Positions 1 through 64,000 of a stretch of DNA of 64,000 nt are shown here, in pieces. Every line of letters starts with the position of its first letter. Position 1 is the first letter of the stretch. Under the pieces are notes generated by a model that saw only the letters and a list, made by a program, of their open reading frames with translations, did no database searches and was not told the DNA's origin. Origin of the DNA: Paraurantiacibacter namhicola (GTDB lineage: Bacteria; Pseudomonadota; Alphaproteobacteria; Sphingomonadales; Sphingomonadaceae); the NCBI RefSeq assembly GCF_001687545.1, contig NZ_CP016545.1:2155001-2219000 (forward strand). The letters run 5' to 3'. The position numbers and the translations under genes are program-made.

Positions 1-47
1 TTGGGCCGTTATCCGGATACATTCGTGGACGACAGGAGCAGCGCGAC

Positions 48-518
48 ATGAGCGATGCAAAGACCAGATTGCCGCTGCCCCCGTTGATGGACCGCATCTC
101 GTTCCTGACGCACCGGCTCAACGCCCTGATGGCGCGGGCCTGCAATCCCTATTTCCAGGTCTGGGGCGTCGACCTGATCATGTCGCGCATGATGGTGGTC
201 CTGCTGGAGCACGGATCGCTTCCGGCGGGCGAAATCGTACGCATCATGGCGTTGCCGCAATCCACCATCTCGCACCAGATCAAGCGGCTGGAGAAGCTTG
301 GCTATATCCAGCGCGAGCAGGGCAAGGATGATTCGCGCGTGCGCGTCGCCTCGCTGACCGACAGGGGCCGCGAAGTGGCAGAGGAAGCCAACTTGCTCAG
401 CCGGCAGGTGGTTGGCGTATTGCTCGACTCGATCGGCGAGGACGACATGGAAACCGTGCGCGCAGCACTGAAGCGGGCGGACACGGCATTGCAGGCATTC
501 CGCTTCAAGCAGGACTGA
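48..518 (+). CDS. MarR-family transcriptional regulator
   Basis: A 156-residue protein with the MarR winged-helix layout. An N-terminal helix pair is followed by a recognition helix around residues 65-85 (QSTISHQIKRLEKLGYI) and a wing with the usual D-x-R pattern (KDDSRVRVASLTDRG, about residues 97-112). MarR proteins bind short inverted repeats as dimers and usually repress catabolic or efflux genes until an aromatic ligand binds. The gene is convergent with xdhC and overlaps its end by 14 bp. It borders a large catabolic block with a repeated 18-bp palindrome in four promoters, so it is the best local candidate for the regulator of those sites. That link is inferred. An ATG at 48 follows AGGAGCAG. 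Confidence 0.93.
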   Translation: MSDAKTRLPLPPLMDRISFLTHRLNALMARACNPYFQVWGVDLIMSRMMVVLLEHGSLPAGEIVRIMALPQSTISHQIKRLEKLGYIQREQGKDDSRVRVASLTDRGREVAEEANLLSRQVVGVLLDSIGEDDMETVRAALKRADTALQAFRFKQD

Positions 519-1482
519 CTTCGCCCGCCACGGCTGCAGCGTTCGGAAACTGCGCCCCGATAATTTCATTATAGCTGTCGACCACCTGCGCCAGCACGGA
601 CAACGCCAGTGTCTCAGGATCGCGTGACGACGGGATGAGACCGATGGGGGCGACGATGCGCGCTATCGCGCCCTCCGGCACGCCGGCATCCTGCAACAGG
701 CCCATGCGGCCGGCATGCGTCGCGCGGCTGCCCATCGCACCGACATAAAAGGCACTGGAACCCAATACCTCGGCAAGCAATGCTGTTTCCCAGTCGTGGT
801 CGTGGAAGAAAAATGCCGCCGCAGTCCAGCCGTCTAGCGCGAAACCGAGGGCTTCATCCAGGCGCATAAGGCGGCGCACATCGGCATGCGTGGCCGAGAG
901 TGCCTCTGCAAGATCGGCATCCGGCGTGGCGACATGGCATGCGATGCCAAGGGCTTCGGACTGCCGTACCAGCGCCTCCACCGTTCCGCCGTGACCTGCG
1001 ATCACCAGTCGCAACGGCGGGTGGTGACGCACTAGGAATGTTTTGTCCTGCCAGCCCGTCTCTCCCGCATCCAGAACCAAGGGAACTCCCTCGCCTGTCG
1101 GCAGGGAGAGTACGGCCACCTCCCGCGCAGCCAGCCGGATCAGCAAGGCATCGACTGCCGCTGTGTCTGCTATGGGGGTGAACAGCAAATCGACACGCCC
1201 ACCACATGGCAGGCGAATGTCGATGATCGGGCTTCCTGCTCCGTAAGCGATGCAGTGCGGCGCGCCCGCTTCCATGGCTGCAAGCGCCTCGCTCACCACG
1301 GCCCTTTCAATGCAACCGCCAGAAAGCGATCCCGCAAAGCTGCCGTCGGCCGCGACTGCCATATGCGCGCCCGGATTGCGCACGGATGCGCCCGTAACGT
1401 CCGTGACAGTGACGAGGCAGGCGGGCTGCCCCTGCCTCAGCGTTTCCTGCAGGAAGGATAGGATGCGCGGCGCGTCGAACAC
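505..1482 (-). CDS. XdhC/CoxI-family molybdenum-enzyme maturation factor
   Basis: XdhC-family proteins bind molybdenum cofactor, help its sulfuration and deliver it to molybdenum hydroxylases. The N-terminal XdhC/CoxI domain has SGGCIERAV with the conserved Cys near residue 75. The C-terminal Rossmann-like half contains LRLVIAGHGGTVEAL and ends with GAMGSR and IGLIPSSRDPETLALSVLAQVV. I placed the start at GTG 1482, just after the coxG stop (1496-1498). The frame stays open upstream to 1539, but that would run far into coxG. The initiation region has no strong Shine-Dalgarno. It is the last gene of the cox-type operon, where a dedicated maturase for the large subunit is expected. About 325 residues, a normal length. 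Confidence 0.88.
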   Translation of the reverse strand: MFDAPRILSFLQETLRQGQPACLVTVTDVTGASVRNPGAHMAVAADGSFAGSLSGGCIERAVVSEALAAMEAGAPHCIAYGAGSPIIDIRLPCGGRVDLLFTPIADTAAVDALLIRLAAREVAVLSLPTGEGVPLVLDAGETGWQDKTFLVRHHPPLRLVIAGHGGTVEALVRQSEALGIACHVATPDADLAEALSATHADVRRLMRLDEALGFALDGWTAAAFFFHDHDWETALLAEVLGSSAFYVGAMGSRATHAGRMGLLQDAGVPEGAIARIVAPIGLIPSSRDPETLALSVLAQVVDSYNEIIGAQFPNAAAVAGEVSPA

Positions 1483-1495
1483 TGGCGCGCTTGTG

Positions 1496-2080
1496 TCACG
1501 CCAGCCAGTAGATGGCCAGCAACGCCGCCAAGACAGCAATCAGCGCGATCCAGACAGGCGACAAACCTGCGGCCTTCGCACTGGCAGCGTCAGTAGCCGC
1601 AGCCTCGGCCGCCACAGCCGCATCGGCTGCGCCGCCTTGTTCGGCTGCCAGGGCAGCAGAAAACTTGCCAAAGAAATCCTCGGCCATGGACCGCGCCGTG
1701 CCTTCGACCAACCGCGCGCCCATCTGCGCCAGCTTCCCGCCAATCTTGGCATCGGCGACGTAGGTCAGCAGTGTCCCGCCTTCAGCCTCTTCCAGCGTCA
1801 CATCGGCGGAGCCCTTGGCGAAACCCGCCACCCCGCCCTTGCCTTCGAAAACCATGGTGCAGCGATCGGGCGCGACGACATCGGTCTGTGTCATGGATCC
1901 GTCGAAACGCGCGGAAACCGGGCCGATTTTCGTCGCAACAGTACCTTCGAAGCGATCATCGGCGGTTTTCTCCAACCGCTCGCAGCCCTTGAGGCAAGCC
2001 TTCAGCAGGTCGGGATCGTTCAGCGCCTCCCAGGCTCGCTGCGGGCTGCACGGCAGTTGGTAAGTACCCTTGATTTCCAT
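1496..2080 (-). CDS. CoxG-like SRPBCC protein with C-terminal membrane anchor
   Basis: A 194-residue protein of the CoxG family (SRPBCC fold, carbon monoxide dehydrogenase subunit G). The opening MEIKGTYQLPCSPQRAWEALNDPDLL is typical. A G-rich segment GKGGVAGFAKGSADVTLEE lies near residue 90. An Ala-rich linker follows and then one hydrophobic helix at the very C-terminus (about 172-192). In Oligotropha CoxG recruits the CO dehydrogenase to the membrane. Here it probably tethers the CoxSML-like hydroxylase encoded directly upstream. It sits between coxM and xdhC with short gaps, so it is almost certainly co-transcribed with them. Confidence 0.88.
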   Translation of the reverse strand: MEIKGTYQLPCSPQRAWEALNDPDLLKACLKGCERLEKTADDRFEGTVATKIGPVSARFDGSMTQTDVVAPDRCTMVFEGKGGVAGFAKGSADVTLEEAEGGTLLTYVADAKIGGKLAQMGARLVEGTARSMAEDFFGKFSAALAAEQGGAADAAVAAEAAATDAASAKAAGLSPVWIALIAVLAALLAIYWLA

Positions 2081-2098
2081 AAGATCGGAACGTCCTTG

Positions 2099-2881
2099 TC
2101 AGCCGATTGCCGTGAGGGCGCGCTGCGCCATCACGCGGGTCAGGTGTATGCGGTATTCGGTGCTGGCGTGGAGGTCGCCGGTGAAATGCGCCGCTTCGAG
2201 GGATGCTGACGAAAGATCGCCGTCATCCTGCGCCGCGTCCTCGCCGGAGCGCCAGCGGAACACGCCCGTCCCGCCGCCAGTCACGGCGAGCTGGACCCGG
2301 TCGCCCAGCCGTGCGGCAAATACCGCGATCAGCGCGAAGCGCGAGGCCGGGTTGGGAAACTTTTCGTAACGCGCTTCGCGGCACGCCGGGAAGGTGACCG
2401 CCGTCACGATCTCGCCCGGCTCAAGCGCAGTTTCGAACATGGATGTGAAGAAGTCGGCTGCTGCGATGGTGCGCCTTTCCGTGCGGATTTCCGCATCGAG
2501 CGCAAGGCAGGCGCTGGGGTAGCAGGCGGCCGGATCGTTATTGGCCACAGAGCCACCGATCGTGCCGCGATGCCGCACCTGCGGATCCCCGATACCGCCC
2601 GCCAGCTCGGCAAGCGCAGGGCAATGTTCCCGCACGATAGCATCGCCAGCGACCTCTGCATGTGTGGTGGCGCCAAGGATGACGATGCGGTCGCCTTCCA
2701 TGCTTACACCCTTCAGCTCGTCCAGGCGCGAGAGGTCGACAAGCATGCTGGGCATCGCCAGCCTTGCGCGCAGCACCGGCATCAAGGTCTGTCCGCCGGA
2801 CAGCGCTTGCCCGTCCTCCTCGGCAATGAGGCGTTTTGCTTCATCCAGCGAGCCGGCACGGCGATAGGTAAAATCGTACAT
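2099..2881 (-). CDS. Molybdenum hydroxylase FAD-binding (medium) subunit, CoxM-like
   Basis: A 260-residue FAD-binding subunit of the xanthine dehydrogenase/CO dehydrogenase family. It begins MYDFTYRRAGSLDEA, has the FAD motif AGGQTLMPVLRARLAMP-type segment near residue 35 (SGGQTLMPVL) and the second FAD motif TIGGSVANNDPAACYP near residue 110. It carries electrons from the iron-sulfur subunit to FAD and then to an acceptor. Its ATG at 2881 overlaps the coxL stop codon as ATGA, so translation is probably coupled. An open frame continues upstream inside coxL, but MYDF is the family's normal start. Confidence 0.93.
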   Translation of the reverse strand: MYDFTYRRAGSLDEAKRLIAEEDGQALSGGQTLMPVLRARLAMPSMLVDLSRLDELKGVSMEGDRIVILGATTHAEVAGDAIVREHCPALAELAGGIGDPQVRHRGTIGGSVANNDPAACYPSACLALDAEIRTERRTIAAADFFTSMFETALEPGEIVTAVTFPACREARYEKFPNPASRFALIAVFAARLGDRVQLAVTGGGTGVFRWRSGEDAAQDDGDLSSASLEAAHFTGDLHASTEYRIHLTRVMAQRALTAIG

Positions 2882-5247
2882 CAGCCCTGCTCCCTTTCCT
2901 GGCACAGCCGCCAGATCTTCTCCGGCGTGGCGGGCATGTCCACATGGCGGACGCCCAGCGCGTTGCAGACCGCGTTGATGACGGCGGGCGGAGAGCCAAT
3001 GGCCCCCGCCTCTCCGCAGCCCTTCATGCCCAGCGGATTGCTGGGGGAAGGCGTGCATGCAAACTCAAGCTTGTATTCCGGCACGCCCTGCGCGCGCGGC
3101 ATGCCGTAGTCCATGAAACTGGCCGACATCAGCTGGCCGGTTTCGGGATCGTACATGGCATTTTCCCAAAGCGCCTGACCGATGCCCTGCGTCACGCCGC
3201 CGTGGACCTGACCTTCGACAATCATCGGGTTAGCGACATTGCCGAAATCGTCCGCGGCGCAGAAGCTGGCAACCTCCACGGTCCCGGTGTCAGGATCAAT
3301 CTCCACCTCGCAGACATAGACGCCAGCAGGGTAAGTGAATTCCGGCGGATCGAAGAAGCTGGTGGCAACAAGGCCCGGCTCAATCTCATCCGTGGGGAAG
3401 CCGGAGGCCGCATGGGCAGCAAAAGCCACTTCCGGGAAGGCAAGCGTGACGTTCGTATCCTTGCTGGAGAAGATCCCCTCGTCGAACTCCACCGCGTCAT
3501 ATTCGACCTGCATCAGGTGTGCGGCGATCTTCTTTGCCTTGGCGATGATCTGGTCGCATGCCCGCAGCGTGGCCGACATGCCCACCGAAGCGCGCGAGCC
3601 GTAAGTCCCTGTGCCAGCCTGGATGCGCGACGTATCGCCCTGGATAACGGAGATGTTCTCTATCGGCACGCCGAACCGGTCGGAAGCGACCTGCGCGAAC
3701 GTTGTGGCATGGCCCTGCCCGTGCGAATGCGCGCCCGTGAGGATTTCCACCGTCCCCACCGGATGCACGCGCACCTCGGCAGATTCCCACATGCCCGCGC
3801 CGCCGCCCAGCTTGGCCAGCTTGGCGGATGGACCGATGCCGCATGCTTCCACATAAGCTGCAAGACCGATGCCGCGCAGTTTGCCGCGCGCTTGGCTGTC
3901 TGCCTTGCGCGCTGCGAAACCACCGTAATCGCCCAGCTCGAGCGCGGCGTTCAGCGTCTTCTCGTAGTCGCCGGAATCATACTCGTAGACGACCGGCGTC
4001 TGGTACGGGAATTCAGTGATGAAATTGCGGCGCCGGATCTCCGCCGGGTCGATCCCCAGCTCGCGCGCTGCGACATCGACGATCCGTTCCACCACATAGG
4101 CCGCTTCGGGCCGCCCTGCCCCGCGATAGGCGTCTACCGGGCAGGTATTGGTGTATATTGCCCGCACGCGTGCATGGATGGCAGGGATAGCATACTGGCC
4201 GGACAGCATCGTTGAATACATGTAAGTCGGCACCAGCGATCCGGAGCTCGACATGTAGCCCCCGACATTGGCCAACGTATCGGCCCGCAACGCCAGGAAC
4301 TTGCCGTCCGCATCCAGCGCCAGCTCCACCTCGGTAAGGTGATCGCGGCCATGCGCGTCGGTCAGGAAAGCCTCGCTGCGATCGGCCGTCCATTTCAGCG
4401 GGCCGTCGACCATCTTCGAAGCGAAGGTCACAGCTAGCTCTTCCGGATAATTGTGCGCCTTTGAACCGAAGCCGCCGCCCACATCCGGGGACACCATGCG
4501 CAGCTTGTGTTCTGCCGCCAGGCCGAATGCCGCGGCATAAAACATGCGCATGCCGATGGGGTTCTGGTGCGTCAGGAAAACCGTAAGCTCTTCGCTGCCG
4601 GCGTCCCATTGCGCATTGATCGCGCGCGGTTCGATGGCGTTAGGTATCAGGCGGTTGTTGCGCAGCGTCAGGGAGACACGGTGAGCAGCCTTGTCGAAGG
4701 CGGCATCGACTGCCGCACTGTCGCCGATATCCCAGTCGAACGCGCAATTGCCCGCAATCTCGTCATGCAGCAGCGGGGCGCCGTCTGCCACGGCATCCAG
4801 CACGTCCACCGCGACCGGCAGGTCCTCGTAATCGACCATCACCGCTTCTGCAGCATCGCGCGCCTGCGCCAGAGTTTCGGCCACCACAAGCGCGACCGGC
4901 TCACCAACATAGCGCACCCGGTCGGTCGCGATTGCATTGCGCACACCGATCTTCTGCGGCTCCCCGTCGGTTGAGAAGATTGCCCAACCGGCCGGGAGCG
5001 CAGGCAGCCCGGCATCGACAAGGTCGCGCCCCGTCAGGATGCGCCGCACGCCCGGCATGGCCGCGGCATCGTCCAGGTCGATACCCGTGATCCGGGCATG
5101 CGCCATGGGTGAGCGCGCGAAGGCCGCATACAGCTGGCCCGGCAGGATCATGTCGTCGACATACTTGCCCTTGCCGCGCAGGAAGCGCCCGTCTTCCTGC
5201 CGCTTTACCGACTGGCCGAATTTCACGCTGGAAGCCGGGATATTCAT
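2881..5247 (-). CDS. Molybdenum hydroxylase large (Moco-binding) subunit, form II CoxL-like
   Basis: A 788-residue aldehyde oxidase/xanthine dehydrogenase-family large subunit that binds molybdopterin cofactor. The aldehyde oxidase a/b hammerhead lies in residues 20-130 and the Moco-binding domains in about 150-780. Near residue 370 the active-site loop reads AYRGAGR. True (form I) CO dehydrogenases have AYxCSFR with the Cys that ligates copper, so this is a form II enzyme. It probably hydroxylates an organic substrate such as an aldehyde or N-heterocycle, not CO. VGGGFGSKAHNYPEE (about 250) and GCGEAGAIGSPPAVINAV near the C-terminus (the Glu is the expected catalytic base) are intact. The start MNIPASSVKFGQSVKR at 5247 overlaps the coxS stop (ATGA). 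Confidence 0.93.
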   Translation of the reverse strand: MNIPASSVKFGQSVKRQEDGRFLRGKGKYVDDMILPGQLYAAFARSPMAHARITGIDLDDAAAMPGVRRILTGRDLVDAGLPALPAGWAIFSTDGEPQKIGVRNAIATDRVRYVGEPVALVVAETLAQARDAAEAVMVDYEDLPVAVDVLDAVADGAPLLHDEIAGNCAFDWDIGDSAAVDAAFDKAAHRVSLTLRNNRLIPNAIEPRAINAQWDAGSEELTVFLTHQNPIGMRMFYAAAFGLAAEHKLRMVSPDVGGGFGSKAHNYPEELAVTFASKMVDGPLKWTADRSEAFLTDAHGRDHLTEVELALDADGKFLALRADTLANVGGYMSSSGSLVPTYMYSTMLSGQYAIPAIHARVRAIYTNTCPVDAYRGAGRPEAAYVVERIVDVAARELGIDPAEIRRRNFITEFPYQTPVVYEYDSGDYEKTLNAALELGDYGGFAARKADSQARGKLRGIGLAAYVEACGIGPSAKLAKLGGGAGMWESAEVRVHPVGTVEILTGAHSHGQGHATTFAQVASDRFGVPIENISVIQGDTSRIQAGTGTYGSRASVGMSATLRACDQIIAKAKKIAAHLMQVEYDAVEFDEGIFSSKDTNVTLAFPEVAFAAHAASGFPTDEIEPGLVATSFFDPPEFTYPAGVYVCEVEIDPDTGTVEVASFCAADDFGNVANPMIVEGQVHGGVTQGIGQALWENAMYDPETGQLMSASFMDYGMPRAQGVPEYKLEFACTPSPSNPLGMKGCGEAGAIGSPPAVINAVCNALGVRHVDMPATPEKIWRLCQEREQG

Positions 5248-5720
5248 GCCGTGCCCTCCATCTTGCCTGCGCCTTCGACGATAGAGGCCACGATGTTCTG
5301 GTAGCCCGTACAGCGGCAAAGATTGCCCTCAAGCTCGTGCCGCACCGTGGCGGGGTCCGGCTTCCCATGGCGGCGTGCGATATCGATACCCACCATTACC
5401 ATGCCGGGCGTGCAATAGCCGCATTGCAGGCCGTGATTGTCATGAAATGCCTGCTGCATCGGATGCAGATCGTCGCCGTCCTTTGCGAGGCCTTCGATCG
5501 TGGTCACGCTGCGCCCTTCGGCCTGCACGGCCAGCATCGCGCAGCTCTTCACCGCTTGACCATCGACATGCACGGTACAGGCGCCGCACTGGCTGGTGTC
5601 GCAACCCACATGCGCGCCGGTCAGGCGCAGGTGATCGCGCAAGGCATGGATCAGGAGCGTGTTGTCAGGGACATCCAGAACCGCCTGTTTGCCATTCACC
5701 TCCAGTGAAATTTCAGCCAT
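5244..5720 (-). CDS. Molybdenum hydroxylase 2Fe-2S small subunit, CoxS-like
   Basis: A 158-residue iron-sulfur subunit with both clusters visible. The N-terminal plant-type ferredoxin site is CDTSQCGACTVHVDG (about residues 40-54) with a further Cys at SCAML. The C-terminal site is CGYCTPGM (about 100) with CRCTGYQ (about 134). It passes electrons from the molybdenum centre to the FAD subunit. The ATG at 5720 follows a GAGG-containing leader. It is the first gene of the operon coxS-coxL-coxM-coxG-xdhC, and the 18-bp palindrome at 5791-5808 lies 71-88 bp upstream of it. Confidence 0.95.
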   Translation of the reverse strand: MAEISLEVNGKQAVLDVPDNTLLIHALRDHLRLTGAHVGCDTSQCGACTVHVDGQAVKSCAMLAVQAEGRSVTTIEGLAKDGDDLHPMQQAFHDNHGLQCGYCTPGMVMVGIDIARRHGKPDPATVRHELEGNLCRCTGYQNIVASIVEGAGKMEGTA

Positions 5721-5790
5721 CGCGCCTCGCCCTCCCTATACATGCTCGTCTTACAGGCGAGCCTATGGCATGTCAGGTCAGATGCCAAGA

Positions 5791-5808
5791 CCTATCGATA
5801 TCGATATA
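5791..5808. promoter_or_regulatory. Operator-like inverted repeat, copy 1 (coxS / mobA-like divergent promoter)
   Basis: CCTATCGA-TA-TCGATATA. The right half matches the consensus TATATCGA-N2-TCGATATA at 8 of 8 positions and the left half at 6 of 8. The inner 14 bases form a perfect palindrome. It lies between divergent transcription units, just before the likely start of the nucleotidyltransferase gene and upstream of coxS. Three related sites occur at 8371, 12883 and 15990. Confidence 0.7.
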
Positions 5809-5828
5809 ATGCTGGTCACGCGCCGGAT

Positions 5829-6398
5829 TTGTCTTTGATTGCCGCCACACGCGTGGGGGCGGTCTTGCTGGCCGCCGGGCGCTCCAGCCGCTTCGGTCCG
5901 CAGGACAAGCTGGCCCAGCCCTGGCGCGGCAAACCGCTTGCCCTGCATGCGGCGGGGACGCTGGCAGCCATGCCCTTCGTGGCCCATGCGGTGGTAAGCC
6001 AGCAAAGAGCCAACTGGCCCGTCCCGTCCAAATATATGGTCGTCACCAATCCGGCACCGGACCGCGGGCTGGCGAGCTCCATCGCATTGGGGGCACGGGC
6101 GCTGGCAGACACGGGCGTTGAGGCCTTGCTTTTTGCGCTGGCCGACATGCCGCTCGTCCCGCAAGCGCATTTGGAACGATTGCTCGGCGCCTTCGAAACC
6201 GAAGGTATGGATATGGTCGCGACCATCGGCGGCGGTCGTCCGCAAGTGCCCGCCGTGTTCGGGCGCGCGCACTTCGACATGCTGATGGCGCTTACCGGCG
6301 ACCAAGGCGCGCGCGACATGCTGGGCGATGCCGCTACCGTGGCGTGCGACGCGAAGTTGTTGGCGGATTTCGACCGGCCGGAGGATTTCGCGCGTTAG
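5829..6398 (+). CDS. MobA-like nucleotidyltransferase (Moco cytidylyltransferase type)
   Basis: A nucleotidyltransferase of the MobA/MocA family, about 189 residues. The N-terminal nucleotide-binding loop VGAVLLAAGRSSRFGPQDKLAQPW is diagnostic, and ALADMPLVPQAHLERLL is the metal-binding second motif. Next to a CoxL-type enzyme it probably makes the dinucleotide (cytosine) form of molybdenum cofactor. The frame opens at ATG 5742, but that would put the operator-like palindrome (5791-5808) inside the gene. I prefer one of the TTG codons at 5829 or 5835, or the GTG at 5853. None has a strong Shine-Dalgarno, so the exact start is uncertain. Its stop overlaps the stop of the convergent dehydrogenase by four bases. 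Confidence 0.82.
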   Translation: MSLIAATRVGAVLLAAGRSSRFGPQDKLAQPWRGKPLALHAAGTLAAMPFVAHAVVSQQRANWPVPSKYMVVTNPAPDRGLASSIALGARALADTGVEALLFALADMPLVPQAHLERLLGAFETEGMDMVATIGGGRPQVPAVFGRAHFDMLMALTGDQGARDMLGDAATVACDAKLLADFDRPEDFAR

Positions 6399-8293
6399 CG
6401 TTTCCTGGCGAAAACCAGCAGCACGTTGCCCGCCTCGTGACTATAGAGGCCGTAACCGGAATTTATGACCAGATAGCCATCCCCGACTGCTGCGCCAGGG
6501 CCGGACATGCTGCCCCCCCTTCCGGCCATGTCGTTCACCGTGTCGAACTTGCGGGCGGAATTGAACTCCCACAACCGCTTGCCCGTCTTCCGGTCATAGG
6601 CACGGATCCACCCGTCCATATGGCCCGCCACCACAGCGCCGGGCACCGCCGTCACGGCCGAGGAAATCCCCGGATCGCAATTTGGCCGCCCTTCGCCGCA
6701 GACGTTTGTCTGCACCTGGCTCCACAGCCTCCTGCCGGTACGCGCATCCAGCGCATGCATGCCGGGGCGCGCCGCATCCGGATCCAGAACATCGCCATTG
6801 CGCGTGTTGTTCATGTCGTTGATCGGCACGTAAATCGTGGTGCCCTGTGCCGCCATGCCCCAGTGGACACCGCCCTGGATGCTGCCGCGCCCAACCTTCG
6901 TCTGCCACAGCAGCTTGCCCTTCGCGTCGGGGTCCAGTCCGTAGACTTCACCATTCTTGTGCCCCACCGCCAGCACCTGCCTGCCGCCGCCGACATCGAT
7001 CAGCAGGGGGGAGGACGAATGATCGAAATCGGGCCCGCGCTCTTCGGGACAATTGGGATTGTCCTCCATCATGCAGGCCACGTTCCACGCATCGCCGGCG
7101 ATTGTCTGGCGCTGCCAGACGCGGCGACCGCTTTGCAGATCCAGAGCGAAGATCGAATCGCTATTGCCATCGGCGGGTGACGAATAGTTCTCGCCCGTCC
7201 CGGCATAAAGCACGCCGCGCTTGGCATCGATCGTGGGTGTGACCCACATGGGCGCACCCGACGGGGCGTAGGAGACGCGCCCATTCTTCTCGATGCGCTT
7301 CGGCTCCTCCTCGATGGCCCAGTGCTGCCACTTCACCTTGCCGGTTGCGGCATCGATCGCATCGAGATGGCCGCGGAATGTGCAGCATTCGTAATTCGGG
7401 TCCGCCGCCGGGATGACCTCCAGCGAGGAGACCGGTACGTAAAGGGTTCCGTCGTGATAGGCCGGCGTGCCCGTCAGCGTGGCGCTGGGATGGTCATCCA
7501 TCCGGCGCGACCACGCCATTTTCCCGGTCAGCGCCTCTACGGCGTACAGCTTGCTGGTCAGGTCGCCAAAATAGACCATCGGCGTAGGTCCATCGACCAG
7601 CACGATCGCGGTGCGCACTTCCGCCCCGGCCTTGAAGGTCCAGCGCGCGCAGCCGGTTTCCAGGTCGAAAGCGTAAACGGTCCCGTCATCGCTGCCGACG
7701 AACGCCGCGCCAAAGCCGATAGCGGGCTGGGACCGCGCCTTGGTGGCGTTGGGGAAAGCATAAGCCCATTGCAGTTCCAGCTCGCCCAGGTCGCCGCCTG
7801 TAAGGCCGCCCTTCGAGGCGGGCACGAAGCGCCGCGTATCGTGCCCCCAACCTATGTCGACCGGCTTGCGCGCCCGGTCGAAGTTTGCGGCGCCCCCTTC
7901 ACAGGCGGCGGCATAATTCGCAGCCGGCAGGCCATCAGACAGGTCCACGCGCGTGATGTATTCCGCGACATGCAGCTTGCCCTCGTCGGACAGCATCGCG
8001 CCTTGTTCCGCCATCACTCCGCCATCGAGCGCGGCATATATGGACGCAGGCGACATCATTTCGAGCCATTGGAAATGCGGCGCCCGGGCAACCCCGCCAT
8101 TATGGCAGGATGCGCAATTGTCCGCGTACAGCTTTGCCCCGGGCAGGGAATCACGATCCGCAATCAGGCCGTCTCCGGTTGCAAATTCATCGGTGGAAGA
8201 AAGCGTCCCTCCGCCCTCTGGCCCGCTCGACTGCCCGCAAGCGACCAGCGCCAAGACCGCTGAAACTGCACAGAATATCACGTTCTTAGCCAT
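6395..8293 (-). CDS. Cytochrome c / PQQ beta-propeller dehydrogenase lipoprotein
   Basis: A 632-residue exported protein. The N-terminus has a lipoprotein signal (MAKNVIFCAVSAVLALVACGQ, predicted lipidated Cys at 19). A class I cytochrome c domain follows with the haem motif CASCH near residue 60. The rest is a PQQ-type beta propeller with W-motif repeats such as YAFDLETGCARWTFKAG and YAVEALTGKMAWSRR. This fusion matches polyvinyl-alcohol dehydrogenase (cytochrome), which oxidises secondary alcohols in the periplasm. The actual substrate here is unknown. The start MAKNV at 8293 has GGGGGG just upstream. It is divergent from the TonB receptor and shares the operator-like site at 8371-8388 with it. 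Confidence 0.85.
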   Translation of the reverse strand: MAKNVIFCAVSAVLALVACGQSSGPEGGGTLSSTDEFATGDGLIADRDSLPGAKLYADNCASCHNGGVARAPHFQWLEMMSPASIYAALDGGVMAEQGAMLSDEGKLHVAEYITRVDLSDGLPAANYAAACEGGAANFDRARKPVDIGWGHDTRRFVPASKGGLTGGDLGELELQWAYAFPNATKARSQPAIGFGAAFVGSDDGTVYAFDLETGCARWTFKAGAEVRTAIVLVDGPTPMVYFGDLTSKLYAVEALTGKMAWSRRMDDHPSATLTGTPAYHDGTLYVPVSSLEVIPAADPNYECCTFRGHLDAIDAATGKVKWQHWAIEEEPKRIEKNGRVSYAPSGAPMWVTPTIDAKRGVLYAGTGENYSSPADGNSDSIFALDLQSGRRVWQRQTIAGDAWNVACMMEDNPNCPEERGPDFDHSSSPLLIDVGGGRQVLAVGHKNGEVYGLDPDAKGKLLWQTKVGRGSIQGGVHWGMAAQGTTIYVPINDMNNTRNGDVLDPDAARPGMHALDARTGRRLWSQVQTNVCGEGRPNCDPGISSAVTAVPGAVVAGHMDGWIRAYDRKTGKRLWEFNSARKFDTVNDMAGRGGSMSGPGAAVGDGYLVINSGYGLYSHEAGNVLLVFARKR

Positions 8294-8370
8294 CCGAACC
8301 CCCCTTGATAGCGGCAATCATGCATCACTTTCACGCTCGGTGTATTCGGCCGGTACGGTGCAGATTGACT

Positions 8371-8388
8371 TATATCGAAATCGATATA
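8371..8388. promoter_or_regulatory. Operator-like inverted repeat, copy 2 (TonB receptor / PQQ dehydrogenase)
   Basis: TATATCGA-AA-TCGATATA, a perfect inverted repeat with 8-bp arms and a 2-bp spacer, the best of the four copies. It directly follows TTGACT (8365-8370), a good -35 hexamer for the receptor gene, so it covers the -35/-10 spacer. That is the expected position for a repressor site. It also lies about 80 bp upstream of the divergent dehydrogenase start. Confidence 0.78.
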
Positions 8389-8428
8389 TGTCTTGATGAG
8401 TACGCAACGTCAATTGGGGAGGATTGAC

Positions 8429-10813
8429 ATGAATCTTCGAACTTTCACTCGTGGTTTGGCCTCTGTCAGCGCAGTCGCGCTCGTCGCAGCGGCTGCTCCG
8501 GCATACGCTCAGACGGTCAACGAAGACGAGGAAATGGAGCAGGATGCCCAGGCACCGGGCACCGGCTTCGGCGAGATCATCGTCACCGCCAACCGCCGCG
8601 CCGAAAATGTGCAGGACGTTCCGATCGCAGTGACCGCTCTCAATGAAGAGCTGATCGAGCAGAAGTTCAGCCGCGACCTCCTCGACCTTGGCAGCATCGC
8701 TCCCAATATCGTCGTCGACCCGATCCTCGGTAACGGCACGGCAGCCATCGCCATCCGCGGCATCCAGCTGAATGACGTGGAAAAGAGCTTCGACCCGCCG
8801 GTCGGCGTCTTCCTCGACGGCGTCTATCTCGCCTCCACGACGGGCGCCCTTCTCAACGTTTTCGATGCGGAGACGATCGAAGTCCTGCGCGGCCCGCAGG
8901 GCACGCTGTTCGGCCGCAATACGATCGGCGGCCTGATGCATATCCGCCGCAACCGGCCTACCGGCGAACTGGGCGGCAAGGTCAGCGTCACTTACGGACG
9001 CTTCGACCAGTTTGACGTCAAGGCCGTGCTCAACCTGCCGTCCTTTGCGAACGGCGCGATCAAGGCAAAGGTCGCTGCAGTCCGCCTCGACGGCGGTGGC
9101 TACTTCTACAATGTCACGCGCAACGAACGCGAAGGTGACAACGATCTGTTCATGATTAGCCCGATGATCGAATTCGAAATCGGTAATCGCGGCGAAGTGA
9201 CCGTCGCATACGATTATATCCGCGATCGCACGGCGACGCGCCCGGTGACGGCGCTGACCGATCCGAACCAGCTGTTCGGCACGCTGCCGGGCGGTATCGG
9301 ACTGGGCCAGCCGGCAACCAATGTCGACTACCATCGCCAGACGCGGACCTCTTTCGACCAGGCCGCCAGGCTCGACACGCACTCCGTCACGCTCAACGGC
9401 CGTTACGAAGTTGCGGACGGGCATGAGATCTACGCCGTTCTGAATTACCGCGATACGGACGAAGACGCGCTGAACGAGTTCGACGGCGTCGCCGCGGACC
9501 TGTTCTACGCCACGCGTCCGCAGAAGATTGACCAGTTCTCGGCAGAGCTTCGTTATCAGGCCGACCTGGGACCGGCCAATATCGTCGCGGGTCTGTATTA
9601 CTTCGACAGCGACTACACCATCAGCCAGCGCACCTTCTTCTTTGGCGGTGAAGTCGGCGGGACGGATTACCAGCAGTCGGCCAAAAGCTACGCCGTATTC
9701 GCGCAGCTGGACTACGAAGTGCTCGATGGCCTGACGGTCACGCTGGGCGGACGCTACCTGATCGACGAGAAGGCTGCCTGCGGTGGCCTCGGCAGCGGTC
9801 CGGTGGATAACCGCACTTACATCATCTCTTATGGTGCATGTAACGAGACGCGGCGTAATGCGCCCGGCTTCAGCAACGCACTTCCGGCGCCGCTCACCGG
9901 CTCCGTTACGGGCGAGGAGACCTGGAAGAAATTCACTCCAAAGCTGGGCCTCAGCTACGACTTCGGCGACAAGCTGATTTACGCGTCCTATTCCGAAGGC
10001 TTCCGCTCCGGCGGCTTCAACGGCCGTGGCAACGACATCCTGACGCTTGGGCCGTACAATCCCGAGACGGTCGAGAACTACGAGCTTGGCTTCAAGTCGG
10101 AATGGCTCGATCGCCGGATCATCCTGAACGGCTCGTTCTTCCGCACCAAGTATAAGGACAAGCAGGAAGACGTGGTCTTCCCGGATCCGCGCGGTGCGAC
10201 GGTCACGATCGTGCAGAACGCCGCTTCGGCCACGCTGTTCGGTTTCGAACTGGAAAGCCGCGTCATGCCCGCAGAGGGCCTGAGCCTGGGCCTGAATGTC
10301 GGTTACCTGGACGCAAGTTACGATCAGTGGCTTGACCAGGCGCCGCTCCTTTCGGGTCCCAATGCCGGCGATCTGGCGACAATCGACAAGACGGACTTCG
10401 AACTGCGCCGCGCACCGCGCTGGAACGTGCAGGCCGACATGAATTACGAACTCCTGCTCGGTAATGGAGATGGCATCATCTTCGCTGCCGATTATTCCTG
10501 GAAGTCGAAATATTACGTCGTCGCCAACACGATCAACATCCACACCAACATTCCGGGCCGGGAAAATCCGGGCAAGATCGACGCATTCGGGCTGCTGAAT
10601 GCATCTGTCTCTTACGAAGGGAGCAACTTCAAGTTCTCCATCTTCGGCCGTAACCTGACCGGGACGGAATACTTCCAGCACGTGCTGGACGTGGGGACGA
10701 CCTTCGGCGTGCAGCCGGGAAGCACCCAGCCGGTCCCGACCTTCGGTCTGTGGTCCTTCGGCACGATTAACCCGCCGACCACCTATGGCGCGGAAATCGT
10801 GTTCGAATTCTAA
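8429..10813 (+). CDS. TonB-dependent outer-membrane receptor
   Basis: A 794-residue TonB-dependent receptor. It has a signal peptide ending APAYAQ (about residue 29), then the plug domain beginning EIIVTANRRAENVQDVPIAVT and containing VEVLRGPQGTLFGRNT-type sequence (IEVLRGPQGTLFGRN, about 150-165). A 22-strand barrel follows, with the C-terminal strand ending YGAEIVFEF. This is the large sphingomonad type linked to uptake of hydrophobic or aromatic compounds. It is probably the importer for the pathway substrate because it shares its promoter operator with the catabolic genes. Start ATG 8429 follows GGGGAGGA. A strong hairpin terminator follows the stop. Confidence 0.95.
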   Translation: MNLRTFTRGLASVSAVALVAAAAPAYAQTVNEDEEMEQDAQAPGTGFGEIIVTANRRAENVQDVPIAVTALNEELIEQKFSRDLLDLGSIAPNIVVDPILGNGTAAIAIRGIQLNDVEKSFDPPVGVFLDGVYLASTTGALLNVFDAETIEVLRGPQGTLFGRNTIGGLMHIRRNRPTGELGGKVSVTYGRFDQFDVKAVLNLPSFANGAIKAKVAAVRLDGGGYFYNVTRNEREGDNDLFMISPMIEFEIGNRGEVTVAYDYIRDRTATRPVTALTDPNQLFGTLPGGIGLGQPATNVDYHRQTRTSFDQAARLDTHSVTLNGRYEVADGHEIYAVLNYRDTDEDALNEFDGVAADLFYATRPQKIDQFSAELRYQADLGPANIVAGLYYFDSDYTISQRTFFFGGEVGGTDYQQSAKSYAVFAQLDYEVLDGLTVTLGGRYLIDEKAACGGLGSGPVDNRTYIISYGACNETRRNAPGFSNALPAPLTGSVTGEETWKKFTPKLGLSYDFGDKLIYASYSEGFRSGGFNGRGNDILTLGPYNPETVENYELGFKSEWLDRRIILNGSFFRTKYKDKQEDVVFPDPRGATVTIVQNAASATLFGFELESRVMPAEGLSLGLNVGYLDASYDQWLDQAPLLSGPNAGDLATIDKTDFELRRAPRWNVQADMNYELLLGNGDGIIFAADYSWKSKYYVVANTINIHTNIPGRENPGKIDAFGLLNASVSYEGSNFKFSIFGRNLTGTEYFQHVLDVGTTFGVQPGSTQPVPTFGLWSFGTINPPTTYGAEIVFEF

Positions 10814-10871
10814 CAGGGGATCGGGGCGCCACTGGCGCCCCGACAGGTCCCCCGCTTGCGGGGGACGGGGG

Positions 10872-10914
10872 CAAAAAAAGGGGCCCGGCGTGAAGCCGGG
10901 CCCCTTTCCTTTTG
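10872..10914. terminator. Bidirectional rho-independent terminator
   Basis: A 10-bp GC-rich stem (GGGGCCCGGC at 10880-10889 with GCCGGGCCCC at 10895-10904) and a 5-nt loop. A run of seven A precedes it and TTTCCTTTT follows it. It can end the receptor transcript on the plus strand and the DUF3604 transcript on the minus strand. Confidence 0.88.
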
Positions 10915-10927
10915 CCTGCGGTGGTTG

Positions 10928-12865
10928 TCAGCGCGGCGCGCGGTACCAGATGGGCGAACTGTAAACCCGATCCTGGGTCTCTGCCGGGACATTGGGCGGC
11001 AGGTCCAGATTGTATCGCACCGCATCGTAAGTCGTCCAACGCGGCGTGGGGATCTGCAACACGCGTGCGTAATAGAACGCCTGCTGTCCGGCATCGAATT
11101 CCGGATCGACCCAGAAAGTACGCAGTTCCGGTTCGCCGATGGAATTTGTGAACGTCGCAGTCTTCACGTCCACGGTGCTGCCCACTGGCGGCGCCTTGCC
11201 AGTCGCGGGATCGACCTTGCGGCCATCGGACAGGGCCACGTCATAGACCTGTTCGTGCAGCGTCCCGTCGCTGTCGCGCCAGCCCTTCACGATCTGGATA
11301 CGGTCCAGGTAAGCTCCGTCGGGATCCATGGCTGCATGCAGCAGGAAGCCCGGCGCATTAGCCTTCTTCGAAGGTGTCAGGATGCCACCCATCGGCACAC
11401 CCTTGGCGTAACCGTTGGCAACCAGCGCCTCTCCGACCAGGTCCGCGCTGGAAAATTCCCAGCCGCCGAACAGTCGCAGCTCGATCCGCGGTCCGGTGGA
11501 GGCATAGACTTCCCGGCGCACCATGGCGTCGAAGATCTCCTTGCGCGTGTTCGCTCGCGCCCAGACGCCGACATAGCCTGCTGCGGACAAGGTGGCGTTA
11601 CCCCAGAGCGCGCCGCCCATGGACGAGGCAAGGCGCAGCGCAGATGGTTCGGAATCCGGGAACTTCCCGAAGAAATTGTCCTCCGCGACAGCCGGGATGC
11701 CGGTATGCACATCGGTGCTGCCGATCATGCCGAATTCGAACGGATTGATGCCGTCGAAGGCAGTATAAAGCAGCCCTTTTTTGAGTGCGCCGCGGGCATA
11801 TTCGCCCTGCATCTGGCGGCGCAGCTCCTCCTTGTCAGTCGTGCGCGGATTGCGGCCGAGGTCCGTCTCGTCCCAGTTCTCGAAATCCGCAAATTCGTCA
11901 TGCGGGGAGATATGCTGGTGCGTCTCCCCATCGCCCTTTACCTGCGTGACCTCCACTACCGGTTCGAACTTGTGGCGGGTCTTGCGGTAATCGATCGACA
12001 GCGGCTCGCCGGACATGGTCTTGTCGGGGAACATCGCCCCGTCGGACAGATTGCCATTGTGCGGGATGGTCAGGACACGCCCACCGGTATTGGTTTCGTA
12101 TGTCGCCAGCGCCTTCCAGAGCTGCTCCGGATCGTTGCTCTCCAGCGCCGAATAGGGAAGCGTCTGAAGTGCTTTTTCCGGACCGTCGGCAAACATCACC
12201 ACACGGTGCAGGTTGTCCCCGCTCTTCATGGCAGACCATTCGTAGCCGATCATCGTGGTGAACTTGCCCGGATCGTTATACTTCTCCGCCGAAGCGATGA
12301 CGCCGGCCCAGGTGTTGCGGGAAAATTCCAGTGGCAGCGGCTCGGCAGGCGCCTCGCCCGAGGTGATGGCCACGAATTCCTGGATCACATCGATCATGCG
12401 GCCTTCCTCGACGAAGCCGGACCAGCGGGTGGACAATGCGTGCTGCTGCAGCAGCGGGTCCTTCCGCTCGATGCCCTGCATCAGGCCGAGATATTCCGCG
12501 TGATCGGCCACCAGCAGGAAATCCAGCGGCCGTTGCAGCTTTGCCGTCACGCCGGTGGTGGATGTCACCGCCTCTCCGCGCGCAAAGCGATAGGAATCCT
12601 CCGGAGAGAAGTGATGCGTGCCGAAGCTGTAGGCATCGAACGACATGTTGGAATGCGTGTGCAGGTCACCCCAGAGCAGCTTGTCCGGAGTGGCGGCGAG
12701 CTGCGCCCCCGGCCCCTCGCCCTCTGCCTGGTCGGACCGCTGTTCCGCCGAACAGCCGGCCAGCGCCAGCGCAGCGCAACCGCACATCAGGGCGCGCGTC
12801 ACATGCCTTGGCAGGCTGCGCTTATCCGGGCTGTCTCCAGCCGGGATCCTACTCTCCAATGTCAT
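10928..12865 (-). CDS. DUF3604 family lipoprotein (PHP-like)
   Basis: A 645-residue exported protein of the DUF3604 family. The N-terminus has a lipobox (CGCAALALAGC, Cys about 38). The mature part starts with KLLWGDLHTHSNMS, the His-rich metal-site motif shared with PHP hydrolases. Further conserved His/Asp motifs are VADHAEYLG, IPHNGNLSDG, ISPHDE and GSTDVHTGIPAVAEDNFFGK. The biochemical role of the family is not settled; a metal-dependent hydrolase is the usual guess. It is divergent from the decarboxylase-family gene, and operator copy 3 lies just upstream of its ATG at 12865. It is probably a periplasmic or outer-membrane step of the same pathway. Confidence 0.88.
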   Translation of the reverse strand: MTLESRIPAGDSPDKRSLPRHVTRALMCGCAALALAGCSAEQRSDQAEGEGPGAQLAATPDKLLWGDLHTHSNMSFDAYSFGTHHFSPEDSYRFARGEAVTSTTGVTAKLQRPLDFLLVADHAEYLGLMQGIERKDPLLQQHALSTRWSGFVEEGRMIDVIQEFVAITSGEAPAEPLPLEFSRNTWAGVIASAEKYNDPGKFTTMIGYEWSAMKSGDNLHRVVMFADGPEKALQTLPYSALESNDPEQLWKALATYETNTGGRVLTIPHNGNLSDGAMFPDKTMSGEPLSIDYRKTRHKFEPVVEVTQVKGDGETHQHISPHDEFADFENWDETDLGRNPRTTDKEELRRQMQGEYARGALKKGLLYTAFDGINPFEFGMIGSTDVHTGIPAVAEDNFFGKFPDSEPSALRLASSMGGALWGNATLSAAGYVGVWARANTRKEIFDAMVRREVYASTGPRIELRLFGGWEFSSADLVGEALVANGYAKGVPMGGILTPSKKANAPGFLLHAAMDPDGAYLDRIQIVKGWRDSDGTLHEQVYDVALSDGRKVDPATGKAPPVGSTVDVKTATFTNSIGEPELRTFWVDPEFDAGQQAFYYARVLQIPTPRWTTYDAVRYNLDLPPNVPAETQDRVYSSPIWYRAPR

Positions 12866-12882
12866 ATCTGCCCTCTCCCATT

Positions 12883-12900
12883 TGTATTGATATGAATATA
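12883..12900. promoter_or_regulatory. Operator-like inverted repeat, copy 3 (DUF3604 / decarboxylase-family)
   Basis: TGTATTGA-TA-TGAATATA. It is the weakest of the four copies, with 6 of 8 matches in each half against TATATCGA-N2-TCGATATA, but it has the same 18-bp size and a TA spacer. It is the only such site in the divergent intergenic region between genes on both strands (12866-12999). Confidence 0.55.
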
Positions 12901-12999
12901 TCTATACATCACATCCGGAGTTGGATAGGTTGTTTTTCGGCCATGGCGCGGTCTGTTGCGCGTCTTTGGACTGCAGTTTTCAGAACGGACAGGATAGGC

Positions 13000-13899
13000 A
13001 TGATGGGCGAACAGCGGTTTTCCGAAGACTGGTGGAGCAATTGGCCGCAAAGCGACACTTACCTTGCGTCCGACGGCCACGTCGCGCGCATTCCGCTGCG
13101 CCTGCAAAGCACCAATCTGGTCATCTACGGCGGGGCCGACCTTGCAGAGGTAATGAAAGAGTTCGAGCACGAGGATACAGTCCCGGTATCGGTGGGCGGA
13201 CGCGTGCCGGTGCAGCTGTGGTGCAACAATTTCACCGACACCGACTGCGGGCCGACGGATCGCACGAACCCATATCTTGAGACCTGGTTCTCCTTCCCGG
13301 TCGTGGCGAAATCCAGCCCGCTGAAACTGCCTTATGAATCGCCCTTCTCACTGAACGTAGAGCATCCGGATGCCTTGGTGATGACGCACCGCGTGCTCTG
13401 CGGCGGCGACCGCGACGGATATACCGTGGGCGCGCAATCCGCGATTTCCTGCGGGCGGGAAGTTTGGGGCTTCCCGAAACATCCCGGCCTTGCCGACCTG
13501 GCTTTCGATTATGTCGGCGATGACGAGATGACCTTTGCCGCCAACCACCTGGGCCGCTCTGTATACACGCTGCGCGCGCGGTTGCCGGAGGCCGTGGAAG
13601 GCCATGTCAGCGTATCGGTCGATGTCGCGACCGGGCCCGACACCTGCATCACCCCCTCACAGAATCCGCACAAGGCCGGGTTCATCCCGAAGCAGACGCG
13701 TTACGCGACGGCGATGGCTGCCACCCTGGCCTTCGCGCCGTGGGATACTGCCACGGACACGCTGGAGATCCAGGGCGAGGATGATCATTTCGGCGGCTTG
13801 CTCAAGAGCTGGAATTTCCAACCCGAACTCAAGATGCACACCAGCGACTTCAAGGTGGTGGCGCGCAAACCCGCAGGCTGGGGGGCCGAACTGAAGTAA
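13000..13899 (+). CDS. Acetoacetate decarboxylase-family protein
   Basis: A 299-residue protein of the acetoacetate decarboxylase (ADC) fold. The region EVWGFPKHPGLADLAF (about residues 155-170) corresponds to the ADC motif E-x2-G-x-P-K, where the Lys is the Schiff-base lysine in true ADC. The segment HPDALVMTHRVLCGGDRDGYTVGAQSA is also family-like. Members in sphingomonad catabolic clusters often act on other beta-keto acids or as hydratases, so the reaction is uncertain. Two adjacent ATGs (13000 and 13003) follow AGGATAGG. The frame is open far upstream, antisense to DUF3604, but codes nothing family-like there. Confidence 0.8.
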   Translation: MMGEQRFSEDWWSNWPQSDTYLASDGHVARIPLRLQSTNLVIYGGADLAEVMKEFEHEDTVPVSVGGRVPVQLWCNNFTDTDCGPTDRTNPYLETWFSFPVVAKSSPLKLPYESPFSLNVEHPDALVMTHRVLCGGDRDGYTVGAQSAISCGREVWGFPKHPGLADLAFDYVGDDEMTFAANHLGRSVYTLRARLPEAVEGHVSVSVDVATGPDTCITPSQNPHKAGFIPKQTRYATAMAATLAFAPWDTATDTLEIQGEDDHFGGLLKSWNFQPELKMHTSDFKVVARKPAGWGAELK

Positions 13900-13900
13900 A

Positions 13901-13915
13901 GGCCCGTGACGGGCC
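13901..13915 (+). other. Intercistronic hairpin before the Rieske gene
   Basis: GGCCCGT-G-ACGGGCC, a perfect short palindrome starting two bases after the decarboxylase-family stop. No T-run follows, so it is more likely an RNA-processing or mRNA-stability hairpin than a terminator. Confidence 0.4.
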
Positions 13916-13954
13916 GCAAAAGCCCGCACTCCGGCCGCGAGAGGAGACGTCAGG

Positions 13955-15358
13955 ATGAACAAGCAAGCAGATGCCGGCAGTTTCGACCCCGCCAATGCCG
14001 AGGTCGCGCGCTGCCCGGGCCGGTCCTTCCAGGACATCCTCGCCGCAGATTCCGGATCGCAGCCGGAAATTCTGAAGGAACAGAGCTTCGTCCACCAGGG
14101 CGATGAGCCGCTCTCGACCGATCGCTACCTCAGCCAGGAATTCCACGACCTGGAAAAGGAGCGGCTGTGGCCGCGCGTGTGGCAGATGGTCTGCCGCGAG
14201 GAGCATATCCCCGAAGTCGGCGACCACATCCTTTACGAGATCAACGATGACAGCTTCATCATCATCCGCACCGCGCCGGATGAGATAAAGGCTTATTACA
14301 ACGTCTGTCTCCACCGCGGCACGCAGCTGCGCAGCTGCGCGGGCAATGTGAAACAGCTGCGCTGCCCCTTCCACGGCTTCGCCTGGAACCTCGACGGTAC
14401 GCTGAAGGACATCCCCTGCCGCTGGGACTTCGGGCAGGTGGAAGACAAGGAAATGAACCTCGACGAGGCGCATGTCGATACATGGGCGGGCTTCGTCTTC
14501 ATCAATCAGTCCGAGGACCCGCAGCCGCTGGCCGAATACATGCATCCTGCGGGCGAGCATTTCGAAAACTGGCCGATGCATGATCGCCATATCAGCGCGC
14601 ATGTCGGTAAGGTGATGAACTGCAACTGGAAGATGGCGCAGGAGGCTTTCATGGAAGTCTACCATGTCGTCTCCAGCCATCCGCAGGTGCTGCCCTATGT
14701 GGGCGACTGCAACAGCCAGTACGATATCTGGCCCGATGCGCCGCATGTCAGCCGCATGCTGACCGCTCAGATGACGCCGAGCCCGCACCTTGGCGACACG
14801 GTGAGCGACCAGGAGATGCTCGACGCGATGCAGGCCGACATGGACCTGCCGGGTTTCGAACCCATCACCTCCGTCCCCGAAGGCGTTTCCGGACGCCAGC
14901 ATTTCGCAGACAAACTGCGCGAGTATTTCACGAAGGTGACGCAGGCCGATTGCAGCCACCTGTCGAATGCGGAGCTGCTCGACGCGATCGAGTATTTCAT
15001 CTTCCCCAATTTCCACCCCTGGGGCGGCGTCACCCTGCCGATGGTCTATCGCTTCCGGCCCTGGAACAACGATCCGGGCAAGTGCCTGATGGAAGTGATC
15101 CTGCTGCGGCCCAATCCGGTTGGGGAGCCCGCCCCGCCGCCCGCGAAGATGCGCATGCTGTCGGAAGACGAGGACTGGGGCTGCGCCTCCGAACTTGGCT
15201 GGCTCGGCCTCGTGTTCGACCAGGACGTGGTGAATGTCGCGCGAATGCAGGAAGGCCTGAAGACCACTCGCCGCAAGGGCGTGGTGATGAGCGTCTATCA
15301 GGAAAGCCGCATCCGCCACATGCACAACACGCTTTCAACCTATCTCGAACGGCCCTGA
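13955..15358 (+). CDS. Rieske non-haem iron oxygenase, large (alpha) subunit
   Basis: A 467-residue aromatic-ring-hydroxylating oxygenase alpha subunit. The N-terminal Rieske 2Fe-2S site is intact: CLHRG (about 119) and CPFHGFAW (about 137). The catalytic mononuclear-iron region has EAFMEVYHVVSSHPQ (about 228), with the two His of the facial triad. An acidic segment near EDWGCASELGWLGLVFDQD (about 405) probably holds the Asp. No separate beta subunit lies nearby, so it may be an alpha-only (alpha3) enzyme. The next gene encodes a ferredoxin that can feed it electrons; no ferredoxin reductase is in the window. The start ATG 13955 follows GAGAGGAG. Confidence 0.93.
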   Translation: MNKQADAGSFDPANAEVARCPGRSFQDILAADSGSQPEILKEQSFVHQGDEPLSTDRYLSQEFHDLEKERLWPRVWQMVCREEHIPEVGDHILYEINDDSFIIIRTAPDEIKAYYNVCLHRGTQLRSCAGNVKQLRCPFHGFAWNLDGTLKDIPCRWDFGQVEDKEMNLDEAHVDTWAGFVFINQSEDPQPLAEYMHPAGEHFENWPMHDRHISAHVGKVMNCNWKMAQEAFMEVYHVVSSHPQVLPYVGDCNSQYDIWPDAPHVSRMLTAQMTPSPHLGDTVSDQEMLDAMQADMDLPGFEPITSVPEGVSGRQHFADKLREYFTKVTQADCSHLSNAELLDAIEYFIFPNFHPWGGVTLPMVYRFRPWNNDPGKCLMEVILLRPNPVGEPAPPPAKMRMLSEDEDWGCASELGWLGLVFDQDVVNVARMQEGLKTTRRKGVVMSVYQESRIRHMHNTLSTYLERP

Positions 15359-15378
15359 GCAGGGACGAAGCTGCGCGA

Positions 15379-15690
15379 ATGCCCACTGTCACGGTCCTGC
15401 CCGCCGATATCGCCATGGAAACGCAGCCGGGCGAGACGCTTCTCGGCGCGGCGCAGCGGCTCGGCTACACTTGGCCAACCGTCTGCGGCGGCGAAGGCCA
15501 GTGCCGTACGTGTTATGCCGTAATCGAGCAGGGTGAGGACGCCCTCTCCCCCGTCACCGCGCTGGAAGAGGAGGCCAGCCCTGCCCTTGCCATCGTGGCG
15601 CGGCGAGCGGGAAAGCCTGTCCGGCTGGCCTGCCAGGCCGTGCCTACAGGAGACATCACCGTCCAGCGCAGCGGCGTGCGAAAATCGTGA
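15379..15690 (+). CDS. 2Fe-2S ferredoxin
   Basis: A 103-residue plant/adrenodoxin-type ferredoxin. The cluster cysteines are in CGGEGQCRTC (about residues 36-45), with the last Cys in RLACQAVP (about 87). It begins MPTVTVLPADIAMETQPGETLL. It lies 20 bp after the Rieske oxygenase gene and is its most likely electron donor. The frame is open far upstream inside the oxygenase gene, but the fold starts at ATG 15379. Confidence 0.9.
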   Translation: MPTVTVLPADIAMETQPGETLLGAAQRLGYTWPTVCGGEGQCRTCYAVIEQGEDALSPVTALEEEASPALAIVARRAGKPVRLACQAVPTGDITVQRSGVRKS

Positions 15691-15742
15691 TCCGCCATCA
15701 GCGGCCGAATGCCGCCACTCGCCCAGCCAAGGAGTCCGCCGC

Positions 15743-15946
15743 ATGAGCCACACCCGTTTCAACCGCCTCGACAATTGCAATTACACCCTCGACGAGAGCG
15801 GGCAGATCCGCGTCGAGGATTCGGAGACCGGGACGACAGGCCTGTTCGACGAATTCGGGGCACATCTCGAAGGCGAACTGAAGCAGGCGGACGTGCAGAT
15901 GTGCCAGTTCCTGGCCAAGCTCGGCAAGCATCGCCCCGGCGGCTGA
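15743..15946 (+). CDS. Small acidic protein of unknown family in the Rieske operon
   Basis: A 67-residue protein that I do not recognise. It has no signal peptide or membrane helix. It is acidic in the middle (SGQIRVEDSETGTTGLFDEF) and predicted helical at the C-terminus (LEGELKQADVQMCQFLAKLG). It has two Cys, neither in a metal motif. The start ATG 15743 is backed by a clear AAGGAG ten bases upstream. It lies 53 bp after the ferredoxin gene and before the promoter of the cupin gene, so it is probably co-transcribed with the oxygenase and ferredoxin. A small accessory or assembly protein for the oxygenase is possible, but nothing in the sequence proves it. Confidence 0.65.
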   Translation: MSHTRFNRLDNCNYTLDESGQIRVEDSETGTTGLFDEFGAHLEGELKQADVQMCQFLAKLGKHRPGG

Positions 15947-15989
15947 CAACCTGTCGCCGGGCACGAGGAAGGACTCGCGCCCACAAAAA

Positions 15990-16007
15990 TATATTGCTAT
16001 CGATATA
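15990..16007. promoter_or_regulatory. Operator-like inverted repeat, copy 4 (cupin operon)
   Basis: TATATTGC-TA-TCGATATA. The right half matches the consensus at 8 of 8 positions and the left at 6 of 8. It lies 31 bp upstream of the cupin ATG (16038), in the only sizeable gap between the oxygenase genes and the cupin-VOC-oxidase-SDR genes. It probably marks a separate promoter for that downstream unit. Confidence 0.68.
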
Positions 16008-16037
16008 TCTCTACACCGGGGGGTATGAGGACCGACA

Positions 16038-17117
16038 ATGGCTGAAGCGTATAATCCTGAATACGATCCCACTGGGCTCGAAGGCGCAATCGATACGAAC
16101 AGGATGTATTGGCTCGATGCGCCGCACCTGCCCGGCGTCTCGCTGAAGCCGCTACGGACGAGCACGGAAAGCAGCTTCTTTACCACCATGGTGCGCATCG
16201 CGGCCGGGGCAGAGCTGCCCGATGCCGTCTACCTTGGCGGCATGGACATGTGGGTCCTTTCGGGCAGGCTGACATACCAGCAGGACAGCGAAATCAGCAT
16301 CCTAGAGCCGGGCGTCTGGGGCTTCATCGGCGCAAATTCGCGCGTCGCCTCCATCAAGGCGGAAACCGATGCCGAACTACTCGTCAATTTCTACGGCGCC
16401 GCTGCCTTCCTGGGGGACGGCAATTCCGTCAATTCCATCCTGACGAGCCTGGATGTGCTGCGCCTTGCCCGGGAGCATAAGTCACCGCTTGTGCCCAACA
16501 CCCTGGCTTATTGCGCCAAGGACACCTCCAACCGCTTCGAGGGCGATGGCGAACCCATGGCTATCGCATCGAAAGAAGCGGGCGAGCTGTTCGTCGGCGG
16601 GGCAGGCGAATTCGCCACGCCGGCCGATGTGCGCCACCCGCATTTCGTAGACACCAGGGCCGTCCCGTGGGCGGTCGACGAGAATATTCCCGACGTAGGC
16701 CTCAAGATCCTCCGCATCAGCGAAGAGACCGGCTTCGTTACCATGGTGGTGCGTCACAACGGCGAAGCACCCCCTCACCGTCACTTGGCCGGCGCCGACT
16801 TCCTCGTGCTCCAGGGCGCCATGGGATATCGCGCCGGGCCGCCGGAGGGCACCGGACCCGGCATCTGGGTTTACGAGCCGCCGGGAGCGCGCCATGAATC
16901 GACTCAGCGGCTCGGCACACAGGACCTGATCTACACGGCCAATCTCTATGGCCCTATCGCCTTCGATTCCGGCAAGGGCACGCCGCCTGTCGCGATCCTG
17001 TCCTGGATGGAATACCAGCAGCTGGCAGAGGCCGCCGGCGCGAAGCTGATCCCCAGCTCCAAGTCCGAGGCGGCGACGCTGCTGGCCTGGGCCCCGATAG
17101 CCAAGCGCCCGGCCTGA
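16038..17117 (+). CDS. Double-cupin protein, 2,4'-dihydroxyacetophenone dioxygenase-like
   Basis: A 359-residue protein with two cupin domains (about 30-135 and 205-325). The second has a plausible metal site: PPHRHLAGADFLVLQGAMGY in motif 1 and GIWVYEPPGARHES in motif 2. At the equivalent place the first domain reads ELPDAVYLGGMDMWVLSGRL, with no His, so it looks catalytically dead. The second half resembles the ChrR-like and 2,4'-dihydroxyacetophenone dioxygenase cupins, which cleave a C-C bond using Fe and oxygen. A dioxygenase or ring-cleavage role fits the Rieske oxygenase upstream. The substrate is unknown. Confidence 0.8.
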   Translation: MAEAYNPEYDPTGLEGAIDTNRMYWLDAPHLPGVSLKPLRTSTESSFFTTMVRIAAGAELPDAVYLGGMDMWVLSGRLTYQQDSEISILEPGVWGFIGANSRVASIKAETDAELLVNFYGAAAFLGDGNSVNSILTSLDVLRLAREHKSPLVPNTLAYCAKDTSNRFEGDGEPMAIASKEAGELFVGGAGEFATPADVRHPHFVDTRAVPWAVDENIPDVGLKILRISEETGFVTMVVRHNGEAPPHRHLAGADFLVLQGAMGYRAGPPEGTGPGIWVYEPPGARHESTQRLGTQDLIYTANLYGPIAFDSGKGTPPVAILSWMEYQQLAEAAGAKLIPSSKSEAATLLAWAPIAKRPA

Positions 17118-17151
17118 GCCGGTCCGCAAGCGCAAACTGACAGGACTTTCG

Positions 17152-17547
17152 ATGGCGAAAATCATCCACACCATGATCCGCGTCGCCGACGAGGATCGCT
17201 CGACCAGATTCTACAAGCAGGCCTTCGATCTCGACGTTGCAGATCGCTTCCCATTCGACGGCTTTACCCTGGTGTACCTGCGTAATGACGAGTGCGATAT
17301 CGAGCTGGAGCTGACGATCAACGAAGGCCAGGAAGACGCCTACAGCCACGGGAGCGGCTACGGCCATATCGCAGTCGCCGTCGACGATATCGAGGCGGAG
17401 CATGCGCGGTTCGAGGAGCTTGGCTTCGACCCGACGCCGGTGAAGTCCATGGACCACAACGGCAACCCGCTTGCGACCTTCTTCTTCGTGACCGATCCCG
17501 ATGGCTACAAGATCGAGATCCTCAAGCGCCAGGGCCGCTACCGGTGA
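17152..17547 (+). CDS. VOC superfamily protein (glyoxalase I-like)
   Basis: A 131-residue vicinal-oxygen-chelate protein with two beta-alpha-beta-beta-beta modules. The putative metal ligands match glyoxalase I: His6 (KIIHTMIRV), a Glu in CDIELELT (about 46), His in YGHIAVAVDDI (about 74) and Glu in YKIEILKR (about 123). It may be a glyoxalase, isomerase or extradiol-type enzyme of the pathway. Its stop overlaps the GTG start of the next gene, so the two are translationally coupled. Confidence 0.85.
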   Translation: MAKIIHTMIRVADEDRSTRFYKQAFDLDVADRFPFDGFTLVYLRNDECDIELELTINEGQEDAYSHGSGYGHIAVAVDDIEAEHARFEELGFDPTPVKSMDHNGNPLATFFFVTDPDGYKIEILKRQGRYR

Positions 17548-18920
17548 TCGACCAAGGCCTTGCAGCGCAGCTCGAGGCCCTGCTTGGCGACCGTTTCACC
17601 TGTTCGCCCGGCGTTTGCACCGAACATGGCCGGGATATTTCGCACCTTGATCCGCACTCGCCCGACGCAGTCGTATTTCCGCTATCGACGGAAGAAGTGC
17701 AGGCGGTGGTCAAGGCCTGCGCTGCGCACGGAACGCCCATCGTGCCATACGGTGTCGGCACCTCCCTTGAAGGCAATATCCATGCATTGCGCGGCGGCGT
17801 GTGCATCGACCTTTCGCGCATGGACAAAATCCTGAAGGTCAATCAGAATGACCTCGACGTTGTGGTAGAACCGGGCGTTACACGGCTGCAACTCAACGAA
17901 TATCTTCGCGACACAGGCCTGTTCTTCCCGATCGACCCGGGGGCGAACGCCACCATCGGCGGCATGGCCTCCACCCGGGCATCAGGCACCAATGCGGTGC
18001 GCTACGGCACGATGAAGGACAATGTCCTTTCGCTGGAAGTGGTCACCCCCAGCGGCGAAGTGATCCGCACCGCGCGCCGCGCCCGCAAGTCCTCCGCCGG
18101 ATATGACCTGACGCGGCTCTATGTAGGATCGGAAGGCACGCTGGGCATCATCACCGAGGTCACGCTGCGCCTGTATGGCATGCCGGAGAAGATCGCCTCG
18201 GCTGTCTGCCCGTTCGACGACATCGGCAATGCCATCCAGTCGGTGATGGAGACTATCCAGCTGGGCGTGCCGATCGCGCGCATCGAATTCCTGGACACGC
18301 AGACAATCCGCGCGGTCAATCACGTGTCCAAGCTGGACCTGCCGGAAAGCCCTCACCTGTTCCTGGAGTTCCACGGCACCGAGCAGGGCGTTGATGAGCA
18401 GGTCGCACTGGTGAGCGAGATCTTCGCCGGTAACGGTGCAGGCGCCTTCCAATGGGCGGAAAAGCCCGAAGATCGCACCAAGCTGTGGCAGGCGCGGCAC
18501 GATGCGGCGCTCTCCATCCCGGCCTACGCCACCAACACCAGGCAGTGGTGGACCGACATCTGCGTGCCGATCTCGCGCTTGGCCGACTGCATCGCGGAGA
18601 CACACGCCGACATCGCCGAAAGCGGCCTGTACGCCCCCATGCTTGGCCATGTCGGCGACGGCAACTTTCACCTCGCGATCTGCCAGCGCGAAGGCGAGCC
18701 GGAGGATGTCGAGCGGGCAAAGACACTCAATGACCGCCTCGTCCGGCGCGCTCTGGCTGCCGGGGGCACCTGCACTGGAGAGCACGGCGTGGGCCGCGGC
18801 AAGATGGCCTATCTGGAAGAAGAGCTTGGCGGCAGCGTCGATGTGATGCGCTCGATCAAGCAGGCGCTCGATCCCGGCAACATCATGAACCCGGACAAGA
18901 TTTTCCACTTCCAGGGTTAA
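17544..18920 (+). CDS. FAD-linked oxidase, GlcD/D-lactate dehydrogenase-like
   Basis: A 458-residue FAD-binding oxidoreductase of the PCMH type. The FAD domain contains PYGVGTSLEGN (about 72) and ANATIGGMASTRASGTNAVRYG (about 133). LYVGSEGTLGIITEV follows near 192. The C-terminal FAD-oxidase domain has GHVGDGNFH (about 370) and GEHGVGRGK (about 413), the metal and substrate motifs of D-2-hydroxyacid dehydrogenases. It probably oxidises a 2-hydroxy acid made in the pathway and passes electrons to quinone or cytochrome. It starts at GTG 17544, overlapping the VOC stop (GTGA). Confidence 0.9.
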   Translation: MIDQGLAAQLEALLGDRFTCSPGVCTEHGRDISHLDPHSPDAVVFPLSTEEVQAVVKACAAHGTPIVPYGVGTSLEGNIHALRGGVCIDLSRMDKILKVNQNDLDVVVEPGVTRLQLNEYLRDTGLFFPIDPGANATIGGMASTRASGTNAVRYGTMKDNVLSLEVVTPSGEVIRTARRARKSSAGYDLTRLYVGSEGTLGIITEVTLRLYGMPEKIASAVCPFDDIGNAIQSVMETIQLGVPIARIEFLDTQTIRAVNHVSKLDLPESPHLFLEFHGTEQGVDEQVALVSEIFAGNGAGAFQWAEKPEDRTKLWQARHDAALSIPAYATNTRQWWTDICVPISRLADCIAETHADIAESGLYAPMLGHVGDGNFHLAICQREGEPEDVERAKTLNDRLVRRALAAGGTCTGEHGVGRGKMAYLEEELGGSVDVMRSIKQALDPGNIMNPDKIFHFQG

Positions 18921-18946
18921 GGCCGGGATGGCTCGAGGAGAGTAGA

Positions 18947-19741
18947 ATGTTCGAAGGTCGTATCGCCCTCGTCACCGGCGGCCTGCGAGGCATCGGCGCG
19001 GCAACTGCCACCATGCTGGCAGAGCGCGGCGCGACAGTCATCGTCGGCGATATCGTCCCGCAGGAAGATCCTGAAGTCACCGATTTCCTCGCTTCACTGG
19101 GGGCTGGCGCAAACTACCTCACGCTCGACGTGGCCGACGAAGCGCACTGGATTGCCGCGCGCGAGTTCATTGCGGAAGAATTCGGTCGATTGGATGTGCT
19201 CGTCAACAATGCCGGTGTCGATTGCGTGGGGCCGGTCGAGAGCATCGAGATCGACGCATGGCGCCGGATGATGGCCGTCAACAGCGATGGCGTGTTCCTG
19301 GGCACCAAGCACCTCACCCGCCTTTTGAGCGCCGCGGGGGCAAAGTCGCCCTGCGGCGCAGCGATCGTCAATGTCAGCTCGATGCTGGGCATGGTCGGCA
19401 TGGCGGATGTCTCGCCCTATAGCGCCAGCAAGGGGGCCGTGCGTGCCTTTACGAAGGCCATCGCGGCGGAGTTTAACGCAAAGAAGCAGCCAATCCGCGT
19501 CAATTCCGTGCATCCGGGTTTCGTCCATACGCCAATGCTTGAGCGCGGGATGCAGGCCGCAGACGCCGGCGAAAGCGGCGCCGGAGCAGCCATGTTGGCA
19601 GGGTTGGAGGCCGCAACGCCAATCGGACGGATCGCCAGGCCTGCGGAAGTTGCAGAGGCGATCTGCTTCCTCGCTTCCGATGCTGCCAGTTTCTGCACCG
19701 GATCCGAACTTACCGTCGATGGCGGCTGGACCGCACAATGA
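18947..19741 (+). CDS. SDR-family NAD(P)-dependent oxidoreductase (first)
   Basis: A 264-residue classical short-chain dehydrogenase. It has the cofactor loop TGGLRGIG (about residues 10-17), LDVAD, the NNAG motif (about 85), catalytic Ser in NVSSMLG and YSASK (about 158-162). PGFVHTPM and a C-terminal VDGG are also present. It oxidises or reduces a hydroxyl/keto group of a pathway intermediate. The start ATG 18947 follows GAGGAGAG. A close paralogue follows 22 bp downstream. Confidence 0.93.
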   Translation: MFEGRIALVTGGLRGIGAATATMLAERGATVIVGDIVPQEDPEVTDFLASLGAGANYLTLDVADEAHWIAAREFIAEEFGRLDVLVNNAGVDCVGPVESIEIDAWRRMMAVNSDGVFLGTKHLTRLLSAAGAKSPCGAAIVNVSSMLGMVGMADVSPYSASKGAVRAFTKAIAAEFNAKKQPIRVNSVHPGFVHTPMLERGMQAADAGESGAGAAMLAGLEAATPIGRIARPAEVAEAICFLASDAASFCTGSELTVDGGWTAQ

Positions 19742-19763
19742 CCATCACAAAGGAGAATGCCGG

Positions 19764-20543
19764 ATGACCATCGCACTCGAAGGTTTGACCGTTGCCGTCA
19801 CCGGTGCCGCTGGTGGCATCGGATCGCAGATCTGCAAGGCACTCAAGGCCGCAGGGGCCAATGTGGTGGCCAGCGACATGCAGGACGATGGTTCGCATGT
19901 CGCTGCCGATCATTACCAACAGCATGACGTGACCAGCGCAGACGACTGGGCCGCCCTCGCCCGGCTGGTCGAAAAGAAATACGGCCGGCTTGATGCGCTG
20001 GTGAACAATGCGGGCATATCGATCGTCGCAACGGTGGAGAACACCAGCCTCGAGCAATGGCGGCGCCTGAATGGGGTGAACGTGGAAAGCATCGTGCTGG
20101 GCGCGCAGGCGTTGTTGCCGCTGCTGAAAGAAGGCGGAAAAGCCCGCGCAAGCGGAGCAGCCATGGTCAATATGTCCTCCATCGGCGGCCAGCGGGGCGC
20201 GGCGCTTAACTCGGCCTATTGCGCCAGCAAGGGCGCGGTGAAGATCCTGACCAAGTCCATGGCGGCAGAATTCGCCCTGCTGGGCTACAACATCCGCGCC
20301 AACAGTGTGCATCCCGGCGGAGTGGAGACGCCGATGCTGAAGAGCATCATCGACGAATACGTCTCCCTGGGCGCGGTGCCGAGCGCGGATGTGGCAAAGC
20401 AGGCAATCATCGCGAACCACCCCCTGGGACGCTTCGCCCGGCCGGAGGAGATCGCAGGTGCAGTGGTGTTCCTGTGCTCCGATGCGGCGAGCTTCGTGAC
20501 CGGTGCGGAATACAATGTGGATGGCGGCTTCACTGCCGTCTGA
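19764..20543 (+). CDS. SDR-family NAD(P)-dependent oxidoreductase (second)
   Basis: A 259-residue classical SDR with TGAAGGIG (about 12-19), NNAG (about 87), Ser in MSSIGG (about 141), YCASK (about 155-159) and the C-terminal VDGG. It is a paralogue of the gene before it, so the pair may act on successive or stereochemically different hydroxyls. The start ATG 19764 follows AAAGGAGAA. It is the last gene of the catabolic block. Confidence 0.93.
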   Translation: MTIALEGLTVAVTGAAGGIGSQICKALKAAGANVVASDMQDDGSHVAADHYQQHDVTSADDWAALARLVEKKYGRLDALVNNAGISIVATVENTSLEQWRRLNGVNVESIVLGAQALLPLLKEGGKARASGAAMVNMSSIGGQRGAALNSAYCASKGAVKILTKSMAAEFALLGYNIRANSVHPGGVETPMLKSIIDEYVSLGAVPSADVAKQAIIANHPLGRFARPEEIAGAVVFLCSDAASFVTGAEYNVDGGFTAV

Positions 20544-21071
20544 GGCTCACTCGGGCTGCTCGCGACGGATGCGGCGGCGGGAACCTATGCCTTTATATAC
20601 CGGATTGTTGAGGCGTACCACTGAAGTGATTTCTATCTACGCGAAATAACTATCTGTTTTTACGTAATAACTCTACGGCGACCTGGAGCGCACCTAGCTT
20701 TGCGCATGCCTAGGCCGGGTCATTTCGATACTAGACTTTGTCTCATATAATCTTCATAGTCGTATGATATAAAGCAATTTTATCGGCATTTAGTGTCCCG
20801 GTAGGCCAACGGGTGGTTTGCCCCGTCTTACCAACAGAAGCCCTTAGATCGGCGGCGACGAGGGTTTTGCCGCGCCAGTTCCGCTAAGGGCCGGCGAACC
20901 CGTCAGCCATGCTTGAAACCGGCCGTGGCAGGCGCCCTGAACCCATGCTGCGAAGGCTTCGGAACCGGCCTATCGCACGGTAATTCCGTTAACCGAGAAA
21001 AAGCCCGCATTAATACGGCGTTCAGCCAAATCTTTACCGTCCATTTACCAGCAATACGTAGAATTGCGTGC
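20544..21071. other. Non-coding region between the catabolic block and the DUF11 cluster
   Basis: About 530 bp with no convincing gene on either strand. The first half (to about 20790) is unusually A+T-rich for this genome and probably holds promoter elements. The second half (20795-20965) is a run of potential RNA hairpins described separately. The final 100 bp is again A+T-richer and leads to the ATG at 21072. Confidence 0.7.
20797..20965 (+). ncRNA. Candidate structured RNA or 5' leader
   Basis: Three adjoining stems can be drawn by eye. Stem 1 is GGTA (20800) with TACC (20829) around ACGGG/CCCGT (20809/20822). Stem 2 is CCCTTAG (20841) with CTAAGGG (20884), enclosing GCGGC/GCCGC. Stem 3 is GGCCGG (20889) with CCGGCC (20919). 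A further small hairpin CGAA-GGC-TTCG follows at 20951. Parts of stem 3 recur downstream (CCATGCT, then ACCGGCC). No T-run ends it, so it is more likely a leader than a terminator. I do not recognise a known riboswitch class. The strand is assigned from the downstream gene. Confidence 0.4.
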
Positions 21072-22034
21072 ATGACACGTGCACTCATTCCCCTCTCGCT
21101 GCTTCTCAGCGTATCGCTTTCCCAGCCCGCCCTTGCAGAAGGCGTGGGTGCAGGGACCGTCATCTCCAACACGGCCCAGGCCAGCTACACCGGCCCAGAT
21201 GGGACCACGGTGGTGGACTCCAACACCGTCGATCTCAGCGTGGACGAATTGCTGGATGTCACCGTCACCTCGCTGGACTCCGGTCCGCAGGCAGCTGCGC
21301 CCGGGCAGGCCGTGCTGACGTTCGAAATCACGAACACGGGCAATGGTCCGGAAGCGTTCACGCTGACGGCCAATCCCGTGGTCGCAGGCAATGACTTCGA
21401 CACCACGGTCGATGCCATCGCAGTCGATACCAACGGCAACGGCACATATGACGAGGGGATCGACGAGATCCTGACCGGCCCGGCGACAACCGATGTGCTG
21501 GCCGCCGATGAGCCCGTCACTGTATTCGTGATCGTGACCGTCCCCGGCGACGTGCTGGACACGGAAGAAACCACTGTCGAGCTGACGGCAACTGCCGTGA
21601 CCGGCAGCGGCACGCCCGGCACCGTGTTCGCGGGCCAAGGCGAGAGCGGGGTCGATGCCGTGGTCGGTGCCACCGGCGCGGCAGCCACGGCCAGCGGATC
21701 GCTGGTTGTCGGCATCACGACGGTCAGCCTGATCAAGACCGCCGATGTGGCCGACCCGTTCGGCGGCAATACCGTCGTCCCCGGCGCGGTCGTCACTTAC
21801 ACGATCACCGCCAATGTCACCGGCAGCGGTTCGCTTTCGGACCTGCAGGTGACGGACGCCTTCCCTGCCGGGACGAGCTACGCGCCCGGCACCATCACCC
21901 TTGATGCAGCCCCCCTGACCGACGCGTCCGGCGACGATGCCGGCGAGGCGGATGCAAGCGGCATCACCGTGGACCTTGGAACCGTGAGCGGCGGCACCAG
22001 CCCCGTCGTCACCTTCCAGGTCGTCATCCAGTAA
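21072..22034 (+). CDS. Exported DUF11-like protein (first of surface cluster)
   Basis: A 320-residue protein with a signal peptide (MTRALIPLSLLLSVSLSQPALA, cleavage about 22-23). The mature part is acidic, rich in Thr, Val, Gly and Asp, and built of immunoglobulin-like strands. The C-terminal part VSLIKTADVADPFGGNTVVPGAVVTYTITANVTG is typical of DUF11 repeats. A DTNGNGTYDEG loop near residue 120 looks like a calcium-binding DxDxDG site. Length and composition suggest a surface or fibre subunit. It opens a five-gene co-directional cluster of exported proteins and follows the candidate structured leader. Confidence 0.8.
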   Translation: MTRALIPLSLLLSVSLSQPALAEGVGAGTVISNTAQASYTGPDGTTVVDSNTVDLSVDELLDVTVTSLDSGPQAAAPGQAVLTFEITNTGNGPEAFTLTANPVVAGNDFDTTVDAIAVDTNGNGTYDEGIDEILTGPATTDVLAADEPVTVFVIVTVPGDVLDTEETTVELTATAVTGSGTPGTVFAGQGESGVDAVVGATGAAATASGSLVVGITTVSLIKTADVADPFGGNTVVPGAVVTYTITANVTGSGSLSDLQVTDAFPAGTSYAPGTITLDAAPLTDASGDDAGEADASGITVDLGTVSGGTSPVVTFQVVIQ

Positions 22035-22062
22035 TTCTCTTCAAGCAGAAGGTCGCAGCACC

Positions 22063-22542
22063 ATGAACATCATCAGGAAAATCGCCATCGCTTCCGCCCT
22101 CGCCTTCCTGGCGCAGGGTTCCGGCGCACTCGCCCAGGGCCAGCCGATCACACTGGAAGGCGATGTGAAGGTGGTGAAGACCACCATCGTCGAAGGCGGC
22201 GAAACGCAGGTCGAGCTGGTGGAGCCGACCACGGCCGTACCCGGCGACCGGCTGATCTTCGGCACCAATTACACCAATAACGGCAGCGAGCCGATCGAGG
22301 ATTTCGTCATGACGAACCCGGTCCCCAAGGCCGTGCGCGTTGCGCCCGACGCCGATGCAGGCATGATCGTGTCCGTTGACGGCGGCCAGAATTGGGGCCG
22401 CCTGGCGGACCTGCAGCTGGCAGGCGAGGACGGTACCCAGCGCGCGGCAACGCATGCCGACATCACGCATATCCGGTGGACGCTGGCCGTGGTCGAACCC
22501 GGCCAGACCGGCCGCCTGGAATATCCCGCAATCATCCGCTGA
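22063..22542 (+). CDS. Small exported protein of the DUF11 cluster
   Basis: A 159-residue protein with a signal peptide (MNIIRKIAIASALAFLAQGSGALAQ). The mature part begins with VKVVKTTIVEGGETQVELVEPTTAVPGDRLIFGTNYTNNGSEPIEDFVMTNPVP-type sequence, a single DUF11/Ig-like unit in which conserved TNNG-x-PI marks the strand turn. No catalytic motif is visible. It lies 28 bp after the first DUF11 protein gene and 68 bp before the third. It is probably a minor subunit or adaptor of the same surface structure. Confidence 0.78.
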   Translation: MNIIRKIAIASALAFLAQGSGALAQGQPITLEGDVKVVKTTIVEGGETQVELVEPTTAVPGDRLIFGTNYTNNGSEPIEDFVMTNPVPKAVRVAPDADAGMIVSVDGGQNWGRLADLQLAGEDGTQRAATHADITHIRWTLAVVEPGQTGRLEYPAIIR

Positions 22543-22610
22543 CCGGCGGACGGTAACCGCCAAGCTCCGTGGGCGGCACGAAACTCGGAGCATCAAAGAG
22601 GACCAGAACT

Positions 22611-23657
22611 ATGAAACGCACAAGGCAATTTCTTGGCGCGGTCAGTTCCTTCGCATTGGTGACCATGATGGCATCACCTGCGATGGCGGCTGGTACCGGT
22701 GCCGGGGAAACAATCGAAAATACCGTGTCCGTCTCGTTCAGCGTAGGCGGCGTGGAACAGACTGCGGAGACGGCAACCGACGAGTTCACCGTCGACCGCA
22801 AGATCGACGTGACTGTTGCAGCCGTCGGCGCATCGCCGAACGTGTCGGCCAACCAGGACGGCGTCGTCCGCCAGTTCACCGTTACCAACCTGTCCAACGA
22901 CACGGTGGGTTTCGACCTGACGGCAACGCAGCCCGGCACGCCGGCCTACACCTTCGAAAACGTCGTCATCTTCGTCGACGCCGACGGTGACGGCGCATAT
23001 GACGTTGGTGAGGAAATCGACTTCATCGATTCCCTGGCTCCGGATGCGACGTTCGACGTGTGGGTTGCCTTCGACATCCCGGCAACCGCCACGGATGGCC
23101 AGTCGACCGACATCATCCTGACGGCCAATGCCTTCGAAGCAGGGACCGGCACGATCGGCGCCGAAATCGAAGATACGGCAACTGCCAATGACAAGAACGG
23201 CATCGACACCGTGCTTGCCGACGGTGACGGTGTTGCCGACAACGAATTCGAAGGCGACTTCTCCGCCGCGCACACCGTTGAGGTGGACGCAGCAGACGTC
23301 ACGGTCGTGAAGACCAGCCGTGTCGTGTGGGACCCGGTCAACCTTGCAACCGACCCCTACGCCATTCCCGGCGCACGGGTGGAATACTGCATCCAGGTGT
23401 CCAATGCCACGGGTGCGGCAACTGCCACCGGCATCACGGTCAGCGATACGCTGCCTGCCGAAGTGAGCTTCTATCCCGATGCCTACGGCACCACGGGCGA
23501 TGTGAAGGTCAACGGTACGGTCGATGGCTCGGGCGTCTGCTCGGGCGGTACTGAAGTCGATGGCTACACCACCGCAAGCACGGCGGTCAGCGAAGCGCTG
23601 GACGATGTCGCGGGCGGTGAAACGAAGACGCTCTACTTCACAGTCACGATCGACTGA
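22611..23657 (+). CDS. Exported DUF11-like protein with Asp-rich loops
   Basis: A 348-residue protein with a signal peptide (ends MMASPAMAA). Like the first gene it starts its mature part GTGAGETIENTVSVSFSVGG, so the two are paralogues. It has a DADGDGAYDVGEE loop near residue 125 at the place where its paralogue has DTNGNGTYDEG, and another acidic loop LADGDGVADNE near 205. A DUF11-type unit closes the protein (VKTSRVVWDP to TVTID). ATG 22611 follows AGAGGA. It is probably a calcium-stabilised surface subunit. Confidence 0.8.
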   Translation: MKRTRQFLGAVSSFALVTMMASPAMAAGTGAGETIENTVSVSFSVGGVEQTAETATDEFTVDRKIDVTVAAVGASPNVSANQDGVVRQFTVTNLSNDTVGFDLTATQPGTPAYTFENVVIFVDADGDGAYDVGEEIDFIDSLAPDATFDVWVAFDIPATATDGQSTDIILTANAFEAGTGTIGAEIEDTATANDKNGIDTVLADGDGVADNEFEGDFSAAHTVEVDAADVTVVKTSRVVWDPVNLATDPYAIPGARVEYCIQVSNATGAATATGITVSDTLPAEVSFYPDAYGTTGDVKVNGTVDGSGVCSGGTEVDGYTTASTAVSEALDDVAGGETKTLYFTVTID

Positions 23658-23669
23658 GGATAGGCGGCC

Positions 23670-26600
23670 ATGCGTTCGCGTGTGGCTGCGCATATGATGC
23701 GCGACTTCGGGCCCTCTTTGCGTTTGATGGCGGCAATGCTCTTCGGGGTGTTGCTGCCATCACTCGTGTCTGCCGGGCCCGCAAATGCGCAGACTATCGT
23801 CAATGTCGCCAATGCGACATGGACGGATGATGGCCGCCAGTACGACACCCGGTCCAACCGGGTCGAACTGACGGTCGAGGAACGGCAACCGGAAATCCGC
23901 GCGTTCGTACCCGGGCCGGGTCCGGTTCTCGCCATTACTGCTCCATTCTGCGCCGGGAATTCCAATTCCCGCGCAGGTGGCAGCGGCGGCGCCGTCACCA
24001 ATATACCGGCAACACCAACACAAAGCCTGCGTGCCGGGCAGGAATTGCTGTTCACCGTCTCCCTCCCCTCGGCCAATCGCGATCCGGCGGTGGCAGACAG
24101 CCTGGAGGTCGTGCTGACCGCGCCTTCGGGTGACCGGGAAACCCTGACAATCTACGAGACGGGGCCGAATACCGGCCTTTTTGCAGGTAGCATCGCAACG
24201 CGCCGCATCCCGCCTGCAGCGCGGCCGGGTGACTGCGTGCTCAGCCTGCTTGACGGGGACGTGGTCACCATCGGTGCTGTCCGCCCGGGCGGCGCGGATG
24301 TCGTGCTGCAAACGCAGGTTACCGTGCTGGCCGATCCCTTCGGCGTGGTGTTTGACAGCGAAACGGGCGAGCCTGTTTCGGGCGCCGTCGTCACGCTGAT
24401 CGATGCCGTAACCGGCCAGCCTGCAAGGGTTTTTGCCGAAGACGGCGTCACGCCCTGGCCCTCGACCGTCATCTCCGGCCAGCCGATCACCGATGCGGCA
24501 GGCAATGTCTATCCGATGCCGCCGGGCGAATACTGGTTCCCGCTGACGGACCTGGGATCCTACATCATCCGGATAGAGCCGCCTGCGCCCTATACCGCAC
24601 CTTCCGCGCAAACGCCGGACCAGATCGCGCTGATCCGCCGTCCGGACGGCCGATCTTTCGTGATTTCGGATGCATCTTATGGCGGCATCTTCCAACTGGT
24701 GGACCCGACACCTGTCCAGATCGACATACCGCTGGATCGCCCCGGCGTATCCGTGACCATCACGAAGCAGGCTTCGCGCCGCCAGGCCCAGCCGGGCGAT
24801 GCGGTGTTCTACACCGTGACCGTGCGCAACCCGGACACGGGCCGCGCAAAGCGCGATGTCACCGTGACGGACACGCCCTCCCCCTGGCTGCGCCCGCGCA
24901 TGGACTCCGTGCGCATCGACGGTGCCGCTGCGCCGGGCGCCCTGTCCATCGCGGCGGACAATCGCAGCCTGGTGTTCGCGCTGGGCGATATCCCGGCAGG
25001 CGGGCAGCGCCGCATCACCTACGCCATGACCGTGCGGGCCGACGCGCCGCAGGGCCATGCAGAGAACGAAGCCGAAGCCGTCGATTCGCTCGGCCGCTCC
25101 GCCCGCACCAGCGCCTCGGTGGAGATCCAGCGCGACATCATCGCGGGCCGCATGACGATCATCGGCCGGATCACCGCCGGCCCCTGCACGCAGGAAGAGG
25201 CCCGCATCGGCATCCCCGGCGTGCGCGTGATGCTGGAAGACGGCAGCTTCGCCATCACCGATTACGAAGGCCGCTACCACTTCGACGGCGTCATCCCCGG
25301 CACGCATGTGGTGCAGGCAAGCCCGATGACCCTGCCCGAAGGCGGCAAATTCGTCGATTGCACGCGCTCTACGCGCAGCGCCGGCAGCGAGAACTCGCAC
25401 TTTGCCATCGGCCAGGGCGGATCGCTGGTGGTCGTGGACTTCCACGCCGCCGTGCCGGAAGCTGCCCTTGCTGACGCGCGCCTCGATGCGCCGGAGCCTG
25501 CCGGCACCATCGCGCTGGAGGAAGGCGCTGGCGAAACCGCGCACGCTGCGCCGCAGCCGATGGACTGGATCGGCCTGGGCGACGGGCCGGACGGCTGGCT
25601 TGCCCCCGCAGTGGATGCCAACCCCCGTGCGCCTGCGGTTCGCGTGGCAATCCGTCATCGCCGCGACTATAGCGTTCGCCTGCTTGTGGACGGCCGCCCG
25701 GTGGAGCCGCTGTCCTACGACGGGATGCAGAAGTCGCCGGATGCAGGCTTTGCCGTCAGCATGTGGCGCGGCGTCCCGCTGGCGGACGAGCGCACTGTCC
25801 TGACGGCTGAAATCCTCGATGCAGACGGCACGGTCCTGTCCCGCAGCGACCGCGTGGTGCACTTCACCAACCTGCCCGCCCGCGTGGAGCTCCTCCCCGC
25901 GCAGTCCAGCCTTGTCGCCGATGGCCGCACGCGCCCGGTGCTGGCGATCCGCGTGCTGGACCGCAACGGCCGCCCGCTGCGCCAGGGCGTGTCGGGCGAA
26001 TTCACGCTGAACGCACCCTATGAAAGCGCCGAGCAGGTGACCCGCCAGCAGCTGAGCCAGCTCACCCGGCAGGGCCCCTCCGCCGCGCGCTGGACGGTGC
26101 AGGACGATACCGGCCTGGCGCTGATCGAGCTTGCCCCCACCATGACCAGCGGTTCGCTGCAGCTGACTTTCCGTTTCGACGACGGCGAGGTCTCGCGCGA
26201 GCAGCAGCTGGATGCATGGATTGCCCCGGGCGATCTGGAATGGACCGTGGTCGGCCTGGCCGAAGGCTCCATCGGTGCGCGCACCGTGTCAGAGGGCATG
26301 GGCCGCGAGACCAATCCCGCCAGCGACCTGGGCGACGAAGCGCGCATCGCCTTCTATGCCAAGGGTCCGGTGGCCGATGGCCTCCTCGTCACCTTTGCCT
26401 ATGACAGCGCGAAGGACGAAGGCGACCAGCGCCTGCTGGGCACGCTGGACCCGCAGGCCTATTACACGGTTTTCGCCGATGCCTCCGTGCGCCAGTTCGA
26501 CGCCGCATCGCGCAGCAAGTTCTACGCCCGCATCGAAGGCGCGCTGTTCAACGTGCAGTATGGCGACTTCGAGACCGGCTTCGACGAGACGCGCCTGGCC

Positions 26601-28751
26601 CGTTATCACCGCGTCGCAACCGGCCTTTCCGGCGAGGCCCGCCTGGGCCAACTGGGCGTGCAGGCCTTCGGCGCGAAGACCGGCACCCGCTTCCAGCGCG
26701 ACGAGATCCAGGGCCAAGGCATTTCCGGCCCCTATCGCCTCGGCAGCCGGGCCATCGTTCCCAATAGCGAGAGCGTCGTCATCGAAACGCGCGACCGCTT
26801 CCGCTCCGAGCTGGTCGTCGAGCGCCGCGAGCTGAGCCGCTTCGTCGATTACGATATCGACTTCCTGTCCGGCACCATCACTTTCAAGCAGCCGGTGCTG
26901 AGCCGCGACTTCGACCTGAACCCGCAGTTCATCGTGATCGATTACGAGACCGACACGCTGCGCGGCGGGCAGACCAATGCCGGTATCCGCGTCGACTGGA
27001 CCGATGCCGCGGACACGATCCGCATCGGCGCCACCGCCATCACCGACAAGGGCGATGGCCCGCGCACCGAAATCGGCGCCGTGGACCTGCGTGCCCGCAT
27101 CGGAACGGCCACGGAAGTGCGCGCAGAACTCGCCGCAAGCCACCGCGATGGCGACACGGCAACCGCATGGCTGGCCGAAGTCCGCCACCAGTCCGGCAAT
27201 CTCGACCTGTTGGCTTATGTCCAGTCGGTTGAGGCCGACTACGGCGTTGGCCAGCAAAGCGGCGCGGAACTGGGCCGCCGCAAGTTCGGCGTGGATGCCC
27301 GCATGCGCCTTGGCGAGCGATTCAGCCTGCTGGGCAGCGCATGGCAGGATGACAGCCTGACCGACAATGCCCGCCGCCGCGCCGCCCGCATCGAGCTCGG
27401 CTATTCCGCGCAGTCGAGCGACCTGCGCGTCGGCATCGCACATTTTGACGACCGCCTTGCCGACGGCAGCCGCAACCGCTCCACCGTGCTGGAAGCGGGC
27501 GCCACGCAGCGCCTGTTCCACGGCAAGCTGGAAGTCAGCGCCAGCACCTCCATGCCGCTCGGCTCGACCGAAAGCGTGGACCTGCCGCTGCGCCACCGCG
27601 TGGGCGCGCGCTTCGCGGTGACCAACAACGTGCGCGTGCTGGCTGATTACGAATACGCCGATGGCAATGGGTACAATGCAAGCACGCTGCGCGGCGGGTT
27701 CGAGATTGCCCCGTGGCGCGGCGGGCAGGTGGTCACCACCATCGGGAAGCAGGACATTGCCGAGCGCGGCGAGCGCAGCTTCGCCGCATTCGGGCTCGCC
27801 CAGACCCTGCAGGTCAGCCCTTCCCTGTCGCTGGATTTCACCTTTGACAGCAATTGGACGATCGACGGCAAGCCCGCGCTGGAAGACCTGGTCAATCCCG
27901 ACCAGCCCGCCTCCAGCGGTGGCCAATTCGGCCCCGGCGGCGCGCTGTTCGAGGACTTCACCGCAGTCACCCTGGGCGGATCCTGGCGCGAAGGCCCGTG
28001 GAGCGCCACGGCACGCGCCGAATATCGCGACGGTGAATTTGCCAATCGTTACGGCATCACGGTCGGCGCAATCCGCCAACTGGGCGATGGCAGCGTGCTG
28101 GGTTCGGGCCTCACCTGGACCCGCGCGAAGGGCGCGAATGGCGCATCGACCGAAGTGACCGACATTGCGCTGGCATGGGCGCATCGCCCGGCCGAGTCCG
28201 AATTCGCGTTCCTCAGCAAGATCGAATATCGCAGCGACAGCGTCACCGGCGCCGTTCTGGGCGAAACCGGCCCCGCGGGCCGCACCGCGCTGCTCGTGGA
28301 CGGCGATGCCGCCTCGCGCCGCCTGATTGGCAGCATTTCCACCAACTGGTCGCCCGAAGGCTTTGACGATGAGGACGGCCTGTATCGCCGCAGCGAGTTC
28401 GGCCTGTTCTTGGGCGCGCGCTACAATTTCGACCGCATGGGCGATTTCGACCTGTCGAGCACGGCTGTGCTGGCCGGTCTCGACGCGCGCTTCGGCATCG
28501 GCGAACGTATCGAACTGGGCGGCATGGCAACCGTGCGCGCCAACCTTGATGACGACACCGTCAGCTATGCCATCGGCCCGCAGATCGGCTTCGTGCCGGC
28601 AGACGATGTGCTGCTGACCGTGGGCTACAACTTCACGGGCTTTCGCGACCCCGATTTTTCCGGCATGCGCCATACCGATGAGGGGTTCTACGCCAGCGTG
28701 CGCATCAAGTTTGATGCCGACAGTTTCTCGTTCCTGGGGCTAGGCGAATGA
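23670..28751 (+). CDS. Giant exported protein: Ig/DUF11 domains plus outer-membrane beta barrel
   Basis: A 1,693-residue protein. The signal region (about 1-41) ends AGPANAQ. Residues 45-330 are Ig-like, with carboxypeptidase-regulatory-like inserts (VFDSETGEPVSGAVVTLID, about 228). A DUF11 unit lies at about 365-490 (VSVTITKQASRRQAQPGDAVFYTV). Residues 500-560 form another carboxypeptidase-like domain (DYEGRYHFDGVIPG). From about 855 the sequence becomes an outer-membrane barrel with alternating aromatic/hydrophobic strands; FVDYDIDFLSGTITFKQPV near 1056 recalls OMPs of the SprA type. It ends GFYASVRIKFDADSFSF. It may anchor or export the small DUF11 proteins encoded before and after it. Its stop overlaps the next start (ATGA). 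Confidence 0.8.
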   Translation: MRSRVAAHMMRDFGPSLRLMAAMLFGVLLPSLVSAGPANAQTIVNVANATWTDDGRQYDTRSNRVELTVEERQPEIRAFVPGPGPVLAITAPFCAGNSNSRAGGSGGAVTNIPATPTQSLRAGQELLFTVSLPSANRDPAVADSLEVVLTAPSGDRETLTIYETGPNTGLFAGSIATRRIPPAARPGDCVLSLLDGDVVTIGAVRPGGADVVLQTQVTVLADPFGVVFDSETGEPVSGAVVTLIDAVTGQPARVFAEDGVTPWPSTVISGQPITDAAGNVYPMPPGEYWFPLTDLGSYIIRIEPPAPYTAPSAQTPDQIALIRRPDGRSFVISDASYGGIFQLVDPTPVQIDIPLDRPGVSVTITKQASRRQAQPGDAVFYTVTVRNPDTGRAKRDVTVTDTPSPWLRPRMDSVRIDGAAAPGALSIAADNRSLVFALGDIPAGGQRRITYAMTVRADAPQGHAENEAEAVDSLGRSARTSASVEIQRDIIAGRMTIIGRITAGPCTQEEARIGIPGVRVMLEDGSFAITDYEGRYHFDGVIPGTHVVQASPMTLPEGGKFVDCTRSTRSAGSENSHFAIGQGGSLVVVDFHAAVPEAALADARLDAPEPAGTIALEEGAGETAHAAPQPMDWIGLGDGPDGWLAPAVDANPRAPAVRVAIRHRRDYSVRLLVDGRPVEPLSYDGMQKSPDAGFAVSMWRGVPLADERTVLTAEILDADGTVLSRSDRVVHFTNLPARVELLPAQSSLVADGRTRPVLAIRVLDRNGRPLRQGVSGEFTLNAPYESAEQVTRQQLSQLTRQGPSAARWTVQDDTGLALIELAPTMTSGSLQLTFRFDDGEVSREQQLDAWIAPGDLEWTVVGLAEGSIGARTVSEGMGRETNPASDLGDEARIAFYAKGPVADGLLVTFAYDSAKDEGDQRLLGTLDPQAYYTVFADASVRQFDAASRSKFYARIEGALFNVQYGDFETGFDETRLARYHRVATGLSGEARLGQLGVQAFGAKTGTRFQRDEIQGQGISGPYRLGSRAIVPNSESVVIETRDRFRSELVVERRELSRFVDYDIDFLSGTITFKQPVLSRDFDLNPQFIVIDYETDTLRGGQTNAGIRVDWTDAADTIRIGATAITDKGDGPRTEIGAVDLRARIGTATEVRAELAASHRDGDTATAWLAEVRHQSGNLDLLAYVQSVEADYGVGQQSGAELGRRKFGVDARMRLGERFSLLGSAWQDDSLTDNARRRAARIELGYSAQSSDLRVGIAHFDDRLADGSRNRSTVLEAGATQRLFHGKLEVSASTSMPLGSTESVDLPLRHRVGARFAVTNNVRVLADYEYADGNGYNASTLRGGFEIAPWRGGQVVTTIGKQDIAERGERSFAAFGLAQTLQVSPSLSLDFTFDSNWTIDGKPALEDLVNPDQPASSGGQFGPGGALFEDFTAVTLGGSWREGPWSATARAEYRDGEFANRYGITVGAIRQLGDGSVLGSGLTWTRAKGANGASTEVTDIALAWAHRPAESEFAFLSKIEYRSDSVTGAVLGETGPAGRTALLVDGDAASRRLIGSISTNWSPEGFDDEDGLYRRSEFGLFLGARYNFDRMGDFDLSSTAVLAGLDARFGIGERIELGGMATVRANLDDDTVSYAIGPQIGFVPADDVLLTVGYNFTGFRDPDFSGMRHTDEGFYASVRIKFDADSFSFLGLGE

Positions 28752-30916
28752 ACGCCGCGCAATCCCTGATGCGCGCCCTCGCGCGGCTGGTCCTGGCAGC
28801 GGGCATCGCGCTGTCGCTGTGGGCGGCACCTGCTGCCGCGCAGACGGAGACGATCGACTGGGGCGGCGCCGGCCTTGGCAATTTGACCGCAGCGCCGACG
28901 GATTTCACGGTGGCGGGCAGCGACGGCACCACCGTTCGCGTCACTTACAGCGCGCAGATCAATGGCGGCACCTTCGTGCCCAGCTATGGCGGCTTCCTGT
29001 CCTACTATAACCAGCAGATCGGCAGCGCCTTCCAACCCCTGCTGCTGAATTTCGACAATTCCAGCTACGATCCGAACGACAAGGTCACCACGATCTTCAA
29101 CCTGTCGGAGCCGGTGAAGAACCTGCAGTTCACGCTGACAGACATCGACAGCGGCACCTTCCGCGATGCGATGGAAGTGCAATACGACAATGGCGACGGC
29201 GTATGGCGCAATGCGGCCACAACCGCCTCGTTCTGGAGCGCGAATTCGGCCGTGCAGCGGACGTCCGATACGATCGTGAATGGCTGGACCGGCATCGCAA
29301 GCTCCGACACCACCGCCACGAATGGCGACCTGCGCTTTAATTTCGGCACGACATCGGTGAAGCGCATCCGCATTATCTATTTCAGCTACACCGGCACCGG
29401 CGACCCCAGCGGGCAATTCACCGGCATCTCGGATTTCAGCTATACGCGTCCGGCAGCCGATCTTTCGCTGGCAAAGATTGCCGTCAATGCCACCCCCGCG
29501 GCGGGCAGCAGCGCGACCTTCAGGCTGACGCTTTCCAACTCCGCGCAGTCCAGCCGCACGGCAACAGGCGTGGTGGTGCGCGACAGCCTGCCAGCCGGTT
29601 TCGTCTACACCGGACACACGGGTACGGGCACGTTCGACCCGTCCACGGGCGACTGGACCGTGGCCAGCATCGCCCCCGGCGCGAGCGTGACGCTGGACAT
29701 CACCGGCACGGTCAATGCCACGGCCGGTGCGCAGCTGACCAATACCGCAGAGGTGCGGACAAGCAGTACTTATGACCCAGATTCAACGCCGAACAATGGA
29801 TCGACGATCGAGGACGACTATGCCGCCGCGACGATGTCCGTATCCGGCGCGCGAACCGCCGGTACGCAGCCGCAGCTCGTCTGCACCAACGGGCAGGTGG
29901 TTTTCGACTGGGACCTGATCGCCTGGCCTGCAGGCTCGACTTCGCAAACCTATCCGCTGGCCAATCTGGGCAATATCGCCTTCAACATGGCCAATCCCGG
30001 AACCTGGTTGAATAACGCCACCGTCGGCGGGCAGTCGCCCACGCGCCAGAACGTGGTGCACGGCGGCACGAACCAGAATTCGCTGCTTCAGCTGGTGGAC
30101 ATGGCCAATACGACCGACGTCGTGACCACCACAGTGACCCTGCCCGCCCGGATGCAGGGTGCACAGTTCCGCATTTTCGACATCGATTACGCCGCCGGAC
30201 AATTCGCGGACCGGATCGTGGTGGAAGGCCGCCTGAACGGCGCAACCGTCATCCCAGTCCTGACCAATGGCGTGTCCAATTACGTCATCGGCAACACCGC
30301 CTATGGCGATGGCCCTTCGGATAGCGACAGCGCCAACGGCACGATCTGGGCCACCTTCTCGCAGCCGATCGACACGATCATCATCCGCTACGGCAACCAC
30401 GGCCTGGCGCCGACCAACCCGGGCCAGCAGGGCATCGCGATGCACGACATGACCTTCTGCCGGCCTGATACGAATTTGTCGGTGACGAAGGTCAGCACGA
30501 TCAACTCCGACCCGATCAACGGGACCGCGAATCCCAAGGCCATCCCCGGCGCGCTGGTCGATTACATCATCAGCGTACAGAACACCGGCATCTCGCCAAC
30601 CGATGTGAACACGGTCTCCATCATCGATTTCGGCCCGCCGGAGGCCAAGATGTGCTTCGATGCTGCCGGCAGCGGCACGCCTGTCACATTCACGCAAGGC
30701 TCGCCCGCTTCCGGCCTGACCTACACTTACGCCTCACTCACCGATGCGGGGGACAATCTGACATTCTCGAACGACGGCGGCTCGACATTCACCTACCAGC
30801 CCGTGCCCGATGCCGACGGATGCGACACGGCCATCACCCATTTCCGCATTCGTCCCACAGGCAGCTTCGCCGCAGGTAGCAGCTTCACCCTGCGCACACG
30901 CTACATGATCGAATAG
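28748..30916 (+). CDS. Large exported DUF11-repeat protein
   Basis: A 722-residue protein with a signal peptide (ends APAAAQ, about 32). Residues 35-225 and 375-570 are two similar beta-rich modules: each has a phrase like FTLTDIDSG or FRIFDIDYAAGQFADRIVVEG and ends before a DUF11 unit. DUF11 units start at about 240 (DLSLAKIAVNATPAAGSSATFRLTL) and about 577 (NLSVTKVSTINSDPING). It has no barrel or sortase-type signal. It is probably the longest displayed subunit or tip protein. The overlap with the barrel gene suggests the two are made together. Confidence 0.8.
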   Translation: MNAAQSLMRALARLVLAAGIALSLWAAPAAAQTETIDWGGAGLGNLTAAPTDFTVAGSDGTTVRVTYSAQINGGTFVPSYGGFLSYYNQQIGSAFQPLLLNFDNSSYDPNDKVTTIFNLSEPVKNLQFTLTDIDSGTFRDAMEVQYDNGDGVWRNAATTASFWSANSAVQRTSDTIVNGWTGIASSDTTATNGDLRFNFGTTSVKRIRIIYFSYTGTGDPSGQFTGISDFSYTRPAADLSLAKIAVNATPAAGSSATFRLTLSNSAQSSRTATGVVVRDSLPAGFVYTGHTGTGTFDPSTGDWTVASIAPGASVTLDITGTVNATAGAQLTNTAEVRTSSTYDPDSTPNNGSTIEDDYAAATMSVSGARTAGTQPQLVCTNGQVVFDWDLIAWPAGSTSQTYPLANLGNIAFNMANPGTWLNNATVGGQSPTRQNVVHGGTNQNSLLQLVDMANTTDVVTTTVTLPARMQGAQFRIFDIDYAAGQFADRIVVEGRLNGATVIPVLTNGVSNYVIGNTAYGDGPSDSDSANGTIWATFSQPIDTIIIRYGNHGLAPTNPGQQGIAMHDMTFCRPDTNLSVTKVSTINSDPINGTANPKAIPGALVDYIISVQNTGISPTDVNTVSIIDFGPPEAKMCFDAAGSGTPVTFTQGSPASGLTYTYASLTDAGDNLTFSNDGGSTFTYQPVPDADGCDTAITHFRIRPTGSFAAGSSFTLRTRYMIE

Positions 30917-30969
30917 GATCGGCGGCGCGATGGCAGCGACGCCAAGTACGGTTAGCGGCGTGAGGAAAA

Positions 30970-30988
30970 TGGCGGAGAGGGAGGGATT
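30970..30988. repeat. Left attachment site (att core)
   Basis: TGGCGGAGAGGGAGGGATT, 19 bases identical to 36948-36966, which is the 3' end of tRNA-Ser(CGA) read on the opposite strand. Identity stops abruptly on both sides. Direct repeats of a tRNA 3' end bracketing an integrase are the hallmark of tyrosine-recombinase integration. Confidence 0.85.
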
Positions 30989-31101
30989 GGCCTTCGCTTA
31001 CGCTACGGCCCTCTACGGCGCGATGCGCCTGCGAGTCCGAACCAAGGCTCCGTCCACCGCTCGCCGATCCGACATCGGCCCCGCCCTTCGGGCGAGGCCA
31101 C

Positions 31102-31115
31102 TGGCGGAGAGGGAG
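31102..31115. repeat. Third partial copy of the att core
   Basis: TGGCGGAGAGGGAG, the first 14 bases of the att core, in the same orientation as the other two copies. It probably records an earlier integration event or a secondary crossover site just inside the left end. Confidence 0.6.
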
Positions 31116-31208
31116 TCCCCCTAACGCACGCTCTTACAATTTGATTTTTCTTGATATTTTTTCGTGGCCAGAATCTTCTCCCACATTTTTTACCACGCTA
31201 AGGCCAGT

Positions 31209-31562
31209 TCACTCAGCTTCAGTAGGCCATTCGGTGTCAAATGTGGCAGGCACGTCGCCGCGTTGGTCAAAGGCCCCAGCCTCGCACCAATAGCCTAGGT
31301 CCGATTGGCGCTCGTAGGCGAGTTTCTCAGCAAGCGCGGCTACGTTCGCATTCAATGCCCGTGCGGCCATTCGGCAGTTCGCCAAGTTGTATTCCAGCCC
31401 ATCGGCGGCATCAAAGGTTGCGAAGTGAACGCGCATTGACCGTTCAACAGTCGAGTTTCGGTAAAGCGTGACCGGCTCTGCCACTAAGGACCCGCACCCA
31501 CCAAGTAAGAATATCGCGCTCAAAGACACCGTCACAGGCAATCGTCCTACCCGTCGTTTCAT
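31209..31562 (-). CDS. Small hypothetical lipoprotein
   Basis: A 117-residue protein. The N-terminus MKRRVGRLPVTVSLSAIFLLGGC is a lipoprotein signal with lipobox LLGGC (Cys 23). The mature part has two further Cys (NCRMAAR and GYWCEAG) that could form a disulfide, and no recognised domain. It is the outermost gene at the left end of the island. Role unknown. Confidence 0.7.
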   Translation of the reverse strand: MKRRVGRLPVTVSLSAIFLLGGCGSLVAEPVTLYRNSTVERSMRVHFATFDAADGLEYNLANCRMAARALNANVAALAEKLAYERQSDLGYWCEAGAFDQRGDVPATFDTEWPTEAE

Positions 31563-31582
31563 TCCCGTTTCCTCTCTCCGCT

Positions 31583-32194
31583 TCAGCCCAGCCGATCAAT
31601 CATCGCGGCCACCTCCACAGCGCATTCCGCATCCAGCCGCCAGTAATCGGCTAGGTGGCGCTGCCATGTGCGTTCCCACATACCTTTGGGCTTGGATATC
31701 GGTTGCTCCCACCCTTGGGTGCAGCCTAGCTTTTTTTGCAGCCGGAACAGCCGTGTGAACGGCTTGTCGCGCGCCGCGTCTCGCTGGGAATGATAGCCCA
31801 GCCTCCATACCTGCCGGGATGCAAATATGTCCCCGCCGGTTGGCAGATATAGTTTGCCGACGCGCCGCCCGCTTACCGGGCAATGCATCCACCATCGCTT
31901 CCCGCCAAAATGCGGCACGGTATGGGAAAGGCGCACAGTCTGGCGCACATCCCGCCGCTCGCCATGCGAAGCGTTTGTGAATGTTAATTCCAGCCGTTCC
32001 TGCCCAGCTTCATGCATGGCAGCGGTATAGCTAATAGATCCCGCTTCATTTCCGGCACGCGTCCAGCTTAGCGTGCCGCGAAAATGGCATCCCTCGCGCG
32101 CCCGCCCCGTCCGCAGCATCCACGCCAGATCGATGCGAAGCGAGCTGTCTGCCAATGGCCGTCCGCCGTATCGCCCCGATCCAAAACCGCCCAT
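31583..32194 (-). CDS. Element-borne protein with GGFGSGRYGGRP N-terminus
   Basis: A 203-residue cytosolic protein. Its N-terminus MGGFGSGRYGGRPLADSSLRIDL matches the style of conserved hypothetical proteins seen on proteobacterial mobile elements, from memory. The middle has CHFRGTL and WWMHCPVSGRRVGKLYLP, so a Cys/His metal site is possible. The C-terminus is Trp- and Arg-rich (FRLQKKLGCTQGWEQP, MWERTWQRHLADYWRL), which suggests nucleic-acid contact. I chose ATG 32194 because the GGFGSGR motif is normally N-terminal; ATG 32245 is an alternative. Function unknown. Confidence 0.72.
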   Translation of the reverse strand: MGGFGSGRYGGRPLADSSLRIDLAWMLRTGRAREGCHFRGTLSWTRAGNEAGSISYTAAMHEAGQERLELTFTNASHGERRDVRQTVRLSHTVPHFGGKRWWMHCPVSGRRVGKLYLPTGGDIFASRQVWRLGYHSQRDAARDKPFTRLFRLQKKLGCTQGWEQPISKPKGMWERTWQRHLADYWRLDAECAVEVAAMIDRLG

Positions 32195-32280
32195 GCCAGC
32201 GCCCCGATATTTTCCGAAAACATTAGGCAACTTATGCCATTTCATGTCAGCAATCAAAGCAGGCAACCGGGGATTTGTGG

Positions 32281-32961
32281 ATGCAAAAATCGCTAACGCT
32301 TGTCGCCGCCCTCGCACTGGCAGGCGGCTATTCAATCGCAGAGGCGCAAGTCTATTCGGGAAGCGCCGTTGCCGTGGATGGTGACACAATCCGCATAGGC
32401 GAGGAACGTATCCGCCTTGTCGGGATCGATGCGCCTGAGGCAAGCCAGTTTTGCGAAAGGGGCGGTGTCCAATGGCAGTGCGGGGCCGATGCGATTGCCT
32501 TGCTCGAAGCCCTTCTGGAACGTGGCCGGATTGAATGCAGGCAGATCGGCAGGGACATTTACCAGCGCGTCCTTGCAACCTGTAGCGTCGGCAGGCTGGA
32601 CCTGGCCGGGGAGATGGTAGGCAGCGGCTTGGCAATTGTGATCGATGAAAGCGATACGCTTCTGCTAGACCGGCAGGATGCAGCCCGTGGCGCTGGCCTT
32701 GGTATGTGGGGCGGAACATTCCAAAATCCGGCCGATTTTCGGGCCGATAAGACAACCCAGCTTGCTGTGCCCGCCCCCGCCCCTGCGCCCGTCGCGCGTC
32801 GGGATGCAACAGCCCAGCCCAGCCGCACCGTCTATTACCGCAATTGTAAAGAGGCGCGGGCGGCTGGCGCAGCCCCTATTTATCGTGGCCAGCCGGGTTA
32901 TCGCCCGGAAATGGATGGCGACAATGACGGGATTGCGTGCGAACCTTATCGCGGCAAGTAG
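32281..32961 (+). CDS. Secreted thermonuclease-like protein with Excalibur domain
   Basis: A 226-residue exported nuclease. The signal peptide ends SIAEAQ. The staphylococcal-nuclease domain has VDGDTIRIGEERIRLVGIDAPE (about 27-48), the family's calcium/Arg motif, then YQRVLATC (about 100) and GSGLAIV. A Pro/Ala linker leads to a C-terminal Excalibur domain with YYRNCKEARAAGAAP and the calcium loop DGDNDGIACEP. It degrades extracellular or periplasmic nucleic acid. It is the only plus-strand gene in the island and probably has its own promoter; ATG 32281 or the TTG at 32275 is the start. Confidence 0.88.
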   Translation: MQKSLTLVAALALAGGYSIAEAQVYSGSAVAVDGDTIRIGEERIRLVGIDAPEASQFCERGGVQWQCGADAIALLEALLERGRIECRQIGRDIYQRVLATCSVGRLDLAGEMVGSGLAIVIDESDTLLLDRQDAARGAGLGMWGGTFQNPADFRADKTTQLAVPAPAPAPVARRDATAQPSRTVYYRNCKEARAAGAAPIYRGQPGYRPEMDGDNDGIACEPYRGK

Positions 32962-33044
32962 CCTCGCGCGCGTGCGCGACGCGGGCGAAAAACTGTATTA
33001 GCGATTACGCGCCAGAAACGCACCGCCATGCACCCATACCGCCG

Positions 33045-33791
33045 TCAAGTTTGCGGCCCGCCCCGCCCTCGCGCCGCCGCGCCGATATTTTGCGTCCAGC
33101 CGCACCGCTTGCCGATGATACGCCCGCTGCAACCTGCCCGCGTCAAGCCAAGCCGCTTTCCGGTTTCCTGACTTCCTGCTTTCAGGAAATAGCGCAGCAC
33201 GTTCGCCGCATTCATCGCGTGCGCCTCGCCAGCCGCCGCATCGCCGCTCGGCAATCGCCCGCCGACTATTCGCACCCGGCTAACCCCTGCCCGCCATGTT
33301 CCGCCCGCCGTATCGATCCAGCGCCGCGTCCGGCCATGCAATCGCATCGCGGCTGGCAGGTGCAGCAGGATATGGACGTGCTCGCCCTTTTCGCTCGCCC
33401 GCTCCCGCACCCATAGGGCAGTCAGTGCGCCGCCCTCGCGCCGTGCCTGCTTGCTCGCCAGCGCCAGCACCTGCGACACAAATCGCGCCCCGTCATGCGC
33501 GGCAATGCCTGCCTTGCCATAGTGGATAATCCAGTGCCGCTGGAACGTGCGACCCGTCGCCAGAGCGAATGCCGCCGCATCCAGCATCCCTGCAACCTGC
33601 CTGTCAGTCAGCCCGTCGCTCGCCCGATCCGCCAGGTTGCGCGCGCCGCCCCAGCCACAAGCACGTTCGCAACTTGGACTATAGCTATAGTTAGCAAGCG
33701 CCGTGCCAGATCGGCGCGCCGCGGGGCTTTTCGCCATTTCCGCATCGGCGCGCCCAACGCGTGGCAGGTTAAAATCGCCCATCGCGGTCAA
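33045..33791 (-). CDS. HUH-endonuclease-like replication protein (candidate)
   Basis: A 248-residue basic protein. It contains EHVHILLHLP (about residues 136-145), which fits the His-hydrophobe-His motif of rolling-circle Rep/relaxase enzymes. Some 60 residues later VLRYFLKAGS has the Tyr-x-x-Lys arrangement of the catalytic Tyr motif. RHWIIHYGK (about 84) could supply the first motif. I do not recognise a named family, so the call rests on motif order. If right, it would nick DNA and start replication of the element. Met 19 (33737) is an alternative start. A perfect 14-bp palindrome lies within the 5' part of the gene. Confidence 0.6.
   Translation of the reverse strand: MTAMGDFNLPRVGRADAEMAKSPAARRSGTALANYSYSPSCERACGWGGARNLADRASDGLTDRQVAGMLDAAAFALATGRTFQRHWIIHYGKAGIAAHDGARFVSQVLALASKQARREGGALTALWVRERASEKGEHVHILLHLPAAMRLHGRTRRWIDTAGGTWRAGVSRVRIVGGRLPSGDAAAGEAHAMNAANVLRYFLKAGSQETGKRLGLTRAGCSGRIIGKRCGWTQNIGAAARGRGGPQT
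33678..33691. repeat. Perfect 14-bp palindrome in the HUH-like gene
   Basis: ACTATAGCTATAGT is self-complementary over all 14 bases and is A+T-rich in a G+C-rich gene. It encodes part of a Tyr/Ser-rich stretch. It could be an operator or a nicking/origin site for the protein encoded by the same gene. Confidence 0.4.
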
Positions 33792-33852
33792 GTTTCAAGT
33801 TTTGTTGGAAGGGGGCGCACGGTCCGGCTGGATCGATGCGCCCCACTTCGCT

Positions 33853-34104
33853 CTAAGCGGGCACGTTCGGCGCGATAGCATCGCGCCTGTCGGCATAGGA
33901 TTGCAGCGCATCGGCCAACGCCCGCACCTGTTCCGTGGGCAGCGTCACACCTTTCTGCGTCGGCTTGTCACCATGCTCGCCAGCCCACAGCCGCAGCTCG
34001 AAAAACCGCTTCCCGCGAAATTCGCGCTCCCCGGCTATCAGGCGACCATCGAACCTCGCCAGTTCCCACACGGGCGCGTCGGTAAATCCGGGAAGGCCGC
34101 TCAT
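33853..34104 (-). CDS. PC4/p15-like ssDNA-binding protein
   Basis: An 83-residue protein. The core PVWELARFDGRLIAG then EREFRGKRFFELRLWAG, and GVTLPTEQVRALADALQSY, follow the beta-strand/helix pattern of PC4-like domains (strand with REFxGK, strand with xxLRxW, then a helix after GxxL). PC4-like proteins bind single-stranded DNA as dimers. Its ATG at 34104 overlaps the stop of the winged-helix gene (ATGA). On a small replicating or integrating element, an ssDNA-binding role fits. Confidence 0.68.
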   Translation of the reverse strand: MSGLPGFTDAPVWELARFDGRLIAGEREFRGKRFFELRLWAGEHGDKPTQKGVTLPTEQVRALADALQSYADRRDAIAPNVPA

Positions 34105-34544
34105 GCTCCGCCCTCCCTGTTTCCTGCCTGTTTCAACAGGGAGCCGACCGTCACCAGCCGATAGCGCGCATGGCGGAATTTGCCCTCGCGCGCTGTGTCG
34201 ATTGCCAGCCCGTCGCGTCGCAACGCATGGATCGTGCCGCCCAGCCGCGTGTGCCAAGGCAGGGTATCCCATTGCGTCAAACCGGCTGGCATGGTGGCGA
34301 GCATGGCGAGCACCCGCCCGCGCTTACCTTTGTAGCGCCAGATTTTGCCACTCTGGCCGCGATAGGCGACGCTGGCAGGCATTCGACCGCCAGCATCCGA
34401 TGATGCACTCAGATCGGCCTTAATCGGCTTGCCAGCCGCGCCACGATGCGCGACAAGACCGTCGCCGTTGGCTCCCACAGCGTTCGGCTGGCCCTCGGTT
34501 GTTACCGCAACCGGGGGCCGTTCCATTACCGGGCGCGCGGTCAT
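34101..34544 (-). CDS. Winged-helix DNA-binding protein (element-borne)
   Basis: A 147-residue protein with a disordered N-terminal half (about 1-65). The C-terminal half looks like a winged helix: GKRGRVLAMLATMPAGLTQWDTL, then LGGTIHALRRDGLAIDT, then FRHARYRLVTVG (wing). It may regulate excision or replication genes. It overlaps AlpA upstream and the PC4-like gene downstream by ATGA, forming a tight three-gene operon. Confidence 0.7.
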   Translation of the reverse strand: MTARPVMERPPVAVTTEGQPNAVGANGDGLVAHRGAAGKPIKADLSASSDAGGRMPASVAYRGQSGKIWRYKGKRGRVLAMLATMPAGLTQWDTLPWHTRLGGTIHALRRDGLAIDTAREGKFRHARYRLVTVGSLLKQAGNREGGA

Positions 34545-34738
34545 GCTGCTTCCCCATCATATTTGGGAAGGCTCGCAGCCCATGCCTCGGCATCCTCGCG
34601 GGCAATTCGTGTCGCCGATCCGAATTTACGAATGGCCAGCCGGTTGGCATTCACCTCGCGATAGAATGACGATTTTCCAATAGAGTATCGGTCACAGAAA
34701 TCGGCGACCGTAAGCAGTTCGGGAAGGGAATTATGCAT
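34541..34738 (-). CDS. AlpA/excisionase-like helix-turn-helix protein
   Basis: A 65-residue MerR-like helix-turn-helix protein. LLTVADFCDRYSIGKSSFYREV is the helix-turn-helix and NRLAIRKFGSATRIAREDAEAWAASL the wing and dimer helix, as in AlpA and phage excisionases. It probably controls excision of the element. First gene of an operon with the winged-helix and PC4-like genes. Confidence 0.85.
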   Translation of the reverse strand: MHNSLPELLTVADFCDRYSIGKSSFYREVNANRLAIRKFGSATRIAREDAEAWAASLPKYDGEAA

Positions 34739-34865
34739 TGCCCTATCTCCAGCCCGGAAGCGAAGCGCCGGGCGCGCACCCCAGCGGTTGCCGAGGTGCT
34801 GCTAAGGTTAGCAATGAACGGCGAAGGCCAAAGGGAATACGAACCGCTTGGAAATTCCGGAAATT

Positions 34866-35627
34866 CTATCGTCTAGGTATTCCGTCCACCGCGTTCATAT
34901 ATGCCTTCCAACCAAGCTTGGGCAGCCCCATCAGTTCACGATAGACTGCGCCATTAGCGTATAGGCTTTGGTGATATGCCGGAAAGTCATCGCGTATTCC
35001 GACCGCCTGAGGCGCATATTCCAAGTTGCGCTCTACAATGCTTGATCCAAGAACCTTAGAACACGATTGCCGCCACTTTCTTATCGCGTCCCAATCTGCG
35101 CCATAAGCGAGCGATATATCTCGCCGAAAATCTGCCGGTTTAACGCCTTTGGACTTGAGATAACCGGCCCAGATCAGAGCAGTCAGCCGCCGAAAAGATA
35201 GCTTCGCTGGTTGAGAATGGCTGCCTGGAGGTCGCTTCGCTGGCTTTAGCACCTCTGGCTCATCCCCGAACGGTAACCGCTGCAACTCATCAATTAGGTT
35301 GTCCCAGAAAAAATCGTTTCTGTCGTGCATGGCGATTGCGGGCTGCCAAATCTGTAAAGATAACACGGCGTATTCGAGCTTCGAATCGGCATCCAATTCG
35401 CTGACTTTTATCCAATCTCCGCATACGTCGCCGATTAGCGCAGCCGCATGCCTTGCGAGTTCCAATCTGTTTGCTCGGAGTATAGATGTGGGGGTGCCCA
35501 GTTCTGGGTCTGCCAGACGCTGTATCCGCGCCCTCCCGTTTATGAGAGCATCAAGACGAAAGTGAAAAGCCTGACAGTCTTCAGCGTCTAATGCGAACGA
35601 GTCTACACTCGTAGGAGGATTCTTCAT
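34866..35627 (-). CDS. Island cargo protein of unknown function
   Basis: A 253-residue protein that I do not recognise. It has no signal peptide or membrane segment. It is Trp- and Asp-rich, largely helical by eye (LSFRRLTALIWAGYLKSKG; WDAIRKWRQSCSKVLGSS). The codon use is visibly A+T-richer than that of its neighbours, including on the island, so it looks recently acquired. Its ATG (35627) overlaps the integrase stop by four bases, so it is expressed with the integrase. That coupling and foreign composition make it a candidate defence or superinfection gene, but no motif supports a specific mechanism. Confidence 0.72.
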   Translation of the reverse strand: MKNPPTSVDSFALDAEDCQAFHFRLDALINGRARIQRLADPELGTPTSILRANRLELARHAAALIGDVCGDWIKVSELDADSKLEYAVLSLQIWQPAIAMHDRNDFFWDNLIDELQRLPFGDEPEVLKPAKRPPGSHSQPAKLSFRRLTALIWAGYLKSKGVKPADFRRDISLAYGADWDAIRKWRQSCSKVLGSSIVERNLEYAPQAVGIRDDFPAYHQSLYANGAVYRELMGLPKLGWKAYMNAVDGIPRR

Positions 35628-36805
35628 CGCGCCAGCCGGACAACGTTGCCGCCGCTCGCCCCGTCACAATAGTCAGCCCATGCGGCCATCAAATCCCGCC
35701 GCTTTTCCAGCATTGATCCGCGCTGATATGCGGCAACCGTCTTATCGCTCACTACGTGCGCCAGCGCCGCTTCCGCCAGATCGGCTGGCCATGTCGTTTG
35801 CTCGGCAACCCAATCGCGGAACGTGCTTCGGAAGCCGTGCGGGGTTTCCGTCCGGCCCATGTCGCGCATCGCCTTGGTTAGCGTCATATCGCTTAGCGGC
35901 CTTCCCCGTTTCAGGCCGGGGAACACCAGCGCAGCGTCGCTATCCTCCCGCCGATGCACCTGCATCCGGCGGAAAAGCGCAACAGCTTGCGAGGAAAGCG
36001 GGACAATATGCTCCCGCCCCGCCTTCATGCGCTCGGCTGGGATTGCCCAAGTGGCAGCGTCCAAGTCCAACTCGCCCCATGTTGCCAGCCGCACTTCGCC
36101 CGAACGCGCCGCTGTCAGGATAACCGCTTCAAGCGCCAGCCGCCCCATGCTTTCGCTTGCCCGCAGCTGACCCATGAAAGCGGGCAGATCGGCATAAGGA
36201 ACAGCCTTGTGATGGCGCACCTTGGCGCGCTGCTTGGGCAGTGCCTTATCAATTACGGGCATCGCCAGCGCCGCGTCGCGGTAGCCCTTGGCCACCGCCC
36301 AATCGATGACAGTGCGAATGCGCTGGCGCAGCCGCCGCGCCGTTTCCGGCTTTTCAAGCCAGATTGCCGCCAAGGCATCGCGCACGGCTGGCGCATCCAC
36401 ATGGGCAATCAATCGATCCCCGAACGCTGGAAAGGCATAGCTTTCAAGCGTGGATAGCCATTGCGCCTTGTGCTTGGCATTTTTCCAGCTTGCCTTGTGC
36501 TCGGCATGAACCTGCCTTGCCGCCTCGCGGAATGTGGGAATGCCAGCCGCCTTGGCGCGCTCGGCAACGGGATCGATCCCGACCTCTATTTGCTCCCGCA
36601 CCTCGCCCGCGCGTTCCCGCGCCAATTTCAGTGGGACTTTGCTTGCGCTACCCAGTCCAATGTCGCGCCGCCGCCCGTCTTTCTGGATTCGCACAATCCA
36701 GCTTTTCGCGCCGCCTTTGCCGACAAGCAGGAAAAGCCCGTCCCCATCGCCATAGCGCCCCGGCGCATTTGCTGCCTTTACCGCCGTTGCAGTTAGATTG
36801 CCCAC
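35624..36805 (-). CDS. Tyrosine-type site-specific integrase
   Basis: A 393-residue phage-type integrase of the P4/DUF4102 group. The N-terminal arm-binding domain has GRYGDGDGLFLLVGKGGAKSW (about 14-34). A SAM-like core-binding domain follows at about 85-180. The catalytic domain shows Arg in TAARSGEVRLATW (about 230), the H-x-x-R box in HGFRSTFRDW (about 322), a second His in LAHVVSDKT and the nucleophile Tyr in AAYQRGS (about 363). The start was set at GTG 36805, after GGGAG; GTG 36820 and TTG 36868 are in frame. It faces away from the tRNA-Ser it uses as target. Confidence 0.93.
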   Translation of the reverse strand: MGNLTATAVKAANAPGRYGDGDGLFLLVGKGGAKSWIVRIQKDGRRRDIGLGSASKVPLKLARERAGEVREQIEVGIDPVAERAKAAGIPTFREAARQVHAEHKASWKNAKHKAQWLSTLESYAFPAFGDRLIAHVDAPAVRDALAAIWLEKPETARRLRQRIRTVIDWAVAKGYRDAALAMPVIDKALPKQRAKVRHHKAVPYADLPAFMGQLRASESMGRLALEAVILTAARSGEVRLATWGELDLDAATWAIPAERMKAGREHIVPLSSQAVALFRRMQVHRREDSDAALVFPGLKRGRPLSDMTLTKAMRDMGRTETPHGFRSTFRDWVAEQTTWPADLAEAALAHVVSDKTVAAYQRGSMLEKRRDLMAAWADYCDGASGGNVVRLAR

Positions 36806-36947
36806 TTCGCTCGCTCCCACAATTTCTCCCACACCATAAGGCGGCTGGCAGGGAACGGCAAGGGACAACGGGGAACGCGGAAATGGCTATTATCCGCTAT
36901 TCTAGCCGTAAATTTGGGATGTGTAGGATCGGCCCGGAAAGAGGCGG

Positions 36948-36966
36948 TGGCGGAGAGGGAGGGATT
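36948..36966. repeat. Right attachment site within tRNA-Ser
   Basis: TGGCGGAGAGGGAGGGATT, identical to 30970-30988. It corresponds to the CCA end, acceptor strand and part of the T arm of tRNA-Ser(CGA). Integration at this spot leaves the tRNA gene intact. Confidence 0.85.
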
Positions 36967-37037
36967 CGAACCCTCGGAACCCTTGCGAGCTCAACAGTTT
37001 TCGAGACTGCCCCGTTCGACCACTCCGGCACCTCTCC
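36948..37037 (-). tRNA. tRNA-Ser(CGA)
   Basis: A 90-base class II tRNA gene. The acceptor stem is GGAGAGG (5') with CCTCTCC, followed by discriminator G and an encoded CCA. The anticodon loop is CTCGAAA in a CAGT/ACTG stem, giving anticodon CGA (decodes UCG). A long variable arm (TTGAGCTCGCAAGGGTTCC region) is typical of serine. The T loop GGTTCGAATCC is intact. It serves as the integration site of the neighbouring element. Confidence 0.95.
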
Positions 37038-37216
37038 GCAGATGGTGTGGCGGGCGCGCAAACGCCCATGGCCAAAAGGTGCGCGGCGGTTAGCCCAAGG
37101 CGTGCAGCTTGCCAAGCCCCTGTTGCGCGGGATCCTGCCTCAGCGGAAATTACGGGGGATTTGCTAGGCTGCGGCACTTGGCACGTTCATCGCGGATCCC
37201 TATTTGTTGCAGTGCA

Positions 37217-37597
37217 ATGGAAACCGGTCACTTCTTTTCCCCGCAGGCGGGCCGCAAGGTCGAAGCACCGCTGAATGCCAGCGCCCGCTTCGGCATCGGC
37301 GATGTCGTGCGCCACAAGATGTTCGATTTCCGCGGCGTGATCTTCGACATCGATCCCGTCTTCGCCAATAGCGAGGACTGGTACGAGGCAATTCCAGAAG
37401 ACATCCGCCCTGCCCGCAACCAGCCGTTCTACCACCTGCTGGCCGAGAACGAGGAAAGCTCTTACGTCGCCTATGTAAGCCAGCAGAACCTGCTGGAAGA
37501 CGGCAATGGCGGTGAGGTGGACCACCCCACGGTGCGCGAGCTGTTCGATCGCTTCGATGCCGGGCGCTATCACCTGCGCCGGAGCATGACGCACTGA
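37217..37597 (+). CDS. hspQ: Heat-shock protein HspQ / YccV-like
   Basis: A 126-residue protein of the HspQ (YccV, hemimethylated-DNA-binding) family. The typical run is ARFGIGDVVRHKMFDFRGVIFDIDP, then EDWYEAIP, QPFYHLLAE and YVAYVSQQNLL, ending LFDRFDAGRYHLRR. In enterobacteria HspQ modulates Lon protease and binds hemimethylated DNA. ATG 37217 gives the family's length with a short N-terminal extension. Confidence 0.88.
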   Translation: METGHFFSPQAGRKVEAPLNASARFGIGDVVRHKMFDFRGVIFDIDPVFANSEDWYEAIPEDIRPARNQPFYHLLAENEESSYVAYVSQQNLLEDGNGGEVDHPTVRELFDRFDAGRYHLRRSMTH

Positions 37598-37674
37598 TCG
37601 GTTTTACGAGCCCGTCCAGTCGGGCGCGGCGCTTGCTGACGCGATCGTAAGACTTTTCCGTTATCGCGGCGGCC

Positions 37675-38277
37675 ATGGAAATGGCTGCCATCCATCCTCA
37701 GGCCGACGTCTTGGGCGAGGCACTCCGCAAGGAGCTGCAGGCCGGCGAGCGCCTGCTGTGGCACGACAAGCCGCAGCAGCGGCTGTCGCTGATGGGCTTC
37801 AGCATTTGGCTGTTCGCCATTCCGTGGACGGCCTTCGCGTTGTTCTGGACCGGCATGGCCTATGCGGGGATCAGCACCACCGCAGATTCCGACGGGCCGG
37901 CCCTGGGCCTTCTGGCCTATGCCTTCCCTCTGTTCGGCGTGCCATTCATCGTGGTGGGCCTCTGCATGCTGGCTGCTCCGCTTGCACCGTTATTCTTGAA
38001 GCAGCGGCAGGTCTTCGGCATCACGAACCGCCGGTTGCTGATCATCACGAAATTGCGCGCGACGAGCGTTGAATCCTTTCGGCTGGAGCGCTTGGGGTCG
38101 ATCAAACGGGTCGAGCACAAGGATGGTAGCGGGCACCTATCCATTATGACCGGTACGGGCCACGACAGCGATGGCGACAAAACGACTGAAACGGCTGTCG
38201 TCGGCCGCGTCCCGCGCATCGCTGCCGTCGAGGCGACCCTGCGCGACGCGATGGAGCGCCGCCAGCGCGAGCTTTAG
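37675..38277 (+). CDS. Membrane protein with PH-like domain
   Basis: A 200-residue protein with two hydrophobic segments (about 40-65 and 78-105: LMGFSIWLFAIPWTAFALF and LLAYAFPLFGVPFIVVGLCML). A cytoplasmic domain follows with FGITNRRLLIITKLRATSVESFRLERLGSIKRVEHKDGSG, the strand pattern of bacterial PH domains. The role is unknown. Its stop overlaps the stop of the convergent ABC permease by four bases. Confidence 0.7.
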   Translation: MEMAAIHPQADVLGEALRKELQAGERLLWHDKPQQRLSLMGFSIWLFAIPWTAFALFWTGMAYAGISTTADSDGPALGLLAYAFPLFGVPFIVVGLCMLAAPLAPLFLKQRQVFGITNRRLLIITKLRATSVESFRLERLGSIKRVEHKDGSGHLSIMTGTGHDSDGDKTTETAVVGRVPRIAAVEATLRDAMERRQREL

Positions 38278-39176
38278 CTCCTGATGCGCCAGCCGCTTTT
38301 CAGCAGGCGATAGCAGAGCACGCCAAACGCCAGGTTCAGCACCAGCAAGCCGACGGCCGCCCACACCACCGGGTCCGCGCCCGCGCCGATGTCGCTTTCA
38401 CCCAGGAAGCCGTAACGAAAACCGCTGATCATGTAGAAGAACGGGTTGAACCGGCTGACCATCTGGAACAGCGGGCTGAGGTTGTCGATGACATAGAACG
38501 TGCCCGACAGCAGGCTGAGTGGCGCGACGATGAAATTGCTGATCGCGGCGTTGTGATCGAATTTTTCGGCCCACAGGCTCGTGATCAGGCCCACCAGAGA
38601 CAGGAACAGCGTTCCCATCAGCGCGAACCATACGATGGCCCAGAGATGCGCGATTTCCAGCGACACGCCCGGCCACAGCAGCATCGCAAGCACCAGCGCC
38701 CCGCCCACCATGAAGCCGCGCGTGACCGCGGCGGCGACGATGCCGATCATCAGTTCCGCGGTGGAAAGCGGCGGCATCAGCACGTCGATGATCGTGCCCT
38801 GGATCTTGCCGACCAGCAGGCTGAAGCTGGAATTGGCGAAGGCATTCTGCATCATGCCCATCATGATCAGGCCCGGCGCCACAAAGCTGGCAAAGTCCGC
38901 GCCCAGCACTTCACGCCCTCCGCGACCCAGCGCGACGGTGAAAATGACCAGAAACAGCAATGTCGTGACGGCAGGGGCCCAGATTGTCTGCGTGTGGACC
39001 TTGAGAAACCGCCGCACCTCCTTCATATAGAGGCTCCACAGCCCGATCCGGTTGATCCCGGTTATCTGCGGCTGCCCTTTGGGCGGAAACCGGCGCCCGC
39101 TTTCCCCGACGGGGTCGATGAATTCCGGCGTTTCGGTGCCCCCTGCGGGTGCTGCGGCGGTGGAGGTATCGGCCAT
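38274..39176 (-). CDS. ABC-2 type transporter permease
   Basis: A 300-residue ABC-2 permease with six predicted membrane helices. SLYMKEVRRFLKVHTQTIWAPAVTTLLFLVIFTVALG leads the first helix. GSGFYVIDNLSPLFQMVSRFNPFFYMISGFRYGFLG-like sequence (here LSGTFYVIDNLSPLF, about 225) is typical of the YadH/NodJ group. A partner ATPase is expected but none is next to it in this window. The N-terminal 45 residues are a disordered cytosolic extension. Confidence 0.88.
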   Translation of the reverse strand: MADTSTAAAPAGGTETPEFIDPVGESGRRFPPKGQPQITGINRIGLWSLYMKEVRRFLKVHTQTIWAPAVTTLLFLVIFTVALGRGGREVLGADFASFVAPGLIMMGMMQNAFANSSFSLLVGKIQGTIIDVLMPPLSTAELMIGIVAAAVTRGFMVGGALVLAMLLWPGVSLEIAHLWAIVWFALMGTLFLSLVGLITSLWAEKFDHNAAISNFIVAPLSLLSGTFYVIDNLSPLFQMVSRFNPFFYMISGFRYGFLGESDIGAGADPVVWAAVGLLVLNLAFGVLCYRLLKSGWRIRS

Positions 39177-39233
39177 GGGAGGCGGGTTAACAGCCAGTCA
39201 CCCCGCCCGCAATGAACGAGTAACAGGATTTCG

Positions 39234-39938
39234 ATGAGCTGGACCGAAGAACGCATCGCCACCCTCACCAAGATGTGGGAAGGCGGCAATACGGCAAGCC
39301 AGATTGCCGAGGAACTGGGCGGTGTTTCGCGTAACGCCGTGATCGGCAAGGCGCACCGCCTCGGCCTGAAATCGCGCCCCAGCCCGGTGAAGGCCAACGA
39401 CAAGAAAAAGGCGAAGCCCGCGGCCAAGAAGCCTGCGGCCAAGCCGAAGGCCGCGGCGAAACCTGCACCAAAGGCTGCCGCGCCCAAGAAGGCAGCGGCG
39501 CCCTCGCCCGAACCCGCGCCCGCCCCGGCTGCCGCGCGCAAGCCTGCGACCGGCCCTGTTAATCAGAGCCAGCCGATGCCCGATGGCAACAAGTCGGACC
39601 TGCCCAAGATCGTGTCTGTCGGCCCCGGCGGCTTCCTGCGGCAGGGCCCTGGTGACCAGCAACCGCCGATTCCGCCGGCCCCGCCGCGCCGCCTGGTCCC
39701 GGCCAAGCCGCTGCCGGAAATGGCCGAGAAGACCAGCCTGCTGGACCTGAACGACCGCGTCTGCCGCTGGCCGATGGGCCATCCGGGCGAAGCGGACTTC
39801 CATTTCTGCGGCGAGAAGGTGAACCCGGGCTTCCCCTATTGCGTGGAACATTGCGGCCGGGCCTATCAGGCACAGCTGCCCCGCGGTGCGCGCCGTCCCC
39901 CGCCCCCGCTGCCCTTCGGCGGCCCGCGGGTCCGCTGA
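39234..39938 (+). CDS. gcrA: GcrA cell-cycle regulator
   Basis: A 234-residue GcrA. The N-terminal helix-turn-helix (MSWTEERIATLTKMWEGGNTASQIAEELG, then VSRNAVIGKAHRLGL) is nearly diagnostic. A long Lys/Ala/Pro-rich linker follows (about 50-105). The C-terminal sigma-factor-interacting part contains CRWPMGHPGEADFHFCGEKVNPGFPYCVEHC (about 178-208), whose Cys/His could bind metal. In Caulobacter GcrA binds sigma70 and activates promoters with methylated GANTC. The linker is longer than in Caulobacter, as is common in sphingomonads. A strong terminator follows. Confidence 0.95.
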   Translation: MSWTEERIATLTKMWEGGNTASQIAEELGGVSRNAVIGKAHRLGLKSRPSPVKANDKKKAKPAAKKPAAKPKAAAKPAPKAAAPKKAAAPSPEPAPAPAAARKPATGPVNQSQPMPDGNKSDLPKIVSVGPGGFLRQGPGDQQPPIPPAPPRRLVPAKPLPEMAEKTSLLDLNDRVCRWPMGHPGEADFHFCGEKVNPGFPYCVEHCGRAYQAQLPRGARRPPPPLPFGGPRVR

Positions 39939-39950
39939 CACGTTTTCAAG

Positions 39951-39987
39951 AGGCCCGCCGGTGCAAGCCGCGCGGGCCTTTTCTTTT
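39951..39987 (+). terminator. Rho-independent terminator after gcrA
   Basis: AGGCCCGC (39951-39958) pairs with GCGGGCCT (39972-39979) and is followed by TTTTCTTTT. It lies 13 bp after the gcrA stop. Confidence 0.88.
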
Positions 39988-40002
39988 GTGAGGAACCCCA
40001 CG

Positions 40003-40533
40003 ATGAGCCTGACCCTGCACGCCGCTTTCGTCCCCAACTGCCTCCAGATCCTGGACGGAATGCTGGGGCAGATCGACAAGGCGGAGGCGCATTGCGCCGA
40101 ACATGGCATCGACGCGGTTGAGCTGCTGGAGGCAAGGCTGCACGAAACGATGTGGGCCCTGCCCCATCATGTGCGATCCTGCTGGATGCATTCCGCATAT
40201 ACGCTCGACCAAGTCCCGACCGGAGAGTTCACGCCCGATTTCACGGACCTGCCCGCCGACTGGGCCGCGATGCGTGCGATGATCGGCGAGGCGAAGGACC
40301 GCCTCGCCGCAGCCACGCCCGAGGACATGGAAGGCTATGCCGGCACGACCGTGCATTTCGTGCTGGGCGGGAAGAAGCTCATGACGTTCGACGGGCAGGA
40401 CTTCGTGCTCAGCTTCAACCAGCCCAACTTCATGTTCCACGCCGCCACCTTCTACGACATCCTGCGCATGAAGGGCGTGCCGCTTGGCAAGCGCGATTTC
40501 CTCGGCCCGATGCGGATGATGCCGACCGGCTGA
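40003..40533 (+). CDS. DUF1993 family protein
   Basis: A 176-residue protein of the DUF1993 family (all-helical, DinB-like fold). Recognisable parts are MLGQIDKAEAHCAEHG (about 18), LRMKGVPLGKRDFLG (about 157) and the middle GTTVHFVLGGKKLMTFDGQDFVLSFNQPNFMFHAATFYDILR. The function is unknown; DinB-like folds often bind a metal through His residues. Start ATG 40003 follows GAGGAA. Confidence 0.8.
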   Translation: MSLTLHAAFVPNCLQILDGMLGQIDKAEAHCAEHGIDAVELLEARLHETMWALPHHVRSCWMHSAYTLDQVPTGEFTPDFTDLPADWAAMRAMIGEAKDRLAAATPEDMEGYAGTTVHFVLGGKKLMTFDGQDFVLSFNQPNFMFHAATFYDILRMKGVPLGKRDFLGPMRMMPTG

Positions 40534-40606
40534 ACGAAAGCCCGGAACAAGCACGCTCCGCAGGCGCTCTGTTGGCACGCAATCAACGCCAACAGGAGAA
40601 ATCGCC

Positions 40607-41722
40607 ATGCAGGTCATCGGATACGGGACGCAGGAAGCCAGCGCCACGCTGAAGCCCTTGAAATTCAACCGGGAACCTGTGCGCGCGGGCGAGATCGGTA
40701 TCGAGATCACGCATTGCGGCGTCTGCCATTCCGACCTGCACCAGGCGCGCAACGACTGGGAGAATACGGTCTGGCCCTGCATCCCCGGCCATGAGGTGGT
40801 GGGCACGGTCACCGAAGTCGGCGAAGGCGTGACGAAGTTCAAGGTCGGCGACCGCGCGGGCATCGGCTGCATGGTCAATTCGTGCCAGGATTGCGAACAG
40901 TGCGACATGGGGCACGAGCAGTATTGCACCGGGCCCAAGAGCTGCACGCTGACCTATAACGGCCCCAAGAAACCGGACGGCACCAATTCCTATGGCGGAT
41001 ATTCCACCGCCATCGCCGTGCGCGAGGAGTTCGCGCTGACCATTCCCGACGCAATCGAGAGCCAGCATGCCGCGCCGATCCTGTGCGCGGGTATCACCAC
41101 ATTCCAGCCGATGAAGCATTTCGGGCTGAAGGAAGGCCAGGTCCTGGGTGTCGCCGGTATCGGCGGCCTGGGCCACATGGCCGTGCAGATCGGCAAGGCG
41201 CTGGGCGCCAAGGTTGTCGCCCTCACCACCAGCCCGGAAAAGCGCGAGGCCATCGAAGCGCTGGGCGCGGACGAAATCGTCCTGATGGACGACAAGGACG
41301 CACTCAAGTCCCATGCCCAGAGCATCGACCTGATCGTGGACACCATCCCCTACAAGCATGACATCAACCAGTATCTTCAGCTGATGGCCGCGAAGGGCCA
41401 GATCGCAGTGGTCGGCAACTTCCTGGGCTTCGAGGATGTCGATACCGCGACCATGGTATTCCAGCATGTCGGCATCACCGGATCGCTGATCGGCGGCGTG
41501 CCGGATACGCAGGAAGTGCTGGAGCTTTGCGCCAAGCACGGCATCCGCCCGCAGGTGGAGATGATCGAGATGAGCGGCGTCAATAAGGCATTCGAGCGCA
41601 TGCAGGGCGAGGATGTACGCTTCCGCCATGTGATCGACATGGCCAGCCTGAAGAATGACAGCGACGCTGCCGAAAGCGCCACGCGGGTGGACGATCCCGT
41701 CCGCGGCGAAGTGGTGAGCTGA
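40607..41722 (+). CDS. Zinc-dependent NAD(P) alcohol dehydrogenase, YahK/CAD-like
   Basis: A 371-residue zinc medium-chain dehydrogenase of the cinnamyl-alcohol/YahK group. The catalytic zinc site is HCGVCHSDLH (about 36) with GHEVVG (about 63). The structural zinc site is CQDCEQCDMGHEQYC (about 95-109). The cofactor loop is GIGGLGHMAVQIGKALG (about 183). It probably reduces aldehydes with NADPH. It lies 11 bp before a second zinc alcohol dehydrogenase gene. Confidence 0.92.
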   Translation: MQVIGYGTQEASATLKPLKFNREPVRAGEIGIEITHCGVCHSDLHQARNDWENTVWPCIPGHEVVGTVTEVGEGVTKFKVGDRAGIGCMVNSCQDCEQCDMGHEQYCTGPKSCTLTYNGPKKPDGTNSYGGYSTAIAVREEFALTIPDAIESQHAAPILCAGITTFQPMKHFGLKEGQVLGVAGIGGLGHMAVQIGKALGAKVVALTTSPEKREAIEALGADEIVLMDDKDALKSHAQSIDLIVDTIPYKHDINQYLQLMAAKGQIAVVGNFLGFEDVDTATMVFQHVGITGSLIGGVPDTQEVLELCAKHGIRPQVEMIEMSGVNKAFERMQGEDVRFRHVIDMASLKNDSDAAESATRVDDPVRGEVVS

Positions 41723-41733
41723 GGAGAGAACGC

Positions 41734-42834
41734 ATGACCAAGGCACGCATCGCAGTCGTCGACGAAAAGGGCGCGGATTTTGCGCTGCGGGAGGCGGAGA
41801 TTGCCCGGGCCGGCCCGCATGAAGTGCTGGTCAAGATGGCCGCCATCGGTGTCTGCCACACGGATCTGGCCGTGCAGGCGGGCGATCTCCCGACCAACTT
41901 CCCCGTCGTGCTAGGCCATGAAGGCGCAGGCACGGTGGAAGCGGTCGGCGAGCATGTGAAGGACGTGGCGAAGGGCGACAAGGTCGTCCTCTCCTACGGC
42001 TCATGCGGACGCTGCCGCCCCTGCCAGGAAGGCGACCCGGCCTATTGCGCCGATTTCGAAGCACTGAACTTCATGAACAAGCGCCTTGGCAGCGATGATG
42101 CGGTGTTCGAAGACGGACCGAACGCCGCCTTCTTCCAGCAATCCAGCTTCGCCAGCCATTCCATCGCGCATGAACGCAATGTGGTGAAGGTGGACAGCGA
42201 TGCGGACATCACTTTGCTCGGCCCGCTTGGCTGCGGCATCCAGACGGGCGCGGGCGCGGTCTTGCGCACCGCGCAGCCGCCTGCGGGTTCGACGATCCTT
42301 GTGTCAGGCGTCGGCAGCGTGGGCATGTCTGCCGTCATGGCTGCGAAGGTCGCAGGCTGCAGCACCATCATCGCCGTCGACATGAATGAAGACCGGCTGG
42401 AGCTGGCAAAGGAACTGGGCGCGACGCACAGCGTGAAGGCGACCAAGGATGGCGACACGGCGGAGCAGGTGCGCGAGATGGTGGCAGCGGGCGTCGACTA
42501 TGCCATCGAATGCTCCGGCAATCCGGATGCGGCCCGCGCGGCGTGGAACAGCCTGGCAAAGCGCGGCACGCAGGTGATTGTGGGCGCACCGCCCAGCGGC
42601 ACCGAATACAGCTATGACGCGAACGACCAGATCATGACCGGGCGCAAGATCGTGGGCTGCGTTGAGGGCGATGCCAAGGTGAAGCAGTTCATCCCCATGT
42701 TGATCGACCTGTACCAGCAAGGCCGCTTCCCCTTCGACCGGCTGATCGAGAAATACCCTTTCGACAAGATCAACGACGCGGCGAAGGACTTGCACGACGG
42801 CAAGGTCCTGAAACCGGTGCTGATGCTCGACTAG
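41734..42834 (+). CDS. Zinc alcohol dehydrogenase, aryl-alcohol dehydrogenase-like
   Basis: A 366-residue class III/aryl-alcohol-type medium-chain dehydrogenase. It has GVCHTDLAVQAG (catalytic zinc, about 37), GHEGAGTVEAVG (about 62) and the structural zinc run CGRCRPCQEGDPAYC (about 90-104). The cofactor loop is GVGSVGMSAVMAAKVAGC (about 191). It may oxidise alcohols such as benzyl-type substrates. Its stop TAG overlaps the stop of the convergent spermidine-synthase-like gene (shared CTAG). Confidence 0.9.
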   Translation: MTKARIAVVDEKGADFALREAEIARAGPHEVLVKMAAIGVCHTDLAVQAGDLPTNFPVVLGHEGAGTVEAVGEHVKDVAKGDKVVLSYGSCGRCRPCQEGDPAYCADFEALNFMNKRLGSDDAVFEDGPNAAFFQQSSFASHSIAHERNVVKVDSDADITLLGPLGCGIQTGAGAVLRTAQPPAGSTILVSGVGSVGMSAVMAAKVAGCSTIIAVDMNEDRLELAKELGATHSVKATKDGDTAEQVREMVAAGVDYAIECSGNPDAARAAWNSLAKRGTQVIVGAPPSGTEYSYDANDQIMTGRKIVGCVEGDAKVKQFIPMLIDLYQQGRFPFDRLIEKYPFDKINDAAKDLHDGKVLKPVLMLD

Positions 42835-43514
42835 GCGGGCTTTTTCGCGAACCAGATCGTGTGGTGCGGGCCCTTGTTGTTGGGCCGCGCGCGGACGGTG
42901 CGGACCTCCACCTCGAAGCCTGCATCCATCAGGCGGCGCGTGAACTTGTGGTCCGGCGCGGCGGACCACACGGACAGGATGCCGCCCGTATTCAGGGCAT
43001 CGCGGCAACGCGCGAGCCCGGTGCGGCTGTAAAGCCGGAAATTGGCATCGCGTACAATGCCTTCGGGGCCATTGTCGACATCCAGCAGAATCGCGTCATA
43101 TCGGGGCGTGGTCCCGTCCACCGCATCGTCCACCAGCGCAGCCACATCGGCGATTTCCACCGTGCCGCGCGCGTCGGACAGTGTGTCGCCCGTCAGGCCG
43201 GCCAGCGGGCCGCGCGCCCACTCCAGGATTTCCGGCACGATCTCCGCCACCACAACCTCGCCGCCGTCGGGCAGCGCCTCCAGCGCGGCGCGATAGGTAA
43301 AGCCCATGCCGTAACCGCCGATCAGCACGCGCGGCTTTGGCGCAGAAAGCTCAGCCAGCGTCAGCACGGCGAGCTGTTCTTCGGAGAACTGCATGCGCGT
43401 GCCCATCAGCTCGTCACGCCCCAGCATGATGATGAAGTCGCGCCCATGGCTGACCAGGGTGAGCGTTTCACCCCCCGGCACATCGGCAGTGGCAATGGTT
43501 TCGCGTGGCAGCAT
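42831..43514 (-). CDS. Spermidine synthase-like methyltransferase-fold protein
   Basis: A 227-residue protein with the spermidine/spermine synthase Rossmann fold. VLIGGYGMGFTYRAALEALPDGGEVVVAEIVPEILEWARG shows motif I and the acidic end of strand 2. AILLDVDNGPEGIV (about 140) replaces the D-x-x-D-P of true spermidine synthases. It lacks the usual N-terminal beta domain and is short, so it may be a different aminopropyl- or methyltransferase. The ATG at 43514 follows GGGGCCCC-rich leader DNA without a clear Shine-Dalgarno. Confidence 0.75.
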   Translation of the reverse strand: MLPRETIATADVPGGETLTLVSHGRDFIIMLGRDELMGTRMQFSEEQLAVLTLAELSAPKPRVLIGGYGMGFTYRAALEALPDGGEVVVAEIVPEILEWARGPLAGLTGDTLSDARGTVEIADVAALVDDAVDGTTPRYDAILLDVDNGPEGIVRDANFRLYSRTGLARCRDALNTGGILSVWSAAPDHKFTRRLMDAGFEVEVRTVRARPNNKGPHHTIWFAKKPA

Positions 43515-43530
43515 AGGGGCCCCTTATACG

Positions 43531-43563
43531 GAAAAAGGCCGCAAGGGCATCCACCCTTGCGAC
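43531..43563 (-). terminator. Rho-independent terminator after pnp
   Basis: Read on the minus strand, CGCAAGGG pairs with CCCTTGCG (43554-43561 with 43540-43547) and is followed by GGCCTTTTTCC. It ends pnp transcription before the spermidine-synthase-like gene. Confidence 0.82.
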
Positions 43564-43594
43564 CTTCCCTCTCCAACTGTGAAACTTGTCGCGA

Positions 43595-43672
43595 ACCCCT
43601 GCGAAGGCAGGGGTCTCGTGCCGCCATTGGAGTGCTGGCGGAACGAGGTCCCGGCTTTCGCCGGGACTCACG
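43595..43672. repeat. REP-like palindromic element A, 3' of pnp
   Basis: Two hairpins about 35 bp apart: CCCCTGC-GAAG-GCAGGGG (43596-43613) and GTCCCGGC-TTTC-GCCGGGAC (43648-43667). The spacer also forms arms (CTCGT/ACGAG and CCGCC/GGCGG). It ends with CTCAC. A related element lies at 46129-46205. This arrangement is like the BIME/REP sequences of other bacteria. Confidence 0.65.
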
Positions 43673-43681
43673 CTGTGCGGA

Positions 43682-45994
43682 TTAGTCCTTCAGGAAGTCC
43701 GGCACGTGGGCTTCACCGCCCCCGTTGTCGTCACCACCCTTGTTGCTACCGTCACGGTCGCCGCCACGGTCACGGCCACCGCCGCCACGCGGGCCGCGCC
43801 CGCCGCCGCCACGGCGATCACCGCCACGGCCGCCACGGTCACCACCGCGATCGCCGCGCGGCTTGCTTTCGCGCGGCGGACGGGTGTCTTCCAGCTCTTC
43901 ACCGGTTTCCTGGTCGACGACGCGCATCGACAGGCGAACCTTGCCGCGCTGGTCGATCTCGAGGACCTTGACCTTAACTTCCTGGCCTTCGGACACGACG
44001 TCGGTCGGCTTCTCGACACGCTCGTTCTTCATTTCGGACACGTGGACGAGACCGTCCTTGCCGCCCATGAAGTTCACGAATGCACCGAAGTCCACGATGT
44101 TGACGACCTTGCCGGTGTAGATCTTGCCGACTTCGGCTTCTTCCACGATGCCTTCGATCCACGCCTTCGCGGCTGCGATCTCGTCACCATTGGAGGAGCT
44201 GATCTTGATCACGCCCTCGTCGTCGATGTCCACCTTGGCACCGGTTTCGGCAACGATCTCGCGGATCACCTTGCCGCCCGTACCGATGACGTCGCGGATC
44301 TTCGACTTATCGATCTGCATGGTCTCGATGCGCGGAGCGTGCTTGGACACTTCACCGCGAGCCGAACCCAGGGCCTTCTGCATTTCGCCCAGGATGTGCG
44401 CGCGACCTTCGCTGGCCTGTGCCAGTGCGGTCTTCATGATCTCCTGCGTGATGCCGGCGACCTTGATGTCCATCTGCAGGGACGTGATGCCCTTTTCGGA
44501 ACCTGCGACCTTGAAGTCCATGTCGCCCAGGTGATCTTCGTCACCCAGGATGTCGGACAGGACGGCGAAATCTTCGCCTTCCAGGATCAGGCCCATGGCG
44601 ATGCCGGAAACCGGGCGCTCGATCGGAACGCCGGCGTCCATCATGGACAGGCAGCCACCGCAGACCGTCGCCATCGAGGACGAGCCGTTGGACTCGGTGA
44701 TGTCGGACAGGATGCGGATGGTGTACGGGAAGTCTTCATGGGCGGGCAGCACCGGGTGCAGCGCGCGCCATGCCAGCTTGCCGTGGCCCGTTTCGCGGCG
44801 GCTGGTGAAGCCGAAGCGACCAACTTCGCCGACCGAATAGGGCGGGAAGTTATAGTGCAGCATGAAGTGGTTGTACGAGAGGCCTTCCAGCCCGTCGATC
44901 ATCTGCTCGGCATCCTTGGTGCCCAGCGTGGTGGTGCAGATGGCCTGCGTCTCACCGCGCGTGAACAGGGCGGAACCGTGCGTACGGGGCAGCAGGCCGA
45001 CCATCGCCTCGATCGGGCGAACCTGGTCCAGCTTGCGGCCGTCGATACGCTGGCCGTCCTTAAGGATGGCACCGCGAACGATTTCGGCTTCCAGCTTCTT
45101 GACCGCCTTGTTGGCGACCATCTGCGTCTGGCCTTCTTCGTCGGCGAAGGCTTCCTTCGCCTTGGCACGTGCGGAATTCAGCGCGTCGCTGCGGGCCGAC
45201 TTGTCGGTCAGCTTGTAAGCGGCGGCAATGTCGTCGCCCACGATGCCGCGCAGCTTTTCCTTGATGGCGCTGGTGTCATCGGAGGTGTCGACTTCCCACG
45301 GATCCTTGGCGGCCTGCTCGGCCAGCTCGATGATCGCACCGATGACCTTGCGGCTTTCCTCATGCGCGAACATGACGGCGCCCAGCATGGTTTCCTCGTC
45401 CAGTTCCTTGGCTTCGGATTCCACCATCATCACCGCGTCCTGCGTGGCGGCAACGACGAGGTCGAGGTGACCGTCTTCGCCAAGCGCATCGCCCAGGCTG
45501 GGGTTGAGGATGTAATCGCTGCCGTCGTAACCGACGCGTGCTGCACCGATCGGGCCCATGAAGGGCAGGCCGGAAATGGTCAGGGCCGCAGAGGCGGCGA
45601 CCATGGCGACGATATCGGGCTCGGTCTCGCCATCATAGGACAGGACCTGGCAGATCACGTTGATTTCGTTGTAGAAACCTTCCGGGAACAGCGGCCGCAC
45701 CGGGCGGTCGATCAGGCGGGAGGTCAGCGTTTCCTTCTCCGTGGCGCGGCCTTCGCGCTTGAAGAAGCCGCCCGGGATACGGCCCGCGGACGAGAATTTT
45801 TCCTGGTAGTGGACGGTCAGCGGGAAGAAGTCCTGCCCTTCACGAACACTCTTGGCGGCGGTCACGGCGCAAAGCACCACGGTTTCGCCATAAGTGGCCA
45901 GCACGGCGCCGTCAGCCTGACGGGCGATCTGGCCTGTTTCGAGGGTGAGGGTCTTTCCGCCCCACTCGATCGATACGGTTTTCTTGTCGAACAT
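43682..45994 (-). CDS. pnp: Polyribonucleotide nucleotidyltransferase (PNPase)
   Basis: A 770-residue PNPase, the phosphorolytic 3'-5' exoribonuclease of the degradosome. It has two RNase PH domains (about 10-145 and 315-465), with [12 protein letters not shown] in the first and [13 protein letters not shown] in the second. A KH domain ([15 protein letters not shown], about 560) and an S1 domain ([18 protein letters not shown], about 622) follow. The C-terminal tail (about 703-758) is rich in Arg-Gly repeats and ends [12 protein letters not shown]. It follows rpsO, as in most Proteobacteria. Confidence 0.97.
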
Positions 45995-46128
45995 GTATTA
46001 TCCTTTTGAACCCGCACGCCACATTGCGATGCGGGGCCTACTGCCGGGGATACCGTCCCGGTCCGGTCCGAGGGCTCTTGCCTCGACATTGCGGGCCACC
46101 GGATTGCGGCCCATTCTTCAATTTGTGA

Positions 46129-46205
46129 TCCCCGGCGCAGGCCGGGGTCTCAGGCCACTGGCGTCGCGCCGGAGGCAGGAGGCCCCAGCCTGCGCTGGGG
46201 CTCAC
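46129..46205. repeat. REP-like palindromic element B, 5' of pnp
   Basis: Two hairpins: CCCCGGC-GCAG-GCCGGGG (46130-46147) and CCCCAGC-CTGC-GCTGGGG (46183-46200), followed by CTCAC. It shares layout with element A: CCCC-GC-N4-GC-GGGGTCTC, about 35 bp, then a second hairpin and CTCAC. It lies in the 250-bp rpsO-pnp gap, so it is transcribed with them unless processed. Confidence 0.65.
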
Positions 46206-46246
46206 ATGGACAAAAGGCGACCATCGGCCGCCCTTCGAGAAACTCG

Positions 46247-46516
46247 TTATTTGCGAAGACCCAGCTTCTTGATCAGGTCGTTGTAACGGCCCAGATCCTT
46301 GCGCTTCAGGTAAGCAAGCAGGTTGCGACGCTTGTTGACCATCATCAGCAGACCACGGCGGGAATGGTTATCCTTGTGGTTGCTCTTGAAGTGTTCGGTC
46401 AGGTTGCGGATACGCTCGGTCAGGATGGCGACCTGGACTTCCGGAGAACCGGTATCGCCCTTGGAGGTGGCGTTGTCCTTGATGATCTTCTGCTTCTGCT
46501 CGGGTGCTACCGACAT
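46247..46516 (-). CDS. rpsO: 30S ribosomal protein S15
   Basis: An 89-residue S15, normal length. It shows the typical [53 protein letters not shown] segments and ends LGLRK. It binds 16S rRNA early in 30S assembly. It lies between truB (six bases away) and pnp, the common order. Confidence 0.98.
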
Positions 46517-46521
46517 TCATG

Positions 46522-47526
46522 TTACTCCGCGACATCGGAAAGGTTGAAACCCCTGACGACTTTCATCGTCCCGCCATCCAGTTCCACCAGCGCCACCGGG
46601 ACATTGCCCAGTTTCGCAAAATGAAGCCCGTCGGGATGGGGCAATCCGGAAACGACCCGGCCCTGACGGGCCGCCTGCGCGCTTTCCGGATCGAGATGCA
46701 GGGCCGGGATGTCGTCCAGCCCCGCCTCCAGCGGCAGGAGGAGGTCTTGAAGTCCCGCGCCCATAGACAAATCGTCCAACTTGTCCAGCGAAATCGCGTC
46801 CCGCTCGGCAAAGGGCCCGGCCTTCGTTCGCCTGAGGTAAGTGACGTGTCCCACCGTTCCAAGGGCGTGTGCGATATCCCGTGCAAGGCTGCGGATGTAC
46901 GTCCCCTTGCTGACATGCGCGGTCAGCGTGACGCTGTCCGCCATCTCCAGGGGCATCTGCGGGTCGTAGGGATCGGGGCGGCCGCTGGTGGTCTGGAAAA
47001 CGGACGCCACATCCTCGTCACTCCGCCCACCGGCCAGCGACAGGGAATGGATCGTAACGGCGCGCGTTTTCGCCTCCATCGCCACGTCCTCCCCCGCCCT
47101 CGCCCGGTCATAGGCGCGATTGCCGTCCACCTTGATAGCGGAGAAGACCGGCGGGACCTGCTCGATGGCGCCGGTGAAATGCTCCAGCACTGCGGCGATG
47201 GCGGCCATGGGCGGGCGCCGGTCGGAGCGGCGGACGACTTCGCCCTCCACGTCCAGCGTGTCCGTCTCCTCGCCGAATTGCAGGGTGAAATCGTAGATCT
47301 TGCTGGCGTCTAGCATGCGCCCGGCCAGCTTCGTCGCCTCCCCCAGCGCGATAGGCAGCACGCCTTGGGCCAGCGGGTCCAGCGTGCCGCCGTGGCCGAC
47401 CTTGGTCTTCGGGTGCCCTGCCTGCCGCATGATGCGCTTGACGGCACCCACGGCCTGCGTGGAGCCGAGGCCGCGCGGCTTGTCGAGAAGCAGCCAGCCG
47501 TGAAGTTGGGGTTTGTCGGTGTTCAC
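46522..47526 (-). CDS. truB: tRNA pseudouridine-55 synthase TruB
   Basis: A 334-residue TruB. HGWLLLDKPRGLGSTQAV (about 7-24) is motif I. GHGGTLDPLAQGVLPIALGEATKL (about 40) holds the catalytic Asp. KGTYIRSLARDIAHALG (about 205) is the third motif. I favour GTG 47526 because AGGGGG lies six bases upstream; ATG 47544 is in frame but would place that sequence inside the gene. It modifies U55 in the T loop of tRNAs. Confidence 0.93.
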   Translation of the reverse strand: MNTDKPQLHGWLLLDKPRGLGSTQAVGAVKRIMRQAGHPKTKVGHGGTLDPLAQGVLPIALGEATKLAGRMLDASKIYDFTLQFGEETDTLDVEGEVVRRSDRRPPMAAIAAVLEHFTGAIEQVPPVFSAIKVDGNRAYDRARAGEDVAMEAKTRAVTIHSLSLAGGRSDEDVASVFQTTSGRPDPYDPQMPLEMADSVTLTAHVSKGTYIRSLARDIAHALGTVGHVTYLRRTKAGPFAERDAISLDKLDDLSMGAGLQDLLLPLEAGLDDIPALHLDPESAQAARQGRVVSGLPHPDGLHFAKLGNVPVALVELDGGTMKVVRGFNLSDVAE

Positions 47527-47573
47527 CGGAAACCCCCTAGCCATTGGCGCACGCAAACGCCAAGCTATGCTGC

Positions 47574-49058
47574 ATGAGCGAAGGCTACGATTTGCTGGTG
47601 ATCGGCGGCGGCGTGAACGGCGCCGGGATTGCGCGCGATGCGGCCGGGCGCGGCATGCGCGTGCTGCTGGCGGAAAAGGACGACCTGGCCGCCCATACCT
47701 CCAGCGCCAGCACCAAGCTGGTACATGGCGGGCTGCGATACCTGGAGAATTACGAATTCCGCCTGGTGCGCGAGAGCCTGCAGGAGCGCGAACGGCTGCT
47801 GGCCATGGCGCCGCACATCATCTGGCCGCTGCGCTTCGTGCTGCCTTACGACAAGGGCCTGCGCCCGAAATGGATGCTGCGCGCGGGCCTGTTCCTTTAC
47901 GACCATATCGGCGGGCGCAAGGCCTTGCCGGGGACAGAGACGGTGGACCTTACCCGCCCACCCCATTCGCAGGTGCTGGAGCCGCGCCTGACGAGCGGCT
48001 TCGCCTATTCGGACTGCTGGGTGGAAGATGCGCGGCTGGTGGTGCTGAACACCGTGGACGCAGCGGAGCACGGCGCGGATATCCGCGTGCGGACCGAGGT
48101 GACGGGACTGGAGCGGCGTGACGAGGACTGGCTCGCAACGCTGCGCGGTCCGGACGGCGCGGAAGAGCAGGTATCGGCCAGGCAGGTGGTCAATGCCGCC
48201 GGGCCATGGGTCGATGCGGTACTGGGCAAGGCCATTCCCGGAGAGGACCATCGTAACCTCCGCCTCGTGCAAGGCAGCCACCTGATCTTCCCGCGCCTGT
48301 TCGCGGGCGACCACTGCTACATCTTCCAGAACGGCGACGGGCGCATCGTCTTTGCCATACCCTACGAGCGGGAGTTCACCCTCGTCGGCACGACGGACCG
48401 AAGGTACGAGGGCGATCCGGGCGAGGTCGCCATCACCGATGGCGAGGCGGACTATATTTGCGCCGCGATCAACGAATATCTCGCCACAGACGTGACGCCA
48501 GAGGACGCGATCTGGTCCTATTCCGGCGTGCGGCCGCTGTACGACGACAAGTCGGGCAGCGATTCCACCGTCACGCGGGATTATGTGTTCGAGCTGGACC
48601 GGGGTGCGCAAGACGCCGGGCCTCCCATCCTCTCCATTTTCGGCGGAAAGATCACGACGTATCGCAAGCTCGCCGAGCACGCGCTGGAGCGGCTCGGCGC
48701 GCCGGGGAAGGCGTGGACCGCTGACGAGGCTTTGCCGGGCGGCGATCTTCCGGTCAGTTTCGAGGCATTTGCCGGCCAGATGATCCGCACCACGCCCTTC
48801 CTGCCGCAGCAGGTGGTCTGGCGGCTATGCCGAGCCTACGGCTCGCGCGTCCGCGACGTCATCGGCACCGCGACCGATGCATCGCAGCTGGGCGAACATT
48901 TCGGACAGGGGCTCTACGAGGCGGAGATACGCCATCTCGTGCAGAACGAATTCGCTCGCAGCGCCGATGACGTCCTGTGGCGCCGCAGCAAGCTGGGCCT
49001 GCACATGAGCGATGCGCAGCGGGCGCGCGTGGCGGATTGGTTCGAGGCGCAGTCCTAG
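47574..49058 (+). CDS. glpD: Aerobic glycerol-3-phosphate dehydrogenase
   Basis: A 494-residue FAD-dependent enzyme that oxidises glycerol-3-phosphate to dihydroxyacetone phosphate and feeds the quinone pool. The FAD loop is LLVIGGGVNGAGIARDAAGRG (about 6-26). STKLVHGGLRYLENYEF (about 46) is the family signature, and GVRPLYDD and GGKITTYRKLAEHAL (about 360) follow. It is divergent from truB and overlaps the convergent M50 protease stop by four bases. No glpK or glpF is nearby. Confidence 0.95.
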   Translation: MSEGYDLLVIGGGVNGAGIARDAAGRGMRVLLAEKDDLAAHTSSASTKLVHGGLRYLENYEFRLVRESLQERERLLAMAPHIIWPLRFVLPYDKGLRPKWMLRAGLFLYDHIGGRKALPGTETVDLTRPPHSQVLEPRLTSGFAYSDCWVEDARLVVLNTVDAAEHGADIRVRTEVTGLERRDEDWLATLRGPDGAEEQVSARQVVNAAGPWVDAVLGKAIPGEDHRNLRLVQGSHLIFPRLFAGDHCYIFQNGDGRIVFAIPYEREFTLVGTTDRRYEGDPGEVAITDGEADYICAAINEYLATDVTPEDAIWSYSGVRPLYDDKSGSDSTVTRDYVFELDRGAQDAGPPILSIFGGKITTYRKLAEHALERLGAPGKAWTADEALPGGDLPVSFEAFAGQMIRTTPFLPQQVVWRLCRAYGSRVRDVIGTATDASQLGEHFGQGLYEAEIRHLVQNEFARSADDVLWRRSKLGLHMSDAQRARVADWFEAQS

Positions 49059-49738
49059 CGCGTCAGATTTGCGGTCCACGCCGCAATCGCAATGAACTGA
49101 TCCATCAGCCAGCCGACCGGCGGGCCGACCACGCCGTTCAGCAGCCAACGGTCGAGGAAATACCAGTCCGCCAAAAGCAGGATGATCAGAAACACGAAGC
49201 CGTATTTACGCACCGCACCGTAATGCCGCGCCCATTTTCGCGGCAGCAGCCCTTCGACCACATGGCTGCCGTCGAGCGGCGGGATTGGCAGCATGTTGAA
49301 CAGCGCCAGCACGATATTGATCAGGATGAACACCTGCAGGCCTGTCGCCGCAGTCTCCGTCACCATGCCCGTATCGCCCGTCGCGGCCAACAGGCCCAGC
49401 GCCACCGCTCCGACCGTCGCCAGTAGCACGTTCATCGCCGGACCCGCCGCCGCCACGGCCATCATGCCGTAACGCGGGTTGGTTAGGCGGCGCTGGTTGA
49501 CCGGCACGGGCTTGGCCCAGCCGAAGGGTGGCGCGCCGATGATATATAGCATGCCGGGCAGGATGACGGTGCCGAAGGGGTCGACATGGCGGATGGGGTT
49601 GAAGCTCAGCCGCCGCTGCTCCTTGGCCGTGGGATCGCCCAGTGCCAGCGCGGCCCAGCCGTGGCTCACCTCGTGAAACACGATGGCCACGATCAGGCAG
49701 GGCACTATGATCGCGGCGAGGAGGAGGGTCTCGGTCAT
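49055..49738 (-). CDS. Site-2-protease-family (M50) membrane metalloprotease
   Basis: A 227-residue polytopic membrane protein with four or five hydrophobic segments. The zinc motif HEVSH (about residues 22-26, IVFHEVSHGWAALALGD) and the third ligand region NMLPIPPLDGSHVVEGLLP (about 141-160) are intact. This is the compact, rhomboid-like-length group of M50 proteases. It may cut membrane-bound regulators, but its substrate is not predictable. Confidence 0.9.
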   Translation of the reverse strand: MTETLLLAAIIVPCLIVAIVFHEVSHGWAALALGDPTAKEQRRLSFNPIRHVDPFGTVILPGMLYIIGAPPFGWAKPVPVNQRRLTNPRYGMMAVAAAGPAMNVLLATVGAVALGLLAATGDTGMVTETAATGLQVFILINIVLALFNMLPIPPLDGSHVVEGLLPRKWARHYGAVRKYGFVFLIILLLADWYFLDRWLLNGVVGPPVGWLMDQFIAIAAWTANLTR

Positions 49739-49763
49739 TGGGCCCTAGATAGGGTGCCTGCCC

Positions 49764-50342
49764 TTACCCTTCCAGCGCGCGGACGAAATGCTTGCGGCAC
49801 AGCGCGACATAGCGGTCGTTGCCGCCGATCTCGGTCTGCTCGCCCTCGCCAACAGCCTTGCCGTGCGCATCCACGCGAAGGTTCATCGTCGCCTTGCGCC
49901 CGCAATGGCACATGGCCTTCAGCTCCACGAGGTTATCCGCAATGCCCAGCAGCGCCGCCGCGCCCGGAAACAGGTTGCCCTGGAAATCCGTGCGCAGGCC
50001 GTAACAGACGACGGGTATCCCCTCCTCGTCCGCCAGCCGCGCCAGCTGCCACACCTGATCGCGCGTCAGGAACTGCGCCTCGTCCACCAGCACGCAATGG
50101 ACCGGCTTCTCGTCATGCTCTTCCAGCACGCGTGCAGCGATGTCGGTCGCTTCCTCGAAACGGTGGGCATCGCTGGCAAGGCCAATGCGGCTGCTGATCG
50201 CGCCAAAACCGGGCCGGTCGTCCAGCGCGGCGGTCCACAGGCTGGTGCGCATGTCGCGCTCGTTATAATTGAACGCCGCCTGCAGCAGCGTGGAGCTCTT
50301 GCCCGCATTCATCGCGGCATAATAGAAATAGAGCTTGGCCAT
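49764..50342 (-). CDS. tdk: Thymidine kinase
   Basis: A 192-residue type II thymidine kinase. The P-loop is [14 protein letters not shown] (about 7-20). VDEAQFLT (about 86) is the Walker B-like motif, and [19 protein letters not shown] (about 117) the lasso region. Zinc-binding Cys are in CHCGRKA (about 146) and the C-terminal LCRKHF. It salvages thymidine by phosphorylation. Confidence 0.96.
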
Positions 50343-50413
50343 CGGGCATGGACGCTAATGCCCGCAGCGCGCCGCGCCAAGTTTGCGCGGCGACTTATCC
50401 GGCAGTCTTGCCG

Positions 50414-50821
50414 TCAGACGGGAAGCGGGCTGGAGCTGTCCACCTGCGGCGGTGCGACCGAGCGGCGGATGGAGGTGACATTGCAGCTGCGCCCGCTTTC
50501 GGTGAGGATGACGCGGCTGAACGTGTCGATCCGGCCGACACCGGGATCACGCTCGAACACGATGCGATTGCCCACGAAACCGCCCTTCAGGCAGCCTTCG
50601 TTCAGGCCCACGCGGTACCACTTGTTCTCCCGGTCGCGGACATACAGGCTGTCTCCCGCGCCGCGATGATATTCCTCCACGATACCCGAAGTGATCACCG
50701 TCTCGCGGTCGTCGACACCCGGGATCGCGGCCAACTGGACCGGCTCATGCGCGGTGGCACATGCGGCCAGCGTAATGGCGGGGAGAATGGCGGCGGCGAT
50801 TGCTGCGGGGCGGTTGGTCAT
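50414..50821 (-). CDS. DUF6491-like lipoprotein
   Basis: A 135-residue exported protein. The signal peptide ends in a lipobox (ITLAAC, Cys 21). The mature region YVRDRENKWYRVGLNEGCLKGGF and IVFERDPGVGRIDTFSRVILTESGRSCNVTSI resembles the small DUF6491 family, with two Cys that may pair. The function is unknown. Confidence 0.75.
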   Translation of the reverse strand: MTNRPAAIAAAILPAITLAACATAHEPVQLAAIPGVDDRETVITSGIVEEYHRGAGDSLYVRDRENKWYRVGLNEGCLKGGFVGNRIVFERDPGVGRIDTFSRVILTESGRSCNVTSIRRSVAPPQVDSSSPLPV

Positions 50822-50881
50822 GGCGCGTTCCTTTCACGGATGTGAACAGGAAACGCCCCGGCGCTTGAACAGTGCCTGAAT

Positions 50882-51310
50882 TTAGGGGGTTGCGTCCGGA
50901 TCCTCGGAGGCCGGCTCGTCCTCGTCCAGGTCGCGGGCGACGCGCGGATCGTCCAGCAGCCGCTCGATCCGATCGGCCTCGTCGAAGCTTTCGTCCGGTT
51001 TGAACTGCAGCTTCGGCGCGAATTTCAGGCCCAGCCGCTTGGCGACCTCGCGCTGCAGGAAGGCGGTGTTCTGGCGCAGCGCCTTGATCACGGCATCCTC
51101 TTCCGAGCCCAACAGCGGTTTCACGTAAGCTGCGGCGTTGCGCAGGTCCGGCGTCATGCGCACCTCCGTCACCGAGATATTCGCCGCGCTGACAACCGGG
51201 TCATGCACTTCCTGCCGGGCGAGCAGCTCCGACAGGATGTGGCGCACGCGCTCCCCCACCTTCAGGACGCGGACGGATTGCTGTTCGGGAGTGGAAGCGG
51301 TGCGGGCCAT
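50882..51310 (-). CDS. rbfA: Ribosome-binding factor A
   Basis: A 142-residue RbfA with the KH-like core: [27 protein letters not shown] (about 12-38), [21 protein letters not shown] (about 46) and [25 protein letters not shown] (about 96-120). It aids 30S maturation and 16S rRNA 5'-end processing. It lies in the infB cluster, as usual, separated from infB by two small genes. Confidence 0.95.
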
Positions 51311-51328
51311 GGCGGGCAGATGGGAAGT

Positions 51329-51865
51329 TCAGCCCATCTTGTCCAGTATGCGCCGCAGGCTGCGCATGTTGCGCGCCGTGCCGCGCTGGCCCAATTGCCG
51401 CTCAATATAGGGCGCGGTCAGCTTGCTGCGGCCCACGCCTGCGCGGTAATCGACATGCAGGGCGCGCTCTCCTGCCGCGATGCGTTCTGGCCCGCGATCG
51501 GCGTAGTGCTCGACCAGCGCATCGAAGGCCGCGCTGTCCAGCTCGCCTTCCAGGAAGATGGCGTGGACTTGGCTTGCATCGCCATCCTCGCGGAAAGGGT
51601 TAGCCGCGATGGCGGCAGCTAGTTCCTCGCGCGTCAGGACCACGGCAAAGCTGTCGATATCGAAGCGTTCGGCCACCACATGGGCGATCTTCTCGGCGAT
51701 GCCTGCTGCGGGGCGGTCCTCGTGCTGGAACAGGACATTGCCGCTGGCGATGACCGTTTCGACGGCATCGAAGCCTTCGCGTTCCAGCGCATGCCGCAAA
51801 TCCGCCATGGACAGACGATTGCCGCCGACATTGATCGCGCCCAGCAAGGCCGCGAACTGGACCAT
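51329..51865 (-). CDS. DUF1697 family protein
   Basis: A 178-residue DUF1697 protein. The family N-terminus is clear: FAALLGAINVGGNRLSMADLRHALEREGFDAVETVIASGNVLF. The biochemical role is unknown. Its ATG at 51865 shares a base with the stop codon of the PaaI-like gene (stop at 51865), so the two are coupled. Confidence 0.9.
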   Translation of the reverse strand: MVQFAALLGAINVGGNRLSMADLRHALEREGFDAVETVIASGNVLFQHEDRPAAGIAEKIAHVVAERFDIDSFAVVLTREELAAAIAANPFREDGDASQVHAIFLEGELDSAAFDALVEHYADRGPERIAAGERALHVDYRAGVGRSKLTAPYIERQLGQRGTARNMRSLRRILDKMG

Positions 51866-52290
51866 CAGGCCTGCTGGTCCGGCTTCGTGCCGTCAGGCCA
51901 CTCGGTCGCCATGGTAGTGGCAGTCGCGCGGGCGCACAGTTTGCCCTCATGGTCGAACAGCTCGGCCTCCACGAAGGTGATGCGCCGTCCCGGCTTCACC
52001 GTGTGCGCCTTCACCGTCAGCCGCTCCATCGCCACGGGGCGAAGCAGCGAGAGATTGATGTCGAGCGACAATTGCAGCTTGCCGCCCGTGCCCATGTAGA
52101 CGGCCGCGCCCATCGCCTCGTCCATGAAGCCGGCCAGCAGCCCGCCCTGCACGCAGCCACGCATGTTGGCGAAGCCTTCGGGCGGCACGAATGCCATCTC
52201 GATGGTCTTCGTCTCGGCATCGAAGCCGACCGGCTGCGCGCCCAATGTCTTGGCAGAGGGCCAGTTGAAAGCGTCCAGCGCCTTTTCCAT
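51865..52290 (-). CDS. PaaI-family hotdog thioesterase
   Basis: A 141-residue hotdog-fold protein. GCVQGGLLAGFMDEAMGAAVYMGTGG (about 46-71) contains the helix with the catalytic acid typical of PaaI thioesterases, and LSLDINLSLLRPV follows. It hydrolyses acyl-CoA thioesters; its substrate is unknown. It lies 12 bp after infB. Confidence 0.9.
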   Translation of the reverse strand: MEKALDAFNWPSAKTLGAQPVGFDAETKTIEMAFVPPEGFANMRGCVQGGLLAGFMDEAMGAAVYMGTGGKLQLSLDINLSLLRPVAMERLTVKAHTVKPGRRITFVEAELFDHEGKLCARATATTMATEWPDGTKPDQQA

Positions 52291-52302
52291 CAGCTGATTT
52301 CC

Positions 52303-54861
52303 TTAGAGCGTGCGCTCTTCCTCGTTCACCTCGAACACTTCCAGCTGGTCGCCAGCCTTGATGTCGTTGGTGTCGGCCAGGACCACGCCGCATTCCAGGC
52401 CCGCGCGGACTTCGTCCACATCGTCCTTGAAGCGGCGGAGGCTGGCGATGGTGGTGGCGGAGACAATGACATCGTCGCGCGTGAGACGGGCGTGGAGGCC
52501 CTTGCGGATGACGCCTTCTTCCACCAGCAGACCGGCCGCCTTGTCCTTCTTGCCTGACTTGAAGACTTCCTTGACCTGTGCACGGCCGACCACGTTCTCG
52601 ACCTTGAGCGGGCCGAGTTCGCCGATCATTTCCTTCGTGACGTCGTCGGTCAGGTGATAGATGACATCGTAATACATCATCCGCACGCCATCGCGCTTCA
52701 CCAGGTCACGCGCCTTGGGGTTGGGACGCACGCCGAAGCCGATGATCGGCGCGCCGGATGCTGCTGCCAGCGTCACGTCGCTTTCGGTGATGGCGCCAAC
52801 GCCTGCATGCAGCACGCGCACCTTGATATCGTCGTTCGAAAGGTTGTGCAGCGCGTTCACGATCGCTTCCACGCTGCCCTGCACGTCCGCCTTCACAACG
52901 CACGGCCATTCGATGACGTTCGCCTGGTTGAACATGGTGTCGAAGCTGGTCGGGGCCAGCGCAGTGCGCTTTTCCGTGGCCTTTTCCTGGCGGTACTGCG
53001 CCACTTCGCGGGCACGCGCTTCGTTCTCCACCACGGTCAGCACGTCGCCAGCGGACGGCACGCCGCCCAGGCCCAGCACTTCCACCGGCATGGAGGGGCC
53101 GGCTTCCTTGATCTGCTTGCCGGCATCGTTGACCACGGCGCGCACGCGGCCGCTTTCCGTACCGACGACGAAGGTATCGCCGCGCTTCAGCGTGCCGCGC
53201 GTCACCAGCACGGTGGCAACGGGGCCGCGGCCCTTGTCCAGCTGCGCTTCGATCACGGTGGCTTCGGCGTCGCGGTCCGGGCGAGCCTTCAGCTCGAGCA
53301 ATTCGGCCTGCAGCGCGATCTTCTCCAGCAGCTCGTCCAGCCCGGTGCCTTCAGTCGCAGAGACTTCCACGTCCTGCACGTCGCCGCTCATCTTTTCCAC
53401 GATCACTTCGTGTTCCAGCAGGCGGTTGCGGACATTGTCGGGATTGGCTTCCGGCTTGTCGATCTTGTTTATCGCCACGATCATCGGGACGCCGGCTGCC
53501 TTGGTGTGATTGATGGCCTCGATCGTCTGCGGCATGATGCCGTCATCCGCTGCCACCACCAGCACCACGATATCCGTCACATTGGCGCCGCGCTGGCGCA
53601 TTTCGGTGAAGGCGGCGTGGCCCGGCGTGTCGAGGAAGGTGACGGTATCGCCGCCCTTGGTCTTCACCTGATAACTGCCGATGTGCTGCGTGATGCCGCC
53701 GGCTTCGCCCTTGGTCACCTTGGTGCCGCGAAGGGCGTCCAGCAGGCTGGTCTTGCCGTGATCGACATGGCCCATGATCGTCACCACCGGCGGACGCGGC
53801 TTCAGCGTTTCTGCCGGATCCACATCCTCTTCCACGGCGATGTCGACATCGGCCTCGGAAACGCGGGTAATGTTGTGGCCGAACTGCTCCACCAGCAGCT
53901 CTGCAGTGTCCTGGTCGATGGTCTGGTTGACCGTCACCATCATGTCGAGGTTGAACAGCTCCTTCACCAGGTCTGCGCCCTTCTCGCCCATGCGCTTGGC
54001 CAGTTCGCCAACCGTGATGGCTTCGGGCACGACCACGTCGCGGACCTGCTTCTCGCGCGGCTTATTGCTGCCACCACCCTGCAGGCGACGTTCCTTCTCG
54101 CGCGCACGCTTCAGCGCGGCGAGGCTGCGGGCACGGCGGCCCTCGTCCTCGTTCAGCGCCTTGTTGACGGTCAGCTTGCCGCTGCGGCGCTTGTCCGCGC
54201 CGGTCGTCGCGCCGCCACGGGCGGGCTTTTCTTCCTTCTTCTTCGCCGGGCGCTTGATTTCGGGGCGCGCCACGGGAGAGAACTTGCGGGCTGCGGGACG
54301 GCCGGCTGCACTGGCATCGCCATCGGCCTCGCCAGCGGCGGAGGCATCGGCAGAGGCATCGGCGGCGGCGTCCTGCGCCTGCGTTTCGGCCTTGGCCTGC
54401 TTCTTGGCGTCTTCGGCAGCCTGCTTCTCGGCTTCCTCGGCGGCCTTCTTGTTATCCTCGGCGCGCTGCTTCTCGTCCTTGGCGGCCTTCACGGCCTTCT
54501 GGTCGTCGCGCTTGCGGGCTTCTTCCGCCAGGCGCAGGCGCTCTTCCTCGGCTTCGCGCTGAAGGCGGGCGACGCGTTCCTGCGGCGTCTCGTCGGAGGC
54601 GGCCGGCTTCTTCTTCGCGGCAGGCGCGGGCGTTGGCGCAGGCTCAGGCGCCGGAGCGGGCGCAGGTGCGACTTCCGCCTCGGGTGCGGGCGTTGCCGCC
54701 GGTTCCTCGCCCGGCTTCACGAGCTTGCGGCGACGCTTCACCTCGACCGCGACCTTGTTGGTGCGGCCATGGCTGAAGGTCTGCTTGACCTCGCCCGGCT
54801 GGCTACCCTTCAGGCTCAACGGCTTGCGGGTGCGGGTCGGCTTGTTGTCGCTATCGCTCAT
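52303..54861 (-). CDS. infB: Translation initiation factor IF-2
   Basis: An 852-residue IF-2. The long, charged, Ala/Glu/Lys-rich N-terminal region (about 1-260) is low complexity. IF2_N sequence follows. The G domain begins near 357: [14 protein letters not shown] (G1), DTPGHAAF (G3) and NKIDKP (G4). Domains II and the C-terminal fMet-tRNA-binding domain complete it; the last residues are [16 protein letters not shown]. It brings initiator tRNA to the 30S subunit. Confidence 0.98.
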
Positions 54862-54942
54862 AAAACTACCAATAATCCTTCAAATCTCATTCGTCACCGC
54901 CCCAATTGCGCCGGGGCAGGCTGGCGCAGCAATTCCGGCCCG

Positions 54943-55650
54943 CTATCCGGGCGGAACCGCTTCGCTTGGGGGACCGGCCCCCAGATAGGTCTGCAGACGC
55001 CGCAGCGGCCCTTCCACACGGGCCGCCGATGGCCTGTCGCCCAGCGCGAGGTGGACGACGTTCTCGCGGCCCAATGCCACAGACAGGGTTGCCCGGTCCA
55101 GTGGCAGGACTGCGCCTTTCAGCTCGGTGCCTTCCGCATCGCTGCCGACACGCCACGCCTGGTCGAGCTTGCGGCTGCCATCATCGCGCGCGTCGGATGC
55201 GTGATACAGGGCCGAGACCTGCCCGGTGCGCGCGGCACGGTCGATCCTGTCAGACCCCAAGATAAGGCGTCCGCTGCGTTTTTCGAGGCCCAGTCGGTCA
55301 AGAAAGCTGCGCACGAGCGCATTTTCGACCAGCTCCGGAAGGTCGCCTGGCACGTCCAGCTTGCCGCTCTTGAACGCACGCGCCAGCGCGCTCTTAAGCC
55401 GGCCATCGGCAATCGCTGCTTCCAGCTCGGGCCGCGCGACTCCGATCCACGCGCCGCGGCCCGGCGCACGGGCCAGCGCATCGGGCAGCACGGCGCCGTC
55501 CGGGCTGACAGCCAGCCGGACGAGCTCTTCGCGCGGAGCAATCCGCCCGGTCAGTATGCAGCGGCGTTCGGGCGCGGTGCCTTTCGCATCGCGCCCGCCG
55601 CTATCCACGGATGTCGGGGAACCTAGGGTCTCATTGCGAGGATTCCGCAT
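54943..55650 (-). CDS. YlxR-like RNA-binding protein (DUF448 plus L7Ae-like)
   Basis: A 235-residue protein with an N-terminal DUF448/YlxR domain: ERRCILTGRIAPREELVRLAVSPDG (about 29-53) and GRGAWIGV (about 67). The C-terminal half QVSALYHASDARDDGSRKLDQAW resembles the L7Ae-type domain fused to YlxR in alphaproteobacteria. ATG 55650 lies 20 bases inside nusA's end. It sits between nusA and infB, the standard place. Confidence 0.88.
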   Translation of the reverse strand: MRNPRNETLGSPTSVDSGGRDAKGTAPERRCILTGRIAPREELVRLAVSPDGAVLPDALARAPGRGAWIGVARPELEAAIADGRLKSALARAFKSGKLDVPGDLPELVENALVRSFLDRLGLEKRSGRLILGSDRIDRAARTGQVSALYHASDARDDGSRKLDQAWRVGSDAEGTELKGAVLPLDRATLSVALGRENVVHLALGDRPSAARVEGPLRRLQTYLGAGPPSEAVPPG

Positions 55651-57298
55651 CGGCGGCCTCCTCTGTTGCGGGCGCGGGTGCGGCAGCCGGTTCTTCGTCT
55701 TCGAACCAGTGTGCACGGGCGGCCATGATGATCTCGTTGCCCTGCTCTTCGGACAGGCCGAACGCGCCCAGCACGCCGCCCCTGTCCTGCTCGCGCTGCG
55801 GACGACGCACAGGCGGGCCATCGGCCAGCTTTTCGGCCGGGCTCTGGCGGCGACGCGGGGCTTCGCGCTTCTTGGCGATCAGTTCGTCCGTGGCGAGGTC
55901 TGCCAGGTCGTCCAGCTCCTTGATGCCGGCCTTGCCCAGCACGACGAGCATCTGCTCGGTCAGGTGCGGGATTTCGGCCAGCGCATCTTCCACGCCCAGT
56001 TCGCGGCGTTCGGCGCGGAAGGTCTCTTCCTGCCGCTGTATGGCTTCCTGCGCGCGGGACTGAAGTTCCTCGGCCAGCTCCTCGTCGAAGCCTTCGATGC
56101 CGGCGAGCTCTTCCAGCTCCACGTAAGCGACTTCTTCCAGTTCCACGAAGCCTTCGGCGACCAGCAGCTGAGAAAGCGTTTCGTCGACGTCCAGCTCTTC
56201 CTCGAACATCTTGGAGCGCTCGGCGAATTCCTTGCTGCGCTTCTCGGAGGCTTCTTCCTCCGTCATGATGTCGATCTGGTGACCGGTAAGCTGGCTGGCA
56301 AGGCGCACGTTCTGGCCGCGGCGACCGATGGCCAGCGAAAGCTGATCGTCCGGCACGACGACTTCGATGCGGCTTTCTTCCTCGTCCAGCACCACGCGCG
56401 CCACGGTGGCGGGCTGCAATGCGTTGACGACGAAGGTTGCGGTGTCATCGCTCCAGGGGATGATGTCGATCTTTTCGCCCTGCAGTTCCTGCACCACGGC
56501 CTGCACGCGGCTGCCCTTCATACCGACGCAGGCGCCGACCGGATCGATGCTGCTGTCGTGGCTGATCACGCCGATCTTGGCGCGGCTGCCCGGGTCGCGG
56601 GCGGCGGCCTTGATCTCGATGATGCCGTCGTAGATTTCGGGCACTTCCTGCGCGAACAGCTTGCGCATGAAATCGGGGTGCGCGCGGCTGAGGAAAATCT
56701 GCGGGCCGCGGTTGTTGCGTTCCACCTTGGTGATCAGCGCGCGGACGCGCTCGCCCACACGGGCAGCTTCGCGCGGGATCTGCTGGTCGCGGCGGATGAC
56801 GCCTTCGGCCCGGCCCAGGTTCACGATGACATGGCCGAATTCGACCGACTTGATGACACCGGTGATGACCTCGCCGGCGCGGTCCTGGAATTCCTCGAAC
56901 TGGCGCTCGCGCTCCGCATCGCGGACCTTCTGGAAGATCACCTGCTTGGCACTCTGCGCGTCGATGCGGCCCAGGTCCACCGGGGGCAGCGGGTCGACGA
57001 TGAAATCGCCAACGCTCGCGCCGTCTTCCAGCTTCTGGGCGGCTTTCAGGTCCACCTGCTTGAAGTAGTCTTCGACTTCCTCGACCACTTCCACGACGCG
57101 CCACAGGCGCAGGTCGCCCGTCAGCGGGTCCAGCTTGGCACGGATATCGTTCTCCGCACCATAGCGGGCACGCGCCGCCTTCTGGATCGCTTCCTCGATC
57201 GCTTCGATGACGATCGCCTTGTCGATCATCTTCTCGCTGGAAACCGCGTTTGCGATCGCGAGCAATTCTGCCTTGTTGGCGGAAATCGGACTGGCCAT
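55631..57298 (-). CDS. nusA: Transcription elongation/termination factor NusA
   Basis: A 555-residue NusA. The N-terminal RNA-polymerase-binding domain covers about 1-130. An S1 domain follows (GEVITGVIKSVEFGHVIVNLGRAEGV, about 140). Two KH domains hold GACVGMKGSRVQAVVQEL (about 250) and SLAIGRRGQNVRLASQLTG (about 317). C-terminal helix-hairpin repeats (LVAEGFVELEEVAYVELEELAGIEGFDEELAEEL, about 375-410) and an acidic end follow. Its ATG overlaps the rimP stop (ATGA). Confidence 0.97.
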   Translation of the reverse strand: MASPISANKAELLAIANAVSSEKMIDKAIVIEAIEEAIQKAARARYGAENDIRAKLDPLTGDLRLWRVVEVVEEVEDYFKQVDLKAAQKLEDGASVGDFIVDPLPPVDLGRIDAQSAKQVIFQKVRDAERERQFEEFQDRAGEVITGVIKSVEFGHVIVNLGRAEGVIRRDQQIPREAARVGERVRALITKVERNNRGPQIFLSRAHPDFMRKLFAQEVPEIYDGIIEIKAAARDPGSRAKIGVISHDSSIDPVGACVGMKGSRVQAVVQELQGEKIDIIPWSDDTATFVVNALQPATVARVVLDEEESRIEVVVPDDQLSLAIGRRGQNVRLASQLTGHQIDIMTEEEASEKRSKEFAERSKMFEEELDVDETLSQLLVAEGFVELEEVAYVELEELAGIEGFDEELAEELQSRAQEAIQRQEETFRAERRELGVEDALAEIPHLTEQMLVVLGKAGIKELDDLADLATDELIAKKREAPRRRQSPAEKLADGPPVRRPQREQDRGGVLGAFGLSEEQGNEIIMAARAHWFEDEEPAAAPAPATEEAADAESSQ

Positions 57299-57861
57299 CA
57301 GTCGTCTGCCTCTTCTGTTTCTTCGGGTTGTTCGATGATTTCGTCCGCGCCGCTCATATCCTGCGGTTTGGACGCGGCAATCAGCTTGTCCGTCAGGACC
57401 AGCTTTGCCGAGTGAATTTGGGCAAGCGGCACGGACTTCGTGCCATGCTTGCGGTCTTCAACTGTCACGGTTTCGCCGTCGATGCCCTTCAGCTCCCCGC
57501 GCAGCTTGCGAAGATCGCCGACCTTTTCGGACAGCGAGATGTTCACATCGTGCCCGGCCCAGTTGGCGAAATCCGCACGCCGAGTCAGCGGGCGGTCAAT
57601 GCCGGGGCTGGAGACTTCGAGGTTGTACGCGCCTTCGACCAGCACCTCGCCGCCGTCCTCGACCGCGTCGATCCGGTCGGACACGGCGCGCGACAATGCC
57701 ATGCACTGATCCACCACCAATTGTCCGGTTGCCGGGTCTTCGGCCATGATCTGCAGCGCGCGTTCCTCGCCGCTGCCAGTCATCTTCACGCGCACGAGGT
57801 CGAAGCCGAGCTTTTCAGCTTCGGGTTCGATCACTTCTGTAAGGCGCGCAATATCGGCCAT
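57298..57861 (-). CDS. rimP: Ribosome maturation factor RimP
   Basis: A 187-residue RimP. MADIARLTEVIEPEAEKLGFDLVRVKMTG begins the alpha-beta domain, CMALSRAVSDRIDAVE (about 57) and YNLEVSSPGIDRPLTRRADF (about 80) are signatures. ATG 57861 follows GGAG at a good distance. A longer frame upstream to 57963 lacks family similarity. It helps 30S assembly and heads the nusA-infB operon. Confidence 0.95.
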   Translation of the reverse strand: MADIARLTEVIEPEAEKLGFDLVRVKMTGSGEERALQIMAEDPATGQLVVDQCMALSRAVSDRIDAVEDGGEVLVEGAYNLEVSSPGIDRPLTRRADFANWAGHDVNISLSEKVGDLRKLRGELKGIDGETVTVEDRKHGTKSVPLAQIHSAKLVLTDKLIAASKPQDMSGADEIIEQPEETEEADD

Positions 57862-57990
57862 TCGGTCTCCGTTCAGCAGTCCCTTGTCACAAAGGCGTTT
57901 CGGGCCGGCCCCTTGCGGCGCCAGCATCCAAACCTTGGTAACAATGTCGGGATGAGTGGGCATGTAGGCGGGCTTACTAAGGAAAGCAAT

Positions 57991-58677
57991 ATGCTGTTTC
58001 GACTATCGACGATAGCCGCATGCGCTGCGCTGGCGGCTGGCTGCGACGCGCCGCCACCACCGCCGCCGCCCGATCCGATCCCGACAATCGAAGTTCCGCC
58101 CCCTCCGCCGGACTCGGTCGCTGAAAACGCGCCGCCGGCAGCCCCGCCCCCGCCCAATCGCTGGTGCCCGCCCTATCCGAAGGGCGCGACCCCGCCGCCT
58201 GATGCGCCCACGCCGGAAGAGTGCACCGAGATCGAGAACCAGATGGCGCTGGAACGCCGCCGCGCGGACGAGAAAATGCTCGCGGAGGCAGAACGTGACG
58301 GCGACCTGCCGCCCTTCGACCAGCGAACGGACCCGAACCCGGATCGCGGCAGCTGGATGCAGCAGCTCGTCCCCGACCGCGCGCCGGAAAGCGAAAACGC
58401 CTGCGTCTTCACCGAACGCCCGCGAAAGGCGCGGCCGAAGAACCTGGTAGTGCAGGCGAGCAGCGGCAACATGGACCTGCTGGCCGACGGTTTCGTCCTG
58501 GGACATGACCACGCCATCGGCTTCGTGGAAGCCGGTTTCATGGCGAACAAGCCGGTGATCGCCGTTCGCAAGGGCATGCCGGATCTGTGGATCGAGCCGA
58601 AAACGCCGATCCGCTATGTCGTGCTGCGCATCGGTGCGGACGAGTTTCGCTGCGTGCGCTGGGACGGGCGGGACTAA
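57991..58677 (+). CDS. Proline-rich hypothetical lipoprotein
   Basis: A 228-residue protein with a lipoprotein signal (MLFRLSTIAACAALAAGC, Cys 18). A long Pro-rich stretch (about 21-75) with runs of seven and five prolines follows, likely extended and periplasm-spanning. The C-terminal domain (about 130-228) contains ASSGNMDLLADGFVLGHDHAIGFVEAGFMANKPVIAV, unrecognised. ATG 57991 follows AAGGAAAG. Its stop overlaps that of the convergent gene by four bases. Confidence 0.75.
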   Translation: MLFRLSTIAACAALAAGCDAPPPPPPPDPIPTIEVPPPPPDSVAENAPPAAPPPPNRWCPPYPKGATPPPDAPTPEECTEIENQMALERRRADEKMLAEAERDGDLPPFDQRTDPNPDRGSWMQQLVPDRAPESENACVFTERPRKARPKNLVVQASSGNMDLLADGFVLGHDHAIGFVEAGFMANKPVIAVRKGMPDLWIEPKTPIRYVVLRIGADEFRCVRWDGRD

Positions 58678-59525
58678 TCCAGGCCGAAGCCGCGCTTCTC
58701 CAGCGTGATCCGGCCCTGCTCCACCAGCCACAGCGAATTGTTAGCCGTCGTGATCACGTAGTATCCGTCCGGGAAATAGAAGCTGGTGAAGACGTGGATC
58801 TCGCTCGGGACCGGGCCGCGCACGTATGAAATGCCGGGCCGCGCACTGCTGGCTTCGGGCGCATCCGGCGCGCCGAACGGCAGGTCGAAGCAGGTGTTCA
58901 TGTACCGGGTCGTGGAGACCACCTGACCCCCGGCATCTATCGTCGCGAGGTAATGCCCGCCGATGGGATAGCTGGCTTCCTCCAGCGTAGAGGTCAGGAG
59001 ATAGAAGGGAATGTTACCCTCCTCGTCCGGAGGCAGGGTCAGCGTGTTTGGCGAGCTGTCGCTGCACAGCCCGAACTCTTCCTCCACCATCGCGGCGAGG
59101 GCCGGGACACGGGCCTGCGCCATGCGCACGGCCAGCGGGGACAGCCGCTGGGGATCGCCCAGCCGCGCGCCCCCGCCCGTGACCGTGCTGCCGTCCACGG
59201 TGTAGCGGGCAAATTCCATCATCTGGCCGTCAACGTCCTGCAGGAACACCGCATCCAGCATGTTGTCGCCATCGCGTTCCAGCACGACGTAGCCGCGCGG
59301 ATTGGCGATGGCGCTTGCATCCACCTCGTCCAGCAGCGCGTCGGTCGCATGCCATGCCGCCTGGTCGTAGAGGTACATCTGCCGCCCGCGCTGCTCGGAG
59401 AAAGCGATCTGCACGCTCTCCTCCCCGGTGATCACTTCGGTCGCAGTCACCTGCGCGTGAACCGTACCAGCCGAAACGGGCATCGCCGCCAGTGCGAGCG
59501 CCATGGTGAATTGCCGCAATGTCAT
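58674..59525 (-). CDS. Exported hypothetical protein
   Basis: A 283-residue protein with a signal peptide (MTLRQFTMALALAAMPVSAGTVHAQ). The mature part has no recognised catalytic motif. Two Cys pairs are likely disulfides (GLCSDSSPN and NTCFDLPFG). The C-terminal part reads VFTSFYFPDGYYVITTANNSLWLVEQGRITLEKRG, beta-rich. It lies 30 bp after another exported-protein gene. The role is unknown. Confidence 0.72.
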   Translation of the reverse strand: MTLRQFTMALALAAMPVSAGTVHAQVTATEVITGEESVQIAFSEQRGRQMYLYDQAAWHATDALLDEVDASAIANPRGYVVLERDGDNMLDAVFLQDVDGQMMEFARYTVDGSTVTGGGARLGDPQRLSPLAVRMAQARVPALAAMVEEEFGLCSDSSPNTLTLPPDEEGNIPFYLLTSTLEEASYPIGGHYLATIDAGGQVVSTTRYMNTCFDLPFGAPDAPEASSARPGISYVRGPVPSEIHVFTSFYFPDGYYVITTANNSLWLVEQGRITLEKRGFGLD

Positions 59526-59555
59526 GTCCCTACCCCCTGCGGAGGGAGGCTAGCG

Positions 59556-60419
59556 TCACTGTGCAGGGCGCGCCAGTACGATTATCCCGCCCGGGCCGCT
59601 CAGCACGCGCCTGTCCGGACCGTCGGCGCTGTAACGCTCCAGCGTCTCGTAAGCCTTCGCGAGCTGCGCGGCCTGCGCGGATTCCGGCTCGTCGCAGCCG
59701 GTGCGGAAGGGTTCGCGGCGCACGGCCTTGGACGGGCTCATCATGTCCGAATACCAGATCCACTGGTAATAGGCGCAGCCCGTGCGGATAGTCGTGCGCA
59801 GGCCTGCCACCACCAGCTCCACATCGGCAACCGGCTCGCCATCGAGCGAGACGATCCGCCATTCGCCGAACGTCGTTGCCGGGTCCCACTGGGTGTATCC
59901 TTGCGGATTGGCCACAGTCTCCTCAACCCGGCGCGCGACCAGCGGTCCTGACGGGGTGGAGATGGCCAGCCGGCCGTCCTCGCGGATCGTGAATTCGCGG
60001 CTGGCGGACAGGACTTGCGGCAGCGCCTCCTCCGCCGGGCTCAGCCCGCGGGCGCACATGGCCATGATCGGGCCATCCTTGCCCTCGATGGCCGGAAACG
60101 CGCGCGCGATGGGCGCGAAATCCAGCGTGTCGCCTGCAATCCGGTAATCGCCGGTATCGTACACGCATTGCGATTGCATGTGCCACCAGTCTTCCCCGAA
60201 TACGAGCAGCATGCGGGTATATTGCGGAGCATCGCCAGCAACCTGCTCGACCTCCCACTGGCCCAACAGCGTCCGGATCGGATCGGCGGCAGGCGCGGCC
60301 TCGTCCGCCTCGGGACTGGCCATCGACGACTGCGTGGATGACGGGGAAGGTTCCTGCGAGCACGAGGCCAGCAGGGCGGCAGGGAGGAGCGCGGCGGCGC
60401 TTGTGAGATATCGACCCAT
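59556..60419 (-). CDS. Lipoprotein with two META/HslJ-like domains (candidate)
   Basis: A 287-residue lipoprotein (lipobox LLASC, Cys 20). Residues 48-170 start LLGQWEVEQVAGD and have SQCVYDTGDYRIAGDTLDF and MAMCARGLSPAEEALPQVLSASREFTIREDGRLAIST, the strand order and Cys pair of META/HslJ domains. A second copy starts FGEWRIVSLDGEPVADVEL (about 190) with TGCAYYQWIW. The domain call is from pattern and was not tested. META-domain proteins are linked to envelope stress and novobiocin resistance. It lies next to the psp locus. Confidence 0.65.
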   Translation of the reverse strand: MGRYLTSAAALLPAALLASCSQEPSPSSTQSSMASPEADEAAPAADPIRTLLGQWEVEQVAGDAPQYTRMLLVFGEDWWHMQSQCVYDTGDYRIAGDTLDFAPIARAFPAIEGKDGPIMAMCARGLSPAEEALPQVLSASREFTIREDGRLAISTPSGPLVARRVEETVANPQGYTQWDPATTFGEWRIVSLDGEPVADVELVVAGLRTTIRTGCAYYQWIWYSDMMSPSKAVRREPFRTGCDEPESAQAAQLAKAYETLERYSADGPDRRVLSGPGGIIVLARPAQ

Positions 60420-60456
60420 GTAACCTCGTTACATCAGTGCGGATCGCGGGGCAATC

Positions 60457-61476
60457 CTACTCCGAAAGGCCATGCTTCTTTATGCAGTGGCGCAGCTGGT
60501 CATAGGTCAGGCCGAGCGCTTTGGCCGTCTGCCGCTGGTTCCAGCGGTTCGCGCCCAGCGCATGTTCCACGATTGCGCGCTCATGTGCGTCGACCGCGCC
60601 GCGAAGGTCGTCGATTGAGTCGTAATTTTCCGCTGGCTGCGGCGCAGTGTCCTTTGCCGGTCCGCTCGTGTCCTCTGCCGGGCGCGGCGTGGCGGCGGGT
60701 TTCCACGGGCTGTCGAACGGGTCGAACTGGACATGGCCGATGGGGTTTTCCTGGTCATCCCAGCGATAGACCGCGCGCTCGATCACATTGCGCAGCTCGC
60801 GCACATTGCCGGGCCAGGGATGGTCTTCCAGCTGGCGCTCGACATGTTCTGCAAAGCCCGGCCATTTCTCCCAGCCAATCTCCGCGCCCATGCGGCGTCC
60901 GAAATAATCCGCCAGCACGCCGATATCGCCATCGCGCACGCGCAGCGGCGGAAGGGTAATGACCTCGAAGCTCAGCCGATCCAGCAAATCGGCGCGGAAC
61001 GAACCTTCCTCCGCCCGGCGCGGCAGATCGTCATTCGTGGCCGCCACGATGCGCACGTCCACCCGGATCGGGCGGCTGGAACCGATACGCGTCACCTCGC
61101 CATATTCCACCGCGCGCAGCAGGCGTTCTTGCGCGCCCATGCTCAGCGTGGCCAGTTCGTCGAGGAACAGCGTGCCCTGGTCGGCTTCCTCGAACCGTCC
61201 GGCCCGCGCCTTGGTAGCGCCGGTGAATGCCCCGGCCTCATGCCCGAACAGCTCCGCCTCGATCAGCGTTTCCGGCAGCGCGGCGCAATTCATGGTCACC
61301 AGCGGCTCGCCCCAGCGGGGGGACAGGCGGTGCAGGCGTTCGGCAATCAGTTCCTTGCCCGTCCCGCGCTCGCCGATAACCAGGACGGGGCGGCGCATGG
61401 GCGCGGCGCGGCTGGTCCGCTCCACCGCTTCCAGGAAGGCTTCCGACTGACCGACGAACTGGGTTTCCCGCTGCAT
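60457..61476 (-). CDS. pspF: Phage-shock operon activator PspF (sigma54-dependent)
   Basis: A 339-residue enhancer-binding protein with no receiver domain, as in PspF. The AAA+ domain (about 7-240) has Walker A GERGTGKE (about 33), the sigma54 loop GAFTGA (about 80), Walker B LFLDELATLS (about 100) and the sensor RDGDIGVLADYFG. A Fis-type helix-turn-helix closes it (ANRWNQRQTAKALGLTYDQLRHCIKKHG, about 308-335). It activates the divergent psp operon and is itself held off by PspA. Start at ATG 61476 (MQRETQFVGQSEAF). An upstream in-frame ATG at 61539 would reach the promoter. Confidence 0.93.
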   Translation of the reverse strand: MQRETQFVGQSEAFLEAVERTSRAAPMRRPVLVIGERGTGKELIAERLHRLSPRWGEPLVTMNCAALPETLIEAELFGHEAGAFTGATKARAGRFEEADQGTLFLDELATLSMGAQERLLRAVEYGEVTRIGSSRPIRVDVRIVAATNDDLPRRAEEGSFRADLLDRLSFEVITLPPLRVRDGDIGVLADYFGRRMGAEIGWEKWPGFAEHVERQLEDHPWPGNVRELRNVIERAVYRWDDQENPIGHVQFDPFDSPWKPAATPRPAEDTSGPAKDTAPQPAENYDSIDDLRGAVDAHERAIVEHALGANRWNQRQTAKALGLTYDQLRHCIKKHGLSE

Positions 61477-61576
61477 GGCCAAACTATAGGAAATTTCACC
61501 ACCCTTTGGCAATCCACACCGTATCAACAGCCGATGCAACCCGACGAACCGCCTGAAATCAGGGCTTTGGGCAGTT

Positions 61577-61592
61577 TGGCACGCCCCTTGCT
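61577..61592 (+). promoter_or_regulatory. Sigma54 (RpoN) promoter of the psp operon
   Basis: TGGCACGCCCCTTGCT, with the -24 GG (TGGCAC at 61577-61582) and -12 GC (TTGC at 61588-61591) at the exact spacing of sigma54 promoters. It lies 37 bp upstream of the first ATG of the operon and faces away from pspF. Confidence 0.92.
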
Positions 61593-61628
61593 ATTACCTG
61601 AACAACAAGATCGTCAGGGAGTTCAATC

Positions 61629-61784
61629 ATGTTCCAGAAAGTCACCAAGGCAGACAAGGTCGGCATCGCAGCCTGCGTCAGCGTCCTTGCGATGGTGGTG
61701 TTCAATATCGTGGTCCTGGCCAGCGAAACCGGCATCACGCCGGAAATGCTGACCGCTACCACGCCGTTGGTTTCCGTGGCATGA
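61629..61784 (+). CDS. 51-residue membrane protein at the head of the psp operon
   Basis: A 51-residue protein starting MFQKVTKADKVGIAACVSVLAMV. A single hydrophobic helix spans about residues 11-31, with a short charged N-terminus and a Thr-rich C-terminal tail. It is too short for most automatic annotations. It is the first gene after the sigma54 promoter, and its TGA overlaps an ATG of the downstream pspA frame (ATGA at 61781), so translation may be coupled. By size and topology it could play a role like PspB/PspG or a small membrane sensor; no family is recognised. Confidence 0.65.
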   Translation: MFQKVTKADKVGIAACVSVLAMVVFNIVVLASETGITPEMLTATTPLVSVA

Positions 61785-61933
61785 GCATTGAGGACAACAG
61801 GCTGGTTCCCGAGCGGGACGAGGATGACGGCGCGCGCCGTTCGCGGCTTGACCGCGAGATTGAGCGTCTGCGCACCACACCCTCCCCCGCTTCGGGCCCG
61901 GCCACCCGCAGCTTCAATTCCGGAGTAAACTGG

Positions 61934-62641
61934 ATGGGCATTTTCAGCCGCACCCGAGACATCATCGCCGCCAATTTCAACGAGCTGTTGGACCAGGCAG
62001 ACGACCCGGCCAAGATGATCCGCATGATCATCATGGAGATGGAGGAAACGCTGGTGGAAGTTCGCGCCAGCGCCGCCCGCACCATCGCCGACCAGAAGGA
62101 AATGCATCGCCACACGGTGCGGCTGGACAAGCTGCAGGCCGACTGGGGCGAGAAGGCCCAGCTGGCGCTGTCCAAGGACCGCGACGACCTGGCCCGCGCC
62201 GCCCTGGTGGAAAAGCGCAAGGCCGGCGACATGTCGGACCAGCTGAAGCAGGAAATCGCCGTGCTGGACGACGCGCTGCGCGCTTACGAGAAGGACATCG
62301 CCAAGCTGCAGAGCCGCCTGCGCGAAGCCCGCAGCCGCCAGAGCCAGATCGCGGCCCGGCTAGAAAGCGCGGAAAACCGCGTGAAGCTGCGCAGCCTGAT
62401 GACCAACGAGCGGGTGGACGACGCCCTGACCCGCTTCGACCAGCTGGAACGCCGGGTCGATTATGCCGAGGGCCGCGCCGATGCGCTGGCCATCGAGGGC
62501 AAGAGCACCCCAGACCTCGCCGACGAGATCGCCGCCCTGGAAGGCAGCGACAAGGTCGACGCGGAACTGGAAGAAATGAAACGCGCGCTGGGCAAGCCGT
62601 CGCCTGCCGGTGACAGCGCAAGCCAAGACAAGAAGGACTGA
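61934..62641 (+). CDS. pspA: Phage shock protein A
   Basis: A 235-residue PspA/ESCRT-III-like protein starting MGIFSRTRDIIAANFNELLDQADDPAKMIRMIIMEMEE, the amphipathic helix and first coiled coil. It is helical throughout and ends with an acidic segment. It binds stressed inner membrane and inhibits PspF. I favour ATG 61934, with GGAG eight bases upstream, because it matches the normal PspA N-terminus. The frame is open from ATG 61781, which overlaps the 51-residue gene's stop and would add 51 charged residues; both starts may be used. Confidence 0.93.
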   Translation: MGIFSRTRDIIAANFNELLDQADDPAKMIRMIIMEMEETLVEVRASAARTIADQKEMHRHTVRLDKLQADWGEKAQLALSKDRDDLARAALVEKRKAGDMSDQLKQEIAVLDDALRAYEKDIAKLQSRLREARSRQSQIAARLESAENRVKLRSLMTNERVDDALTRFDQLERRVDYAEGRADALAIEGKSTPDLADEIAALEGSDKVDAELEEMKRALGKPSPAGDSASQDKKD

Positions 62642-62645
62642 ACCG

Positions 62646-62936
62646 ATGGAAGAGATTCTCATCGTAATGATGCTGTTTATCGGCCTCCCGTGGATCGTGC
62701 TGCACTACATGACAAAGTGGAAGACCTCCGCTTCGATCACGCAGGATGACGAAGTCCTGCTGGAAGAGCTCTATTCGCTGGCAAAGCGGCTGGACGACCG
62801 GATGGACACCGTCGAGCGCCTGGTCGCCACGGATGATCCGGAATTCAAGCCCGCCCGCCTGATCCACGACCAGGAACGCGATAACCAGAAGCTGCGCGAA
62901 CTCGATCGCCTGCTGTCAGAGAAGAAGGAAGCCTGA
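62646..62936 (+). CDS. pspB: Phage shock protein B-like membrane protein
   Basis: A 96-residue protein with one N-terminal membrane helix (EEILIVMMLFIGLPWIVLHYM, about 2-22). A coiled coil follows, LLEELYSLAKRLDDRMDTVERLVATDDPEFKP, the PspB pattern. PspB relays stress to PspA with PspC. ATG 62646 lies four bases after the pspA stop. Confidence 0.9.
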   Translation: MEEILIVMMLFIGLPWIVLHYMTKWKTSASITQDDEVLLEELYSLAKRLDDRMDTVERLVATDDPEFKPARLIHDQERDNQKLRELDRLLSEKKEA

Positions 62937-62939
62937 GCC

Positions 62940-63323
62940 ATGACCAGCGAACGCACCAAACTCTACAAGGACAAGCAGAACGCGAAGCTGATGGGCGTGT
63001 GCGCCGGCATCGCCGATTACACCGGCGTCAATGCCATCTGGATCCGCCTGGCATTCATCGTGGCCCTGCTTTCGGGCATCCTGAGCCCGGTCATCATCCC
63101 GCTCTACTTCATCATGGGCCTGCTGCTGAACCGCAAGCCTGCCCACCTCTATGTGGACGCGCAGGAGAGCAAGTATTGGCAGGGCGTGCGGCAGAATCCG
63201 AAGCGCACCGCGCGTGAAATCCGCTCGCGGATGAAGGACGTCGATCGCCGCCTGGCAAGTGTCGAGGCCCATTACGTCAGCAACAATCCGCGCCTGACCG
63301 CCGAAATCGAGCGGCTGCGCTGA
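62940..63323 (+). CDS. pspC: Phage shock protein C
   Basis: A 127-residue PspC. The PspC domain KLMGVCAGIADYTGVNAIWIRLAFIVALLSG (about 14-45) continues into one or two membrane helices. The C-terminal part ends DVDRRLASVEAHYVSNNPRLTAEIERLR, a coiled-coil motif also seen in the next two gene products. It senses or transmits envelope stress. It starts four bases after pspB. Confidence 0.95.
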   Translation: MTSERTKLYKDKQNAKLMGVCAGIADYTGVNAIWIRLAFIVALLSGILSPVIIPLYFIMGLLLNRKPAHLYVDAQESKYWQGVRQNPKRTAREIRSRMKDVDRRLASVEAHYVSNNPRLTAEIERLR

Positions 63324-63345
63324 ACCAGTTACGGGGAGATCGAAC

Positions 63346-63669
63346 GTGGGCGAACTGATACCGATCGTGGCGATCATCTTTGGCTGCACCATTCCGATGG
63401 TGGCCATATGGGCCAAGCACAAACAAAAGATCGCCGAGATGCAGATCGACACCACTGCGCAGGCGACGGCGGAGAAGGCCGCGCAATATTCCAGCCACGT
63501 CCAGGAGCTGGAGGACCGTGTCCGCGTGCTCGAACGCATCGTGACTGATCGCGGCTACGACGTCGCTACGCAGATCGAGGCGCTGCGCGATACACAGCGG
63601 GTCGAGGAGCTGCTGGACAACAGCGGCAGCGGCGTTCCGCTCGACTCACGCAAGCAGGAGCGCGCCTGA
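63346..63669 (+). CDS. PspB-like small membrane protein, psp locus (first)
   Basis: A 107-residue protein starting at GTG 63346 after GGGGAG. One membrane helix (about 4-22, LIPIVAIIFGCTIPMVAIWA) is followed by a coiled coil with LEDRVRVLERIVTDRGYDVATQIEALRD (about 55-82). The last motif resembles parts of PspB, PspC and the next protein. It is probably a PspB paralogue, a further sensor subunit. No named family is recognised. Confidence 0.82.
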   Translation: MGELIPIVAIIFGCTIPMVAIWAKHKQKIAEMQIDTTAQATAEKAAQYSSHVQELEDRVRVLERIVTDRGYDVATQIEALRDTQRVEELLDNSGSGVPLDSRKQERA

Positions 63670-63670
63670 C

Positions 63671-63955
63671 ATGAGCCTCTACACGATGATCTTCGTGATC
63701 GTGCTTCTCGGCATGGCTTACGCCTTCTGGCACCGCCACACCGAGCTGAAGCAGGGCGTGATCCGCGACGATCACGGCAATATCGTGAAGCTGGACGACA
63801 GCGAGAAGGCCGCGCTGCAGGAAGAGGTGATGGAATTGCGCGAGCGGGTGAAGGTGCTGGAACGCATCGCCACAGACGATCGCGGCGCAAAGGCGCTCTC
63901 GGCCGAGATCGAGCAATTGCGTGACCGCAGGGAGGAGAAGGATGATGCCCGGTAA
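63671..63955 (+). CDS. PspB-like small membrane protein, psp locus (second)
   Basis: A 94-residue protein with one N-terminal membrane helix (LYTMIFVIVLLGMAYAFW) and a coiled coil EEVMELRERVKVLERIATDDRG, then ALSAEIEQLRDRREEKDD. It parallels the preceding protein in size, topology and the LERI-x-TD motif. Its start lies two bases after the previous stop. Likely a second PspB-type paralogue. Confidence 0.8.
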   Translation: MSLYTMIFVIVLLGMAYAFWHRHTELKQGVIRDDHGNIVKLDDSEKAALQEEVMELRERVKVLERIATDDRGAKALSAEIEQLRDRREEKDDAR

Positions 63956-64000
63956 CGAAATGCTTTCTGCCGCCACTCTGCTGGTCGGCATCGCCATGAT
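63942..64000 (+). CDS. Next gene of the psp locus, truncated by the window
   Basis: Only the first 19-20 codons are present. Two adjacent ATGs (63942, 63945) follow GGAGGAGAAGG and overlap the previous gene by 11-14 bases. The reading frame MPGNEMLSAATLLVGIAM is hydrophobic from residue 6 onward, so another membrane or exported protein is likely. Family cannot be told. Confidence 0.55.
   Translation, partial: MMPGNEMLSAATLLVGIAM

Follow-up and report, generated by a model that had tools for sequence, protein, structure and literature searches.

Four 18-bp inverted repeats in the window analysed here (64,000 nucleotides, positions 2155001-2219000 of a contig of 2,591,679 bases) are very probably operators of an autoregulated, ligand-released repressor of the MarR family, which is encoded in the same window and would control a catabolic gene cluster. 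The local regulon that an earlier note on this DNA had proposed is upheld by the genome-wide exclusivity of the sites, by their presence before orthologous operons in seven other genomes and by their overlap with promoters. That MarR binds these sites, that it represses from them and that a ligand relieves the repression is what we infer from these features of the sequence.

Probable operator sites in the window and in the genome

The four repeats lie exactly where the earlier note had placed them, each in an intergenic gap (Table 1). The form ascribed to them, TATATCGA-N2-TCGATATA, holds for the copies at 8371, 5791 and 15990 with at most two mismatches, but not strictly for the copy at 12883, which departs from it at four positions. 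Three sites with up to three mismatches to this consensus are seen in the window against 0.02 expected from dinucleotide-preserving shuffles, and the score of the 12883 copy was matched in none of 5000 shuffles of its own gap.

Table 1. Candidate operators and genes of the cluster within the window (window coordinates)
Feature	Position	Strand	Location or product detail	Support
Operator CCTATCGATATCGATATA	5791..5808		between coxS (-) and mobA (+)	2 mismatches; 28.0 bits, external matrix
Perfect operator TATATCGAAATCGATATA	8371..8388		overlapping divergent PQQ/TonB promoters	0 mismatches
Degenerate operator TGTATTGATATGAATATA	12883..12900		between DUF3604 gene and ADC-like/Rieske/ferredoxin operon	4 mismatches; 22.3 bits
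Operator TATATTGCTATCGATATA	15990..16007		~30 bp 5' of cupin operon	2 mismatches; 26.3 bits, external matrix
MarR-family regulator	48..518	+	156 aa	Pfam MarR 9.9e-10; seven orthologues, gene order conserved
Molybdenum-hydroxylase operon	505..5720	-	XdhC, CoxG, CoxM, CoxL, CoxS; read from 5791 site	Pfam XdhC, COXG, FAD_binding_5, MoCoBD, Fer2_2
MobA-like nucleotidyltransferase	5742..6398	+		PF12804 1.1e-31
PQQ-type quinohaemoprotein dehydrogenase	6395..8317	-		PF13360, PF01011, Cytochrome_CBB3
TonB-dependent receptor	8393..10813	+	start ATG near 8429	PF00593 6.9e-42, PF07715
DUF3604 protein	10928..12865	-		PF12228 7.5e-222
ADC-like protein, Rieske oxygenase, [2Fe-2S] ferredoxin	13000..15690	+		PF06314 (weak), PF00848/PF00355, PF00111
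Cupin, small ORF, GlcD-like FAD oxidase, two SDRs	16038..20543	+		PF12973, FAD-oxidase_C, adh_short

A search of the whole 2.59-Mb genome with up to three mismatches returns 16 places, only five of which have two mismatches or fewer (2144250, 2152461, 2160791, 2163371 and 2170990, the last three being 5791, 8371 and 15990 of the window). These five are confined to 26.8 kb (2144250-2171007), for which uniform random placement gives a probability of about 6e-8. The ten three-mismatch places that were examined lie mostly inside coding frames (D-I-D-type codons) and score at most 17.1, a background level no better than that of random sequence; on these two grounds the examined places were rejected as operators. 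The top four places of a whole-genome profile search all fall in the cluster, each with E<0.1. Since every site with at most two mismatches lies in the cluster and the cluster also heads the profile search, the motif is not equally frequent at unrelated loci.

The sites were also scored with a symmetrised matrix of 23 sites, all taken from genomes other than that of the window (G000); the matrix is independent of the letters of G000 but not of the form of the motif, because its sites were found via the consensus of the earlier note and promoter alignments. The six sites of G000, which are the four of the window and the two upstream of it, reach 35.1, 30.7, 29.4, 28.0, 26.3 and 22.3 bits on this external matrix, the best non-site in 110 kb reaches 13.1 bits and the best score in 2.6 Mb of random second-order Markov sequence is 18.1 bits. 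The 12883 copy, at 22.3 bits, exceeds both the next non-site and the random best and can thus be taken as real by this measure, though without a confirming orthologue.

The set of genes assigned to the regulon in the earlier note was sound as a local regulon but too small, as it lacked two operator regions just 5' of the window. The site at 2144250 precedes an amidohydrolase-P450-P450-SDR-ThuA-SDR operon (region 1), and that at 2152461 lies between SnoaL-SDR-amidohydrolase genes on the minus strand and a glyoxalase-hydratase-MFS-MarR operon on the plus strand, 14 bases 5' of the latter's first start codon (region 2). As marR is the last gene of this operon, the regulator's own transcription unit carries a site. 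Together with the four regions of the window, these cover nearly all genes of a 30-kb degradation cluster. Directly 3' of the cluster, at 20913-30916 of the window, several large, putatively secreted proteins are encoded in a row (DUF11/DUF7927-like, followed by proteins of 1693 and 722 aa); none of the operator sites is linked to them.

Conservation of the sites and their position in promoters

Orthologues of MarR with 58-76% identity are found in seven of 298 other Sphingomonadaceae genomes, which represent six genera besides the window's own and include a Parerythrobacter MAG and Sphingosinicella microcystinivorans, and all seven are embedded in the same gene set. A class-wide search of 385 alphaproteobacterial genomes found no further orthologue apart from the G000 protein itself, and the regulon is thus not traceable beyond the family. 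In two of the orthologous clusters (G289, L061 near 5096-6233; G174, L066 near 13774-14918) an extra old-yellow-enzyme-like FMN oxidoreductase, recognised by eye, stands between ThuA and the SDR.

The palindrome is present in front of the amidohydrolase operon in all seven orthologous clusters. The operator of the marR operon recurs at the same position in the seven orthologous loci, and all 8 of the 8 clusters have TTGACA upstream of it. This promoter, TTGACA-N18-AAGYATCGATTTCGATAYA, is almost constant: six genomes have AAGYATCGATTTCGATAYA itself, G284 differs by a single change (AAGCTTCGATTTCGATACA) and G113 has a decayed, degenerate version, while the stretch after TTGACA is variable. The cox/mobA and PQQ/TonB sites are also kept in closer relatives, the 5791 operator being conserved, and the 8371 operator exact, in both G018 and G292. 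Between orthologous promoters the 18 bp are conserved while the flanks differ, so that the operator aligns and its surroundings do not, which is a phylogenetic footprint. The DUF3604, ADC-like/Rieske/ferredoxin and cupin operons (window 10928-16007) were not found in the examined stretches of the other seven clusters, which suggests that they joined the regulon as additions specific to this lineage; because the genes that they serve are not found there, the sites at 12883 and 15990 lack separate phylogenetic support.

These comparisons bear on the view that the repeats are chance A+T-rich palindromes or copies of a dispersed repeat element, to which the degenerate 12883 copy would lend itself. 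The low expectation in the window and the absence of any other such site in 2.59 Mb outside the cluster speak against it, as do flanks that differ from site to site around 18 bp kept between orthologous promoters. Conservation in seven genomes refutes a chance or repeat-element origin, which was rejected and to which we attach almost no likelihood.

Judged by consensus and conservation, the operators overlap pathway promoters at tonB, the PQQ dehydrogenase gene, the amidohydrolase operon, mobA and the marR operon. The 8371 copy is, as had been noted before, a perfect palindrome just after a -35 hexamer, which reads TTGACT; in the tonB promoter the operator stands directly behind TTGACT/A, within the -35/-10 spacer. 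The PQQ promoter, on the opposite strand, has a conserved TTGACC/G followed after 18-19 bases by TATATC, which forms the operator edge, and its -10/+1 region is covered. In the amidohydrolase promoters of five genomes (G000, G018, G292, G242 and G284), a conserved TTGC stands next to the operator, whose right end supplies the -10 (TATAAA or TATAAC; spacer 15-16). The operator of the marR operon begins within the -10 and covers -10/+1, and the right end of the 5791 operator forms a TATAAT -10 for mobA, the true start of which probably lies downstream of this operator. The -10 hexamers are weak matches to the consensus at tonB and at the marR operon. The promoter scan found no clear promoter at coxS, cupin or DUF3604, and at these three and on the Rieske side no overlap is evident. 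Operators placed over the -35/-10 spacer or over -10/+1 occupy the position expected for repression.

It is conceivable, at a low likelihood, that MarR binds the sites but acts in part as an activator, for example at coxS, where a conserved TTGGCA element would perhaps follow downstream of the operator. The coxS side indeed has no good promoter overlapping the operator, and a conserved TTGGCAT block is present on its gene side; the overlap with the core promoter at tonB, PQQ, amidohydrolase and the marR operon fits repression instead, and the majority of characterised MarR proteins are repressors (PMC3737563).

We favour repression, which would operate as follows. A MarR homodimer would bind the 18-20-bp palindrome through 8-bp half-sites whose centres are spaced by roughly one helical turn, and would block RNA polymerase at the -35/-10 spacer (tonB, amidohydrolase) or at -10/+1 (marR operon, PQQ). 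MarR may be released from DNA by binding the substrate, an aromatic or terpenoid-like compound, or else an intermediate formed early in the pathway. The six operator regions would then be induced together, derepressing a catabolic cluster of roughly 30 genes: the amidohydrolase operon (region 1) and the SnoaL genes divergent from the marR operon (region 2), the cox genes divergent from mobA and the PQQ dehydrogenase divergent from the TonB receptor (regions 3 and 4), and DUF3604 divergent from ADC-Rieske-ferredoxin, followed by cupin-GlcD-SDRs (regions 5 and 6). The operator in marR's own operon would make the circuit self-limiting.

MarR as the candidate regulator

The MarR protein had been named as the candidate regulator, and this choice is backed, short of proof, by the lack of any other DNA-binding protein among the gene products common to all eight clusters, by the site in its own operon and by co-occurrence. 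Of 298 genomes, 15 have sites with at most one mismatch, namely 6 of the 8 with marR and 9 of the 290 others (Fisher p=1.4e-7, a value that ignores shared ancestry). Two or more such sites are found in four genomes, all of which carry marR, with the sites within about 30 kb of it. The cluster P450 is found in the same genomes as marR and in one fragmented assembly; since marR and the other genes of the cluster are inherited jointly, co-occurrence cannot tell them apart.

A real local regulon could accordingly be under a different regulator (a TetR, GntR or IclR protein from another locus, for instance), with MarR controlling a subset of the genes or something else, as co-occurrence and synteny tie the motif to the whole cluster rather than to MarR alone. 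We consider this improbable, in view of MarR's position as the sole shared DNA-binding protein, of the best-conserved operator lying in the promoter of marR's own operon, and of the neighbouring site that a MarR paralogue in G242 also has; MarR itself thus remains the preferred regulator.

The paralogue in G242, a Sphingosinicella-type genome (L056, G242:C4:52001-66000, at about 4899-5371), is a second, 43%-identical MarR about 29 kb from the first. The palindrome recurs 113 bp from its gene in nearly perfect form, as TATATCAATATCGATATA. The two may possibly be paralogous regulators sharing one operator.

Profile searches identify the winged helix-turn-helix of MarR (PF01047, 38.6 bits against a cut-off of 24.6; PF12802, 36.4 against 27). 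Its AlphaFold model has the order a1-a2-a3-a4-wing-a5-a6 in about 150 aa, at a mean pLDDT of only 48, and the protein is remote from solved MarR structures. By score, the nearest NCBIfam models are OhrR (8e-11, 41.8 bits against a cut-off of 200) and TcaR (2.5e-10, 40.6 against 170), and the nearest catabolic model is HpaR (2.8e-5, 23.9 against 121). Assignment to the named equivalogs OhrR, TcaR, HpaR, Saro_0803 and BilQ was rejected; MarR shares the wHTH family of OhrR, TcaR and HpaR but, with scores far below the curated cut-offs, falls outside every named equivalog.

Relation to known systems and to the pathway

MarR proteins are palindrome-binding dimers, many of them autoregulatory, and for most of them repression lasts until a ligand is bound (PMC5487221; PMC3737563). 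The present regulon resembles known MarR catabolic regulons such as that of HucR and uricase (PMC5487221) in its small MarR protein, palindromic promoter operators, autoregulation, use of one operator for divergent promoters and repression presumably relieved by a pathway compound; it differs from them in having six operator regions over about 30 kb, where those have a single site. SCO3205 of Streptomyces coelicolor (PMC3737563) is likewise a MarR-family dimer, with an expected footprint of about 22 bp and a pseudopalindrome predicted from orthologous upstream regions, and controls its own promoter and a divergent catabolic-type gene; phylum and target genes differ, and the likeness is drawn apart from the operator sequences. 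The operator TATATCGA-N2-TCGATATA was not found for any MarR protein in the literature searched. Thus the regulon is newly described, while the kind of circuit is well known and the regulatory principle ordinary.

The literature searched on the operator sequence, the DUF3604 family, an abscisic-acid cluster and this gene set held nothing that identifies the pathway substrate. PDB matches were rejected as a guide to it, those of the P450 (CypX, 3e-16) and of the amidohydrolase (prolidase, ochratoxinase and molinate hydrolase types) being too distant or mixed. The enzymes themselves (P450s, molybdenum hydroxylase, PQQ dehydrogenase, Rieske oxygenase and SDRs), together with the TonB receptor, do no more than hint at a natural product of terpenoid, alkaloid or aromatic type.

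As a tentative reading that we hold as somewhat doubtful, the regulon might represent an entire catabolic pathway of sphingomonads, undescribed to date, for a natural product with no gene link so far; its parts would be P450s and amidohydrolases (two of each), a molybdenum hydroxylase, a PQQ dehydrogenase, an MFS transporter and a dedicated TonB receptor. Were this so, MarR could be used directly as a biosensor for the compound. The regulon supplies a precise candidate operator and a candidate regulator for a conserved, uncharacterised catabolic cluster, and its operator sites delimit which genes form one pathway, a requirement for finding the substrate.
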